Origin: Bryoerythrophyllum caledonicum
Lineage: Eukaryota > Streptophyta > Bryopsida > Pottiales > Pottiaceae
Direction: 5' to 3'
Assembly (NCBI GenBank): GCA_963971425.1
Contig: OZ020520.1
Location: 4,444,553-4,508,552, forward strand
Length of the DNA stretch: 64,000 nt
Part shown: piece after piece, positions 1 to 64,000 of the stretch
Layout of the letters: every line of letters starts with the position of its first letter
How positions within the stretch are numbered: the stretch's first letter is position 1
Position numbers and translations under genes: made by a program
Notes under the pieces: generated by a model
Databases searched by the model: none
What the model saw: only the letters and a program-made list of their open reading frames with translations
What the model was told of the DNA's origin: nothing

Positions 1-1726
1 TTTGAATGCTGCCACGAAAAAAGCTTGGACGACTCCGGTGCGGGGAAAGGTGTCTAAACTGGAAGACATAGGCTACCTCATCCCTCCTTCCATCAGGTTT
101 CATTATGGTGACATTGCAGCAGGGGGGCGTGGATACATTGGACTGTCCGTGGATGTGGGAGGACATGCTACTGCTAATTGGGAATGGCAGATGGAAGTGA
201 AGAGGCCAGGCCAGAGCGACACAGAGAATCTTCTTCCGGTTCGGTGTAGAAGAGGGTTATTCCGCACCGACTACATAGAGTTGGGGAAACCATGTTTGTG
301 GGTGATTGATTGTCGACGTGGCGGTGGGAGGCATGGAGATGGTCATTGGGGAGACGCCCAGTTATCCGCAGTTTTTGCACAGCTGGCATTATGGATGGCA
401 AATATTGAACGATGGAACGTCATCTTCTTGTTACCAGCGGCCGTGTATGCCAACGAAGATTTTTTCACGAAGGTGAAGCTTCCAGAGGGATGTACTATGC
501 GACGTGGATGCTGGGCATTTGATCCCAACTCGGTTAATCCCTATGCTCTCGATTTTACAGAGAATGGGCGTCTGGAGCAAATAGTAAAACCGATTGGCGA
601 TGTTGTGATTTGTATGCAGCACCCTCTGGGTACATCTCCGGGCCCGAACTATGTTTCTGGAGACGTTCCACTTCCACTTGTTTTCTTGGATCACTGGAGT
701 GAGGCACGCCAACCCTCTGAAGTTGATTCACTTGAGAGATCTCCATCAGAGCTGGCAAGACTAGTGGGCTCATACTTGCCCCGTGGTTGGGGTTTAGTGG
801 CGTGTAACATATCTACGGCCATTCCCACGATCCTTGAAGGAGATTTCCAGGGATCTGAGGTTTTCATCGTTGACGATTGTACAGACAGAGTTTCATTTTT
901 GTACAACGAGTTGTTCGACAATTTCCAAGGACAACTGTTGGTCAGGACTGGTGGAACAAGTACTGGTTGCAACATCGTACCTGAGACCGAAGAGGCGGTT
1001 GGTGGAGTGAGGAATGAAGATGACAATGAGGATGGAGGTGGTTTAAATGAGAGATTGCCACGTTCAGGTACCACTGAAGATTTCTCATCTCGCAGTGGTT
1101 CAGACGTCGATGAAGATGGAGTGAACCAGTCTCCTCCAAGAGAGAGGATTCCATCAACGCAGCGGGCGGTGGGAGATACTTCAGGGCAGACATCTGCAAC
1201 ACCTACAGAGAGGATGCAAGATACCGGTGTAGTGGATGTTGGTTTGGCGGCACGAGCAGGGGGGGGGCGTACATTTGATGGTCCTAGGCTGGAGATAGAG
1301 GAAGAAGAATTGGATTCATTGGAATTTTTTTCGGTGCAGAGGAGGATTCCACAGCCTTCGATGCCTTCTCAATCAGAGCCTGTATCGGAGACACAAGAGA
1401 CGTTCGGAGGTACTCAGAGTGATACCGGACTAGGTTTGCCTTCCGTTCCAAGATCTAGCGTATCCGAGGACATCATTGCATTTCAGGGGGCCTTCTCGTT
1501 AGAGCGAGAGATGTCCTTCAATCCAGAGGATGGCTTTTTCTACAATGATGATAGGGTAAGGCATACGCGGGAGGGTGTTCCTGGCAATTACCGATATGTT
1601 GAGTGTGCGTCCATTGGCATCGAAGGTGTGGGAGATCGTCCAGTGCAGGATCATGAACTGTCCGCTATGGTAGGTAGCGCGATTGGACACGTGGAGGGAG
1701 TCGTTCCGCCAGAAGATGAGCTGTGA
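1..1726 (+). CDS. Methyltransferase-fold protein, 3' part (5' end outside window)
   Basis: The frame is open from the first bases and ends at TGA 1724-1726, so about 574 C-terminal residues are visible and the true start lies upstream. No family is recognised with certainty. The residue order fits the circularly permuted beta class of DNA methyltransferases. A strand ending in WVIDCRRGG sits where the catalytic DPPY motif would be (residues ~100-108). A second strand, NVIFLLP, follows. A segment RSPSELARLVGSYLPRGWGLVACN then resembles the conserved helix plus SAM-binding motif I, followed by SEVFIVDDCTD. The catalytic and glycine-rich motifs are degenerate. After residue ~330 the chain is acidic and disordered. 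The same fold occurs at 7495-15660 and 38076-45049. The assignment is inference from motif order. Confidence 0.5.
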   Translation, partial: LNAATKKAWTTPVRGKVSKLEDIGYLIPPSIRFHYGDIAAGGRGYIGLSVDVGGHATANWEWQMEVKRPGQSDTENLLPVRCRRGLFRTDYIELGKPCLWVIDCRRGGGRHGDGHWGDAQLSAVFAQLALWMANIERWNVIFLLPAAVYANEDFFTKVKLPEGCTMRRGCWAFDPNSVNPYALDFTENGRLEQIVKPIGDVVICMQHPLGTSPGPNYVSGDVPLPLVFLDHWSEARQPSEVDSLERSPSELARLVGSYLPRGWGLVACNISTAIPTILEGDFQGSEVFIVDDCTDRVSFLYNELFDNFQGQLLVRTGGTSTGCNIVPETEEAVGGVRNEDDNEDGGGLNERLPRSGTTEDFSSRSGSDVDEDGVNQSPPRERIPSTQRAVGDTSGQTSATPTERMQDTGVVDVGLAARAGGGRTFDGPRLEIEEEELDSLEFFSVQRRIPQPSMPSQSEPVSETQETFGGTQSDTGLGLPSVPRSSVSEDIIAFQGAFSLEREMSFNPEDGFFYNDDRVRHTREGVPGNYRYVECASIGIEGVGDRPVQDHELSAMVGSAIGHVEGVVPPEDEL

Positions 1727-2295
1727 GTCGTGGAGCTATATTCTATTGTAGAGCATGCACGCAGTTTAGGTGACAAGTACGTTAGTATAATGTAGTTTGA
1801 GATGTGTCTATCATTCGGTGGGTGGTATATTTTTATATATTGGGTGGTCTATATGATATGTTTGATTTTAGAATTCCTCGGCAATAGTGTGGAATTGCTT
1901 GATTATGTATGTTTTTGCACTATAAAATACAGTGAGGTACTTTACACTGTCTTAGGAAATTGCATATATATTTTTGTATCTCTTACACATTGTATTTGTA
2001 GTGCACTACTCTAAAATCCTATAATAACTCATAACAAATTTATAATCTCTTTGGGCACATGATTATAATTTTGTAGCAGGATTTGTAAACTAGATTAGAA
2101 ATCATATATTTTCTAAAAAAAGGTAGCAAATGTAAAAATTATATTACTGATATGAACATGAAGATGCCAAGGTATGACACAACAAACACCAAAAAAATTT
2201 GACAAAAAACATACTAAACTTTTGCCAAATTTTGATTTAAAAAAAAGTTATGAGCAAATAACTTGCGGCTTTCTACCAGCAAGCAGTGCACTTGG
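1727..2295. other. AT-rich 3' flank, no gene seen
   Basis: This AT-rich stretch follows the stop codon of the first gene. I see no convincing coding frame, RNA gene or mobile-element end in it. It probably contains the 3' UTR of the upstream gene. Confidence 0.4.
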
Positions 2296-2900
2296 CTAAG
2301 TGCATAATTGCTTAATTGCGTGTTTTGCTTGTAATACGCACAAGTTTACAAAAATATGTTGTAATATGCACAAGGTTTCGACACTTTTTTCGGCACTTGC
2401 TTGTAATATGCACAAGTTTTCGACACTTTTTTCAACACTTGCTTGTAATACGTATAAGTTTTCGACACTTTTTTCGACACTTGCTTGCAATATGCACAAG
2501 TTTTCGACACTTGCTTGTAATACGCACAAGTTTACAAAAATTTGTTGTAATATGCACAAGGTTTCGACACTTTTTTTGACACTTGCTTGTAATATGCATA
2601 AGTTTTCGACACTTTTTTCGACACTTGCTTGTAATACGCACAAGTTTACAAAAATATGTTGTAACATGCATAAGGTTTCGACACTGTTTTCGACACTTGC
2701 TTGTAATATGCACAAGTTTTCGACACTTTTTTCGACACTTGCTTGTAATACGCACAAGTTTACAAAAATATGTTGTAATATGCACAAGGTTTCGACACTT
2801 TTTTCGACACTTGCTTGTAATATGCACAAGTTTTCGACACTTTTCCGACACTTTCTTCTAATATGCACAAGTTTTCGACACTTTTTTCGACAATTCACAA
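2296..2900. repeat. Tandem array with CTTGTAATAYGCACAAG units
   Basis: About 600 bp are built from a few alternating phrases: an interrupted palindrome CTTGTAATATGCACAAG (arms CTTGT/ACAAG), TTTTCGACACTTTTTTCGACACTTG, and TTTACAAAAATATGTTGTAATATG. The palindrome recurs roughly every 50-60 bp, more than ten times. Long open frames exist on both strands only because the repeat length keeps frame; they encode low-complexity repeats and are not genes. Confidence 0.85.
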
Positions 2901-3259
2901 AAACTGTCGAAAAAATAGTGTCGAAAAGAGCCCAATTTGTAGTAGTGCCTACAGGAATTCAGACGGGTCTATGTGGGACGGTTTCTACCGAAAAAATCAC
3001 AACAAATACTTTTTCGGCTGAGACAGCCAAGGGCTAGAAAACAAGTGATCAAGCTGCTGACGCAAAGACTACCTCGGATTGCCTAAATCCGAGCAGCCAG
3101 TTGCAAATTGTGATATATTTTGTCGATTACTGATTATTCCTTCCTTATTTTCATGACCAACTTGTAAGGTGGTCCCTGGATCTACAGTTACAGACGGGCT
3201 ATTTTTGGGCCGCGGGAGGAAGTTGCAAGTGCGACCATCGCGTAAGGAATTCGTCTTTC
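2901..3259. other. Spacer, no gene seen
   Basis: This is sequence downstream of the tandem array. It still contains one or two decayed GTCGAAAA phrases at its left edge. Nothing else is recognisable. Confidence 0.3.
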
Positions 3260-3729
3260 AAAGGATAAGTAATGAGATAAAGTCGTACTTAGTCTGCACG
3301 AGTCCGGGAATCGGGGCGTGAAGTCGGTGCCTGAGTCTGAAAGGCAAGCAGAGCCTCTGTCCATAACAGTAGCATCAACTGTACATCCACAACAACATCA
3401 CCTGTTCGTCCACAGCAGCAGCATCGGCGTATGTCAAGCTGTTAGTTCGTCAATCTTACTGAACACCAAGTTGAGGATGGATGAGTCTGTGTTCACAAAC
3501 TTCAGGAAATGAACTTATCCTTCTACAGGTGTCTCAAAGTGGCTCGATGATGTTACTGTAGTGGACAGGAAGAGCATCTGCAATATGGAGCGTTTGGTGT
3601 AGAGGAACTTATCGCCATGATGGCAAGCCCAAAAAACCTTGTTCCAGGGTTAACTGTTGAGGTTACAAGTTGTTCGAGGATAGTTGTTCATTATGTAAGC
3701 GTTTTTGTCTGTGAGGGGTGCGTGTGGCC

Positions 3730-4055
3730 CAGGGCAAACTGACCCCCTCGTTGCCCCACTGTGGGATGAACAGGAGGTCCTTCCCCTGGCTCTCTTCGTT
3801 GGCCCTTCCCCGGCCTGCCCGCCCGGCCCTCCCCCGGTCAGTCCCCGAGCAGCCCTGATCCCTGATATCCGCCGCTCCGATACCCGCCCGCCCGCATCTT
3901 AACCTCCAGCCACGACCAAGCATCATGTGCAAACGCTGATTCAGCATCCTGCCAACCCTGGATGGTGCTCATGCTCTTCCCGCTGGTTGTGATCCCTGTG
4001 TTGTGCCTCCCAGTCGCCACACGAAGAAACTACTCTGCTCCAAACCCTTACCCAA
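3730..4055 (+). repeat. Left arm of ~0.33-kb inverted repeat
   Basis: The arm pairs with 4822-5145 in reverse orientation with high identity. Shared segments include CGGCCTGCCCGC/GGGCGGG stretches, CCTGATATCCGCC, and CTCCAAACCCTTACCCAAGT at the inner edge. The arms are separated by a ~0.77-kb spacer. The open frames in the arm are GC-rich shadows without a recognisable product. Confidence 0.8.
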
Positions 4056-4821
4056 GTCTCGATGCACGACTTGTGCGACTTGGACATCTCCCCGTGACAC
4101 AATCAACCAACTCGATGAGCGGCTTCTCAGTATGTTGCTCGCACACCGTGGTGACACAGAACAAAACATAAGATCAAGCTCCACAAAACGATCACCAAAC
4201 CCCAATTAAGAACGAGCACGCACTCACTTGCAATTGCTCCCCAATTAAGAACAAGCACGCACTCACTTGCAATTGCTCCACCTGACTCCACGAACTGATG
4301 GAGCGCTTGGACGCCGCATTCACGACGCTCGAGTGCACATTCTCAAGGTCCATATTGCAGCCGGGCTTGTGCATCATGAATCTCAACTAAGGTCTAGGAA
4401 CTTGTCCTGGAAATGAGCACTTTCGGAGCGAGTCCCAGAGCAAACTTGGACCCATCTTCCTGGTGGAATTGCTGTAAGCTGTCCTTCCATAGTCTCTCCT
4501 CTCCGACAACGTTGATGAAGTGATTTTACTGTGACGAAGTACTCGAGGTGCAGCGAAGAGCATTCAATGGTTTTAGTGCATTTCGTTGCAAAATGGACCC
4601 TCTTCTTTGTAACATGGAAGCTTGTGTTTAATGTTCCGTTAATAGGCAGCTCACCAACCTCCGTGATGCACACAACGGCCATTTCCTTTGACAGCTCCTT
4701 GATACATCTCGGGTACGTACTTCCTGTGTGTTGCGAGAGAATGGAATCATGATTTAGAAGTCTTCAAAAAGAATGGTTGGAAGCTTTCGTTGATTAAGGG
4801 TCTCGAATTTCTGCTGAACTT

Positions 4822-5145
4822 GGGTAAGGGTTTGGAGCAGAGTAGTTTCTTCGTGTGGCGACTGGGAGGCACAACATAGGGATCACAACCAGCGGGAAGA
4901 GCATGAGCACCATCCAGAGTTGGCAGGATGCTGAATCAGCGTTTGCACATAATCCTTGGTCGTGGGGCTGGAGGTTAAGATGCTGGCGGGCGGGTATCGG
5001 AGCGGCGGATATCAGGGATCAGGGGCTGCTCGGGGACTGACCGAGGGAGGGCCGGGGAAGGGCCAACGAAGAGAGCCACGGGAACGACCTCCTGTTCATC
5101 CCACAATGGGGCAACGAGGGGGTCAGTTCGCTTTGGGCGTGTGTG
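4822..5145 (-). repeat. Right arm of ~0.33-kb inverted repeat
   Basis: This is the reverse-complement copy of 3730-4055. It begins ACTTGGGTAAGGGTTTGGAG and runs to GGGGGTCAGTTCG. Scattered substitutions and small indels show that the duplication is old enough to have drifted. Confidence 0.8.
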
Positions 5146-5264
5146 TGTGCAGGGTGATACGACAGAAGATCGATCACTTGCAGCCTCTTCATGGAGCTTG
5201 TGCGGGTCAAGTTGTGGAGGACCACAGGCTGATTCTGAAAATTATAGTGAGAACAAGAATACAT

Positions 5265-6471
5265 GTTATCTTTGCGGGGAAATTTATATTTCTTTTTCGG
5301 ACTTATAGGAAAAAAAAATTATGGTGTTATAAACATCAAAAGCCTGAGTTTGGGGCAATTTGGCAAGGTACCATAAAGATGAACAATAACACTGTAGAGT
5401 TGGCATTTGCATTTTTGTGAGGCGGGCAGCAATGAAGGAAAGTTCTTGGCAACCCTCATTGCTTTTCTAAAAAACGCATAGAAATTGGGATTGTACCTTC
5501 TTTTCAAAAAAAAAAATTGTATGTAGAATAAGGCAATATAATTCTATCCACAACTCTGATTTTAGATTTGACATCTACTTTTCTATTTTTTAATTTATTT
5601 TCTAATCCCACATAAATGCCTACATTCTATACCCGTAGTCAATGCAAGGCCATTTTCTTATCCTAATCATCTCCAAATTTACTTGTGATTTTTGGCATGT
5701 AAGGACCTAACACAAGGTAGACATAGATATATAAAAATCATGCAATGTATAGTTAGAAAATATGACATTATCTTGATTCGAAATACGTTGGCCATGTCCG
5801 CGCAAGGAAGAAAAAAACCATTATGCACTCTTCAAATGCATGTATCTTACATTTCGTGCGGTTAAAGTTTACAAGATTATTTGAGTGTTTTTTTGTAGAA
5901 AAGAACTTGATGATTTTACGGATGAAGACAATTGTTTCAATCCGTCTTATATTATCTCATCTTGAAGAGACTATTTTGGAGTGGTTGTGGTGTAACATAG
6001 TGACCTTGGTCCTTAAGGGGTTAAAATATTGCTTCCGTAAATCCCCAAAGGTCCAAGTTTGAATGAATAGCCCATTTGAAATCTTGGTAGATTCCTATGA
6101 TGCCAATTTTCAAGCTGATTGTTTTGAGAATTTCATTAAAAAAAAGAAGAAATATGAGAGCTTGGTGACAATATGATGTTTAATGCAACAAACAATGATT
6201 GAAAGACTTATGTGTACACAAAGTACAAGAGCGAGTTTTACATGTTGCTTGATAAAAGTCCTCCATTAACCTTGACAACTTATAGAACCAACATTGCCTT
6301 TCTTCATCTTTACCATTCAAACTTACAAAAATTTGAATTTTAAACTACAAAAGATGAGAGAATATTGGCATTTAAGGGAAGTCAAAAAATAATTTGTACC
6401 TTGATTTTACAAGGTCATTACACTATGTTTCACAATTAAATGAAATTTCCACACTATGCAAAGTTGCTACA
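5265..6471. other. AT-rich spacer left of the MULE
   Basis: The stretch is AT-rich and has no coding frame with recognisable content. It ends at the 11-bp target-site duplication of the large transposon. Confidence 0.4.
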
Positions 6472-6482
6472 CTTCACATCAC
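6472..6482. repeat. Target-site duplication, left copy
   Basis: CTTCACATCAC is repeated exactly at 20534-20544 in the same orientation, immediately outside the inverted ends. An 11-bp duplication fits the 8-11 bp usual for Mutator-like elements. Confidence 0.85.
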
Positions 6483-6545
6483 GGGGATTGCTAGTATGTG
6501 AGCCGTGAGCCGTGAGCCGTGAGCCGAAAGCCGTGAGCTGTGAGC
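6483..6545 (+). repeat. Left terminal inverted repeat with GTGAGCC heptamers
   Basis: A ~15-bp unique tip (GGGGATTGCTAGTAT) is followed by about eight 7-bp units: GTGAGCC repeated, with GAAAGCC, GTGAGCT and ATGAGC variants. It is the inverted counterpart of 20450-20533. Tandem heptamers in the subterminal region may be transposase-binding sites; that role is inference. Confidence 0.85.
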
Positions 6546-7494
6546 CATGAGCGGTGGTTGGTAGGGAAAATTCTACCAAATATTTTGAGAACGAGAGTGG
6601 GAACCGCGAAAATTATATAGTATGAAGCCTATATCCGTGAGAAATTGATCTAAACTGGAAAAGTAATAAAGCCTATTTCCGTGCAAATTTCACATGTACA
6701 ACAATCTTTCCACCGTCGCCTTCCTAAATATCCATCCATTTCTCCCAATCCCTACATGTCCATCAATATCCCACTATTTGAGTTATTTTAAATCTTTGTA
6801 TCCATTTTTATTACCTTCAATATTTTTTGTATTGGTCTTACCGTTTTTTTATTTATTTATTTCAATATTACCTTTTCAAGCAAAAGTACATCTTTGATAT
6901 TTTTTTTGTACTTCTATATTATTCAATACTTTTCTTCCTCATACTAATTGTTATTTTTTTTAAGTCTAATCATGTCTATATCTTATTTGTCTCTAATATT
7001 TCTACAACTCTCTTCAATATAATATGTAAGGTGGCGCATAATATTTTTTGATATTTGTTGTAGTATGTTAATTATTAATAATAAATTTTCATTTCTATAA
7101 TACCCTCTATCATTACAATTTTAATGAATTCTAATCAACTATTAATTTTCCATTTATGTCTTTTATCTACATATTAAATTCTAAAATGCTCTTAGTTTAG
7201 TTTTGAAAGGATTGTAGTAGTTCCTATCTTTGTCAAAATTCACAGTCTAAATTGACCTTCTTCAGTTTAGGATTTAGGGTCGAACGTCTCTATTTTACAA
7301 GTGAACTTAATTATTTTTCAGATGATATGCAAATATCAATCAAAGAAGTGAAGTATGTAAGATCAAAAAGCGAAGCAAATGATGAACACAATTGTAGGAG
7401 ATAGAAAAATTTCATATGGAATACCAAAAATACAAACTCACAATGTATTACTGAAAAAAGATGTGAAACAAAGAAGAATATAATTCATACAAAT
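6546..7494. other. AT-rich subterminal region of the MULE
   Basis: This is AT-rich sequence between the left terminal repeat and the 3' end of the minus-strand gene. A small hairpin lies near 6557-6578 (TTGGTAG...CTACCAA). The rest probably contains the 3' UTR of the minus-strand gene. No additional gene is evident. Confidence 0.4.
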
Positions 7495-10400
7495 TTAAGA
7501 AGTAATATTTGGACTATCATCACTATCGATGCTATCCTCGCTATCCTCAACTGCTTCAATGTCCAAGTATTGAGCAACACGAGGGTCATATCGATGGGTA
7601 TGATATGGTGGGCTTGAAGATGATACTGTAGCCATCGCCTGCGCTAAGTCTTCTATATGCGGCGGAAGTAGGAACGGTCGAGTAGGTGATTTGGCAATGG
7701 CCATCAATCTTCAAAGAATATAAAAGTAGTGTCAACGTACAATTCTTAAATTTGAAAGTAAAAGAAAAAAATAATAACCACAACTTACTTACTCAAACGA
7801 TTTCGTTTTGCAACGTGGCGCACTGGAATGTCATCTTCGTCTACGTTAATAACCGCTTGCATAGAATTAGAGGTTTCTGGCGGTGGTGGCGCATCTCGAA
7901 GTGATGCAAGGACGACCTCAAAAATTACAGGATCGGCTTCAAAAGCAACCAGATGGCGGCTTGAGCAGCGGCAAGCGCGAATAGAGGCTCCTACAATTAA
8001 ACCAAAAAATTAGCGGAATTCCAAAGTCTCGATATCAATAACAATAAAAAGAGGAGTGTCGCATAATTACCTGTAGAGGCACTAGTATCGAGGACAACAC
8101 CACCAGCCTTTGTCAATGCTTGAATTAGGGTCTGCATTAAAATTGGATCCTTCTCCCGACCTCCTCTCCATGGCTTAACTCCATGAAGGAGTTGTGTTTT
8201 TGGCGATACATTGTTGAAGATGATATCATCTTCACCGACATTGATATAGCCATCCAATGTAGATTGATCTTGTTCAAAATGAAAAGCTGGAAGCGATTCA
8301 TGAACTAGGAGAAGGATGCGGAAGCGACGTGTCTACAAAAAACAATGTACATATTAGTCTCAAATATGTAGAAAGTATTCATGAAAGGAGTAAGGATTAT
8401 AAAACTCACCAACATAGATTGATTGGTAGGAGAGGTCAATTCCAGCTCATTAATGCCCCACCAATCTTTGACAATTTTGAATTCATATGTTTTTGCATAT
8501 GTTCGTACGTCTGTTCGAATAGTCAATGACTCGGGCATAAAAATTAATAAACTAGCATGAGTTTGCAAGTAGAAATGAGCAAACTCAAAGATAGCTTCCA
8601 ATTCAGTCACACTATATGCATTCCACTGTGGAATGTCAGTGCTAGTAGATGAAATATTTGGAACCGGCAGCCCTTCAGGAATATCGACAATGATGAGATC
8701 AAATCCATCATGAGGACACGATGTAGAACGCACACGAGTTCCTCGACCCTGTCCAACCTACATATATAAAATAGAACAAAGTGTAATTGCGAGTCAATGT
8801 GTATAGATATTAAAACTGATTGAATTTTTTGTTAATATACATAGGGAAGCACAGAAACGTAAATTATACCATAACTCACTCAAAATATATTATAACTAAT
8901 TCAATACTCAAAATAACAATATAGAAATAAATTAAATCATGAGACATACCGTTTCAACGAAGTCATGCATCCTCTTCATAAGTGTTTGGTCCTTCTTCAT
9001 TTCCATCAATTGAAAAATTGATGTATTTTCAACAAAAACTTTTGTTGATAAGTCCATAGAAGAAACAGGGCAAGTACCACACGCAAGCTTCCTAGCCTGA
9101 ATAGAGTTTTGATAAGCTTGGTTGGCATTGATGGCCGGAGTAGGAATTATTGAATTAGCTGCAGTCAATACATTTGGTGGAGTCAGTAATCGAGTGCCAT
9201 CCTGGTGAATAATAACTTCTGCAAGAATCTTTGATGCACCAGCTGCTTCAGTTCCCTTTGACGCTTTCGAGGTCTTTGTTGTCTTTGTTGTGGTTGTCTG
9301 CGCTTTTGCCGTTGGGGCTGCCTTTTTCTTCCCTTTCTGAGTTGTTATCAATGCTGCTGCAACCTCAGGGTCATCCAAGGTATCATCTGCATCGTCTTCA
9401 AGCAGAATAGTTGGAACCTTGGTTTTCAATCCTACTTTCTCTTCTTCCTCCTCCGCGGGGCAAAATGCAGGTGGACAATCTAAATACCAAGCTCCACTCT
9501 GTAAATGAGCAAGACTCCATTTCTTTTGTTGCGCTGGAGTGTAGACACATAGTTTTGATGCCTTATCTGTCCAAGATGATAGAAATGGTGGTAGAGCTTG
9601 TGGAAGGATGGCACTTTTCGCCAACAGCTCCCTCCGTAGATATCTAAACAATATTATCAATAAAATATAAGATTATTGTTGAAAGAAAGATCATATCAAC
9701 TGAAATAAATAAGTATATTGACCCACCTGAAGAGAACTCGTTTAATGGCTAGTATACCACTAGCCATATCTTGTAGTTTTGATGATTTCGTAAAAGGAGT
9801 CTCTGATTTGAAAAATGAAATAAAAGCCTTTTCCCAAACCGCAATTCTCCAACGCTCTACATATTCGCCAATCTTTAAAATCCCAGGCGATGCTTCCCAG
9901 TCAATGGGGCCAAGATCAGGCGACATATTTTCAAACTCAAGCACCACTGCATCCTCCAACTACAGAATCAAGAAGAAAGTAAATGTATTTAGTACATCTT
10001 GATATGACAAAATAAGTAATACAAAAAACATAAAAAATATAGAGTTCAATGAAATCAAAGGACAAATTCAAAACTCACCTGAGCCCAAAATGTGGCACGA
10101 ATGAGCCATTGATCAAAGACTGCTTCTTTAACAGCACCAGTTGGAAATCGTAAAGACTCACGAGTCATATTAGATGAGTTCCACCATTTCAGCCAACGTC
10201 CTTTGAACTCTGCTTCAACTGTTGCAGTAGCCACCTTTTGCAATTTTTCAAGTGACATATCCGGCTTTGGAACATTGTTCCAATGCCTTGTGATCTAATT
10301 AACAAATACCCAAACATCAAACATTAGATAACAACTTAGGAACATGTTTTACAATATAATTGAATGATGATTAAAATTAATTACCTCATACATGAATTCG

Positions 10401-12653
10401 GATCCATTCTTGGGATCAGCCACCGCCAACAACTTTTCAAATTCTTGGCTACGAATGGTCTTGATGGCTGCCTTTGCAGCCTTCTCCATCGCCTCCCAAA
10501 CCCCCTTTGGAGTTTGCTCCTCCGTTGGAATATTTGCTTTATAATCTCGACAAGCCTCATCAGAGGCAGAGGCAATCTCACGCTGCAGGTGACATGGTTA
10601 TGAAAACATAATTAGATAGTTGTTATTGAGTTTACATGTATAGAGCATGATACATACTCACCCGATAGAGAAACGATATGAACACATTGATTGTCAATGT
10701 GTACCAAGTCTTTGAATTTCTTTTGAATTTTTCACAACTCTTAAAATCTTCCTCCGGAATAAGAGCTTTGAAATCAGTCAAAGGAAGAACACCAAAGTGT
10801 TGAATTCGGTGCAACTTATGTACCAAATTTGTTTTCACATGATCAAGTTCCGTGGACCTGCAAATCACATCCAATTGTTGTTAAAAAATCTAGGCATTTG
10901 GTATTATATTGACAATGCATGGAAACTATGGGCAAAATTTCAGTACATTAGTGTGAACTCACCGATTTACTTCATTCATAGCATCGAGGAGAGGGCCCAA
11001 ATTTCCTCTAGGATCAATAACAATGCATTCCACGGGTCGATAGAAGTTGGACTCATAACGGTCGCCCGAATAGTTTTTTTCAATATACCTCCACCATGCT
11101 GTGAACCGGTGATTGCCTTCCCAAATGTATAGCATTTTCCCATGAAGGCCAGAGAGTTCAGGGTCATCTTGAACTTGTTCATCAAACGTATCGCTTGCGA
11201 TTTTCCATTGAGTACTCCAGGTAGATGAAATTATAGGAGATACTTCATTGACGTGGCCAACATCATTATAGATAGACACATATAAAGGACGATCTCCAGA
11301 ATGGTAACCATTGACAAACTCAGCTTCCAACTTCTTCACATCTTGCTCAAGTATTGGTCTTACCAGTGGGAGAGGAACCAACCTACAGAGTGGAACAAGC
11401 ACTCTAGAATGGGACGGATGGACTTGAAGGCTTGAAAGAAATCCAAACGAATCAGGCTTCTGTTGCTTTCTCACCCAAATTTCAGAGGCTTGCATGTCTC
11501 CAATATCCTCTGGAAATATGCCCTCATCCTTGTCTTTTGCCACCTCCATGGCGCTTGCCTCCACCATCTCTCTATTCTCCAAGTCCTGAACAACCTCCAC
11601 GACATTATCCTCTTCCATACTAGTTACGTTCTCCAGGTCTTTATCCAACTCCAAGTCTGTGGAAGACATTGGACTAAAACTTGGCTGCCTTTCCTGAAAA
11701 AAAAAAACACAAGAGTAAATAATCAAACACTATTTGGCAAGCATCTAAGGTCACTCAAACAAAACTCAAACATGATCACTCAAACATTCAGTTCCAGGTC
11801 AATAATTAGGAAGAGTAAAAAGTCGTAGAGATCGATAATCATCGTGAGAGGGTCTCGGCACCGAGAGTATCTCGACTCTCTGGGGATCCTGCGCAAGCGA
11901 GTTGCTAATCATCATTCTGTAACACATTTGCCACCGAGTGTTAAACTCTTAGTGTTGATTTCGAGACTTCAGAACACTCTGAGTTCAAACTATGATCTTT
12001 CCCCATTCGAACTACAGATCAAGTGACACTCAACAGGGTCTTCTTTCTTCGCTGATTTTTCCAAGCCCGTTCCATTTGCTCGATAGTAGACCGGGACAGT
12101 GGGAATCTCCTTAATCCATTCATGCAAGTCACTAGTTAGATGACGAGGCATTCGGCTACCTTAAGAGAGTCAAAGTTACTCCCGCCGTTCATCCTCCCCA
12201 GGTTCTGAAGATCATCATCCTGAGGGGTCTCGGCACCGAGAGGGTCTCGAGAGGATCAAGTGCTAGGGTCGGGACAGTGATCGGGACAGTGGGATTGGGA
12301 CAGTGATCGGGACAGTGGGATCGGGACAGTGGGAATCTCGTTAATCCTTTCATGGAAGTCACTAGTTTGATGACGAGGCATTCGGCTACCTTAAGAGAGT
12401 CAAAGTTCTCGCCATCACTCCCACAGTTCGACGATCGCATCCGAGAGGGTCTCGAGAGGACACCGATGCAGTAAGAGAGTCGGGTCTGATCCAGAGCTAG
12501 GTCGCTTTAGTGCTAGGGTCTCTCTCGGAGATCCAGATCTTGTCAACGTTTTGCGTGTTGAAAATTGACACTCAACAAGGTCTTCTTCCCTCGCTGATTA
12601 ACCCAAGCCCGTTCCAGTAGCTGTGGTTTTGCTAGATAGTAGATCGGGACAGT

Positions 12654-12687
<34 letters not shown>

Positions 12688-12882
12688 GTTTGGCGACGAG
12701 GCATTCGGCTACCTAACTAGAGTCAATATTTTCTCCCGCCGTTCACCCACCCCCAAGTTCTAACGATCATCAACGTGAAGGGTCTCGGCACCGAGAGGGT
12801 ATCTCTGGGTCTTCTTTCCTCGCTGTTTTCTTCAAGCCCGTTCCATTCGTTGTGGTCTTGCTGGAGAGTAGATCGGGACAGT

Positions 12883-12916
<34 letters not shown>

Positions 12917-15660
12917 GTTAGATGACGAGGCATTCGGCTACCATATGAGAGTCAAAGTTACTCCCGCCGTTCTCTCTTCCCCCGTTCTGACAAACATCAT
13001 TCTGAGGGGTCTCGGCACCGAGAGGGTCTGGAGAGGTCTCCGAGATGCAGTAAGAGGGTCGGGTCAAATCCAGTACTAGGGTCGGTTCACTGCTAGGGTC
13101 TCTCATAGATCCAGATCTAGTCTTCGTTTCTTGTGTGGAAGGTGACATCCAGCAGGGACTTCTTTCCTCACTGTTTTTTCCAAGCCCGATCCTGTCGCTG
13201 TGGTTTTGCTACATAGTAGATCGGGACAGTGGGAATCTCGATAATCCTTTCATGCGCGTCACTGATTAGATGACGAGGCATTCGGCTACCTTAAGAGAGT
13301 CATAGTTATTCCCACCGTACACCCTCCCACCCTAAATCCTCCTACCGTTCTGACGATGTATCATCCTGCGGGGTCTCGGCACCGAGAGGGTCGGATCTAG
13401 TTTGAGGGTCAGATCCAGTTCTAGGGTCGTGTCTTTGCTAGGGTCTCTCTAAGATCATCATCTAAATCTCTCTAACGAGCACTAGATGCCATCATGTCCT
13501 CGTGAGAGCTAGATGTCCTCGTGAGAGCAGTACTGTCTCACAAAAGGGTCTCGGCGCCGAAATACCCCGCGTGTGAGGCAACTAAGGACCTGTGAGGCAA
13601 CTAAGGACTCGGAGCCTGTGAGGTAAGTGGGAGCGCACGCCTGATCCACATGTATCAACACTCGTAACGCACAAAAAATAAACACACACCCACTATGGAT
13701 TCGTCACGCACCTGACGGAGCCTCCGTAGATATACATACAACAAATCAGCGCTGTCCACTCAAGAGAAGGGAAGCTCTGCGTTGAATTCCACCACCAGCG
13801 AGCAAAGTGCAATGCAACTAGAACGGTCGAACTGGTGCACACCACCATACACTATCAAGTGCCCCGAATCAAGGACGCCGAGTGCTTGGTTGGAAGCACA
13901 TGTGATGCCACAAAAGAAGCAGAACTGCAGGACCCTAGTTGTGAAGTCGTAGGCCCGTTTTGTGAAGTCGCAGGACCTAAACGGGGAATGGTAACGGGGA
14001 TCGGGGGACAGGGAACGCAGTCGAGGAAGGAGGCATGCAGTCAGGGAACGGGGATCGGGGAAGGTAGCGAGGAACGCAGTGGAGGAAAGAAAGCGGAGCT
14101 AAGTTATAAGAAGTTTTATTCAAATCTTTAGCATCTCGGCACCGAGTCACTTAAAATTAACTTATAAAATATCAAGTTAAAGATTTCTCCGATTGAAAAA
14201 AATAACCATTATTCATAAGATATTGTCATTAATATGAGAACCATGACTCGAAGATCTAATGTAATGCCAAAATAATAGGAATCTATTGGTTATTTAATGA
14301 CGTTTTATAAAAACAAATCAATAAAAATAAGTATCTCGGCACCGAGACCCTTAAAATCGAACTTCCTGAACTAAAAAATACAAAAAACTGTGTTGTTAGT
14401 TACATTCTTGCAGTAAAATGTTCACAAAATTAGAGGATCTCGGCACCGAGACCCATGAACTTCTACTCTATAATATCAAAATTATAGTCATCAGCCACAC
14501 TAGTCAGGGTTAATTTATAGAACCAAATATCCTTACAGAAGAGGAACTCGGCACCGAGACCCGTCGAAACAATCATGGAGAACTTAACAACAACAAACTT
14601 TGCTGTTAGTTACATAGATAATATTACAATCACAAGTATATAAATTAGAGGTTCTCGGCACCGAGACCCATGAACTTTACCTCTTAAATATCATAATCAA
14701 AAACTAAACAACTCTTTTCAAAAAAACATATACAGCCACATATGCATGAAAAATAGGGTCTCGGCACCGAGACCCGTAGAAACAGACATCCAGAACTCAA
14801 AAGCAGCGAACTTTGTTGTTAATTTCATAGATATTATTGCAATCACATGTTCATAAATATGCGGATCTCGGCACCGAGACCCATTCACATCACCTCTAAA
14901 ATATCAGAATCAAACAACTCAATTTCACTTCTCAAAGTAGCTTACAAAACAACATGTCTAGGAAGAAGATGATCTCGGCATCGAGACCGTTGAAAGAAAC
15001 AACCAGAACTCAAAATCAACAAACTATGTTAGTAGTTACATTGGTATAATTGCAAAAACATGTTCATTAATTAGACGGACTCGGCACCGAGACCCATGAA
15101 CTTGAACTCCCAAATATTAGAATCAGAGAACTCTACCGCTTTTTAATTAGAAAACCATACAACATATTCCAGAGAAAAATGATCTCGGCATCAAGATCCA
15201 TAGAAACAAACACCCTAAACTCAAAACAATAAGCACTGTTGACAATGTAATAGGAATTACTGCATTAACATGTTCACAAAATTAGAGGATCTAATTACCA
15301 TATTGGATAAAGATAATTTAACTAAAAAAAAGTTTGTAAAGTATGTCTTACCCTGTTGCACTGCCCAATGTTGATCATTGCCGCTTCCTCTTCCCCTTCT
15401 GCAATGTTAACTACTTCGATGTCACCTCTGACAATGTCTTCAACATTCTCACCCCCAAACTCAAGTATCCTAGCAATTGCATCAGCTGAAGTACTTCTTC
15501 TGGATCTAATTTTGCTAGACTGCATCCTAGCTCTCAGCAGCGATTTCCTACTCGAGAAATATAATCGAGGCTTTCTCTTCCTCTTCTTCCCCTTTGATAT
15601 GATAGGTGACACTGAAGACAACTCTTTGACTAGCATCTGTTCAATCCTCCATACATACAT
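7495..15660 (-). CDS. ParB-like domain fused to DNA-methyltransferase fold, 11 exons
   Basis: A hand-built model joins 11 exons with GT-AG introns and no stop: 15660-15352, 11693-10963, 10857-10662, 10582-10385, 10294-10079, 9959-9727, 9643-8950, 8757-8410, 8332-8071, 7990-7789, 7708-7495. The product is about 1,200 residues. The N-terminus is basic with KGKKRKRKPR, a likely nuclear signal. Residues ~210-340 resemble a ParB/sulfiredoxin-fold domain: VPLPLVRP, then YIWEGNHRFTAW at ~292-303, matching the ParB G-x-H-R signature. A lysine/threonine-rich linker lies in exon 7. DLIIVDIPEG (~879-888) sits at the DPPY motif of beta-class N6A/N4C methyltransferases. KPWRGGREKDPIL and VVLDTSASTGASIRACR...HLVAFEADP (~1021-1083) match the HPTxKP and motif I regions. 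DPPY is altered, so catalysis is uncertain. Start 15636 is an alternative ATG. It shares the element with a transposase, and the palindrome array lies in its 3.66-kb intron 1. Confidence 0.75.
11845..13565. repeat. Intron-1 repeat block A with CTCGGCACCGAG palindromes
   Basis: Palindromes CTCGGCACCGAG, often extended to GGTCTCGGCACCGAGAGGG, lie near 11854, 12229, 12784, 13011, 13375 and 13549 (last one degenerate). Between them recur longer phrases such as GATCGGGACAGTGGGAATCT and GACGAGGCATTCGGCTACC (near 12138, 12370, 12692, 12921 and 13271). This amounts to about five divergent copies of a 230-370 bp unit. The block lies inside intron 1 of the ParB/methyltransferase gene. Confidence 0.85.
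13566..14130. other. Intron-1 spacer between the two palindrome blocks
   Basis: This is mixed sequence with short local repeats, such as GTGAGGCAACTAAGGAC twice near 13575-13605 and GGGGATCGGGG twice near 13997-14055. A short open frame at 13835-14131 has no recognisable product and overlaps these repeats, so it is not called. Confidence 0.4.
14131..15200. repeat. Intron-1 repeat block B, palindromes every ~107 bp
   Basis: The palindrome CTCGGCACCGAG recurs at 14135, 14335, 14439, 14547, 14654, 14760, 14867, 14974, 15080 and 15184, with the last copies decaying to CATCGAG or CATCAAG. From 14335 on, spacings are 104-108 bp. The spacers alternate between two types: one beginning CCCATGAAC, the other CCCGTNGAAACA and containing AAACTTTGNTGTTAGTTACA. 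The true unit is therefore a ~213-bp dimer. The full core is GGTCTCGGCACCGAGACC in some copies. Confidence 0.9.
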
Positions 15661-16355
15661 AACCTGACAACACTACGAACACATTGAATCATCTTATATA
15701 TTTTGTATGAACAATATATAGAGTTTGTAGGATTGTCTTCATCAATGTGTTCAAGTGTCACGATCTAAAATATAGTAAAAAACCTAAACTTGACAGCTAC
15801 ATATTTCAAATTTATTTTTTAGAATGCAATAGGTTTACAATCTCAGCTTGTTTTTGAAATCCTTCTTACTTAAAGTTATTTAATCCTAATTTTGGGTACT
15901 CCTTGACGGCGTCCTATTTCTACTACCCATAAACGGCGTCTTATTTAATACTCTGTAATGGCGGCTTGTATTTGATTAGGCTTATGACACCTAACTATTA
16001 TTCCACAATTCAAACACCTTCTGGAACTATTATTCCACAATTCAAACACCTTCTGGAAGAATATCATGCCCTTCTTTCTTGCCCCTACCTGCTACTTCTT
16101 TAAATATTTTTTTATTGCAATCAATTAGGGATATGTAGCTGCTTTTGGTTTTCGGTGAATTTCCAATTGACGTTTGGGTTGTTTTTGATGAATGATTTCA
16201 ACTTAGATGATTATCTTACAACCAACAGAGTTCTCTTCATCCAATACTCTACTCATTCAGCAAGATGGAACTAGGCATGTCATTATATAATTGACAGCTC
16301 TTTCATTCCCGAGTCTCTTTCACCTTCATATCCTCTATGCTCTTGCCTTGGCACT
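15661..16355. promoter_or_regulatory. Divergent intergenic region between the two MULE genes
   Basis: The two genes of the element point away from this ~0.7-kb stretch. A TATATAA at 16284-16290 lies about 70 bp upstream of the transposase ATG. On the other strand an AT run at ~15694-15702 could serve the methyltransferase-fold gene. A perfect 32-bp tandem duplication occupies 15993-16024 and 16025-16056. Promoter function is inferred from position. Confidence 0.5.
16284..16290 (+). promoter_or_regulatory. TATA-like box for the transposase
   Basis: TATATAA lies about 70 bp before the ATG at 16356 and is the best TATA match in the divergent region on this strand. Confidence 0.45.
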
Positions 16356-19300
16356 ATGGTTGCTCCGCACGATGAGGTTGATGGAGATGTCGTTGTCTAT
16401 GGTCCCGGTCCAGGAGTACCAATCTCATTTGCTGTTGGTCAAGAAGGCATCTCCGTTGTTTCTGCTAATCGTCTACGTTTTCGTTTCGATATTGTTGAGG
16501 GTACAATGCATGTGGATAAGGAAGTCTTTGATATTGTCACCGGGGAAATGACTCATACCGTAGCTCAGACTTGTACAACTCAAGACGAGGGACCTGTATG
16601 GTTGTTAAAGCCAGGAAAGTATAGAGTGTATGGTCTGAAAGATAGCAACATCCGTGCCTCTCTTGACTCTCTGGCTCCAAAACTGTCAACTTCTTTGCAC
16701 GTTACTCCTCCTCTTCATAAAGTGAAATTGGAACCCATTGACACTTGTATTCATGTACTTAGTGACGACTCGGATAGTGATTGTCTCGTACAGTCTACAA
16801 GCATATCAAGAGGTCCTTCCTCCTCAACACCAATGTCTTCTCAGTCCAGTCGTCCATCCTCTTCGAAGCCTCCCCTACCTCCTACCACCTCCAATAGCAT
16901 CGTGGACTGCATACGAGAACTTAGTGCCCGACGGAGATCCAAGTCTCATCTCAGTAAAGTAGACTTTGATTCTATTAAAATAAAAAAGGTAGATTTTCTC
17001 CCCCCCTCCTTCAATGGCGATATTATTTTTGAACTACCCCCGGTCGGAAAGACCAACTCCTCCTCTCAAGCCGGACTACTACAAGGTATGGACAAGAGAC
17101 ACGATGGTCATGCCTGGTCTCGTACCATAACATCTCATATCAGAAACGAGTCGAACTTGTCGTTCCGAATTTCTAGATGCCTTGGACATCTCCAGTGTAT
17201 GAATTCTGAGTGCGAGTATCTGAGACGGGTCCATCGTACATCTACCGCTAACGAAACTGAATGGGATGGTTTTTGTCCCAGCCCCTTTGATGTTCATAGT
17301 TCTCCTCCTCCGCTATCCACTCTAGTTTGTAGCATGTGTCAACACCCCCCTACATGTTTAGAAACTTGCATGGCAATAATTTATTATGCCTTTGGCCATG
17401 ACCAAATGACTCGTGCATGTGTCCATTTGGGAACACACAATCACCCAGTAAAACTAGGGATGTGTAGAGAGTCATCCGTGAAGCTCCGTAGCCTCATTGG
17501 AGAGCAGGTAGAACGAACTCCTACTGCAACAAATTCTGCCATAGTTCTTGAGGCTAGCAAAGAGTTTCTAGGAGAATTATTACTCTGTTCTGAAGGCGTT
17601 CCTCAAAAGACTCTTCCATTTGAAGAGCTCATACCAGTGCTGGATAAGTTCAAGCATATGACGTCCCCAAGTATTCGCAATGATGTCACTACGTTCAGGT
17701 ATTTGAGACGTTTTGGTGTAATGGATAGCATTACTAGATTGAGGGGGGCTTCCAATTGGGCCTTCGTTCAGGAGAACAAGTTTCCCGGTCAAGGAACAGA
17801 CTCCGATAAGGTATTCCTATTCAAGATGGCCGAAGTAGGACCAGGGAGCGGTGTGGACCTAGTACGACGCATGCAACCACACGGTGACCTTGGAGACGCT
17901 TGGATCATGTTCGATCACGTGAAACGAGTGAAGGACTGGACAACTATGGCATGCCATGTCTATGACTCAACATATTGTCGTGTGATGACGATTGCAGTTT
18001 GTGACATGCAGTCTGAAGATGTAGCAGCACAGCTAATATTCTGGCAGAATCTCAATGCAGTGGCAGCGAGGCATGGTATTGACAACGTCACGTTTAAGGG
18101 CTTCATGGCGGACAGTGCCCAAGCAAACTGGAATGCAGTTCGCATTACGTACGGCGATGGAGATGCAAAGAAGCCCATGGATAATCGAGAGCGCACATGT
18201 CTGTTCCACTGGGCACAGTCTCTCGAAAAACATACAAAGGCGGATATTCGAGCCGACCTCCAAGAACAACACCGACAACTTTGCAAGCAATACAAGAATG
18301 CCAAGACACTCGAAGAGGCAGACACTAAGTATACAGCTATCAGATCATGGTGGCTGTCATCAGGAGCAACAACGGATGAAGGAGTTGTTCGTCTAGACCT
18401 TTGGCTCGCGTTTTGGCATTTCCGATATAGACAGTGGGGAGGCTTCATGGAACTTGTAAGTTCTTTCTTGACATTACTACCTTTGGATGTGCATGTTTTG
18501 GAAAGCCCCTCCTCTTAAGGGTGCGCTTACTTATCTAATGGCTTAACTGACTATATGTTTGTTAAGCTCATAGTTCTTACGGGTCTTCCAACTTCTGTAG
18601 GCTCTTTCTGAAGCGGAATTGGCTGAAATGCCATCGTGCAACCTTGCAGAATCCATACACAACAAATGGTTACAACAATCAGGGAAAAGAGGTACAGATC
18701 TCTACGTGGCAACTGTTGATGATATGGTTCGTGCTTTCATGCAAGTGGTTGCATACTATCAATTCTTGAAGGGTGAGAAGCCAGGTACTGGACCGGAAAA
18801 GGATGAACTCCGACTTCGAACTGCTCAACGTACCGCTCATCGCTCGGGTAACTCCAAGGTTCTACATGAGGCCCTCGCCAAAATGCCTGGAGGTAATGAG
18901 TTCTGCACTCGCGATCCTCATTTAGAGGGAGAAGAGGTTTTTATGTCATTGAAGCGAAAGGCAGATCTTCCTCCGGGATCTGAGTTTGATTCACACAGGC
19001 CGGATAAGATTAGCATCTCCCGTCCACGGTTTCAGAAACGACCATTTTCGCGCACTATCCACGACCTCACTTCCGACGAGGATGTTTTAAAGGAAGCTCC
19101 AGCGGCACCAAAGGTTGTTCTCCCTTCCCCTAAAACTCTTGCACCAACTACGAGGGTGGAACACGTAAAGGCTGTCCAGGAAACCGACTGTGATGAGACT
19201 GCATGGCATATTGCTCGCCTTCCAAAGACATCTGCGAAAGCGTGTTTCGCTCAACAGGCCATCACAAGGAAGAAGTGTGTGGCACGCATTGTCAAGGATG

Positions 19301-20055
19301 GTAAAAGTACTGTGGCACCAACTTATACAGGTACGATGGATAATTACAAAAAGAACCGGATTGAGAAGATGCAGTTCTTCTTTTGTAATGATGACATTGA
19401 GAGATGTGTGAACGGCACTAGAAGGAAATGGGTTGTCTCCAAACCAGACGTTCCTAGTGTATGGCCAGTGAAGATCGGCACCAATCTTAGCCAGAAAGAG
19501 ATATTTGCATTAGAAGACGCCGGATTCCGATTGGCCGAACGCGTGGAGCTGTCTCCTCGGAAACTTTTTGGGGATCAAGGAGTGCCACTGGACTTCTCAT
19601 CGTTTCTGACCCCGAAGGAGCCTACTGTGCATCCAGCGAAGCGATTTGGAAAGGTCATTCGAAGAAATCCCAAAGCTCCTACTGTCGCACATCAGAATAG
19701 CTGCGCATCTGCTTTGTCCGTGGTTGGCAAGATATGTAAAGTTCATATGATTCCTCCTCCAGGGTTTGGCTGCGTTCTGTCATTCGAGTCCAAAAGCATT
19801 TCGAAGGTGTCAAAGTATGTGCTTAGTATTGGCCAATTCCCCAGTTGTGATTGTCCATCTTTCATCGAGATGAACAACAAGTCACTTGGCAAACGTGGAC
19901 AATGGATATATTGTAAGCATTTGTACTATGTCTTCACCATAGTTTGCGGTTTAGATCTTGATATGGATGTCTTCATGCATGCCCCTAGTTTCAGCTTCAA
20001 CGAGATTAAGCGAGTTTTACAAATCCTTTCTGTGAAGCATACAATCTTCTATTAG
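16356..20055 (+). CDS. MULE transposase with N-terminal zinc finger and SWIM domain
   Basis: Two exons, 16356-18455 and 18601-20055, join in phase across a GTAAGT...TGTAG intron to give 1,184 residues. N-terminal region: acidic and serine-rich linker. From about residue 270 there is a Cys/His region (CLGHLQC-MNSEC ... CLETC ... THNH) of the WRKY-GCM1/FLYWCH type. The RNase H-like core shows D537 in HVYDSTYC, D586 in GFMADSAQANW, and a likely E717 in CNLAESIHNKW, the place where MULE transposases usually keep the last acidic residue. C-terminal SWIM finger: C1116-x-C1118 ... C1138-x-H1140. Together these identify a Mutator-superfamily transposase expected to cut and paste the surrounding element in the nucleus. 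The frame is free of stops and all three acidic residues are present, so it may be active. The third catalytic residue is inferred. Confidence 0.9.
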
Positions 20056-20449
20056 TAGTAGACTACATTGGAGGTAGATTGTATGATCATCTAACAATTG
20101 TAATGAAAATGTGGTGAGACTACAAGGGCCACCACTCGAGTTTGTTACATTTGTGTACAGAATTTACTTGCTTTAAAATGTTGTTTTTTTCTTCTATTTC
20201 ATTTCTAGTTTTCATCCATGAATATTTATTGTACTCAAGTCAATATAAAGTTGAATAGCACTGTCTCCAAAAACCCTAAAGCCATACCATAAACCTACGG
20301 TTATAAGTCTTTCTTAAACCGTACATGAACCCTACTCCACGGTCATAGGTCCTTTTGTGCATGCCTTTTTTAGTAAATATTGCTTAAAAATATTATATTT
20401 TATTCTGTTTTTAGTAAATTATTTTTAAAATTAGCAAATTTTGTTATGT
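20056..20449. other. Transposase 3' flank
   Basis: This is AT-rich sequence between the transposase stop and the right terminal repeat. AATAT/AATAAA-like signals are possible but not distinctive. No further gene is seen. Confidence 0.4.
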
Positions 20450-20533
20450 GGCTCATGCCTCACGGCTTACGGCTCATGGCTCACGGCTCATGGCTCACGG
20501 CTCACGGCTCATGGCTCACACGCTAGCTTCGTC
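20450..20533 (-). repeat. Right terminal inverted repeat with GTGAGCC heptamers
   Basis: On the minus strand it reads GACGAAGCTAGCGTGTGAGC, then about ten 7-bp units (GTGAGCC and ATGAGCC alternating, with GTAAGCC and GTGAGGC variants). It is inverted relative to 6483-6545. The alternating ATGAGCC/GTGAGCC pattern differs from the left end. Confidence 0.85.
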
Positions 20534-20544
20534 CTTCACATCAC
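20534..20544. repeat. Target-site duplication, right copy
   Basis: CTTCACATCAC is identical to 6472-6482. Confidence 0.85.
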
Positions 20545-21873
20545 AAGCACTATGATGTCTAAATGTCTACAAAGTTTGAGATGGAATAAAATTGTCTTGC
20601 ATGTTTAAATCAATCTCACAACATGAAAAGGTACAAAATCCAAATGAATTGAATTTTTTGGGGAACTCAACTTCCTGTAAAATCTAGAACAAGAATGAAC
20701 GTGTACAATCTGATTTCCATGGAATGAGAGAAATTATACAAAAGGAGCAAAATCTCAAAACTTAGTATGTACAGATGTCAAAAAAGGGAAGTTTCTTTTG
20801 CATAGTGTCCAAGAAACTATGATGCTTCTTAGAATAAATTTTAAACTACAAAAAGTTCAAAACATATTTAGAGGATTTAACAAGCTTACTATAGCCAATC
20901 TTGATAAAAAAAAATACAATAGAAATGTTAAGATTGCTTATTTCAAAGTCCTATTAACTACGTATGTCTTCATTCATGAAAAAAAAACCATAAGTTAAAA
21001 TGTATCAAATTTAATGCATTTTCTTCTTTATATGGGAGAGATTTTAAAAAACTCTAAAACACAACAATATAAGCATGTCTAAACATCATGTTTAAAAAAA
21101 TACAAGGTTCAAAATTTCTTTTTGATAACAATCAAGAATTAATGCTACGGCGACCTCTTAAGGTTAAGGGATCACTATTGAGTCTCAATAGTGACCAAGC
21201 CCTTCTATCTTTGAATAGAGCTATTTAGAAAAAACAAACAATGGAATTATAAACAAAAATACCAGTACCTTACAAATATTTTTGGATAAGTTTACAAATA
21301 GATCCAATTGAGAGCCAAAACAATACAAGGGCACGAAAAAGACATCTCCAAGTTAGATTTTCCTTTGCTTGTTGCATGGTTGTATGTTGTTGTGATCCAC
21401 ATCCCAATATAAAGTGTCATCATTTTTGTAATGTCTAACGCATTAAATCCTTGGTACTCTGAAATGTTCCTCTTCCAATGCCTTCAATACTTTTGGACTT
21501 TGAGTTTATTTTTCAACGCCACATATGAAAGTGAGTGTCACATGTTGTAGGTTGCATGAAGAATTATATTCAAGACCTTATGATTAACACTATAAAGATT
21601 TGCCAATCAACCTTCCTATCGGAGGATGTAAAAACCCTTACGAAAAAATTCTTTATACTTGTTGTGGATGAATTTTTGTTGGAGCTAGGGCTTCGGCATT
21701 CACAATAGTGTTCTCCTCGCAAGGACCACTACTACAAACACAAAAGCCCTCTCCCCATTCAAGATTCATCTGTGACAAATATAAGTGCATTGAGTATTCC
21801 AAACCGATGACTACTCATCCATGGAAGAAATGGAATCTTCACCCCATGCTAGATGAACAACTAACTCTTAAAT
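20545..21873. other. AT-rich spacer with a short hairpin
   Basis: No gene was recognised. A perfect 10-bp-arm hairpin, TCACTATTGA/TCAATAGTGA with a 3-bp loop, lies at 21172-21194. Confidence 0.4.
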
Positions 21874-22275
21874 GACCGAGGCATTTTAGAGGAATCTCTA
21901 CTCCATTGATTAAAAACTGCCAAAATGAACTTTCTGAGACCGTAATCGTAGGATCTTCTTCAAAACTTATATGAAATGGTATGATAGATTTCTATTAAGT
22001 TTGATTATACAGGTTGAAAAATAATTGTTGTCAAAGTAAAATAAAAATTGTACCCTACAAGTAGACTTGGTATTTTACGGATTAACCCCTAAAGGAATAA
22101 GTGTCCATTCTGGGGAATTTTTTCCACTTGACTAGGCTCATTTGTCAATCCGTACATTCAAGATTCACAAAAGAATTCCACGTAATCTCAGAATATCCTA
22201 TAGTTACATTTTCAAAATCTTATTATAGCAATTTTTCATCAATGGAGTAGAGATCCTCTGAAATGCCTTGGTCCT
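21874..22275. mobile_element. ~0.4-kb inverted-repeat element, MITE-like
   Basis: The left arm 21874-21921 (GACCGAGGCATTTTAGAGGA, then TCTCTACTCCATTGAT) pairs with the right arm 22228-22275 in reverse orientation, at roughly 85 percent identity by eye. The arms are about 48 bp and can be extended weakly inward. No clear target-site duplication was seen, so membership in a MITE family is tentative. Confidence 0.55.
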
Positions 22276-22690
22276 ATAGAGAGTAAAGTACCAACATGGG
22301 GTGTCTTGCCAAATCACAATACCATACGCATGGGTTAGTTCCGGACACCTCCAACCAAATTAATTAATTTTTCCAATTCATAATGGCTCACACACAATAG
22401 GTATCATCTAGGTATTACATGAGTATCTTCTAGATATTACATGGATATGACCTTGACATTACATGGGTATCATCGGAGACGAATCCCTTGAATTTTCCAA
22501 ATTATTCTGGACATTCTCCGTTGTGGACTGATAACGACGAAACTGACCAACGCGCAGGGCACACGGATTCTTCCAAGAGGCTATCACAGTTTTAGCTCAC
22601 ATCATCTGGCAGCTACCAGAAGACTGGGTCAGACCTCTGCCAACGCTGTCCACCACTCACCGTTCTATAATAAATGTTTTGCATGATACA
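22276..22690. other. Spacer with short imperfect repeats
   Basis: A few imperfect ~27-bp phrases of the form TATCATCTAGGTATTACATG recur at 22400-22470. Otherwise nothing is recognised. Confidence 0.35.
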
Positions 22691-25600
22691 GTTCTACCAT
22701 ATTCGTCTTTTTAATGAATAATGAAGGAGATAAAGTCTAACTACAGTGCAGTACTGGCCTTCACTTGTCCGGGAATCTGGGCGTGAGGTTGGTGATTGCG
22801 TCGGAAAGTCCAGCAGAACATGCTACAGTGTCCACAACACTTACATCAATTGCACATCCAGAACAAAAAACCACCACCAGTTCGCCCACAGCCACTTCGT
22901 CTCTCCCCACTTTCGGGATCTCACTCTCGCTTCCAGTTTCACATGCACAGCGTGATCTCGCACTTGCTTCCCGTTTCACGTCGACAGCGTTTTTTGGGAG
23001 AGAAAGGAGGGGTTTGGAGTTCGGAGGAAGGACGCATCCGGCGGTGCGCGCGTGCAACGGAGTGGAGCCGGGAAGAGCCGGTTGGTTTTGTGGTGTTGTG
23101 AGTTTATTGTTTTGTTTTGTTTTTTCCATCAGTCTCCTGGTTGTGGAGTGGCAGCCTGTGTGGGTGAGTTCGCGAAGTTCACCGAATGGCGTGGTTGGGT
23201 TGTTTAGATCAGTGTAGATAGGAAGTCGGGGAAAGAGGCGGAAGCCCCAGTCTTTGTCGTTTGAGTGGGGTATTAGTTTTTTCTTCTGTGTGTGTTGTTG
23301 ACGGCGCCGGGTCCAGCTCGGCGTGGCTACTTTTGTGTCAAATCTTTCTTAGTCAACGCAGCTTACCGCAGCTTTCGGCGCTCATTCTCTTTCTGACCCG
23401 TGCTCTGCTCAGGTCAGGCTGCGGACATCTCGTACCTTCTCCGACAGGCTTCGAACTACTCCGACTGATTAGGTGACCATGAGCGCAGGCTGAAGGCTAC
23501 GCAAGGGCTGCATTATTGTGGTGTTCCTGGCGCGCAGGCTAAAGCAGGGGCTGTACAACTCATAACCGGGGAGGGAGAGCGGCGGAGCGGGCAGCCAGGC
23601 GGAGCTTTCTCATCATCTTCGTCCACCTCAGGTATGCTCACGGCCTATATGTTGGATATACAGTCGTCAAAGGGTGCACCGAACACCGGACAAAATGATG
23701 GGTTGATTCTTATTGTACAGAAAATTGTAAATATTCATTTCGTTAAACTCAGAAGAGACATTCACTGAAGGGACGGCTGTCTGTGAAGCAATACATTGTA
23801 ACCGTCTTTCTTTACTCTTATATTTATAGAGAAAGCTTCTGGAAAACGCTGGAGTTGTGGAGTGCCGGATCGCCCGAGCAAGCAAACAGAGGGAGCGCCG
23901 GATCAGACAGTCGGATTGCCGGAGCATGTAAGCAGGCCAACGGACGAGCATACATACAAAGACAAGGTTTGAGGCGTTGCGCACAGCTCCCTGGTTTGTT
24001 GCGCAGCTCAACATCGCACCCTGTGGCGGTCTAGACATCCTGGTATGTGTACATCTCCACTATTTGTCAAATTTCACTCCAATGACATGTCCTCTCTTTG
24101 TCAAATTTCACTCCAATGGCAACCTGGCTGTGATGAAGTTGAAAAGTCTTTAGTTTTGGAAAACTGGCTCACAGTAATTGCATTCTAGATTACGTGGCCG
24201 ATCAGCCTTATGATCCATAGACTCTATTGAACTTCACTAAAATTGATGTTTGGTGTTGCTAACACTAATTATGCAGAGTGTAGTAGGGTACAACACTAAT
24301 TGTAATGCAACACTACACATTACTTTTAGTGTAGAGTGGAACTTGGCTTTCGTAGTTTTGAAGCGATTTGGGAAACAAATCTGATTGGTAGAAGTAGATG
24401 TCACATTGTTTGTAGTATCTGGTAGTTGGATTTTTTCGGTAGTTTTTTGGTAGTTGGTAGTTCAATCATCACTCAATAATGTTTCCTATACACTTTGATA
24501 AGAATATGAAAGAAGTTTTAAATTTGGGCAGCATTCATGTTCCAAGTGATGTGAATGGGACATCCAAGGTCTTGGAATCAATGTGTTTCTGTTGCTTGTT
24601 TGTGAAGCCAATTTCATACTTCAGTTTTGTTTGTTTCTTCAATTCTGAACTCGCAGAATAACTCGCAGAATTTTCAAAGTCATTTTGTTGATTTAGTCAT
24701 GACTTTGAGCTCTTGCTCAACTTTCAGCTTCGCATTTTTGTGTATAATGTTTCTCCATTGCTATTGCCTTTGAATGAGTTGTGGATTCGGAGTCCAAGTC
24801 AGTGTATCAATAGTTGTAGAAATTCTTAGTGTGTTGAGATTGGATATCATCTGCAGCCTCTTCCTGGAGCTTGCGCTGGTCATGTTGTGGAGGACCTGAG
24901 GCTCTGCCAGTGCAAACTCTAGTCGGTAAGGTTCTCCCTTTCAGTCGTGAGGAGTGAGAAGTTGTGGCTGGTGGTGGTTGTAATGGTTGGTTGGTTGGTT
25001 TGCTTACTTGAGAGAGGTGATGTTTCTGAGAAGTTCTTGATGGCTATCAGTAGTCTGTGCTTGGATGATGAGTTATTACTGTTTAGCCTAAACTGGGCGT
25101 TTGATGCACAATTCTAGTATGGGCTTCCGAGGACATAAATCTCGAGAATAATGCGAGACTTCAAATCATAGATTGTGAAAACCTCCATCTCGTGTGTTCC
25201 TTCGTGACGTGATTGATTGGTCATAGGTATTAAGGGGAGTCTTGGAGGCAGCTCATGAGATGGCTATACTTTTCTATTGAAGGAGTGTTTATCGTTTGTG
25301 CAGTTCAACCAGTTGTACCCAACTGTCGTGGTAATCCTGATCACGTGGTGGCGTTGTTGGGTTGTCGGTAAGATGATATTTGTGTTCTTGTGAGGCGTTT
25401 ATGAATGTTTGTTTACTCCAGGTTTCTTCTATTAATTTGTCTAATCTTGCCAATTTTAGCGGTCTTTGATCATGTGCACTAGAATGGGCAGGCCGGGATT
25501 GTAGTAATAACTTGTGAGTTTGTATGAATGGGAACGCACGTTATGAACCTATGCATGTCGTGGTTCCATATCTCAGGAGAATATTATTGTATCGATTCAC

Positions 25601-26918
25601 AAGTGGGAAGGTTGTCTGTGCTGAAGTACTTCGCCCAATCGTCAAGCGTTCTTGTCCTCAATACTAGTCATCAATTGACAAGACACACTACTGCAGACTA
25701 TAAGGTATGGTGATGATGTTCATTATTTTGCCAGCTTCATGCTTGTCCGAATGTTGATCCGAGTCTTGAAGTTCTCTTCATGTTCATGTTTAGAGAGGGC
25801 GCTTAAGACCTGCACATTCGAGGAAATTGTATTCCTGCTAATATATGCAAAGAGCACAAGGAACTCGTATATTTCGTCCTTGTGAATCCCATGTGACTTT
25901 GATTCTTTCCTGCATTTGTGCGACGCCACTTGCGTAAGCTAGTCGCTTGCTTCTTTTAGGGATGTTTCAACGTATGACTAGCTTTGTGGGTTCGGAGAAA
26001 AGTGTATCTTGAAGGCCTGTGGTGTTGAATTCTGTAGGCCAGACTTGTATTATTCTAGATACCTTTTTATTTTGAAGCATAACTCTCGTTGAGTGGAAGA
26101 GATAGGTAACACGGCAAAGCTCGGGATTCTGCAGCGTAATTTGTAACTAAATTTATATCTCCTTGTGTTTGCCTCCAGCAACGTTGTATTTGACAACGAC
26201 AATGCTGGAACTTTTCTTCTCGCTCGTTCTCTGTCTTGTGTAAGTGTAGTATAGATTCTTGTCTATATATTGAATTGATCGAGACCAACTGCTTTCTTTC
26301 TCAATTTTAGGGTTGCAAAATTGAAATGATGAGAGGTGGACCGCACTAAACAAGTTACATGTTTAGAAAGGTCTTCTCGGACCTCAGAAGGCATACTTGA
26401 ATATCTCCAATTTGCATCATGTCTTTGTGGTGTGTTTAATCGTGTTTGTCAAGTCCAATAACTAACAATTTCACTTCCGACAACTTTGAGAGCATTCATG
26501 AGTAATATCCATATCTTTTGCAGCTTTATGCTTGCCAAATTTTGGGGCTTGAGGCCCATCTCGGTAGATATAATGCACTCATATTTTATGTTGAGTGAAG
26601 GGCGTTCCTATTGACTGGCACTCAAGTGGATAGTTCTATGTGTCCTTTTCCATATTGCTCTAAATGTATGTTGTGACATTTGTTTTTTCGAATCATGCCA
26701 TGTGGCTTTGAATGCATTGCAATGGATTCGTCTTGGTTGTTGCATTCTAGGTTTTAGATAGTTGTTGGGTTGATAGTACATTACATTCATGTGCTTTCAG
26801 CCCTCTAATTACCTACCTTCCAAAACTTCATAGAGGTGGTGTAGGGCATGATCATGGGGGCTGATCTTCTCCAAAGTAATTGGTGTGGTTGTTGTATTGT
26901 TGGTTTTGTACCAGAGTG
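22691..26918 (+). promoter_or_regulatory. Long upstream/leader region of the NLR gene
   Basis: This ~4-kb region before the NLR start has no convincing protein-coding gene. It includes a GC-rich block (22750-23640) and several possible splice signals, so it may hold the promoter and 5' UTR exons with introns. Parts at ~22725-22895 and ~24850-24910 are repeated in the left part of the window (3.3-5.25 kb). The exact transcription start cannot be set from sequence alone. Confidence 0.35.
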
Positions 26919-29465
26919 ATGGCGTCAAGTCTTGTGATTGATGCAACCGTAGGTGCTGCTTTTGGAGGGGTTGCTACTCCCATTGTTAATGTCCTGATTG
27001 CGGGTTTGAAGATTGTTTGGCGGTGCAAAGAAGAATGCCGAGATTTGGGGGAGACGTTGGCTAGAATTCAGCCTTCTGTGGAGAAGATATTTATTTGCTA
27101 CAAAGATGATCCTACTCGGGAGGAGTGGTTGAAGGCATTTGATAAATGCGTCGTGGATGCCCAAGTGGTTCTGAAGAAGTGTAAGAGGCGGAGACTCAAC
27201 AAATTCATTAGATATTTGAAAACGGTGTCATATGGTGGGAAAATATTGAAGTTACGTGATCGCATCAATCAGCTCCTTGTCGAGGCCCCTTTCGTGCTTC
27301 ACGAGCCCAAAATGTCTAGAATTGGAATCAAGCAAGATGTGCCCGAAAGGATTTTTGGGATGGAGGACTCCTTCATGCGAGTCAAATCCGCTATTTGTGA
27401 AGGACATAGCAGGGAGGGTAGTAGCTGTGTTGGCATTCAAGGCATGGGAGGAGCTGGAAAAACTCTGCTTGCACAAATGGTGAACAACGATGAAGAGATC
27501 CAGGCACTCTTTGGAAAGGACTTAGTGATTTGGATCACAGTTGGCCGTGATGCCATTGTTTCCGAGATTTACAAACGAATGAGGCATCACTTACATGTAG
27601 GTCGTGATGGTGGATCGCTCGAAGACCAGCGCACAGATTTAATGAATGCCTTTGCAGCGGTTAAAGCTCTGCTGATACTAGATGATGTGTGGGATGGTTG
27701 TGTACATGAAAGCGAGGAAATGATTTACTGGTTGAACATTTCAAAAGGATCAAAATGTGTGACACTTGTCACCACACGAGATGAGGCGGTCACTCGCCAA
27801 TGTGTCAATGCAGGAGAGGAGATTATTTTACGCCTTTCAGAGGAGCATAGTTGGCAATTGTTTTGCAGCCATGCTTTTGGCATTGATACTCCAAATTTGG
27901 ATGAGGAGTTGGAGGGCATAGCAAGGGCTGTATGTAAGGAATGTGATTGCCTCCCATTGGCGTTGAGAGTAATTGGATGTGCTATGGAAGGTAATAGCGA
28001 TTGGAGGAGAATGTTGCGCCATATGCAAGGCTCTACCATGCCCAACCAAAGTACAGATCAAAAATTATTCAAGCGCCTTCAAGTTAGCTATGATGAGTTG
28101 GATGGGCCTTTGAAGATATGTTTTCTATACTTTGCAGCATTTCCCGAAGATTATGGGGTAGAGGTTAAAGAATTATGTCAGATTTGGGTGGTAGAAGGAC
28201 TGTTTGGAGAGAACTTGACTGAAGAGGAAGCTATGGAGGAAGCTCATTGTGCTTTGAAGGTGTTGATGCAGCGGTCGTTGATTGAAGTGTGTGAAGCGAT
28301 TGGGGGTGAGGCCCTTGAACGAGTGAAGATGCATGACATATTGCGTGATCTTGCAATCCATCTGGTAAGCAAGGGCAATGAATGTGAACGAGAATGTTTG
28401 TTCAAGATGGAGAAGGAGGGTCTTGTGGATTTTCCAAGTACATGGTTGGGCTGCGAATTGAAGGTGAGAAGGTTGTCCTTATGGGGCGGTACTATTAAGA
28501 ATTTCCCTGATGAGATAGTAGCTCCCAACTTGAAGATATGTATTTTGCACGGTGACCCACGAGCAGTATCAGATTCATTTGGATCAAGTTTGCACCTTCC
28601 GAATATTGGAGAGGAATTCTTTGAAAAACTTCAAAGATTGAAATTTCTTCAAATGAGATGGTATGGAAGTATCAGGCAATTGCCAGGGAGTGTAGGAGAA
28701 TTGAGGTCTCTCCAACACCTCGATCTTTCTGGATGTTTGGCATTGGTGCAGCTTCCGGAGAGCATGGGAGGATTGGGGTCCCTTCAACACCTCGATCTTT
28801 CTGAATGTGGGGCATTGGAGCAACTTCCTGAGAGCATGGGAGGATTGGGGTCCCTTCAATATCTCAATCTTCGTTGGTGTAAGGCATTGAAGGAGCTTCC
28901 TGAGAGCATGGAAAGATTAGGGTCCCTTCAATACCTCGATCTTTCTTATTGTTGGACATTGGAGCAACTTCTGGGGAGCATGGGAGGATTGGGGTCCCTT
29001 CAACACCTCGATCTTTCTGATTGTGGGGGATTGGAGCAACTTCCTGAGAGCATTGGAAAATTGGGGTCCCTTCAACACCTCAATCTTTCTGGATGTGGGG
29101 CATTGGAGCAGCTTCCGGAGAGCATGGGAGGATTGGGGTCCCTTCAACACCTCGATCTTTCTTTCTGTAGGTCATTGAAGCAGCTTCCTAAGAGCATTGG
29201 AGGATTGGGGTCCCTTCAAGAACTCAATCTTTCTTGTTGCTGGACATTGGAGCAGCTTCCGGAGAGCATGGGAGAATTGGGGTCCCTTCAACACCTCGAT
29301 CTTCATGATTGTGGGGCATTGGAGCAGCTTCCGGAGAGCATGGGAGAATTGAGGTCACTTCAATACCTCGATCTTGATGATTGTGGGGCATTGGAGCACC
29401 TTCCGGAGAGCATGGGAAGATTGGGGTTCCTTCAACACTCAATCTTTCATTTTGTAAGGCATTGA
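26919..29465 (+). CDS. CC(RPW8-like)-NB-ARC-LRR resistance protein, frameshifted end
   Basis: An 848-residue frame runs from ATG 26919 (MASSLVID) to TGA 29463-29465 in one exon. The N-terminal ~130 residues resemble the RPW8-type coiled-coil domain. The NB-ARC shows P-loop GMGGAGKT (~180), kinase-2 ALLILDDVWD, RNBS-B VTLVTTRD, GLPL as CLPLALRVIG, RNBS-D CFLYFAAFPED, and MHD as VKMHDILRDLA. From about residue 600, near-identical ~24-residue LRRs (LGSLQHLDLSGCGALEQLPESMGG) follow. Such proteins are intracellular immune receptors that act as nucleotide switches. The last repeat loses one C of the CAACACCTCAAT consensus near 29437. This shifts frame and ends the protein early; two more LRR-like units remain out of frame to 29578. 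Function may survive because most of the protein is intact. Confidence 0.9.
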   Translation: MASSLVIDATVGAAFGGVATPIVNVLIAGLKIVWRCKEECRDLGETLARIQPSVEKIFICYKDDPTREEWLKAFDKCVVDAQVVLKKCKRRRLNKFIRYLKTVSYGGKILKLRDRINQLLVEAPFVLHEPKMSRIGIKQDVPERIFGMEDSFMRVKSAICEGHSREGSSCVGIQGMGGAGKTLLAQMVNNDEEIQALFGKDLVIWITVGRDAIVSEIYKRMRHHLHVGRDGGSLEDQRTDLMNAFAAVKALLILDDVWDGCVHESEEMIYWLNISKGSKCVTLVTTRDEAVTRQCVNAGEEIILRLSEEHSWQLFCSHAFGIDTPNLDEELEGIARAVCKECDCLPLALRVIGCAMEGNSDWRRMLRHMQGSTMPNQSTDQKLFKRLQVSYDELDGPLKICFLYFAAFPEDYGVEVKELCQIWVVEGLFGENLTEEEAMEEAHCALKVLMQRSLIEVCEAIGGEALERVKMHDILRDLAIHLVSKGNECERECLFKMEKEGLVDFPSTWLGCELKVRRLSLWGGTIKNFPDEIVAPNLKICILHGDPRAVSDSFGSSLHLPNIGEEFFEKLQRLKFLQMRWYGSIRQLPGSVGELRSLQHLDLSGCLALVQLPESMGGLGSLQHLDLSECGALEQLPESMGGLGSLQYLNLRWCKALKELPESMERLGSLQYLDLSYCWTLEQLLGSMGGLGSLQHLDLSDCGGLEQLPESIGKLGSLQHLNLSGCGALEQLPESMGGLGSLQHLDLSFCRSLKQLPKSIGGLGSLQELNLSCCWTLEQLPESMGELGSLQHLDLHDCGALEQLPESMGELRSLQYLDLDDCGALEHLPESMGRLGFLQHSIFHFVRH

Positions 29466-29578
29466 AGCAGCCTCCATGGAGCATGGATGGATTGGGGTCC
29501 CTTCAAAACTCCAACATTGTTGAATGTTTGTTATTGGAGCAGCTTCGAAAGATGATGGTAGAGTTGAGGTCTCTTTGA

Positions 29579-30345
29579 CTTCTTGATCTAAGGGGTTGTA
29601 AATCATATTTGCTCTCTTGAGTACACTCAGTTAGAGTAACTTCAATTATTAGTTTAATATTCAGAGTTGAAGGAGATGGTTGGTATTTGGAAGTTTTAGT
29701 AATTTTGTTCATTTTGTGTAGTGTATGGTTTATTTATTGTGCTTTTTGAAATATTTAATTGTTGAATGAAGTATTTCAACCTTTCTTTACATGGTATAGA
29801 GTTATTGATGGTAGTTGTTTATTGACTTATTGTCATATTGGTATTGTAGAAGCACTATTTTTATAAATCTCCAATTGAAGCAGCTTGCATTGAGCATGGG
29901 CGCTACAGTTGAAACACAATTTTAATGTTTAATAAAAAGTAAATCAATGTTATTACTATGTTAGTATTCTCTAGTGGATTTTTGATATGATGATCATTTT
30001 TCACATGTAGAAAGAAAGTTGTAATGATGGATAAGGTGCTACTTATTTTGAAAAGGGTGTTTGAATCAACTAGCCAATGTACCATGAAATGAGGAAATGT
30101 GGAATAGTTTGCCATTATTTAGTAACTTGTTTATCATCTTGTACCATCTCTTGACTTGTGGAGTTTGGTTTTGTAGGGTCAATAGTTCTTCGTGATGTGA
30201 TAGGTATACATCTTTTTGATTCGTTAATTTCATTACGCGATTTTACAAATGCCATGATCTAATTATATATATGACTTTTATGTTTATTTGGAGATTGTTT
30301 GTTCTCACAACTTGGATTGAAATGTCATTTATTTGGTTGTCAAAT
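29579..30345. other. NLR 3' flank, nothing recognised
   Basis: AT-rich sequence. A short decayed LRR-like phrase (CAGCTTGCATTGAGCATGG) occurs at ~29881-29899, suggesting that the ancestral LRR region once extended further. Confidence 0.35.
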
Positions 30346-30562
30346 ATGTCACACTACTTGTTATATGTCATACGTCAAATATGTCACACTCCTTGTTATA
30401 TAGTTATAACAATGACATATAACAAGTAGTGTGACATATAACAAGTAGTGTGGCAAAACTTTAATTATTTCTAAATTCAATGGACATTTGAGTTTTGGTT
30501 AATTTTTAAAAAAAAAATCCTTGCATCTACCAAATTAACAAAAACTCGAATGTCTATTGAAA
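30346..30562. repeat. Two adjacent foldbacks
   Basis: ATGTCACACTACTTGTTATA at ~30346 pairs with two direct copies of ACATATAACAAGTAGTGTG at ~30414-30452. A second foldback joins 30474-30503 (TTCAATGGACATTTGAGTTT) with 30533-30562 in reverse orientation. Both could form long hairpins. They look like remnants of small inverted-repeat elements. Confidence 0.65.
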
Positions 30563-30969
30563 TGATGGACCATAATGAAACAATTTGCCATAGAAGGTGG
30601 TCAAAATTTGTTGAAGGTGTTTAGTATAACTTCAAGAAGAGTTTTTGTCTCACTTTAAAGGCTAATATCCTTCCATCCGTCTAGTTAAACTAAACAAAAA
30701 TGTCACCACACACTTATTGAGGTTAAAAAGAAGTAAATAAATGATTGCACAAACAAATGAAACACATAAGGAATTACAAACAATGCTTGAAGTAAGATAT
30801 GGCCTACTTTTGAAGGCGTTCACTTATAGTACCAATTGGTAACAACCTTTGCCAATACATATGGGAATACTTTAGGTTTGTATCACCTCTCTCCAATTTC
30901 TCCTCTTTATTTTTCCTTCTAAATCTACCTCAACTATTTACGATATCATAATAACAACGAGCAACTCTA
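30563..30969. other. Spacer before the copia remnant
   Basis: AT-rich. It may include the 3' end or LTR of the neighbouring copia element, but no paired LTR was recognised. Confidence 0.3.
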
Positions 30970-33900
30970 ATTTTGCGAGTAGTTAACTTCTCGCAATCCC
31001 ATCACCTTTGCTAACCTTTGATGCCACTCTTTTGCAAGTGCTTTCGTCAACACATCCGCGATCATGTCTTTCGTTGGTCAATACTTCAAGCTTATCTCGC
31101 CACTCTTCAACTTCTCGCGAATGAAGTGATATTGTACATCAATGTGCTTCGTGGGTGAGTGGTGTGTGGGATTCTTTGCAATAGCTATACACCCTTGGTT
31201 GTCGCACATGATGGTCGTTGCTACTTCTCGAACAAATCCCACATCCGCCAAGAGCTTGTAAAGCCAAATGATCTCCTTTGTACTTTGGCTAGTTGCCATG
31301 TACTCCGCCTCCATCGTGGACAAGACAATGGTTGGTTGTCTCTTACAATTCCACAAGATGACATCAACTCCAACAAAGAACACATACCTCGTTGTCAAAC
31401 GACGCTCATTCCCATCTCCGACCCACTCCACATTGCAATACCTCCTCAAAGCAATGTCCTTACTACCAAGGCACAATTTGTGGTCTATAGTACCTTACAA
31501 GTACCGCATGATGCGCTTCACGACACTCCAATGTGTCGAATCAGCCCTAGAGATGAATTGGCTCACCATGCTCACCGCAAAAGCAAGGTCCGGTCGTGTG
31601 CCTACCATGGCATACATCAAAGATCCAACTCCACTCTAGTATGGCATGCTTTTTATCTCGCCTTGAATGGCTTGAAACTCTTCCTCCGAAAGCTTCAACA
31701 ACTCAACATTTACATCAAGAGGGGTACCAATGGGCTTGCACTCCTCCATGTTAAAGCGCTTGAGCACCTCCTCAACATACTTCTTTTGGCTCATGGTGAT
31801 GGTCAGTGCCTTGCGGTCCCTCATAATTTCCACACCAAGACAATACTTTAACTCACCAAGATTGTTCATCTCAAACTACGTATTGAGCTTACATTTGAGC
31901 CGCGCTACTTAGCCAAAAGGCTAGCCAAGATGATCAAGTCATCCGCATAGATGAACACTATCACCAAATACTCATCCGTTTGCTTGATGTTCAAGGAATG
32001 GTCCGCTTGGCTCCTTGTAAAACCTTCCTTGGTGAAGAAAACATCAATGCGTTGGTACAATGCTCTTGGTGGTTGCTTGAGTCCATACAATGACTTCTTG
32101 AGTTTGCACACAAGATGATCAAAGTCTTCTCATTCAAAACTTTGGGGCTGCTCCATGTAAATGTCTTCCTCCAACTCATCATTTAATAATGCAATCTTCA
32201 CATCCATTTGGTGGATCTCGTCTAAGGCCGCTCAAAATGCAAGAATGCACCGAATGGTGGTGAACTTGGCAATGGAAGCAAACGTCTCAAGAAAGTCCAC
32301 TCCCGCAACTTGAGAGTACCCCTTGGCAACTAATCTTGCCTTGTGGTGCACCACTCAACCCAAAGCATTCTTCTTCGTACAAAACATCCACTTGCATCTA
32401 ACGCTCTTGCGATCCTATGGAAGAGGAGCCCTACTCCCATGTGTCATTCGCCATGAGCGAGTTGTACTCCACTGGCATGGTCGACTCCCACTTGCTCGCA
32501 TCCTCCAATTGCATAGCCTCACACATATTTAAAGGATCCTCCAATGACGCCACATTGGCATGCTCTATCTCATATTCAGGCAAAATGTGGCTCTTCCACC
32601 ATTCACTTGGCGGGCAACGCTCTTTTCTTCAATACCGTAGCTCTTATAAGTTCCCCAAGTCCTCATCGCTTGGTGAAGGTGTTGATGAAGATGCTACACC
32701 TCCTTATTCGGCATCCAATCTCTCTTCATTCTTGGTATCACCATCGCAATCTTTCAAGGGTGGTGGTTTGGAAGATTCGTTCACCAAAGTAAGGGTCTCG
32801 CTTCTTCCACTTGGACTCATCTCCAAAACATCACCAATATTAGTAGTATCTTCAATAGATACCACATCACGACTCTTAATGATTTTTTTCGTCTCAATGC
32901 ACATGAGCTGATATGGCATAGTGCCCTCACAATCGCCAAGAAACAAACATTTTGTGCCTTTTGTATGAAGCTTACCTCTCTTTGAATCCTAGACCATTGC
33001 ATATGCAATGCATCCGAATACACGCATATGTGCAATGCATGGCTTACGGCCACTCCTAGCCTCTTGGGGTGTAATGGTGATGAGAGCCTTCGTTGGATAT
33101 TGATTGCAAATGAGGCTCCATTGGTCACCGCTTCTGCCTAGAATTCAAGCTTTAGACCTTGTGCATGGATCATACTATGGTACAATTTGCACGCTCCGCG
33201 ACTCCATTTTGCTCCACCGTGTAAGGTGTTGACGTGTGCCTCTTAATGCCATGTTTCTTCAAGAAACTTTGAAAGCCTTTGGATATAAATTCCCCACCAT
33301 TGTCCGACCAAAACACCTTGATCTTGTGTTCCGATTACTTTTCCGCAAGGGCCTTAAACTCCTTAAACTTCTCAAGGCATTCCCCCTTTGTCTTCAAGAT
33401 GTATACTACTATACCCACACCCTCCTTGAAAAGTCATCAATGAAGGTCATAAAATACTTTGCACCTCCTATGGAAGTGGTCCTCATAGGGCCGCACACAT
33501 CCGAATGCACAATCTCCAAAGGCTTTGTTGCACGTGTCGCTCTATCTTTCGGAAATGGGGCCTTATGTTGTTTGCCTACGAAAGCTCCAATGCACCGCTC
33601 TATGTTGATGATTGTGCCACGTTCGCCGCATCCGCCTCAAACACTTCCATGAAAGTCGCTTGATACAAATTGCCTTCACGAGGTGCTTCCACCAGAACAT
33701 CTTTATTTGGTGCCCTCAATACACATCCATCCACGTTGAATTGCACCTTCATTCCTTTTGTCACAAGTTTGCTCATCGAGAGCAGGTTTGCTTGCAACTT
33801 GGGTACATGGAGAACGTCCTTGATTCTAAGCCTCTCAGAGCAACCCCTCACAAGTACTTCGACAACAATAGATGCGACGCCAACAGCCTCTACAACACTG

Positions 33901-34020
33901 TCATCACCCAAATTCACATTCCGTGGAGTAATTATCTCATACGTGTCAAATGTCGCCTTATGAGGTGTCATGTGTTTTGTGGCGCCCGAATCCATGATCC
34001 ACTTATACATGGACTTGGAA
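30970..34020 (-). pseudogene. Decayed Ty1/copia retrotransposon polyprotein
   Basis: Reading on the minus strand from 34010, blocks appear in copia order. The protease-region signature WIMDSGATKHM and a GAG-pre-integrase-like segment come first. Integrase-region debris follows. Reverse transcriptase blocks show CKLKKSLYGLKQ, FIYADDLIIL (the YxDD catalytic motif) and LKYCLGVEI. RNase H shows LSTMEAEYMA and TIMCDNQGCIAIAKNP. A tail reads ADVLTKALAKEWHQRL, ending near 30972. The blocks are split over several frames with stops, so the polyprotein is broken. Gag is not visible; the 5' side stops near 34140 where a differently composed element begins, perhaps an insertion. LTRs were not identified. 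Confidence 0.85.
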
Positions 34021-34654
34021 TGTGGTCCATTTTAAGGTCCAAATTTGTAGTCATCTTCCTCCTTTGCATGATTGGCGTCCTCCTTCTCCTTTGCTTGGTT
34101 TGCGTTGTCCCGTGCGGGAATCCGTTCCCACCAGGTTCCGGAAGATAACCTAAAAATCCGGCAAAACAAAAAAAATTAGGATTAGAATGTTAGAAAGATA
34201 GGTTTAAACCATAGAAAAGAGAAATATGAAATTAGGAAAGTAGGGGGTTTCCAAGGTCCTTAAAAACTCTTAGGAATTGCCAGAAACCTAAGAGATCCGG
34301 AACCGGAGGTAACCCTTACCTCCGAAAACTTCCGAAATCATCCGGAGCCGGAAGACAAGCTCCGGATATCTCCGGAACCGGAAGATACCGGAACCGGAAG
34401 GCACCCGGATCCGGAAACCAGTCAGGAGCCGGAACCACCATTATGATCGTAACGGCCATTCGTACACTGCCAAAAGTTTAAGAGCAAGAAGCTAAAATTG
34501 ATTTCCCACACTTCTTGGCTTGTTCCCTTTCCTTCTCCCGTGCTTCTTACTATCTTGACTTCTTTAGAACGGAAGTGTTTCCGAACGAGAGGGTGTGTGG
34601 TAAGGTCAGTGCGTGCAGGTGGTACCGGAGAGTTTGTGAGAAATTTCTGTAGGA

Positions 34655-36641
34655 ATGGTGGAAGTCGAACCTTCCCGGGCTACTCGGGGTACGACGACCC
34701 AGCCGGCGGTTCAACGTGTGGTTCCGATCATACCGACAGACCCGAAGGAGAAGGCCGTCCTCGAGCATTACCTCACCAAGATGGGCTGCCGCGGGCTGCT
34801 CGACGTTGCATGGGGCGCGAAGGATGCGAAGCTAGTGGTGGAGCTACTCGGAGCACCGGACAATCAGTACGACGGCACCATTTGAGCTCACCCCGAAACT
34901 TGGGGTATTCCGGAGTGGCAGCGGACCTACTCCTTCAGTAGTGGAACCGTCAAGACAGTAGAGCGGAACGATGACATCCTTGGGGACGAGTTCACGAAGC
35001 AAGCCGACCCCAAGGAAGGCTACAGCACCGACGACCTCCGGCACCAAGACGCGCAGATTGTCGTAAGGTTCTTAAACCCGATCTTTCACCCGGAAAAACC
35101 TAAGCGGGTGGTGTCTAAATGGGCCACCACCATTCTAGGGTCGATGAGGGAGAAGTTTAGTGTAGGTTGGGCCTCGCTTATGAGCGAGATGATCAACCAG
35201 ATGGTGAGGGACTCCAGAAGTCGAAGAGGACCGGTACCCCACTTCCCTCGTACCTCATCCATCTATATGCACAACACGACGTGCTTACCCCGGAAGAACA
35301 AGATGCGTACGAGCTGCTGCTGGAGATCCAGAACTATGGCGGCTCGGAACCAAGAGACGACAACGAGAATATGGAAGACGCGGAGGCTCCCTTGCCCGAG
35401 ACTGTTCCCCAACCCTGGAAGAGGAGCCGATCCGTACCAAGGGAGTCGACACCGGGACCATCTTCATCGATTCAGCCAACGGGAGGGCAACCTCCGCAAG
35501 ATCCTAGACAAGCTCCACGTGAAGGTCGCATTCCTCCGGCGGAGCCCCCGCACCTCGTTGGACTCGACGGGCCCGACTTACTTGAGCTCATTCAACATGC
35601 GGGTTGGCGTGCGGCGATTGTGTGCCAATCCGAAGCACGATATAGAGATATCCTGGAAGGCATCCGGCGGAAGCTGGATGTGGAGACGGTCGTGGAGATA
35701 CCGACAGCGATCCAAGAACTACAGAAGAACACGCTCCGACTTCGAGTCTTGGAGGTGCAGCAGGCGGCTATCATCCGGTGTCGGGATCAGTTTGCCGCCA
35801 CATGCGACAAAACATTTACGGAGTTGACAGAATCTCCGAAGAAGTTGAAGGAGGCCGAAGATCGAGCAAATGCGTCTGCCCAAGCTTTGATCGAGGTACG
35901 TGCAGCACTGGCATTTCTGGTTGACACTGTCAACCGGAGTCTGCTCTTTACAGGTCAGCTGGAGAAGGAGGGCAAGCTGAACCGGGTGCAGATTATACGC
36001 TTCCTGCACGACCACGGCAAGAAGATGGAGAAGACATGGATCCGCATGTAGGAGTTGGTAGCCAACATCACCACGGAAGGACCGGAGGACCGGAGCACCC
36101 AAGCACCGGAGGACCTAGCAGTTTCGACCGGATCCGGACATCCCCAGACGAAGCCGGACCTTCAAGCGTACACCCGGAGGCTTCCGGGAAGCAGAAGGAG
36201 AACTTAACTCAGCCGGAGCCTACTACACACGTGAGCAGCAATCCTACCGGCAATCCGAACACCGGGACCGGAAAGCACTGGACAGAGTTACTTCCAGAGG
36301 TGAGTCAGCACAAAATCCCTTCTCCACTACGACCGCAACCTACTCCTCCTTCATCAAGCCGCCGGAAGTCAACTCCCCCGCTTACGAGGCGTTTGGCGAC
36401 GGATCCCCCCAGTCCTGGAGCCCAGTTCCAAGGCTTCGCTGAAGCTCCGGAGACCATGGTGGTGGATTCCACCTCCGAGCCGGCTCCACCGGCAGCATCA
36501 CGGGTTCCAACTTCCGGAGCCGCATCACAAGACATTCCGGCAGCTACCACACCACCCCGTAGGAGGGCCGGCAAGTCCAAGGCAGAGACTTCCACGAGGC
36601 GTACCAGTCCTCGATTCAAGAGCGTTGGATCACCCCGTTAG
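34655..36641 (+). pseudogene. Broken gene of unknown function with coiled coil
   Basis: An ATG at 34655 opens a frame interrupted by TGA at 34883-34885, after which the same frame continues (HPETWGIPEWQRTYSF). Near 35205 the likely coding frame shifts to that of 35167-36051 (LPSYLIHLYAQHDVLT, then a helical charged region to residue ~290). Near 36040 it shifts again to the frame ending at 36641, which is proline/serine-rich with a basic RRRAGKSKAET-type tail. At least two indels and one stop make it a pseudogene. I do not recognise the family. The layout (globular N-terminus, coiled coil, basic disordered tail) would suit a mobile-element accessory or gag-like protein, but that is a guess. 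Confidence 0.5.
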
Positions 36642-37690
36642 GTAGGTTAGATTTAGTAGTGTTAGGAGCTTAGTGATAGGAATTAGGTAGCGATTAACGA
36701 TGGGGCCTAGAGTTGCACCCGGCTACTTAATCCGGAAACTAAGACTTCCGGAAACTTGTAACACTTCCGGAATTTTGCGTACTTTTTGGATGTCCGGAAT
36801 CTGGACCCGGGAAAATAGGATCTGAGATTCTCTTTTTTCCGGGTTTTTTGGGATAAGATCCTTAACTTTAGGGATAAGATCCTCCGGATTTCTTGTAGAT
36901 AGGATAAGCCTTAAATTAGGAGGAGTTCTAGTACTTAGTAGATGGGTCTTGGGAAACTCATCACCTTGTTTCTTTTCCTTTACGTTGAATATATTTAAGA
37001 ACTTTCGCTGGATTTGCTACCTAGTACTTGTGAAGAGAGTTATTTTACGTGTGAGGTTCAAGGTCCGTTACTGTAGTACATATTTGTGCAAGTTTCTTCG
37101 AAGAGAGGGATGTTTTGTTGTGCTTAGGAGTGAACCGGCTTGGATCTTCAGTAGGGGAGTGTCCGGAATAACTGGAAGAGGTTGCAGAGGTGTTCCTGGT
37201 CACCTTCAGAGTCCGGAGGAACCAGGAGGGGAAGAGATATATTGCAGAGGTGTTCCTGGTAGTCTCTAGGGCATGGAATAGTCTGTGTGAACCTGGATTC
37301 CGGTCCAAAACCGGAGTTTACCCCCACGATAGGAAAAACCTGCTATGTGAGTCTAAAAGGAGTCCTCCCAAGTAAAACTATATTACTATCTTCGAAGGGC
37401 TACAAAAGTGCTACCGGAACGTCGTTGTAGTCCGGACGTACCTTTGTGTGACCGCATCCGGAAGGCCTTCCGGATGTCGTGAGAGTTACATCTAGGATCA
37501 ACACCATATCGCCGGTTAGTAGATTAGGGGGAGAGTGATTGTCCGGTCACTATAAACTCCGGGGCAGTGGATGTCTAGCCACTTAAAGTCACAAGGCAGT
37601 GGGGAATCCGGCCACTTATACAAAATAGGATCAGTGGCCTTCCGGTCACTCGTTTAAACCTTCCGAAAGCCGCTCTAAGGAGGAACAGAG
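36642..37690. repeat. TCCGGA-rich 3' flank of the element
   Basis: There are about 20 TCCGGA/CCGGAA motifs in 1 kb. A duplicated phrase, TTGCAGAGGTGTTCCTGGT, occurs at ~37182 and ~37242. The 22-bp perfect palindrome is at 37455-37476. No coding content is credible. Confidence 0.6.
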
Positions 37691-38075
37691 GTAAAAACAC
37701 CATATTCATTAAAATGAGACAAATCGTGAGATTTGAGACTAAAAACCTATTACTTCGGACACAAATATCGTGAAAAGTTGTTGCAATCGAAGGCATACAT
37801 CATGCACCATACACGAAACATCCCAAATCCAACAATAAACAACATGATCATTGCGACGCTTCAAAATTGCATTACACGAGACATACTATTAATAGATCGG
37901 CATAGAGAATATAATTCCATCCAGAGTCGAAAATGAGTGAGCACGATGGAAATATTAATACTAAAACTTTATTTTCATGACATCGTTTACCAACATAGGT
38001 AATCAAAAGTTAATTTCTATTTGTAGTAGTCTAGGATCTATACTATCGTGTCTACAACAAAACAAGGAAGGACTC
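37691..38075. other. Spacer, nothing recognised
   Basis: AT-rich sequence between the TCCGGA-rich element and the 3' end of the second ParB/methyltransferase locus. Confidence 0.35.
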
Positions 38076-41000
38076 CTAAAGCATATAAAATTGTTCCAAC
38101 TTAGGAGTTCCCCCCTCACTAGAAGGAATGGTTGAACCACCTCCTCGTGTCTGTAGAAGTAAGGCCTCTTGCGCTTTCACTTTCGCATATCCAATCATAA
38201 TTTCCTTCCTCCGAGAATAGGATTTACAGTAATCATCTACTTCCGAAATAATTCACGGATTTTCGCACACGTGAATGACGTGATTGATGGCACCGACCAC
38301 TACCAGCCCCAGAACCACCACCTCTACTCAAGCATAGTGACTTCCGACGAATCTATGAAGATGCGGATTTCAAAGATCTAGGCTTAACACCGAGAGATTC
38401 GGTATGCAATCCCGTTGAACGGGATGGAGGAATACTAACTCCAACCATATCTTCAGATCTTGAACTAGGAAGCCGCCTCCACTTAGCAAGGGTAGGAGGG
38501 GAAGGCTGGACACGAATAAACGAAGGTGAAATAATCAAGTTGGAAGAGATAGGCTCAGACTCCTTCACCTCGTTTACATCAATTGCACCATTAAGATAGA
38601 GCTGCCGTTTAAGAGTGCAATCGCCAACAGGCTCTATAGATGCACACATTCGCTTGAGTGGCGAAGGAGATGCCACACAAGGAATTCCAACCCTCCGCTC
38701 AGGAGGGCTATCAACAACACCATCATCGACCTTCTGTGTAGAAAAGTCCATGATAGCAGAGGCAACATCGGTTGCAGTGCACATAAGAAATGGCTTTGAA
38801 TAGTGGGATTGGGAAAAACCTCCAGGAAGCGACCTAGAGTACTCAGAAAACGAGCCACAATTGGAGGGCGGTTTACTACGATCACTACTACATGGAGGGA
38901 TGATGGTAGCCTTCACAACCTGCAAAAGACACACGAGACAAAGAAGCAATGAGTCAACATAACAACATTCACAGCAATCCAACGCATGCTCGACCCGAGG
39001 ATAAATATGAAAGCCCAAAGGACTACAGTATACCTTGAATCCATAATAAAAACAATACACTGGACCAGAGGATAAACAATAATACTGAAAACAATGATAA
39101 ATCCTAGAACCAACTGAAAGATGAATAGCAGCACATAGATAAAAAAAAACACCAGACAAAGCCAATAAATTACAATAAAACTTGTTGAAGTTGTAAAATA
39201 TTTATATATTCAAAATGAAACATAGTATTTACAATATCGATACTAAATTCCTACTATATTATTAAAAAGGAGCCGATAAAACTATGAAGCCGACGAAGAA
39301 GAACCATGTGGAATTTCATAGACATAACCAACGTTCTTGTTTGAGAGCACCATCCCATCTACAATGTATATCATGAAAGGACTACTAGGCGCCAACGGCT
39401 CAACCCCTATGCGATTGATATTAACATAATCATCTAACTGCCCAAGAGGGCATTTAGAAACAAGACGTTGCAGCCAAGGTACAAGTTCCTGAGTAAGGAA
39501 CTGGTCGTCACAAGCCGCATGTCTCCACGGACGAAGAAATATGGCATTTCCCATATGGTTACAAACGCTCTTCTCCGGGCTGTCGTCGATGAGAAGGGTG
39601 TTGTCCGAATCTAGGACCATCGACTCAAGTCGTTGCCTAAATAAAGTTGATGACAGAGTTTTCCAAAAGATCATCTTCTTCGAATTATTCTGATCCATCA
39701 AGAACTTATTGGGCGAGGTTTCGATTCTATCACAGCTCTCATGACCAAGAACCAGAGTTGGAGAAGGCATGTCCAAAAAAAGATACTTCGCAATTTCAAC
39801 AACGGTGGACTTCTTCATCGAGCTCCAGACGAGAATAGAGTTCGTTATGTTTCGGATGTCCGCCAGAAACGCACGAACTCTAGGGCGAATATATACAGCT
39901 TTTGGACCTATGTATGCAGGGACGGTGCAAGAATACGCTGCCCGACTCCCTGAGCCTCTAGACAACCCAGGGGCATGCTCTGTCTCGCACAGGATGCCAT
40001 TAATATCCAGAACAATATTAAGCCACTTGTGTGGCCGCCGGTTGGGAACAACGGACAAACTCCTCCGCAAACAGTCTTGGGACAGGACGAACACACACTA
40101 AAGTCAATGGAAATTACCTGATGAAATGCACATTGAGCAATATGCAAAGGAAGCTTCACAGATTGCATCAATTCTCCCCCACATAGCGACTTCTGTAAAT
40201 CATTCCCAATCCGAGGCTTCAATGCAAGAGGTCGATGAACAATATCATCCATTCTCATCTGAGAAAACAATTGAAGAAAACTGAATTGTTAAACAATTCC
40301 ATAAATTTATATACAAATGTTTTTACAAGTATGTACACTCCGCCTAAAGTACATCAAAACTCATATGGATCCGATGCCTGCAGTCCAACAAACCTATATG
40401 AGACCTACTAGAGACTATGAGTAGTCATTCAAAAAATACAGGGCTGCAGCTCGTAAAGTAGCATGAAAAAAATGAAAAAAAAGAGCTAGCCAACCTGGTC
40501 AGAATCAGATGCTCCGTTTTGAGGTCCGTCAGGTGACGGCTTGTAATCCACTCGATCCTCCTCCACCGGACTGACATTCATAGCCACCACAGGAACGTCA
40601 ATTACGCGGGCCTCTACGTCACACTCCACTGATTATTGAAGGGGAGCTGGGAGAGGAAGCGGGTTCTGGTGAAGGAGGGCTTCTTCTTGGAGAGAGCTCC
40701 TCAGAGGGAGCAAACGCAGGTGCTGCTTGAGGAAGAGACTGCTGCTGATCAGGAGAGGCAGCTTCGCGAACAGGAACATAAGGCTCCCTCTGAGATAACC
40801 CAACCGAAGGTTGCAGGGGAGTAGAGAGCCCTGAACCTAAGTTATCTTCGACACGAGGATAACTCGTGCTCACAGGCAACTCAGAGGGAGGAGGACTAGA
40901 TGATGTTGCCCCCGAATTCACAGGGCTCCTCACATACATCAGGACAAGGTCTGATCTCATTTGAAGCTGAAGCTCAGCCTTGATAGTCGCCTCGATCCGC

Positions 41001-44000
41001 GCCTTCTCCAAGGCAAACTCCAACCTCTGCTTCTGAAGAGCTGCCTCCATCTCTGCCTGCCTGCGCTTGGACTCTTCTAAGCGGTCCACCATATCCTGCT
41101 TGTCCTTCATCTCCATAAGGCGTTTGATCGCCAGATGCTGATAAAAATCACCACCAGGTTTGTACTTCACAACCTTTTCAGGGGGGGGGGCTTCTCCAGC
41201 AGCGTTGACAAAGAAGTCGAAAGCCTCAAGCACAGTCGGTTTCAAAGGCCATATAACTTCAGGAGTTTTAACCTTTGATGGCCGGCCATTGAAGGTCTTG
41301 GTCCTTCGTCGTCACTGTCCGAAAGCAGAATGATGGGAATATCCCGCTTCGTGACTACTTCAGCTGGTGGCGCCTCTTCAGATGAAGGTGCTATATCAAC
41401 AAGGGCGTCACCTTGAAGTGTGGGAATAACAGAGGAAGGGACCTCATTTGGGAGCACCGCAACGTTGACTCCAGAGGATGATGGCACCAGTAATTCGCCT
41501 GCGTCATCAGCATGATGAGAAGATGGCCCAGCTGAGTCGGGTCCTAGGGACAAGAGGTTTATACCAATATTACTCCCATACGTATCCAATTCCGGAGTAT
41601 CATTGTCGTTAGCTTCCGGGGGATTCGGTGGAGGAGGAGATCTGCGTGAGAGTGGAGGGTCAGCATCCTCTTCAGGTTCATTGACAATGTGGACTGAATC
41701 CTGTCGGAAACCAGAGGTTGAGGCCGTTGTAGCTGCAGTCTCTGAAGGCCTCTGTGTAGAGCTTGTGCGAGCGGTGGCGGTCCTGGAGGGCCTTCGATCT
41801 TCAGTGTTGAGTGTTGGTGCGGATTCGGGATCATCGGAATCCGGCGGCAGGGGACGACTAACATAAGCACAATCCTTATGAAGGAAGTCGTTTATGTCAT
41901 ACTTTTCAATTTTTTTCGCATTGTGTTTGTACAAATTGCGATAGTCCTTGTCCACCAGTCCGTAAAACGAGGTTCCAAACATCTGATAAAGAGAAGGCAA
42001 AGCCGATGAGTTTAACATGACAACTATAGCAGTCAGGAATCGAAAGGCTAGCATGAGAGTTATCCTCGACACGAAGATAAATAGATACAAAAGGATATAG
42101 GAAGAGGCAAGGTAAAGGACAACCAAATACAAAATATTGTAAATAGGTGATTCACCGGGTTTATCCTCGACCCGAGGATAAACAAGGTAATGAAGTGGAT
42201 AATTATCTTACTCGCCAGCAGGAGTTTGGAGCCACAGAAGACTCCAAAAACTCTGCTCCCCGGCTTGCTGAAGGCTGTTAGGAGCTCAAGGTAGAACTCC
42301 ATCCGCAACTCGTAGCCGTGAACTGCGAAGCATGCCTCCAAGTATTTGTTTCTCTCGGTGTAGTATGGAGTATCCACGGCAGAGTAATTCAGATCAACCT
42401 TCTTCAACAGCGCTGGAAAATCGGGATGGTCATCCCTTATGAGGAATAGCAGGTATACCTCAGTGCATTTTGACCTTGAAGTCCCCAAGTTCAGTCGCTC
42501 GAATGCGGATGGCATGTACCTTGACGAAAGGCACTCATATTTCGACATCCTCCTCTTCGCATACTTCTCCGCTTGCACCGCTCGCTGCTCCGAAGAGGTT
42601 ATCCAGACCAAAACAGTCGGAGAGTTCAGGGTGGGTTTGCTTCTCTGTGTCTTCAATGTCTTCAAAAATTCCGAAAAGTATGGCTCTTTAAATGAGTCCT
42701 CCTTGGAAGACCACCCGGGGACCTGTCGAAGGTCTAGGAGACCAAGGGACCACTCTCTGTCCTCCGCGGGCGGATCAAAATATTTGGAGAACTCCATTTT
42801 CTCCCCATCAAAATTGCGAAGCTTGGCGGGTCCAACAATGGGGTCGATGTGGCTCTTCACGTACAAAAACTTCCGAAAGAATAGAAACACGTTCGGAAAC
42901 TTCTCCAGCAACTGAGATGCTTGCTTGAGCTTTCCAGCATTTGTTAGCCTCATCGAGAACTCCTTGTCGGGCCGGACAAGGAGCATATTGTACGTCGCAG
43001 AAGAAACGCAGTGTTCATGCTTCCACGCCTTCCACACCTCGTCGTTTGTTGACCCGTCTGGCATTTAGAACTTCAAGGAAGGATCAATTGCGATCAATTC
43101 CTGAAGAACAATGCGCTTCCTCTTCCGGCGGTATGCCCACTCCTCGTAGTGATAGCAGGACCCGTGAACCACGCTTGTCCGCCGAAGCGTGACTTTCGGG
43201 TACCCGTTTGGGCCATCACTGTCAACCAGATAGGTGAACAGGTCCCGCAAGTCCTTATCGGAGAAGTGGCCCAACCTCTTGAAAAATTCACGATGGATGG
43301 GAGAGGCTCTGAAATTCTTAGCCTCATTATACATGACCATCGTGTCTGGGTTGATGATCTCGCCTTTCGTGTGTTTTTCAAGAAAATCTTCCCACAGCTT
43401 GAAAATGTCATCAGGCAATGTGATCACCTTGATCTCATTCGTGATATCTGACGACTTGTTCACCTGCTTCCCTTCCTTCGTGGGGTCGATGTTTTGGAAG
43501 CGGTTCACGATAAGTTGGCAGAATAACTGCATATCAGGGAACCCACATATGTCAATTACTAAACATAATCATTAAAAAATAAGACGACATGCAGGAGAAA
43601 GAATATACAAGTTCTTAAGTATCGATAGTTATCCTCGACTCGAGGATACTTTCAGAGACGAAAGCTTACCGAATACTTCTCCTGGTCGAAAATTGTGGCA
43701 TTTCCGCGAGTTGCGCCTTCTCCTTGCTGGTAGCTTGGTCGTCTTGAGTTGAGCCAAATTCTTCTGCAACTCAAGATTTGATTTCCCCATGTCGGCTGAG
43801 CATGGTCCAGGTAGTTCGTGTCGTTGTAGAATTTGGATATCCTCTGCAACTTCAGAGGATCTGTCGACCAAACTACATACGCATCCCATCGCTGCAAAAC
43901 ATTCCTTCGATTTTCACTGCACTTCTCGACGTTTTGCAGACGCCTGGAGGCCTCCACGCTATGTTGTCCATTGATCAGCATGAACTTGCCCTTTTTGATA

Positions 44001-45049
44001 TCATCCCATGACGTAGGCTTCCGCTGAAGAGGCTCACCATCCTCATCGACTGGGCACACACAGATTTTCTGGCGTTGACCTATTTCTCCAAGTTGCACAA
44101 GGAAGTCCATGGTGCTTTACACGATGCCCTCCTCCATTCCCCGAATGACGTACTGGGCTTTTGCAACTACGCACTGCTTGATTCGCACCCCATAAGTAGA
44201 ACTGTCAAATGGGAAGCATCCCTTGCACTCCTCCTAGAACAAACGCTGCGACTCGGTGACCGCCTCAAAATCCACATGCGGATCGTTTCGTGCTTTGTTC
44301 GGAGTCGCAGCCCGCGTAATGGTCGAGGTGGAGCTTCCACCAGCCGTTGACTTCCTTTTCTTTGAGGATGGCTCTCCAACCGTTGCAGCCGTTGTCGACG
44401 GTCTTCTTGGCGGAGCACGGTTGGAAGTTTGAGGTGCAGATGATCCCGATGGATTGGTAGCATCAACACCAAGTGCGCGAGGTCAACGACGTGCAGTGGC
44501 TCCGACAGGAACTGACTGAGTTTCGAATGCCGAAAAGAGTTGATGGATTCGAACTAATCGCCTGTTGACCTTCACAGCATCATCGTTCGTCCAGAGCAAG
44601 TACTATTCGAACGCCTCTTGTAGCGATCCTTGCCCGTTTCGAACAACGCATTCGAGCAACTCCGAGAAGTCGAATTGCCCGTAATCTAAACCCACTTTGA
44701 CGACAATGGAATGGCAGTAGGGAAGATCAGCCCCGGCAGCATCGAATGCCTGAACTCCGAGCACAATATACTCGGTTTGTTGCTGCTCGACAAAGGTCAC
44801 TCTCTCCTTGCGGTTCAGAAGCACATACGGGGTACTGTCATTGACTTTGATCGTAATTTGTACAAACTTCCCGGATTTCGAGAACGACCATGCATGCACT
44901 ACATCCTGAAACGCCCACAGTGTGCCATAGTTTTCCACCACGTCGTCGATGAAGGGGGACGGATTGAAAGGATTTTTGAACCTCTCAATAAAGTACTCCT
45001 CCGCTGAATAATCGTATTCGTCGACAATGTCCATTGGATCACTGGCCAT
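38076..45049 (-). pseudogene. Second ParB/methyltransferase-fold locus with FCP1-like domain
   Basis: Starting at ATG 45049, exons 45049-43670 and 43526-42212 stay in one frame except for stops at 44603, 44483, 44234, 44118 and 43065. ParB-like signature: GKFMLINGQHSVEASRRL. Methyltransferase-like blocks: WSLGLLDLRQVPGW (motif IV position), TVLVWITSSEQR, and RVFGVFCGSKLLLA continuing after an intron as FYGLVDKDYRNL (motif I region). The frame does not pass cleanly across that intron, so an indel or other splice site is present. A disordered and coiled-coil stretch (42000-40500, with frameshifts near 41270 and 40620) leads to exons 40259-40119 and ~40092-39282. These carry an NLI/FCP1-type phosphatase-like domain: LDINGILC (second catalytic Asp replaced by Asn), VYIRPRVRAFL, LLIDDSPEKSVCNHM. 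TAG at 39282 ends it; exons 38917-38353 and ~38345-38076 may be alternative or belong to another gene. Whether this is one gene or two is uncertain. Confidence 0.6.
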
Positions 45050-45092
45050 CTACAGAATGCATGACCACAGGGATATAAGATACCATTTTGGG

Positions 45093-45807
45093 GCTTATCC
45101 TTGTGTCGAGGATAAGTATTCGTCTTTCTGACGATATGAGATTTGGTTCTAAGTCCTTGTTTCCTCGAGTCAAGGAAACCATCAAGTATAGACTTTTGAA
45201 ATTCATGGTTTCTGAATTTTGTTATCCTTGAGTCGATGATACATTATTCGACTCCTGTTGATTGTATTGTGATATAGAGGCTAGTTATCCTCGACTCGAG
45301 GATATATATTAAATCAGAATGGTAGAGTGTGTGTTGCTAGGTATCGACGTTTAACGGGCACAAACATTAATTTCATACAACTTCATTGACTTGTTTCTAT
45401 TGATGTCATGATTTTCTTTACAATTTATCGTTGAATTTCAACCAGTTTATCCTCGGCTCGAGGATACGTTACATCTTGTCTTGGTATTTCCATGTATTTA
45501 TTCTCGGGTCGACGATAAATTGGTTGAAATTCAATCAATTTGTACTGAATCAGACGTCTTTTCCTATCACATACAATTTCCTTGACTGCTTAACATTATG
45601 GATGATTTTGGGTACTATTTATCACTGAATTTCAATCAGTTTATCCTCGGCTCGAGAATACTTTACTCTTGTCGTCTTCTTCTCTTGTATTTATTCTCGG
45701 GTCGATGATAAGGGTATTGCATTCAATGATAAATAGTATTTTTTTAGACGTCTTTTGTTTTACCAGTTAACCATGACAACAAGTTTATCCTCGGATCGAG
45801 GATAAAC
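45093..45807. repeat. Leader cluster of TATCCTCGACTCGAGGATA palindromes
   Basis: Nine copies or relics of a 19-23 bp palindrome lie upstream of the ATG at 45049: 45093, 45159 (degenerate), 45221, 45284, 45445, 45496, 45639, 45689 and 45783. The arms TTTATCCTCG/CGAGGATAAA are well kept while the centre varies (ACT, GCT, GAT, GGT). Further copies sit in introns or exons of the same locus: 43628, 42160, 42059, 40841, and half-sites at 38989 and 39062. Confidence 0.9.
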
Positions 45808-46257
45808 GGTTCCCAATTATGGCTGCGATTTTACCAACTACAGTTCATTGCAATGTTAATGCGGACAAACAAGCAAACAAACATACAAATTAGCAATACA
45901 CTTACAAACGATGGTGTCAGTCAATTCTCTACTCACGCATATATACAATGTTATAAACACAAAATCATATGCAGCTTGAATCGCGGAATGCAAAATTGAG
46001 AAAGATAGCATTTACTTACTTCGACTATCTGTAAATACAACCAAGGTAAGCTCTGAATCTGAATGAAGTTGACGTACACAATCGATGTGTGAAAAAGCTG
46101 AAATAAATTAGGGTTTCTTTCACAACTAAGCCTCAAAAAACCCTCGCACAATGTCAATCGAAACCCTTACTGAGACATAAATCCTAGCTGAGACAGTCTA
46201 AACCTCCAAAACCTTTACAGTTGAAATTCTAAGCGAATCACTACCAATCACAAATCT
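45808..46257. promoter_or_regulatory. Upstream region of the second ParB/methyltransferase locus
   Basis: No protein-coding gene is supported here. It lies upstream of the minus-strand gene and probably includes its promoter. No decisive TATA box was chosen. Confidence 0.3.
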
Positions 46258-46612
46258 TTGCAAATGACTACCAAACCCTCACACACACACTCCTCACGCA
46301 CACATGCGCTCACAAACACACACCTCACCTCACACACAAAGATTCACACTCACACACACCTCTCCTCACCACACGGCCACACACCTTACACCCACAGATG
46401 TCACATAAACTTGCACCCACTCGCAGGCAATCAACACACACTCTAACACAGTGCACAAACAACCTTACACTCACAACTACTGAGCGCTCACACAACTTCA
46501 AAACCTTCATGCGCTCACACAACTATAACACTCTCGCGCTCACACAATAAACTACATAAACACACTCACGCGCTCACACAACCTCATGCACACACGCTGT
46601 CGTGATGCGATA
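46258..46612. repeat. AC-rich low-complexity tract with GCGCTCACAC units
   Basis: Runs of CACACA are interrupted by TCAC and GCGCTCACAC(A)A; the latter recurs about five times. Open frames here are compositional. Confidence 0.85.
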
Positions 46613-46639
46613 CCGTTCATGATACAAAAAATAAGATTG

Positions 46640-46917
46640 AGAAGAAAAATGGGGAATTTAGCTGGTTAAGGTAATTGTGGAGAATAAATGATTTTTTCCT
46701 CAATTACCCTACCAGGCTAGAAGCTTATCTTAGAGGATCTTTACTGCATCTTGTCACTAGCTCAGGGCTTAGGAGCGTCCACCAGCTGGATTTGCTGCTG
46801 ATTCCAGCAGTCCCCTGACCACGCGAGTGCCAGTCGCTCAGACAAGCCAAGGAATCGAACCCGGACCGGCGAGGAGCAACGAAAAGCTTAGCCAACCGAA
46901 CTAAGCCGCGGTCGATG
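46640..46917 (-). mobile_element. tRNA-derived SINE
   Basis: On the minus strand a polymerase III promoter pair is visible. The A box is GGCTTAGTTCGGTTGGC (46891-46907) and the B box is GGTTCGATTCC (46851-46861), about 30 bp apart. A non-tRNA body follows rather than the 3' half of a cloverleaf, so this is a SINE and not a tRNA gene. The 5' end is near 46917. The 3' end is placed near 46640 with low certainty. No target-site duplication was recognised. Confidence 0.7.
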
Positions 46918-47256
46918 GTAGTACGTGGACTCTAATGATATTTAAGCTATTCTCTAACTCTTCTGTGATCAAAAACTTAAACAGAGTGCTATGGTATTAT
47001 AGTTTGTAGTAGAAATAAGAAATGTTTAGTTTGGGGGTTAGTTTAGAGGGAGAAATATAGTGCCAACTTGTAGTAGAGTTACAGGTTAGGAAATAAAAGT
47101 CAAGCTAGGCTTATGTGGGAAGATTTAGATAAGATTTGGAGGTAAATGGACTTTGGCGTCCAAGGGTGAGTCAAAAGGAAGGCTAGAGAGGTATGGGCTG
47201 ATTTAGGCCCTTGACTTTCCTTCCCTCCTCCCTCGGCCAAAGCCTCCTCCATTTAG
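46918..47256. other. Spacer or LTR-like sequence
   Basis: Nothing is coding here. Together with the TATA box and repeats just downstream it may be the U3 part of an LTR, but no partner LTR lies in the window. Confidence 0.3.
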
Positions 47257-47265
47257 TATAAAAAG
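47257..47265 (+). promoter_or_regulatory. TATA box (TATAAAAAG)
   Basis: A canonical plant TATA box is preceded by a pyrimidine-rich stretch and followed by a noncoding repeat region. No open gene follows within 1 kb, so a retroelement or noncoding transcript promoter is the likeliest meaning. Confidence 0.4.
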
Positions 47266-47329
47266 ACGCTCGGATTTTCTTGTAGGAGAGGTACAGTTTT
47301 GTGAGTTTTGATGTCAGTTTTTAGAGAGA

Positions 47330-47960
47330 TGTAGAACTTTTTAATAGCTTTCGAACAAGCTATCACACGCTCCAATCGGAGTTATGTAGAAGCTGTGGTG
47401 TGGATTTGAATAAAAGAGGGTACTACTGTCATGAATTTTTGACAGCAGTAACTTTGATTTCATGTAGAAACTTATATAGAAAGAATGTGATAGTGGATCT
47501 TTGTACATACAGTGACAATTATATTAGCTTTCTAATGAGCTATCACAAGCTTGAATCCGAGTTGTTATGGAGTCATGGCACTTGAACTATTGAAGGGGTG
47601 TTCTCGGGGAAGCGGTTTTCATTCCACAAGTTTAAAGCAGAGACTTTGATTAACCATAGTTGATTTTGATTAGAGCCAGTAGAGTTGAAACTTTTTTCAC
47701 TTGTTCATCTTGTTGTTAGCTTTTCAAAAAGCTATTACATGTTTATTTTCAAGCTATGGTGCAAGAGTTATGCTAGTTTGAATGGGAAGGGGTCGGCTGC
47801 CTTTATTAATTTAGAGCAGTAACTTTGATTCTTCATAGAAATAGTTGTAAAGATATTTTTGTGTTGAAACTTTGGATATAGAAACCTTACTGTATTAGCT
47901 TTTCAAAAAGCTCTTGCATGTGTTTATATAGTTACTTTAGAAGTAAAAGAGCCCGATTTA
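47330..47960. repeat. Four ~180-bp units with AGCTTTT-AAAAGCT core
   Basis: Near-palindromic cores TAGCTTTCGAACAAGCTA, TAGCTTTCTAATGAGCTA, TAGCTTTTCAAAAAGCTA and TAGCTTTTCAAAAAGCTC occur at about 47345, 47525, 47717 and 47895. Each is followed by TTACA- or ATCACA-like text and preceded by AACTTTGAT and AGAAAC phrases. Spacing is 180-190 bp. Confidence 0.7.
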
Positions 47961-48289
47961 GTGGGAAGGGGTTCAGCTGCCCATGTTTATACAACTTCAT
48001 GTTTGACTACTTGCAAGGGTTTGTCAAGATGAACCAAAACCTCGATTTTCTATGTAGATGAAGACTTTGGTCATCATTGTAGATTAATGGAATTCATATT
48101 TGTGGCATCTTCCTTTTCTTTTTACTGAAACTGGTAGCAGCCAAGAACCCAGCGTTTTCCCAAGGCAAATTCTCTCTCCACGACAACGCTCACGCACAAA
48201 CCCTCGCATGCTCACGCACACGCTTACAAGCAGGGGAAGCCCAGCGAAGAGAGAGGGAGAGAAGAGAAGAAAACTGGAAAACAGCGCGC

Positions 48290-48553
<264 letters not shown>

Positions 48554-48792
48554 GTCACGCCCTAATTCGCACTTGAAATAGTGAACGAATTGGCGGCTCT
48601 TCAACTTTCTCACCTACTTACGAGACCAAACCAAACCAAAATTTAAAGCATCGAGGTAAATGAATGTCCAATTATGTTTAATTTAGAAACTATACCGAAA
48701 TGATGCGATGCTTCAATTTACTTTTCGGTTAATGAATGTTCATGAATTAGAATTAATATGGGACGTTTTCATCCGTCAATTTGATTGTACTT

Positions 48793-49518
48793 CTCGGGGG
48801 GTTCACTCCCTCTAATTTTTTGTATACACGTGCGACAATGCCCTATTTGGAGGAGGGCTATTTACCTTGGAAAGTTCATTAAAAGGCATGGTATTTTTTG
48901 AAGTAAAGGTAAATGTTCGAAATTAAAAGCACCATATTGGTATTTATAATTTTTCCAAACGAGCATTTTAAAATGGGGTATTTTATTTATACGTATTTTT
49001 GCTCACCTCCCATATTTTGTTTCACCACATTTTTGACTTGAACTTGTCTTATTGATGTTTTCTCCCTTTTTATTCCTTGAACTCTCAATATGATTCCTAC
49101 TCCCTTGCTTGCACCTCATTTTGTTTTTGGTTCTTTTAGTCTCATTTTTTTCCTTCTACCCCGTGTTCTGGAATAGACTTAAATTTTTTCCATGTCATTC
49201 TAACCGCAAGACATTCATCCGAGAATTTTCAACGACAATCTCGTATTTTTCATCCATTCCGGAATTTCTAAGAGGATGTAGCTCTTGAGTCTACTAATCA
49301 CCCTTTCTACCCCTTATTTAATATACTATTGTACATCTACTGATTTCCTAAAACTCCAGTTTATTTGCTATGCTATATTATTTATAATGATGTTTCACAA
49401 TTATATGATAGTGTATATTCCATACAATATTTTTCCAAAATTTACGGAAGGTGAATATAATTGACTCTATTTTTTATCGCACGTGGTTCCTACAATTTTT
49501 GCCAGTGAACCCCCCGAG
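48793..49518. mobile_element. 726-bp non-autonomous DNA transposon (MITE)
   Basis: The element begins CTCGGGGGGTTCACT and ends with its exact 15-bp reverse complement. TTGTACTT is duplicated at 48785-48792 and 49519-49526. The interior is AT-rich and noncoding. An 8-bp duplication suits a hAT-type or other 8-bp-duplicating family, though the tip is not a classical hAT CA/TAG start. The perfect tips and duplication suggest a recent insertion. Confidence 0.9.
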
Positions 49519-49526
49519 TTGTACTT

Positions 49527-51479
49527 AGAATGATTTGAAAACTACCAACTTTGGCATACTCTTGCATGATGAAAAAGTTTTCTAAATTAGTTTCTTGGGA
49601 AGTTCATAAAAATTTTACTTGACATAAATGTATTTTAAAAAATTTAATTTTTGAAAACATCGTTAATAATATTAATTTTTCATTACTACTGTATTGTAAA
49701 TTTTAAAGCCAAATATTTTTTAAATGGAAACTTTGTAAACATTTTTTATAGTCATTGTTCATCAAAGTAGGACTCTTTGAGTGGATCTAGATAAAACTAC
49801 ATTAATATGTCTTTTTATGTTTTGATATGTGTCAATTTCATGATGTTAATTGTATGTTTGTAATCAGTTATGATTATAAAGACATTGCACTAGATTTTTC
49901 AAAGTCGTCCACAAGTTCCTTTTCAAATTTAAAGTTGCAATTGTCAATTAACAATTTCTTAGAACCTATAATATACAATACAAACATACCGAACCAATTA
50001 AATTTTATTTTAGTCATTCTTAAAGAAAACTACATGTATTTGATTTACTATAGTTTTATATAAGCAATCCTAAGAAACACAATAAGACTTGAGTCACAAG
50101 ATAAAAAGACATAAAGAAGTACAGACACCATGATCCGTGAATAGTTTTCAAATGCACATCATATTTAAAACTTATGAATATTTATTTAAGTCTAATCTTT
50201 TTAATCTTGGTTAAGTTTGTTTGAGTTATATACTGTAGAAGAGGTTTACATTCCCATTATTTTTTTCTATTTTAAGCCTCTTTGAGATGAATATTCTATG
50301 TATTAATGTTGAAATGAATGGAAAGTTAAAGAATTATAAATTATGTTTGAAGACTTCGACATAATTTTCATATAGTTTCTTCAAAAATTGTTATTTAACG
50401 CACACTTGTTACGATTTTGCAGTGTCTCCATTATTTGTGATTGATTAAGCATTTAGCATTTGTACTTTGATGACTCTGATTTACTTCAAGTAAGTTTTAA
50501 TGTCAACTATCTCTTGGCTTATCTACCTTTGTAGAACCACTTAACGTATTCAAAATACTTCAATATTACTAAACAGTTATAAAAGTTCCTGGTCAATTTC
50601 ACACCAAAATCGCTTCTAAACTGTTGATTATAGTGCAATGAGTAACGAAGGAAACAAATACTTGTATTTCCTAATTTTACTGTATGATTTTAAAAAATCA
50701 TTACCAAATACTGATCTTACAAAACTTCATTGACATTGACCGCATGGATTGAAAGATTTCTTCTCTACATTCTGTGCAATCTGTTTTTTTTAGTTTGAGT
50801 GGGATCTCCACAATGGCTGTAGAGGCCAGGGAGCTGTAGCACTTCTGGCTTTCTCCTCAATCCAAACGAAACTAAATTTTTGCCAGAAATATTCATTTCA
50901 GAGATTTCATCTCTATAAACATAGATTTGTACATCCTTTTTGGCGAAAAGATGGAGTACCCGTTGTTCATTCGTGGCAATATGGCGACATGGCAACGACC
51001 ATTGATGGAATTCTGGCGATGTGTAATCTCAAATTTTCATTTTTCTTCGGAATATTTCATTTTAAGAATTTTTTTCCCCCTATTGGTTATTTTACGCCAA
51101 AAAAAAAGGCTGATTCAATGGATCAACAAAGTTCTTTGACTTCTGTTGTTGTTAAATATTTGCACTATTAATGGGATTCTAAATGCATTACCATCATGTT
51201 AAGCATGATTCTAGTTCCTCATTATGTGTGAATAATCTAAATGTCAACAGAAAGTTCTATGAAGAATTTGGAGCTGCGCGGAGTCTATATTTTTTACTTT
51301 TAGTAGTAATCACTTTTGAACCACAAATCCAAGAAACATAATAAAAACACCTCAACAAACCTGTGACTAAGGAAAATAGAGTATAAAAGTTTAAGAAAAA
51401 ATATAGTTTTTTTGAATCACAAGAAATTTCCAAAACTCAAGAAATCCCCTTCTAGAGTGATTTTTCACCACTCTAAGAA
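49527..51479. other. AT-rich intergenic DNA with one dispersed repeat
   Basis: No supported gene. Positions ~50585-50760 resemble ~63730-63895 in the same orientation (TAGTGCAATGA, then GACCGCAYGGATTGAAAGAT), marking a dispersed repeat family. Confidence 0.4.
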
Positions 51480-52770
51480 AACACCTAGGTATACGCACAC
51501 CTCATAGGATTCGTTAAGGGGATAGTCATACGCCTATTTTTAAGTAATTAAAGCTTAGTTGTGTACTTAAAGCTATCGTTTTGGTTAATTCTTAAGGTTA
51601 TCTATCTATATTTTAGGTAATTAGGGCAGTTAGCAGCACTATTAAGGGATCCACCCACAAAGTATAATCCCAAAGGATCTCTCGTGCCTTAAGAAGAAAC
51701 ATTAGTCCTTTTCAGTTGGTGCTTATGCCACTAACTCTTAAACATATACCACACTCGGCTAATGGATGATCCCATTAAATCTCATTGCATTGGTTCGTGA
51801 ATGAAGGCTTTTAATAATTCAAAGTCTTACCTTAGGCAAATCGTTTCACTTTTTGCGTCAGTCCACTCAATCCACGTGATCACGTTCTTAATACAAGGGT
51901 TGGTCTTAAGGAATCCACATACAAGTTAACTTAAGTCTTAATAAATCCACCTCTTAAGTCTCCACTTAAGTCCACTCATCCACAATTAACCCTTTAAGAA
52001 TATGGTATTCTATAATTTCTTGTACCACTTAGTATTTAAAATATTTGACTCTTACTGAAGACCTCACTCATGGTTGACTCCATGTTCTTAAGGACACAAC
52101 CTTTCGTCTTTTGGTTCTTAAGCACTTTACACTCTTACTTATGACTGATCCCTTAAGAACCCGATCAGTTTAGACCACGAAGTCTTTAAACTGTGTTCTT
52201 AAGTTTCTGACTTAAGACTACCATTATAGCAGGGAGTGCATCTCACTGAATACAAATGATATCCCATGTTGTCGCCCATACAACCTTTAAGTCCTAGCCC
52301 TTAAACTTAAAGGTCACTTCATACTTATTAAGGTCTTCATCTTCATAAGCTTATGTTATCCAAACTAGGACTTAAGATTCTTAAGTTTCCATGCTCTTTC
52401 TTAAGTCTTCCTTTAGGATTTGTTCCTTACTTACTCTCTTATGATAGATTATTTTAAATACTCACAACTTAGCCTACCTTGAAGAATCCCTCCCGTTAAG
52501 GCTAGACTTAATGCTACATTTATGTATGCATATGACATTCTTAAGAATGCATCAAGTTATGCCACTCTTGATGTTTATTGCATAAATTGCATCAACATGA
52601 ATAAGAACTGTTGGAGTTCTTATTTATAAAATTGATACATTTTAGAGTCTCAAATGAGTGACTTTGAACTTGATAGTAGTAGGAATCAAAGTCTCAAGCT
52701 TATTGAAATGTCTCAATTTAACAAATATGGACCACTCATATTCTTAAGATACTCGAGTTATGCTCACTCA
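51480..52770. repeat. CTTAAG-rich region
   Basis: The palindromic hexamer CTTAAG occurs about 15 times in 1.3 kb, many times as TTCTTAAG or ACTTAAGTC, with extra TTAAGG variants. This is far above what an AT-rich region of this size would give by chance. No coding frame is credible apart from a short unrecognised one at 52654-52923, which I do not call. Confidence 0.6.
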
Positions 52771-54330
52771 CACTTGAGATCCTATGAAGTACTTATGGCC
52801 CACACTCCACATGCATTAAGTTACTTAATTTCTATCATCTCCATTAATCTTCACACTCATGATCCATGCTTCAACACACATAAGGTTACAGACACAACCT
52901 TAGTAGTTTGGGTATTTCCCTAACTTATTCCATGAAGAATAAATATACAATGCATTCATCCCTCGGAATTTTATCCACAATTAATACCTAATGTATGCAC
53001 TTGCATTTAGAAAACACAATGCCAAACTTATTCAATGAAGATCACATATTATTGTAATTATACATATAACTCAAGTCACACAAAAGACTCTACATATGCA
53101 AATTCAATCATTTATATATATTAATAAATACTCTTACAACATTAAAAGTCATCAACTTTCACGTAAAGCTAGGGCTCACTCCAATCTTCCTTTGGCAAGG
53201 AATTGCTATGGTAATGGCTAAGAATGCTACAAATTCAAGCTAGTCATTCTACTCAACATCCAAGAGGTACACTTCTTGGGAAAAGGTTTTCCCTATCATT
53301 AACCAATAAGATTAATTCCACTAAATCTTCACATCTCTTCATATCTAATCAATGTGAAAAGGTACAGTCTACCCAAAGGATGCGAGTTCAACCCTTTTCC
53401 CATTATTCCCAAATTCTTGGATATGAATAGGTACTTTTTAATTAAATAACTACTTAGTGTAAACTTCATCATTAATTATTTAGTTATCCATACATCTACA
53501 ACCCTTTTTACACTTAATTTTCGGAAAAGAGCATTTTTTGTCATTTTGGCTCTACACTCCTCCAAGGAGATTTTGGTCTTTCGGGGTTAAGTATAGATTT
53601 CCTACAAGAGCTAGAACAAGCTACAAAGTGTAATTTCATCTAATATTTTATAAAAACATTTCATTATAGTTTTTATAAAAGTATTATGAAATATATATTT
53701 TTTTAAAATTGGAATGAGTTAACAACAATTGGTTGTGTTTAAAATCAAGTTTATAACAATATGATATTTAGGATTATTGATATCATTTTATAGTTTTCTT
53801 TCTTCCAATTTTCTTATAATTTTCCTTACAATCTAATTTAAGGTTCGACTTATTTTCAAAGTTTGTGAACAAAATTAATCATTTTTCCTCTTCTTCGTCA
53901 ACTTTTAAGAACAAATATGTGTGTGACATAAGTCCAGTGGACATGGACTTAGTGGTGGATCAAACAAACACTTTATTCACGCCGGCCCTTCGAACAAGAG
54001 TTCTTCTTTTTCTTGTGTGTGACATAAAACATTTATCATCCTACTTAAAAACCAGGGTTGTCTATCGTGACATTGTGACAGTGACGTGCCGTCATGACGT
54101 GACATGTCGTGACGGACCCTCTCGTCACGACACAATAGAGTCAACCTAGGGTCAAAGCTGAACTTTAACCCTATGTATGGTACATATGTTACCTTGGCGT
54201 CGACGTGGCCGTCCTATGTGGCATTGACATCCTACGTGTCTCTCACCACTTTTACCCTTTGCTGTGTTGTATTAACCTTTGAGTGAAAATCAATTAAGTT
54301 GGGGGGTTTTTCAGAGGGAGTAGTTTAGGA
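52771..54330. other. AT-rich intergenic DNA
   Basis: No gene was recognised. A short cluster of GTGAC/GTCAC words with imperfect palindromes (GTCATGACGTGACATGTCG) lies at 54065-54131. Confidence 0.35.
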
Positions 54331-55148
54331 GCGGACTGCACGCGGACATGCGATGACCGTCCGCGGACATGCCGCGGACTGCGTGCGGACACTGCCGCAA
54401 ACTGGCTGCGGATATGCAGCGGACTGAACTTGGACCCGTGGACTGAGTGCAGACCTGCGGACTGCCTACGGATACGCAGCGGGCTGGATATGTACCCGCG
54501 GACTGGCTGCAAACGCTGCTGCGGACTGGCTGCGGACACTACCGCAGACTGGCCGCGGATACGTAGCGGACTGGATGTGGACCCGCCGACTGGCTGCAGA
54601 TACGCAGCGGACTGGATGGGAACCCGCGGACTGGCTGCGGACTAGCTGCAGACTGGCTGCAGACGCTGCCGCGGACTGATCGCGGACTGGCCGCGGATAC
54701 GTAGCGGACTGGATGTGGACCCGCGGACTGGCTGCGGATACGCAGCGGACTGGATGGGGACCCGCGGATTGGCTGCGGACGCTGCTGCGGACTGGCTGCC
54801 GCGGACTGATCGCGGACTGGCCGCGGACACTGCCGCGGATACGTAGCGGGCTGGATGTGGACCCGCGGACTGGCTGCGGACGCTGCCGCAGACTGATCGC
54901 GGACTGGTCGCGGACACCGCCACGGATACGTAGCGGACTGGATGTGGACCCGCGGACTGGCTGCGGATACGCAGCGGACTGGATGGGGACCCGCGGATTG
55001 AGTGCAGACCCGCGGACTGGCTGCGGACGTTGCTGCTGACGCTGCTGCGGACTGATCGCGGACTGGCCGCGGACACTGCCGCGGACTAGCTGCGGACACT
55101 TCTGCGGACTGATCGCGGTCACGGCCGCGGACTGATCGCGGACTCGCA
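54331..55148. repeat. GC-rich array 1, unit CCGCGGACTG
   Basis: About 800 bp of GCGGACTGG-CTGCGGACGCTG-CCGCGGACTGATCGCGGACTGG phrases, interrupted by GGATACGCAGCGGACTGGAT and GGACCCG. It lies just 3' of the kinase gene. All long frames in it encode the same SPRPVRG/RTGCG-like repeat and are artefacts. Confidence 0.95.
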
Positions 55149-55453
55149 CCGGCCTAGGTGTGGGGGTGCCAATGCAACGCGGATTGAGAGTGGGGGAGCG
55201 CGGATATGGTAGTTAGGATATTTTTTAATTACGTTATTCCATTTTTATTTCTGAAGATACAAAGGGCGGATTGGGAGACCAATTCAAAACAATTTGTACA
55301 AAATTGTTCTTCATTCAAAATTATAGGGAAGTCCAAAAAGGCATTCTCTTCTTGCAAATAACCGAATACAAATTAGACAACACTTCACAACATAGAGAAG
55401 ATGCTACATACCCTACAGTATCTAAGGACTATGAAATCACAATATACTATATA
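55149..55453. other. Kinase-gene 3' flank
   Basis: AT-rich sequence between array 1 and the stop codon of the kinase gene; it probably includes its 3' UTR. Confidence 0.35.
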
Positions 55454-57406
55454 CTACTCATTGCGGAAGAAATCCCATAGTGTAGCTAGGTTGTAGGGCG
55501 GTCCTTTCAACAAGTCTACTACATGCGTGACGGTTGATCTCTCTAGTGGATCGGGTTTCAACAACTCGTCCATGGCTTGCTCAAATCGCTTGGACAATGA
55601 ACTCGGATCTTTGTTCTTTTGGAACAAGCTTGAAGAGCAATCGCGGTTGTAGATCCTCCTTGCCAAGTACCCCAGTGCATACGCCTCAGATCTATGGTTG
55701 TGTTTATGCTTTATTCCCATTCTCCTCGGTGACGTTGGTGTTCCGGGCTTCCCATATACATAGAATAGCTCGGGGGCAGCATGACGATACTTAGCTCGGA
55801 AAGCACCGAGCTCTGTACTAGAAGGTCGACCGTAGTTTGACATCTTGTCTTCGCCGTCCCATGATGCCATTCCCCAATCACACACCCCGATGTACACTAC
55901 ATCTTTTTTCTCTTGCAGAAAATGAAGCATAACATTGTTGGGGCTCAAGTCGTTGTGCAAAATGCGCTGGGAATGTATCACATCCATGATGCACAGTAGT
56001 GCCCATGCTAAATAGGCCCGATTTTTACGATACATGCATAGTTCCATACGAGCCTCAAGGTCGATTCCAGCTGTTTTAAGAATATCATCTTTGTGTTCCT
56101 CCTCATATTTTGAATCGATCCTCCAAATAGATGCTAGTGAGCCACCGTTCCACCATAGAGTATACGACTCGTATGTTCTTCTATCCAGGTACTGGATTTT
56201 GATAACCCCTGCATGGTCCACTGGACATGCTAACGCCTCAATTGAACGTTTCTCCCGGTTTTTTTCACGACTATCCTCCTTCATTGTTTTCCCCGCAAAC
56301 TCCATGTGTGTTGGAATGCAACTTACACCGTCAATACTCACACGACGGACAACTCCAAAGCCTCCTTCATAATTTATAGTATCCAACGCCTTTACCTCCG
56401 CATGCATTGGAAGCCACACTACACCTTCACGACCTCTACTCGCAACCCGCGCAACCAAATCTTGATCAATCCAAGGAATAGCGAGGTTAGTTCTCCCTTT
56501 CGGCTTGATTGCTTCTACCCCCTCTTTGAGTCTCTCAAACAATAACTTCACTTCCATTGCTTGTTCGCTTACATCTTCCTTGTAATAGACATCCCAAATA
56601 GTCTTCACGGGGTTGTGAATAGCTTGTTTGGCAAACAAGCTGGGCCATGTATCCATTGAATGTGTCAATTTATCTTTGCGAAAATTTACTTCATTGGCAA
56701 TATTTTGGATAATGAGTATCAATCTTGCCTCCATAGCTTCTAGTCCTGTAGCGCCGTTACACAAGTACCGTTTCTCCAACTTGGATAGACCTTTCTCTAT
56801 CATCCAAAATAATATATCTGCTACAACCCTGAACTTAAATTCCTTGCTCATTGCATCCAAATGGCTTGTCCTTGCTCTTTTCTTGTAGGGCTCTGAGTCC
56901 TCTGAAAAAGCTGGCCGTTTACCCCGCCCTCGTCCCGCTCCAACTGAAGGTTCGCTTGGAACCAAGGAATTTGTTGCAGATGGTACCTCATCATGTTGAA
57001 CAGCCCTTAGTGATGGCTCTCCTACTACGGGCTCACCACTTGATCCGCCTGAACTACGAGCTCCCGGGTGTCGAAATCTGCTCAAACTTTGAGATCCTCG
57101 TGACCGCCCTCCTTCAGTGGTCCCCCGCGCTGATCCTCGTGGAACCCCTCGAGATCCTACTGCGCCTCGTGAATGTGATTGCGACCCACGAGAATTATTT
57201 CATCCAAGTGCATGAAATTCTTGGTGCAGTTCTTCCATGCCGTGCCTGCGACCCTTGTCACTTCGCCCACTTCCACTACCATGTCCTCTCGCCAACATAC
57301 CACCACTCACACGATCGGCTGCAGCAGTGGTTGATTGAATTTCCACCTGATGAACCTCGTGGAGTTGCATGTCTGCATCTTGATAATGCACCCTGCTATC
57401 CGCCAT
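55454..57406 (-). CDS. Divergent protein kinase (one in-frame TGA near the start)
   Basis: ATG 57406 begins a frame that meets TGA at 57200-57202 and then continues without a stop to 55454; the kinase part alone is ~543 codons from 57085. After an RG/SRG-rich low-complexity segment and a helical ~150-residue region, a kinase domain covers roughly codons 240-520 counted from 57085. It shows glycine loop EGGFGVVRRV, AGK lysine, HNDLSPNNV in place of HRDLKPxN, CDWG in place of DFG, AAPEL for the APE segment, and EAYALG. The catalytic and metal-binding aspartates are present, so activity is possible, but the family is divergent and its substrate unknown. The TGA is one C-to-T step from CGA; the locus may be a young pseudogene or may start downstream of the TGA. 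GC-rich arrays lie on both sides. Confidence 0.7.
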
Positions 57407-57627
57407 TCCTGTAAAGTAGTTAACCGGTCACTTAAACCGGTCACTTAAAGTGCAGTGCGAAAGTGAGTGAGTCTGGAAAAAAATGACAAGGGTTACCCCC
57501 GCATTCGTCTTTCCCAACTCCTATACCCTCGAAACCCGTGCAATGGTGCTCGCGCAACAAGGTCTCGGGTTCCTATTGGGCAAGGAAATGGAGGGAAAAA
57601 AGTGAGGACGTCAATGGCCTATCCGCC

Positions 57628-57635
57628 TTTATATA
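57628..57635 (-). promoter_or_regulatory. TATA box of the kinase gene
   Basis: The minus strand reads TATATAAA, about 225 bp before the ATG at 57406 and directly downstream (in gene direction) of GC-rich array 2. Confidence 0.6.
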
Positions 57636-57698
57636 GGCTGCAAGGGGTCGGGAACATTGCGGATAGGGTTGGGAACCTGGAGAACCGCGCGGTCGGGG

Positions 57699-58120
57699 AG
57701 CGGACAGGCCGCGAACTGGAAGCGGACGGGGCGCGGACTGGACGTGGACAGGGCGCGGACTGGACGCGGACGGGGCGCGGATTTGGTTGGAAGAGCCCGC
57801 GGACTGGCAGCGGATTGCCCGCGGACTGGCCGCGGACTTGCCCGCGGACTGCCCGCGGACGGGGCGCGGATTGGGTTGGAAGAGCCCGCGGACTGGCAAC
57901 CGATTGCCCGCGGACTGACCGCGGACTTGCCCGCGGACTGGCAGCGGATTGCCCGCGGACTGCCCGCGGACAGGGCGCGGATTGGGTTGGAAGAGCCCGC
58001 GGACTGGCAACCGATTGCCCGCGGACTGACCGCGGACTGGCAGCGGATTGCCCGCGGACTGGTAGCGGACTGCCCGCGGACTGGCCCCCAGAGACCGCGG
58101 ACTGCCCGCGGCCTGTCTGC
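57699..58120. repeat. GC-rich array 2, unit CCGCGGACTG
   Basis: About 420 bp of GCGGACTGGCAGCGGATTGC, CCGCGGACTGACCGCGGAC and GGGCGCGGATTGGGTTGGAA phrases. A ~115-bp higher-order unit (GAAGAGCCCGCGGACTGGCA...) repeats three to four times. It sits immediately upstream of the kinase promoter. Confidence 0.95.
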
Positions 58121-58522
58121 TGAATGGGCGTCGTTTTTCTCCTTTGAATTGTTCTTTGCAACTGCCGTTGCTGTAGGGGTGGGGTTTGGGGGAAACAACA
58201 AGGTCGCCGTGTAACTACAAGTTTTGGCAATGTGAGAACGGTAATGTCCAAATTTGAACCTCGATATAAATGCATTCAAAATGGGTAAAAAATATCCCGT
58301 TGTGTACAACTCACTGTGAATTCCATGTTCGTAATGTCAAAGATAACAACATGAGAGCTTTGGTTACACTAATTCAATCGGGAAATTAGACTTGGTGATA
58401 GTTTACTGAATCTTTAATCCTTCACTTCCACAAATTAATGTGGTGCTCTAAGCTCTTGCAGCATCTCTTGCATGAACATTACTCCGCGTTCAATATCCAT
58501 GACGTCCATGGCCTTGCCGATA
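58121..58522. other. Spacer between array 2 and the RING gene
   Basis: No gene recognised; it probably contains the 3' UTR of the RING gene. Confidence 0.35.
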
Positions 58523-60682
58523 TCAAGGTATCTCCCCACCATTAAGCCATTCCTTCACCTCCGGGGCGACGTCTTCCAAAATGGCATCCAGCGCCGCCAC
58601 AAGTAGTCGTTTTTGATGGTAGCGTTCTTCCCAATACAATTCCTCCGTTCCAGTGGTTGCAGGTAGTGTTGTATCACGATAAGCCCTTCGTAGTTCTAGA
58701 TCCCCCACAGCTCGCTCGCCAGATGAGTTGTAATATGGTGGCGGTTCTAAGCCGTGCACCAATTCGTTTCTTTGACGATTCCAATGCCACCCTAAAGTCT
58801 GGTAAAAAAACATCTTCATGCCGTAATCTGCCGGTTTGTCAGGATACATCTCATTTGCTGCATGTACTAGTTTGTCCGGATCATCTAACAATTCTTCCCC
58901 TTGAAAGGTATGCCACAGTTGTGCCTTGGACATATTATGTCTCCAACTCCACTCAACAGGGTTCCCATTGAAGTCTTCAAGTGCAAAGTCATAATCATCT
59001 TGACGATACACCCAGTGACTTGGCATGATATTCCATAGGCCAAATTGAAGATACAAACGTGGATGTAATGGCGCCCTACATACACCACAAGTACGCGAAC
59101 GAATCATACTCTTGATTAGACAATGCGGATGGAACGAATGGCCACACGATCCAATCATATAACACCCTTTAGGACCCCAAGGATTATCGCAGATAGGACA
59201 TGATGATCCGTCGGATGTCATGGGGTGTGGTCTTTGCCACAACGGCTTTCCAATCATTTCAGTTGGATGATCATGCACTTCTCCAATGTCCCAACGGTGA
59301 TCCTCTTCTGTCACAAGCCTCCAATCAATACTATTGTTGTTCAATAGTAGCAACGGATCACTATCGTCCCAGCTGATTGGATACATGGTTTCATCACGAG
59401 GCCATGATGTGAGCAAAAGGGTCCTTAACTTCTTCTCCGATGTCCATTTAGCGCATATACTCTGGAATTTCGCCTCGTATTGCCGTGTCCGTGCCACAGC
59501 AAATAACGTTGTGATCATCATCTCTTCGCGCTCATCGATTATTGTTGAAACCAACAATTTAAGATTGTTTCAGGCCGATTCTTCATTCTCCCGATATGCT
59601 TTTAATTCATCCAACTCTTGCTGCAAACCTGCATGCGTCATCTCCGTTGCTACATGTTGTGCCTTGATTTCTTGTAGCTCCCTCTTTAAGTCTGCAACTT
59701 CAATCATGTACTTTTCATTACTATCGTTGACTTGATTGACTTGATTGCGTAGATGGGTCACTTCAGCAAGCAAGTTCTTCTTCTCTATCTCTAGCGCACG
59801 TACTTTTGACACCGTTTCCACATCATCGTCTCGTCCATGTTGCAACCTCTTTATCTCCACACTAAGCACTTCCAATTGTGCTTGTAACTCACCATACTTA
59901 TCTTCATCAAACTTCATCGGGGCGTCAGCGGCTTTGCTTTGAATAGCATTGGCCATCTCCAAAGTTTCTAAAAGTGGGTTTGACCCCTCCCCAATCTCGT
60001 TTGGGGCATGCTTGTCCAATTCTTTGCAATGAGTGGCCTCAACCTTCCTTTCTCTACGCTTTCGACCGCTACTGTTCCTTGGTGAAACAATTATTTCTCG
60101 ATTGAACGGCACTTCATCATTTGGATCGTCGTACAAAGTAGGGTTATCAAGGAACCATTGAGGGGCATTGTTTCTTGGAATCTCTCGAGGTTTCTTTGCT
60201 GAAAGATGGCGTCCAAGTCTCCGACCACCTGAAAAGGGGTCGTGAATCGTTGACCAATCCACTTCCTTTCCTAATTGATATTCTGCATACATCAATGCTG
60301 CAATGGATCTAGGAATATTATTCTTAGGCCATTTCTCCAAGTTAGAAATGGCACGTAAGATCTCGAGGAACCTCCACTTCACATGCACGTCATTGATCTG
60401 TCTGTACGTGACTACTCTCGCTGCACAATGTTTAGAGTGGAGCTCCACAGGCCACCATCTGTCGAGATGCGCAAACTTGATGTACTCCAATGCACTGTCG
60501 GCTGTCCATGGCTCATGCACTGATTCCCAACCCTCCTTTGCTTGAAGATCACGATTTGCGTATACCTCCAGCTCCAAATCTGCTGGGTTCCTCTTTGTCC
60601 TTTTCACTGTAAAACCCTCCTCGCTTGGTTTGTCCACCATCATCCTCTGTGCTCCTTGAACACCACCTCCGCTTTCCATCAT
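58523..60682 (-). CDS. Coiled-coil RING-finger protein (one in-frame TGA)
   Basis: ATG 60682 opens a 720-codon frame ending at 58523 and broken only by TGA 59570-59572, which is a single C-to-T step from CGA. The N-terminal ~180 residues (PADLELEVY, then FAHLDRWW, VKWRFLEILRAIS, IPRSIAALMYAEYQLGK) form a domain I do not recognise, shared with the gene at 62347-62979. A ~110-residue coiled coil follows. After the TGA comes a RING-type finger, CPIC ... C-x-H-x3-H-x2-C ... CGVC, roughly 59200-59070, then a Trp/Tyr-rich tail. RING proteins of this kind are usually E3 ubiquitin ligases. The neighbouring kinase and the shared arrays suggest a common mobile or repeated unit. With the TGA read as stop, the RING would be lost from the main product. 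Confidence 0.65.
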
Positions 60683-61125
60683 GAAATTCTTCTAAAGTCT
60701 TCTACAGATTCCCGTATCAGAAAATTTACTTACAATAATATCTATTTACTCTCCCACATTACCTATTATCATACAAAAATTCTAGAACAACTGCTCTATT
60801 CCAAAAATCTGAAGACTACCTGCACTTCAAAATAGTGCTGCCTAGGCTACAAATTGAAGCATGCACTTCAAAATATTGTTGCCATGCTTGGATAGATTGC
60901 TGAAACCCCACCGTTGGCATAACCATCGCCTATAATAGTGAAAAAACAGATGCTTCTGAGGACAAACATCTCCCCTTGGGAAAATGAAGGTCCTCAAAAG
61001 GAGCACTTTCCCCCTTTGAAGCCCCGCACACTGCCGTCAACGTGGAGGCAAGTGCGTCAAGGCTTTCTAGGACTAAGAAAGTGTCAAGCCATGGGCCCCT
61101 TCCGCTTTCTATAACATGTGCACCC
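60683..61125 (-). promoter_or_regulatory. Leader and promoter of the RING gene
   Basis: The minus strand holds a block conserved with the paralogous gene's leader (63225-63330): GACGCACTTGCCTCCACG then TTGACGGC and TGTGCGGGG, followed by a TCCTTTTGAGGAC-type segment. A TATAGAAA-like box lies at ~61107, next to GC-rich array 3. Confidence 0.5.
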
Positions 61126-61705
61126 CGTCCGCGTCCCGTCCGCGGACATTTCCTGCCCAGCCCGCGTCCAATCTGCGGGCAGTCCGCGTCCTGTCCGCGA
61201 ACAGTCCGCGTCCTGTCCGCGAACAGTCCGCGGGCAGTCCGCGGACTGTCCGCTCCCAGTCCGATCCCCGTCCGCTCCCAATGCGCGAGCAGTCCGCGGA
61301 CTCTCCGCTCCCAGTCCGCGGGCAGTCCGCAGATTGTCCGCTCCCAGTCCGATCCCCGTCCGCTCCCAATCCGCGGGCAGTCCGCGGACTGTCCGCTCCC
61401 AGTCCGATCCCAGTCCGATCCCCGTCCGCTCACTGTCCATTCCCGTCCGCTCCCAATCCACGGGCAGTCCGCTCTCAGTCCGATCCCCGTCCGCTTCCAA
61501 TCCGCGGGCAGTCCGCGGACTGTCCGCTCATAGTCCGATCCCCGTCCGCTCCCAGTCCGATCCCCGTTCGCTCACAGTCCGATCCTCGTCCGCTCCCAGT
61601 CCGATCCCTGTCCGCTCCCAGTTTGTCTAAACCGTCCGCTCCTAGTTCGCGCCCTGTCCACGAACTATCCTCGCTTAGTCCGCAACCCGTCAGCGCGCCC
61701 AGTCC
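61126..61705. repeat. GC-rich array 3, CAGTCCGCGG orientation
   Basis: About 580 bp of CAGTCCGCGGACTGTCCGCT, CCCAGTCCGATCCCCGTCCG and GCGGGCAGTCC phrases. On the plus strand the unit is inverted relative to arrays 1 and 2. It lies just upstream of the RING-gene leader. Confidence 0.95.
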
Positions 61706-61731
61706 TAGCCCACTAACCCCTAGTCCAGTAC

Positions 61732-61930
61732 ACTAAACACTGAATATAGTGTAGAGGGATTATTCACGAGATCACTCACACTAGTTTCCATAAAAGCATG
61801 TGCATGCCAGGTTCTGATTGGGTATTTGTTCTCAAGCAAGTGTGTGTCAGTCAACAATTGCATGTAAATTTTCAATTAGTGTAGGAAATTTCAAATAGTC
61901 TGGTCTACACTATATTCAACACTATACTCA
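61732..61930. repeat. ~0.2-kb inverted-repeat element
   Basis: TGAATATAGTGTAG (~61743-61756) pairs exactly with CTACACTATATTCA (~61905-61918), with weaker pairing outside. Similar TAGTGTAGAG words appear near 24330. It could be a small MITE; no duplication was identified. Confidence 0.5.
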
Positions 61931-62346
61931 AGGAACGGTGTAGTCTTCAAGGGAATTAATACATCAAAAACAAAACAAAAACAAAAAAAAAACCGACAAT
62001 GAATACAAGAAAGTAAGCCTTTAAAACAATACTTGCACATCAAATTTCATTTTTTACAAAGGTCGTGCAATGTGTGCTCTAGAAGAACTTATAAGGTTTT
62101 TTGAAGAACACGTAGAGAGGGTTGGGAAAATTGCCTCTAGTAGATGGGAGTTCTCTATATTTTTTTTCTCAAAATCAAGTAGAAACTTGTACACATGTAC
62201 ACAACATCATTTTTTTCTACTAAATATGTAATTGATTTTGCGACTTTAGGCACCTAAACTATTTGATATTCGCCTCGTGAAACACATATGCCGAATTAGT
62301 ACGCATTATTTACATTCCATATCCGGAGCGCGACGAGGAGGCACCT
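61931..62346. other. AT-rich 3' flank of the paralogue
   Basis: Nothing recognised apart from an A-rich run near 61970-61992. Confidence 0.35.
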
Positions 62347-62979
62347 TCACCGTCTTCGAATACGGGGCTTTGGTTTTGCTCGGTCTGCTGGCAACTCTTC
62401 GTTAGGTGGGTTAACCAAAGTACTGTCGCACATAAACCACTCCGGCACGGGGTTTCTAGGAATCGATAGCACAGGTAGCTTTGAAGAAAGTGCTTTGCCT
62501 AGATGCACGCCAAGGTTACCAATAGTGTACAAAGGTTGATCAAGCGTTGACCAATCAACCTGCTTTCCCAACTCACATTCCGCGTATATCATTGCTCCAA
62601 TTCTTCTCGGAATATTATTTGATCGATACCGTGTTTCGTGGGAGATGGCTCGTAAAACCTCTAAAAACCTCCATTTTATCTCAGTGGAGGTAATATTCGA
62701 ATATGTCAATTGCTTCAATCGACAATGGTCCTCGTGTGCTTCCGGAGTATACCATCGGTCGAGGTGAGCAAAACCAATGTGTTCATACGCCTGTTGACAA
62801 GTCCATGGCTCCGGTAAATCCTCCCATCCTCTATATGCCAAATGATTAATGTCCCCGTAAATTTCTAGCTCCAAATCCGCAGGCTTCTTGGCTCTTTTCG
62901 AAGGACCCGGGCCCAAACGTGGCACATTTAAATTCTTCCTCCCCCCACCATCTCCACCACCTCCACCACCGCTATGCAT
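62347..62979 (-). CDS. Partial paralogue of the RING gene N-terminal domain
   Basis: A 210-residue frame from ATG 62979. After a glycine-rich start it aligns along its length with the first ~185 residues of the 60682 gene: PADLELEIY, FAHLDRW, IKWRFLEVLRAISHE, NNIPRRIGAMIYAECELGKQVDWSTL, then IPRNPVPEWF. It stops at KPRIRRR before the coiled coil, and no coiled coil or RING follows downstream. The leader sequences of the two genes are also related, so this is a tandem duplication in which this copy lost, or never had, the 3' part. The domain is unrecognised and its function unknown. Confidence 0.65.
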   Translation of the reverse strand: MHSGGGGGGDGGGRKNLNVPRLGPGPSKRAKKPADLELEIYGDINHLAYRGWEDLPEPWTCQQAYEHIGFAHLDRWYTPEAHEDHCRLKQLTYSNITSTEIKWRFLEVLRAISHETRYRSNNIPRRIGAMIYAECELGKQVDWSTLDQPLYTIGNLGVHLGKALSSKLPVLSIPRNPVPEWFMCDSTLVNPPNEELPADRAKPKPRIRRR

Positions 62980-63209
62980 GGTGAAAATGTTTCAAACAAA
63001 CCTAAACCACTACGAAATACTTCTAATTGCTTTTCTAATACTAGCTAACTATTCTAATATGATTATGCCGCCTATAACTAATTGCACTTCAAAATAGTGC
63101 TACAATAAATCCCATGCAAGCACTTCGAAATAGTGCTGATAAGAGATGGAAAAAAAGTATTAAATACTCGGCTTCGTCAAATCTCTGACAACTTCAAAAT
63201 ATTCTGTAC

Positions 63210-63400
63210 CTGTGCTGATGTATCTGAGGACTAAAAATCCCCTTTCGGGTAATCTCCGTCCTCAAGAGGACCACGGACCCACCTGGAAACCCCGCACATC
63301 GCCGTCAACGTGGAGGCAAGTGCGTCAGGGTGCCCAGGATTCGTGGAAAAGTGTGCCTACAAAATTTTCTCCTTCCCCCTTTATAACACTCTGCCCGACC
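63210..63400 (-). promoter_or_regulatory. Leader and TATA region of the paralogue
   Basis: The minus strand carries TATAAAGG at ~63380-63387 and the same GACGCACTTGCCTCCACG leader block as the gene at 60682. GC-rich array 4 begins directly upstream. Confidence 0.5.
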
Positions 63401-63600
63401 ATGTCCACCCATGTCCGAGCCTGTCCGCGGCCGTAGGGTCGCAACTGTCCGCGGGCAGTCCGCTCCCTATCTGCGCCCAGTCCGCGTCTCTTCCGGGCCA
63501 TGTCCGCGGGCAGTCCGCGCCCTGTCCACGGGCAGTCCGCGTTTCGTCCGCGACCAGTCCGACAGAGATTCCTCGTCCACTCAGTTACTTGTCCGCGCGC
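63401..63600. repeat. GC-rich array 4, CAGTCCGCGG orientation
   Basis: About 200 bp of GTCCGCGGGCAGTCCGCGCC-like phrases, related to arrays 1-3 and oriented as array 3. It is the shortest and most diverged copy. Confidence 0.9.
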
Positions 63601-64000
63601 CTCTAAAAATTTTGCATATCCTTTTTTGTATTCTTCATGTGGCCTTGGAATTTGGCACACTTATTATAAACATAGAGATGATCTTGTGCCAAAAATTTCA
63701 AGGTAAATTAACCCCTAAGGTACCAAGACAGTTTTACACCAAAAACACTTCAAAATTAATGGATTCTAGTGCAATGAATTAAGAAGGTAACAAAAACTTT
63801 GATTTTTAGTTCTGACCGTAGGATCTCAATAAAGGCTTATTAAGTAATACATGTTCAAAATTTCATAAACTTTGACCGCACGGATTGAAAGATTATAGTG
63901 TTTGAAGTCAAGCAAATCGTTCATTTTCTTCCCTGCGTTTAGTGGATCAGCAGACTTTGACTTCAGTTAGTGTCAAAAAACTTCACTATACAAGGTCTAA
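63601..64000. other. Right-edge sequence with a dispersed repeat
   Basis: Positions ~63730-63895 match ~50585-50760 (TAGTGCAATGA ... GACCGCAYGGATTGAAAGAT). No gene was recognised up to the window end. Confidence 0.4.

Follow-up and report, generated by a model that had tools for sequence, protein, structure and literature searches.

A divergent two-gene MULE-like transposon of Bryoerythrophyllum caledonicum with a putative ParB-fold and methyltransferase-fold gene and its own palindrome array

The window analysed here is a stretch of 64,000 nucleotides from Bryoerythrophyllum caledonicum (contig OZ020520.1, positions 4,444,553 to 4,508,552). At 6483-20533 it holds a MULE-like element with a divergent two-gene content, consisting of a transposase and a second gene that we call gene2. 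Its features, in window positions, are as follows.

6472..6482: target-site duplication, left copy CTTCACATCAC (exact, 11 bp)
6483..6556, plus strand: left end, array of the heptamer GAGCCGT
7495..7708, minus strand: gene2 exon 11, including the stop codon
7789..7990, minus strand: gene2 exon 10, remainder of motif I and the next strand (GASIRAC...VAFEADP)
8071..8332, minus strand: gene2 exon 9, methyltransferase fold with motif X and the beginning of motif I (D..AST)
8410..8757, minus strand: gene2 exon 8, methyltransferase fold with motif IV (DIPEGLPVP)
8950..9643, minus strand: gene2 exon 7, an acidic linker rich in K and T
9727..9959, minus strand: gene2 exon 6
10079..10294, minus strand: gene2 exon 5
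10385..10582, minus strand: gene2 exon 4
10662..10857, minus strand: gene2 exon 3
10963..11693, minus strand: gene2 exon 2, predicted ParB/Srx-fold domain (modelled 10963-11522) with the GNHR motif
11694..15351, minus strand: gene2 intron 1 (3658 bp), housing the entire palindrome array
11853..15196, plus strand: 16 near-palindromes TCTCGGCACCGAGA (at most 2 mismatches); one of them (13549) is symmetric and the other 15 share one orientation
15352..15660, minus strand: gene2 exon 1, 103 codons
16356..18455, plus strand: transposase exon 1 with D520, D586 and C615-x2-H618 (protein numbering)
18601..20055, plus strand: transposase exon 2 with the E of NLAES and, by eye, a SWIM-like CxC..CxH near the C terminus
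20450..20533, minus strand: right end, inverted heptamer array
20534..20544: target-site duplication, right copy CTTCACATCAC (exact, 11 bp)

Target duplications of 8-11 bp, with ends that are repeated or inverted, are typical of the Mutator superfamily, and the exact 11-bp duplication together with the heptamer arrays at both ends confirms the earlier note's claim of a complete element. The left terminus, GGGGATTGCTAGTATG, starts at the identical base in six of the eight left-end loci examined (the best eight of 53 matches), with six different flanks, window included (exact search). Judged from match coordinates, a left end is accompanied by a right-end array on the opposite strand 14-16 kb away in four copies, the window's included; the earlier note had proposed to look for such copies with both ends.

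The two transposase exons join in frame to 1184 residues, as had been described. MULE transposases carry D, D and E, with C-x2-H between the second D and the E. Here D520, D586, C615 and H618 are invariant across six aligned sequences and the third residue of the acidic triad is read by eye as the E of NLAES. Pfam profiles for MULE and SWIM domains returned no family for the joined transposase, both open reading frames or the DDE region. We therefore use the name "MULE-like", for which the grounds are the 11-bp duplication and motifs read by eye. The heptamer arrays at both ends are likely transposase sites.

Gene2 runs on the minus strand from 15660 down to 7495 in 11 predicted exons with GT-AG introns, and its predicted product of 1200 residues has no internal stop, in agreement with the divergent 11-exon gene first proposed. 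A full-length relative (L069) has corresponding introns at roughly 29-50% identity by exon, and exon 1 lies divergently upstream of seven of eight transposase loci (at least 77% identity, window included). The gene belongs to a large multicopy family in its genome, with 1658 first-look candidates. Within 15 kb, 79 pairs of gene2 and transposase were found, of which 76 are divergent, three same-strand and none convergent; on smaller lists 51 pairs were observed against a random-placement mean of 2.2 and a maximum of 9 in 500 trials. A divergent transposase is listed for 27 of the 35 close gene2 copies (at least 68% in the ParB segment). As to whether all copies carry the gene, gene2 exons occur within all eight left-end loci examined, window included (again the best eight of 53 matches), whereas a recent transposase family with an open frame of 757 residues has gene2 near none of its 15 copies, among the matches listed.

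The earlier note had proposed to test gene2 for a dN/dS below 1. For exon 2 the ratio is 0.12-0.17 (against six stop-free relatives at 64-68% identity), and comparison of the motif-IV exon with L034-L036 gives 0.13-0.14. Very close copies with few changes give higher values, namely 0.35 (L015) and 0.21 (L027) for exon 2 and 0.51 (L016 and L017) for the motif-IV exon. By the exon-2 values against the 64-68% relatives, gene2 is under purifying selection. Because gene2 is paired divergently with transposases across many families, is under purifying selection and is present in 8/8 left-end loci, there is strong support for the earlier inference that it is a functional partner of the transposase and was not captured at random.

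The N-terminal half of gene2 is predicted to adopt a ParB/Srx-type fold, supported by a confident structure model that covers only this domain and whose top hits among known structures are ParB, Noc and KorB. The ParB-like domain suggested before is thus upheld at the level of fold, while the proposed ParBc search was negative: Pfam ParBc matches none of 45 gene2 members. Pfam CB_ParB_C matches two of the 45 (best 0.089) and the PHROG ParB signal is weak (12 of 45, best 0.0098). Bacterial ParB proteins have GERR as canonical box II. Gene2 has GNHR instead; G-N-H is invariant in all 45 aligned members, and by pattern match the box II of relatives reads exactly GNHR in 85 of 116 and G[ND]H[RQ] in 88 of 116. 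No HTH was identified in gene2. At rank 12 (E 0.055) the fold matches of this half include a phage DNA methylase. Phage ParB-methylase proteins, such as the DNA methylase of Mycobacterium phage Vincenzo, share the order of ParB followed by methylase, but gene2 differs from them in its 1200 residues and its extra middle region; among 15 and 68 pattern matches in viral contigs, none was confirmed by tblastn as a gene2 relative.

The C-terminal half has a beta-class DNA-methyltransferase fold, in line with the earlier claim; for this half, L070 offers a contiguous frame of 548 residues. The proposed search with Pfam N6_N4_Mtase gives E 0.015 for the single joined protein and matches six of seven family members (best 2.4e-7), with the first member at 18.6 bits, below the curated cut-off of 26.7 bits; the PHROG DNA methyltransferase family matches all seven (best 5.5e-8) and the PDB match is DpnA (E 0.013). 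The motif order IV - X - I, together with the N6/N4 profile, is that of the beta class. The canonical catalytic motif IV of this class is (D/N/S)PP(Y/F/W). In its place six of seven aligned gene2 members have DIPE and the seventh HIPE. Among 43 database relatives the pattern D/N-I/L-P-E is matched by 25; the other 18 fall outside the pattern used, yet P0120 and P0122 among them read DIPEGL. The canonical form occurs in one of the 43, as SPPF of P0128, away from its motif IV (DIPE). Motif I was read in 21 relatives, most of which have D..ASTG or a similar form, and P0119, a relative of this half from the moss Ceratodon purpureus, has a near-canonical form (DIGAGTG). Given DIPE as motif IV, ordinary DNA methylation by gene2 is doubtful, and the suggestion of "self-marking" by methylation is weakened, with DIPE or HIPE in all seven members.

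Intron 1 contains a palindrome array that was absent from the earlier reading of the window. On both strands of the window TCTCGGCACCGAGA has 27 matches against 0.22 expected, and its exact copies number 412 genome-wide, where a reversed-pattern control has 2. Nine of the sites (14334-15196) follow each other at a spacing of 104-108 bp. Of the 100 sites that head the listing, 56 are no more than 15 kb from a listed gene2, each of them upstream of it and on the opposite strand; the remaining 44, with no listed gene2 within 15 kb, form 21 clusters, five of which have a listed transposase. Of 12 close gene2 elements in the range that the scan covered, three have no exact site within 15 kb, and two of 18 loci reaching upstream of exon 2 have no site at up to 2 mismatches. 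In nine relatives whose exon 2 is 64-68% identical, only 0-65 bases of the 1.5 kb preceding this exon can be aligned with the window intron, and each block that aligns falls on a palindrome; the palindromes persist while the intron around them is unalignable. Two further relatives are uninformative on site conservation: L018 (81%, with stops), where no intron block aligned, and L015 (96%), where 1420 bases of the intron align.

The array is present where the transposase region of residues 132-262 is only 40% identical, and it did not turn up within 1.5 kb upstream at 22 transposase loci of about 67% identity (14 of which are near-identical, from one family). The sites thus track gene2 clades, not transposase clades, though array amplification within each clade could account in part for their conservation. 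The array in intron 1 points to a sequence-specific action on the element itself.

Such an action has a precedent in VANC of the Arabidopsis VANDAL elements, likewise an additional MULE protein with one-orientation arrays in the non-coding regions of its own element. According to PMC5735166, short motifs form dense one-orientation arrays in non-coding regions there; tandem repeats occur within introns of VANC21 and VANB21 as well as upstream of VANA21, and the arrays differ between related elements. The protein domains are unrelated: the same source assigns DUF1985/DUF287 to VANC proteins, whereas Pfam hits of gene2, listed to E 10, comprise only N6_N4_Mtase and Stm1_N, besides which neither DUF was found. 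The VANC21 motif (YAGTATTAY) is also not a palindrome, while the gene2 site is near-palindromic.

Starting from what is established here, that is, the two-gene module, its conservation, its two folds and an array tracking gene2, we propose that gene2 encodes a nuclear, sequence-specific factor acting on its own palindrome array, a reading in which our confidence is about evenly balanced. The protein would be located in the nucleus and would recognise the array of its own element, most likely with its ParB-type half or with the region that follows this half. Its action would keep the element expressed or mobile, and the likeliest route would be to counter silencing or to regulate the divergent promoter pair, in the manner of VANC on VANDAL elements. 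The methyltransferase-fold half would probably be non-catalytic, or an altered module for binding cofactor or DNA.

Alternatively, the array might be regulatory or bound by the transposase, with gene2 doing other work such as a MURB- or MutB-like integration role. We consider this unlikely but worth weighing: the array lies also upstream of the transposase gene, and MULEs with extra open reading frames of unknown or DNA-binding role exist, such as mudrB and mutB (PMC6446971). Yet the palindrome follows gene2 clades, and the transposase already has its putative sites in the heptamer arrays at both ends. Rather improbable is that gene2 works as an active DNA methyltransferase and marks its own element, guided by the ParB half. 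Fold and motif order agree with beta-class enzymes, the Ceratodon motif I is near-canonical, and retrotransposons of dinoflagellates and charophytes encode C5-cytosine methyltransferases shown to methylate CG, for which self-methylation is suggested (PMC5890265). These are likewise eukaryotic transposons with DNA-methyltransferase genes, but gene2 resides in a DNA transposon, has the beta-class fold and an altered motif IV, and the prevailing forms of motifs IV and I among its relatives speak against catalysis.

Highly doubtful, too, is a ParB/parS-like clamp that would serve some purpose besides anti-silencing (holding, pairing or keeping copies), the protein loading NTP-dependently at the palindromes and spreading from them along the element. 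The top structural matches and the directional array with its regular nine-site run would fit, but gene2 lacks the canonical box II and shows no HTH. It differs from bacterial ParB, Noc and KorB also in its fused methyltransferase fold and its place in a eukaryotic transposon. Finally, although MULEs are well established to capture host fragments, gene2 as a captured host gene and mere passenger is disfavoured and very improbable in view of its large multicopy family, the repeated divergent pairing, the purifying selection and the co-conserved array.

A more far-reaching reading, which we regard as speculative and probably incorrect as a whole, is that nuclear transposons of eukaryotes possess a ParB/parS-like system of their own: a nucleotide-gated ParB fold, fused to a repurposed methyltransferase fold, would load at directional palindromes in its own gene, coat the element and exclude silencing, the module of gene and array being exchanged between transposase lineages. 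If sequence-specific self-recognition is indeed what gene2 provides, plant transposons would have evolved it at least two times from unrelated protein parts, here using bacterial-type ParB and methylase folds. Protein and site would then form a testable pair, in which the genome-wide distribution of the 14-bp site predicts binding, and they might serve as a new module for targeting plant epigenomes.

The element spans positions 6483-20533 and is flanked by exact copies of CTTCACATCAC, with heptamer arrays at both ends, so that the limits and the target duplication proposed in the earlier note hold. Both gene models also join in frame as described there: a transposase of 1184 aa from two exons and, divergent to it, the second gene (gene2), yielding 1200 aa from eleven exons with GT-AG introns. 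Among the further copies, whose search was likewise suggested there, two are nearly identical (contigs C4 and C11; 99.7% identity over the left 2.1 kb), each with at least one stop in the transposase frame. This near-identity indicates that the element has moved recently. The left terminus recurs with the same first base and different flanks in six of eight fetched left-end loci (the window's counted). Elsewhere in the window lie the following:

26880-29465, + strand: RPW8/NB-ARC/LRR resistance-type gene with repeated LRRs, a single open frame of 861 aa
2296-3037, both strands open: tandem repeat encoding repeated CNMHKFSTLFSTLA-type peptides
54466-55149, 57467-58309 (both strands open) and 61116-61736: low-complexity frames in which PRPVRGQSA-like repeats abound

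The genomic arrangement points to gene2 as a partner of the transposase and not a passenger, in line with the functional partnership that had been suggested: among 79 neighbour pairs within 15 kb, 76 are divergent (4.6-13.0 kb apart), 3 same-strand and none convergent, and dN/dS is at purifying level. These pairs come from 220 gene2 and 300 transposase places, compiled from several searches of the 437-Mb assembly; their number (though not their orientation) is enriched, one query having been taken from beside a gene2 copy. Smaller lists gave 51 pairs (50 divergent, 1 same-strand) against a mean of 2.2 under random placement, with the size of one contig guessed. Using the first two lists alone, up to 25 kb, 48 divergent, 4 convergent and 2 same-strand pairs were counted, all four convergent ones more than 17 kb apart.

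Genome-wide, the 114-aa ParB-like segment has 1658 first-look candidates, and all 150 scored have E below 1e-29. Listed transposases accompany 27 of the 35 close gene2 copies (ParB segment at least 68% identical); among the places listed, 145/220 for gene2 and 224/300 for the transposase are without a listed partner. Ten copies (C1:33141632 and nine more places) share identical ParB segments and represent a recent burst; all ten have a divergent transposase at 7287-7289 bp, and the C9 copy has a second at 12993 bp. The suggested check for gene2 in all autonomous copies came out positive in part: gene2 exons lie within all eight left-end loci fetched, but near none of the 15 copies of a transposase family with a 757-aa open frame (L047 and relatives), among gene2 places listed. 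This family is very recent, and its gene2 may be lacking or divergent. Exon 1 occupies the same divergent position in seven of eight transposase loci of at least 77% identity (window included), and in 22 loci of about 67% identity it appears only as four weak traces (E 0.004-0.007).

In the proposed check, dN/dS came out below 1. Exon 2, with the ParB/Srx-type fold, gives 0.12-0.17 (NG86; dS about 1.2-1.5) against six stop-free relatives of 64-68% identity (L022, L023, L025, L028, L032, L033); against L034-L036 we obtained 0.13-0.14 for the motif-IV exon, 0.21-0.23 for the exon next to it and 0.30-0.31 for the linker exon. Very close copies, with few changes, give higher values (0.21-0.35 for exon 2, 0.51 for the motif-IV exon). 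In a relative from another family (L069) the protein is kept, starting with the ParB exon and ending close to the C terminus, at roughly 29-50% identity by exon and with corresponding introns, and Ceratodon purpureus also has a relative. Together with the RPW8/NB-ARC/LRR frame in the window, the Ceratodon relative hints at a source among bryophytes or their near relatives. One relative with intron-like breaks (L070, CADCWO010000058.1) lies on a contig labelled as a cyanobacterial MAG, which is probably eukaryotic contamination.

Sixteen near-palindromes TCTCGGCACCGAGA stand in intron 1 of gene2. When both strands are searched with at most 2 mismatches, 27 matches occur in the window, where 0.22 would be expected; genome-wide there are 412 exact copies, and 2 of the reversed pattern. 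Within the regular part, successive sites are 104-108 bp apart. At about ten helical turns, this distance would place them on one DNA face, which is suggestive at most. Proximity was scored on the first 100 exact sites listed, from contig C1 and part of C2: a gene2 match is found no more than 15 kb away for 56 of them, every one upstream of it and on the opposite strand, and for 44 there is none. In this range exact sites occur at 9/12 close gene2 elements and at 0/23 matches of at most 50% identity. The 44 form 21 clusters, five with a listed transposase, and may stem from non-autonomous derivatives, from copies that have decayed or from elements with an unscored gene2. Five other clusters (C1:8319386-8320980, C1:10848780-10851574, C1:48421449-48424108, C1:55745104-55747745, C2:22889068-22891672) have a similar layout, with a single site followed by a run spaced about 106 bp or double, four ending with another single site; among places listed, none has gene2 or a transposase within 15 kb, and they are possibly non-autonomous elements.

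At least one site with at most 2 mismatches is present in 16 of 18 loci extending upstream of exon 2. In nine relatives (L022, L023, L025, L028-L033; about 64-68% exon-2 identity) 0-65 bases of the upstream 1.5 kb align with the window intron, and each of the aligned blocks (18-50 bases long) falls on a palindrome, which indicates that the sites persist while the surrounding DNA turned over. In L015 (96%), 1420 bases still align; the upstream 1.5 kb of L018 (81%, with stops) has no aligned block.

The array follows gene2, since it recurs with a dissimilar transposase and is missing beside similar ones. At C1:3603299 the array is the same as the window's and the ParB segment 79% identical; 480 bases read 2 kb past the last site, at a position predicted solely from the window layout, encode a transposase that is 40% identical across aa 132-262 (E 3e-28), a region in which five other lineages show 53-61%. 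No sites were found in the 1.5 kb upstream of the 22 loci with about 67% transposase (14 being copies of one family), and no exact ones near a family whose DDE segment is 80% identical yet whose gene2 is only about 50% identical. Gene2 and its array thus seem to have been swapped from one transposase lineage to another.

The methyltransferase fold read from the sequence is confirmed by profiles, though ordinary methylation as its action is not: N6_N4_Mtase matches 6/7 gene2 members (best 2.4e-7), a phage DNA-methyltransferase family all seven (best 5.5e-8), and DpnA in the PDB is matched at 0.013. The DNA-methyltransferase matches shown map to motifs X and I, and the order IV-X-I is consistent with the beta class. 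At motif IV, six of seven aligned members have DIPE and one has HIPE, while L070 has DVPE; D/N-I/L-P-E stands there in 25 of 43 database relatives (those fitting the search pattern), and the canonical pattern occurs in one of 43, away from motif IV. Because other residues stand in place of the first proline and the aromatic residue, it is doubtful that the protein carries out ordinary N6/N4 methylation, and the conservation argues for another use; against lost methylation, the Ceratodon relative has a near-canonical motif I (DIGAGTG). Inactive methyltransferase partners such as METTL14 offer a possible comparison.

VANC21 of Arabidopsis is the closest working analogue. PMC5735166 describes it as an anti-silencing protein carried by a MULE, with motifs in one orientation and at high density in non-coding regions; tandem repeats lie within VANC21 and VANB21 introns, and also upstream of VANA21, the transposase. 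Gene2 is likewise borne by a MULE-like element with a one-orientation array in non-coding DNA. Gene2 as a VANC itself is ruled out, a profile search finding neither DUF1985 nor DUF287 in its protein. We propose that the gene2 protein would bind the array on its own element and then oppose silencing of that element, or regulate it; in the boldest version, it would act as a nucleotide-gated ParB-like clamp.
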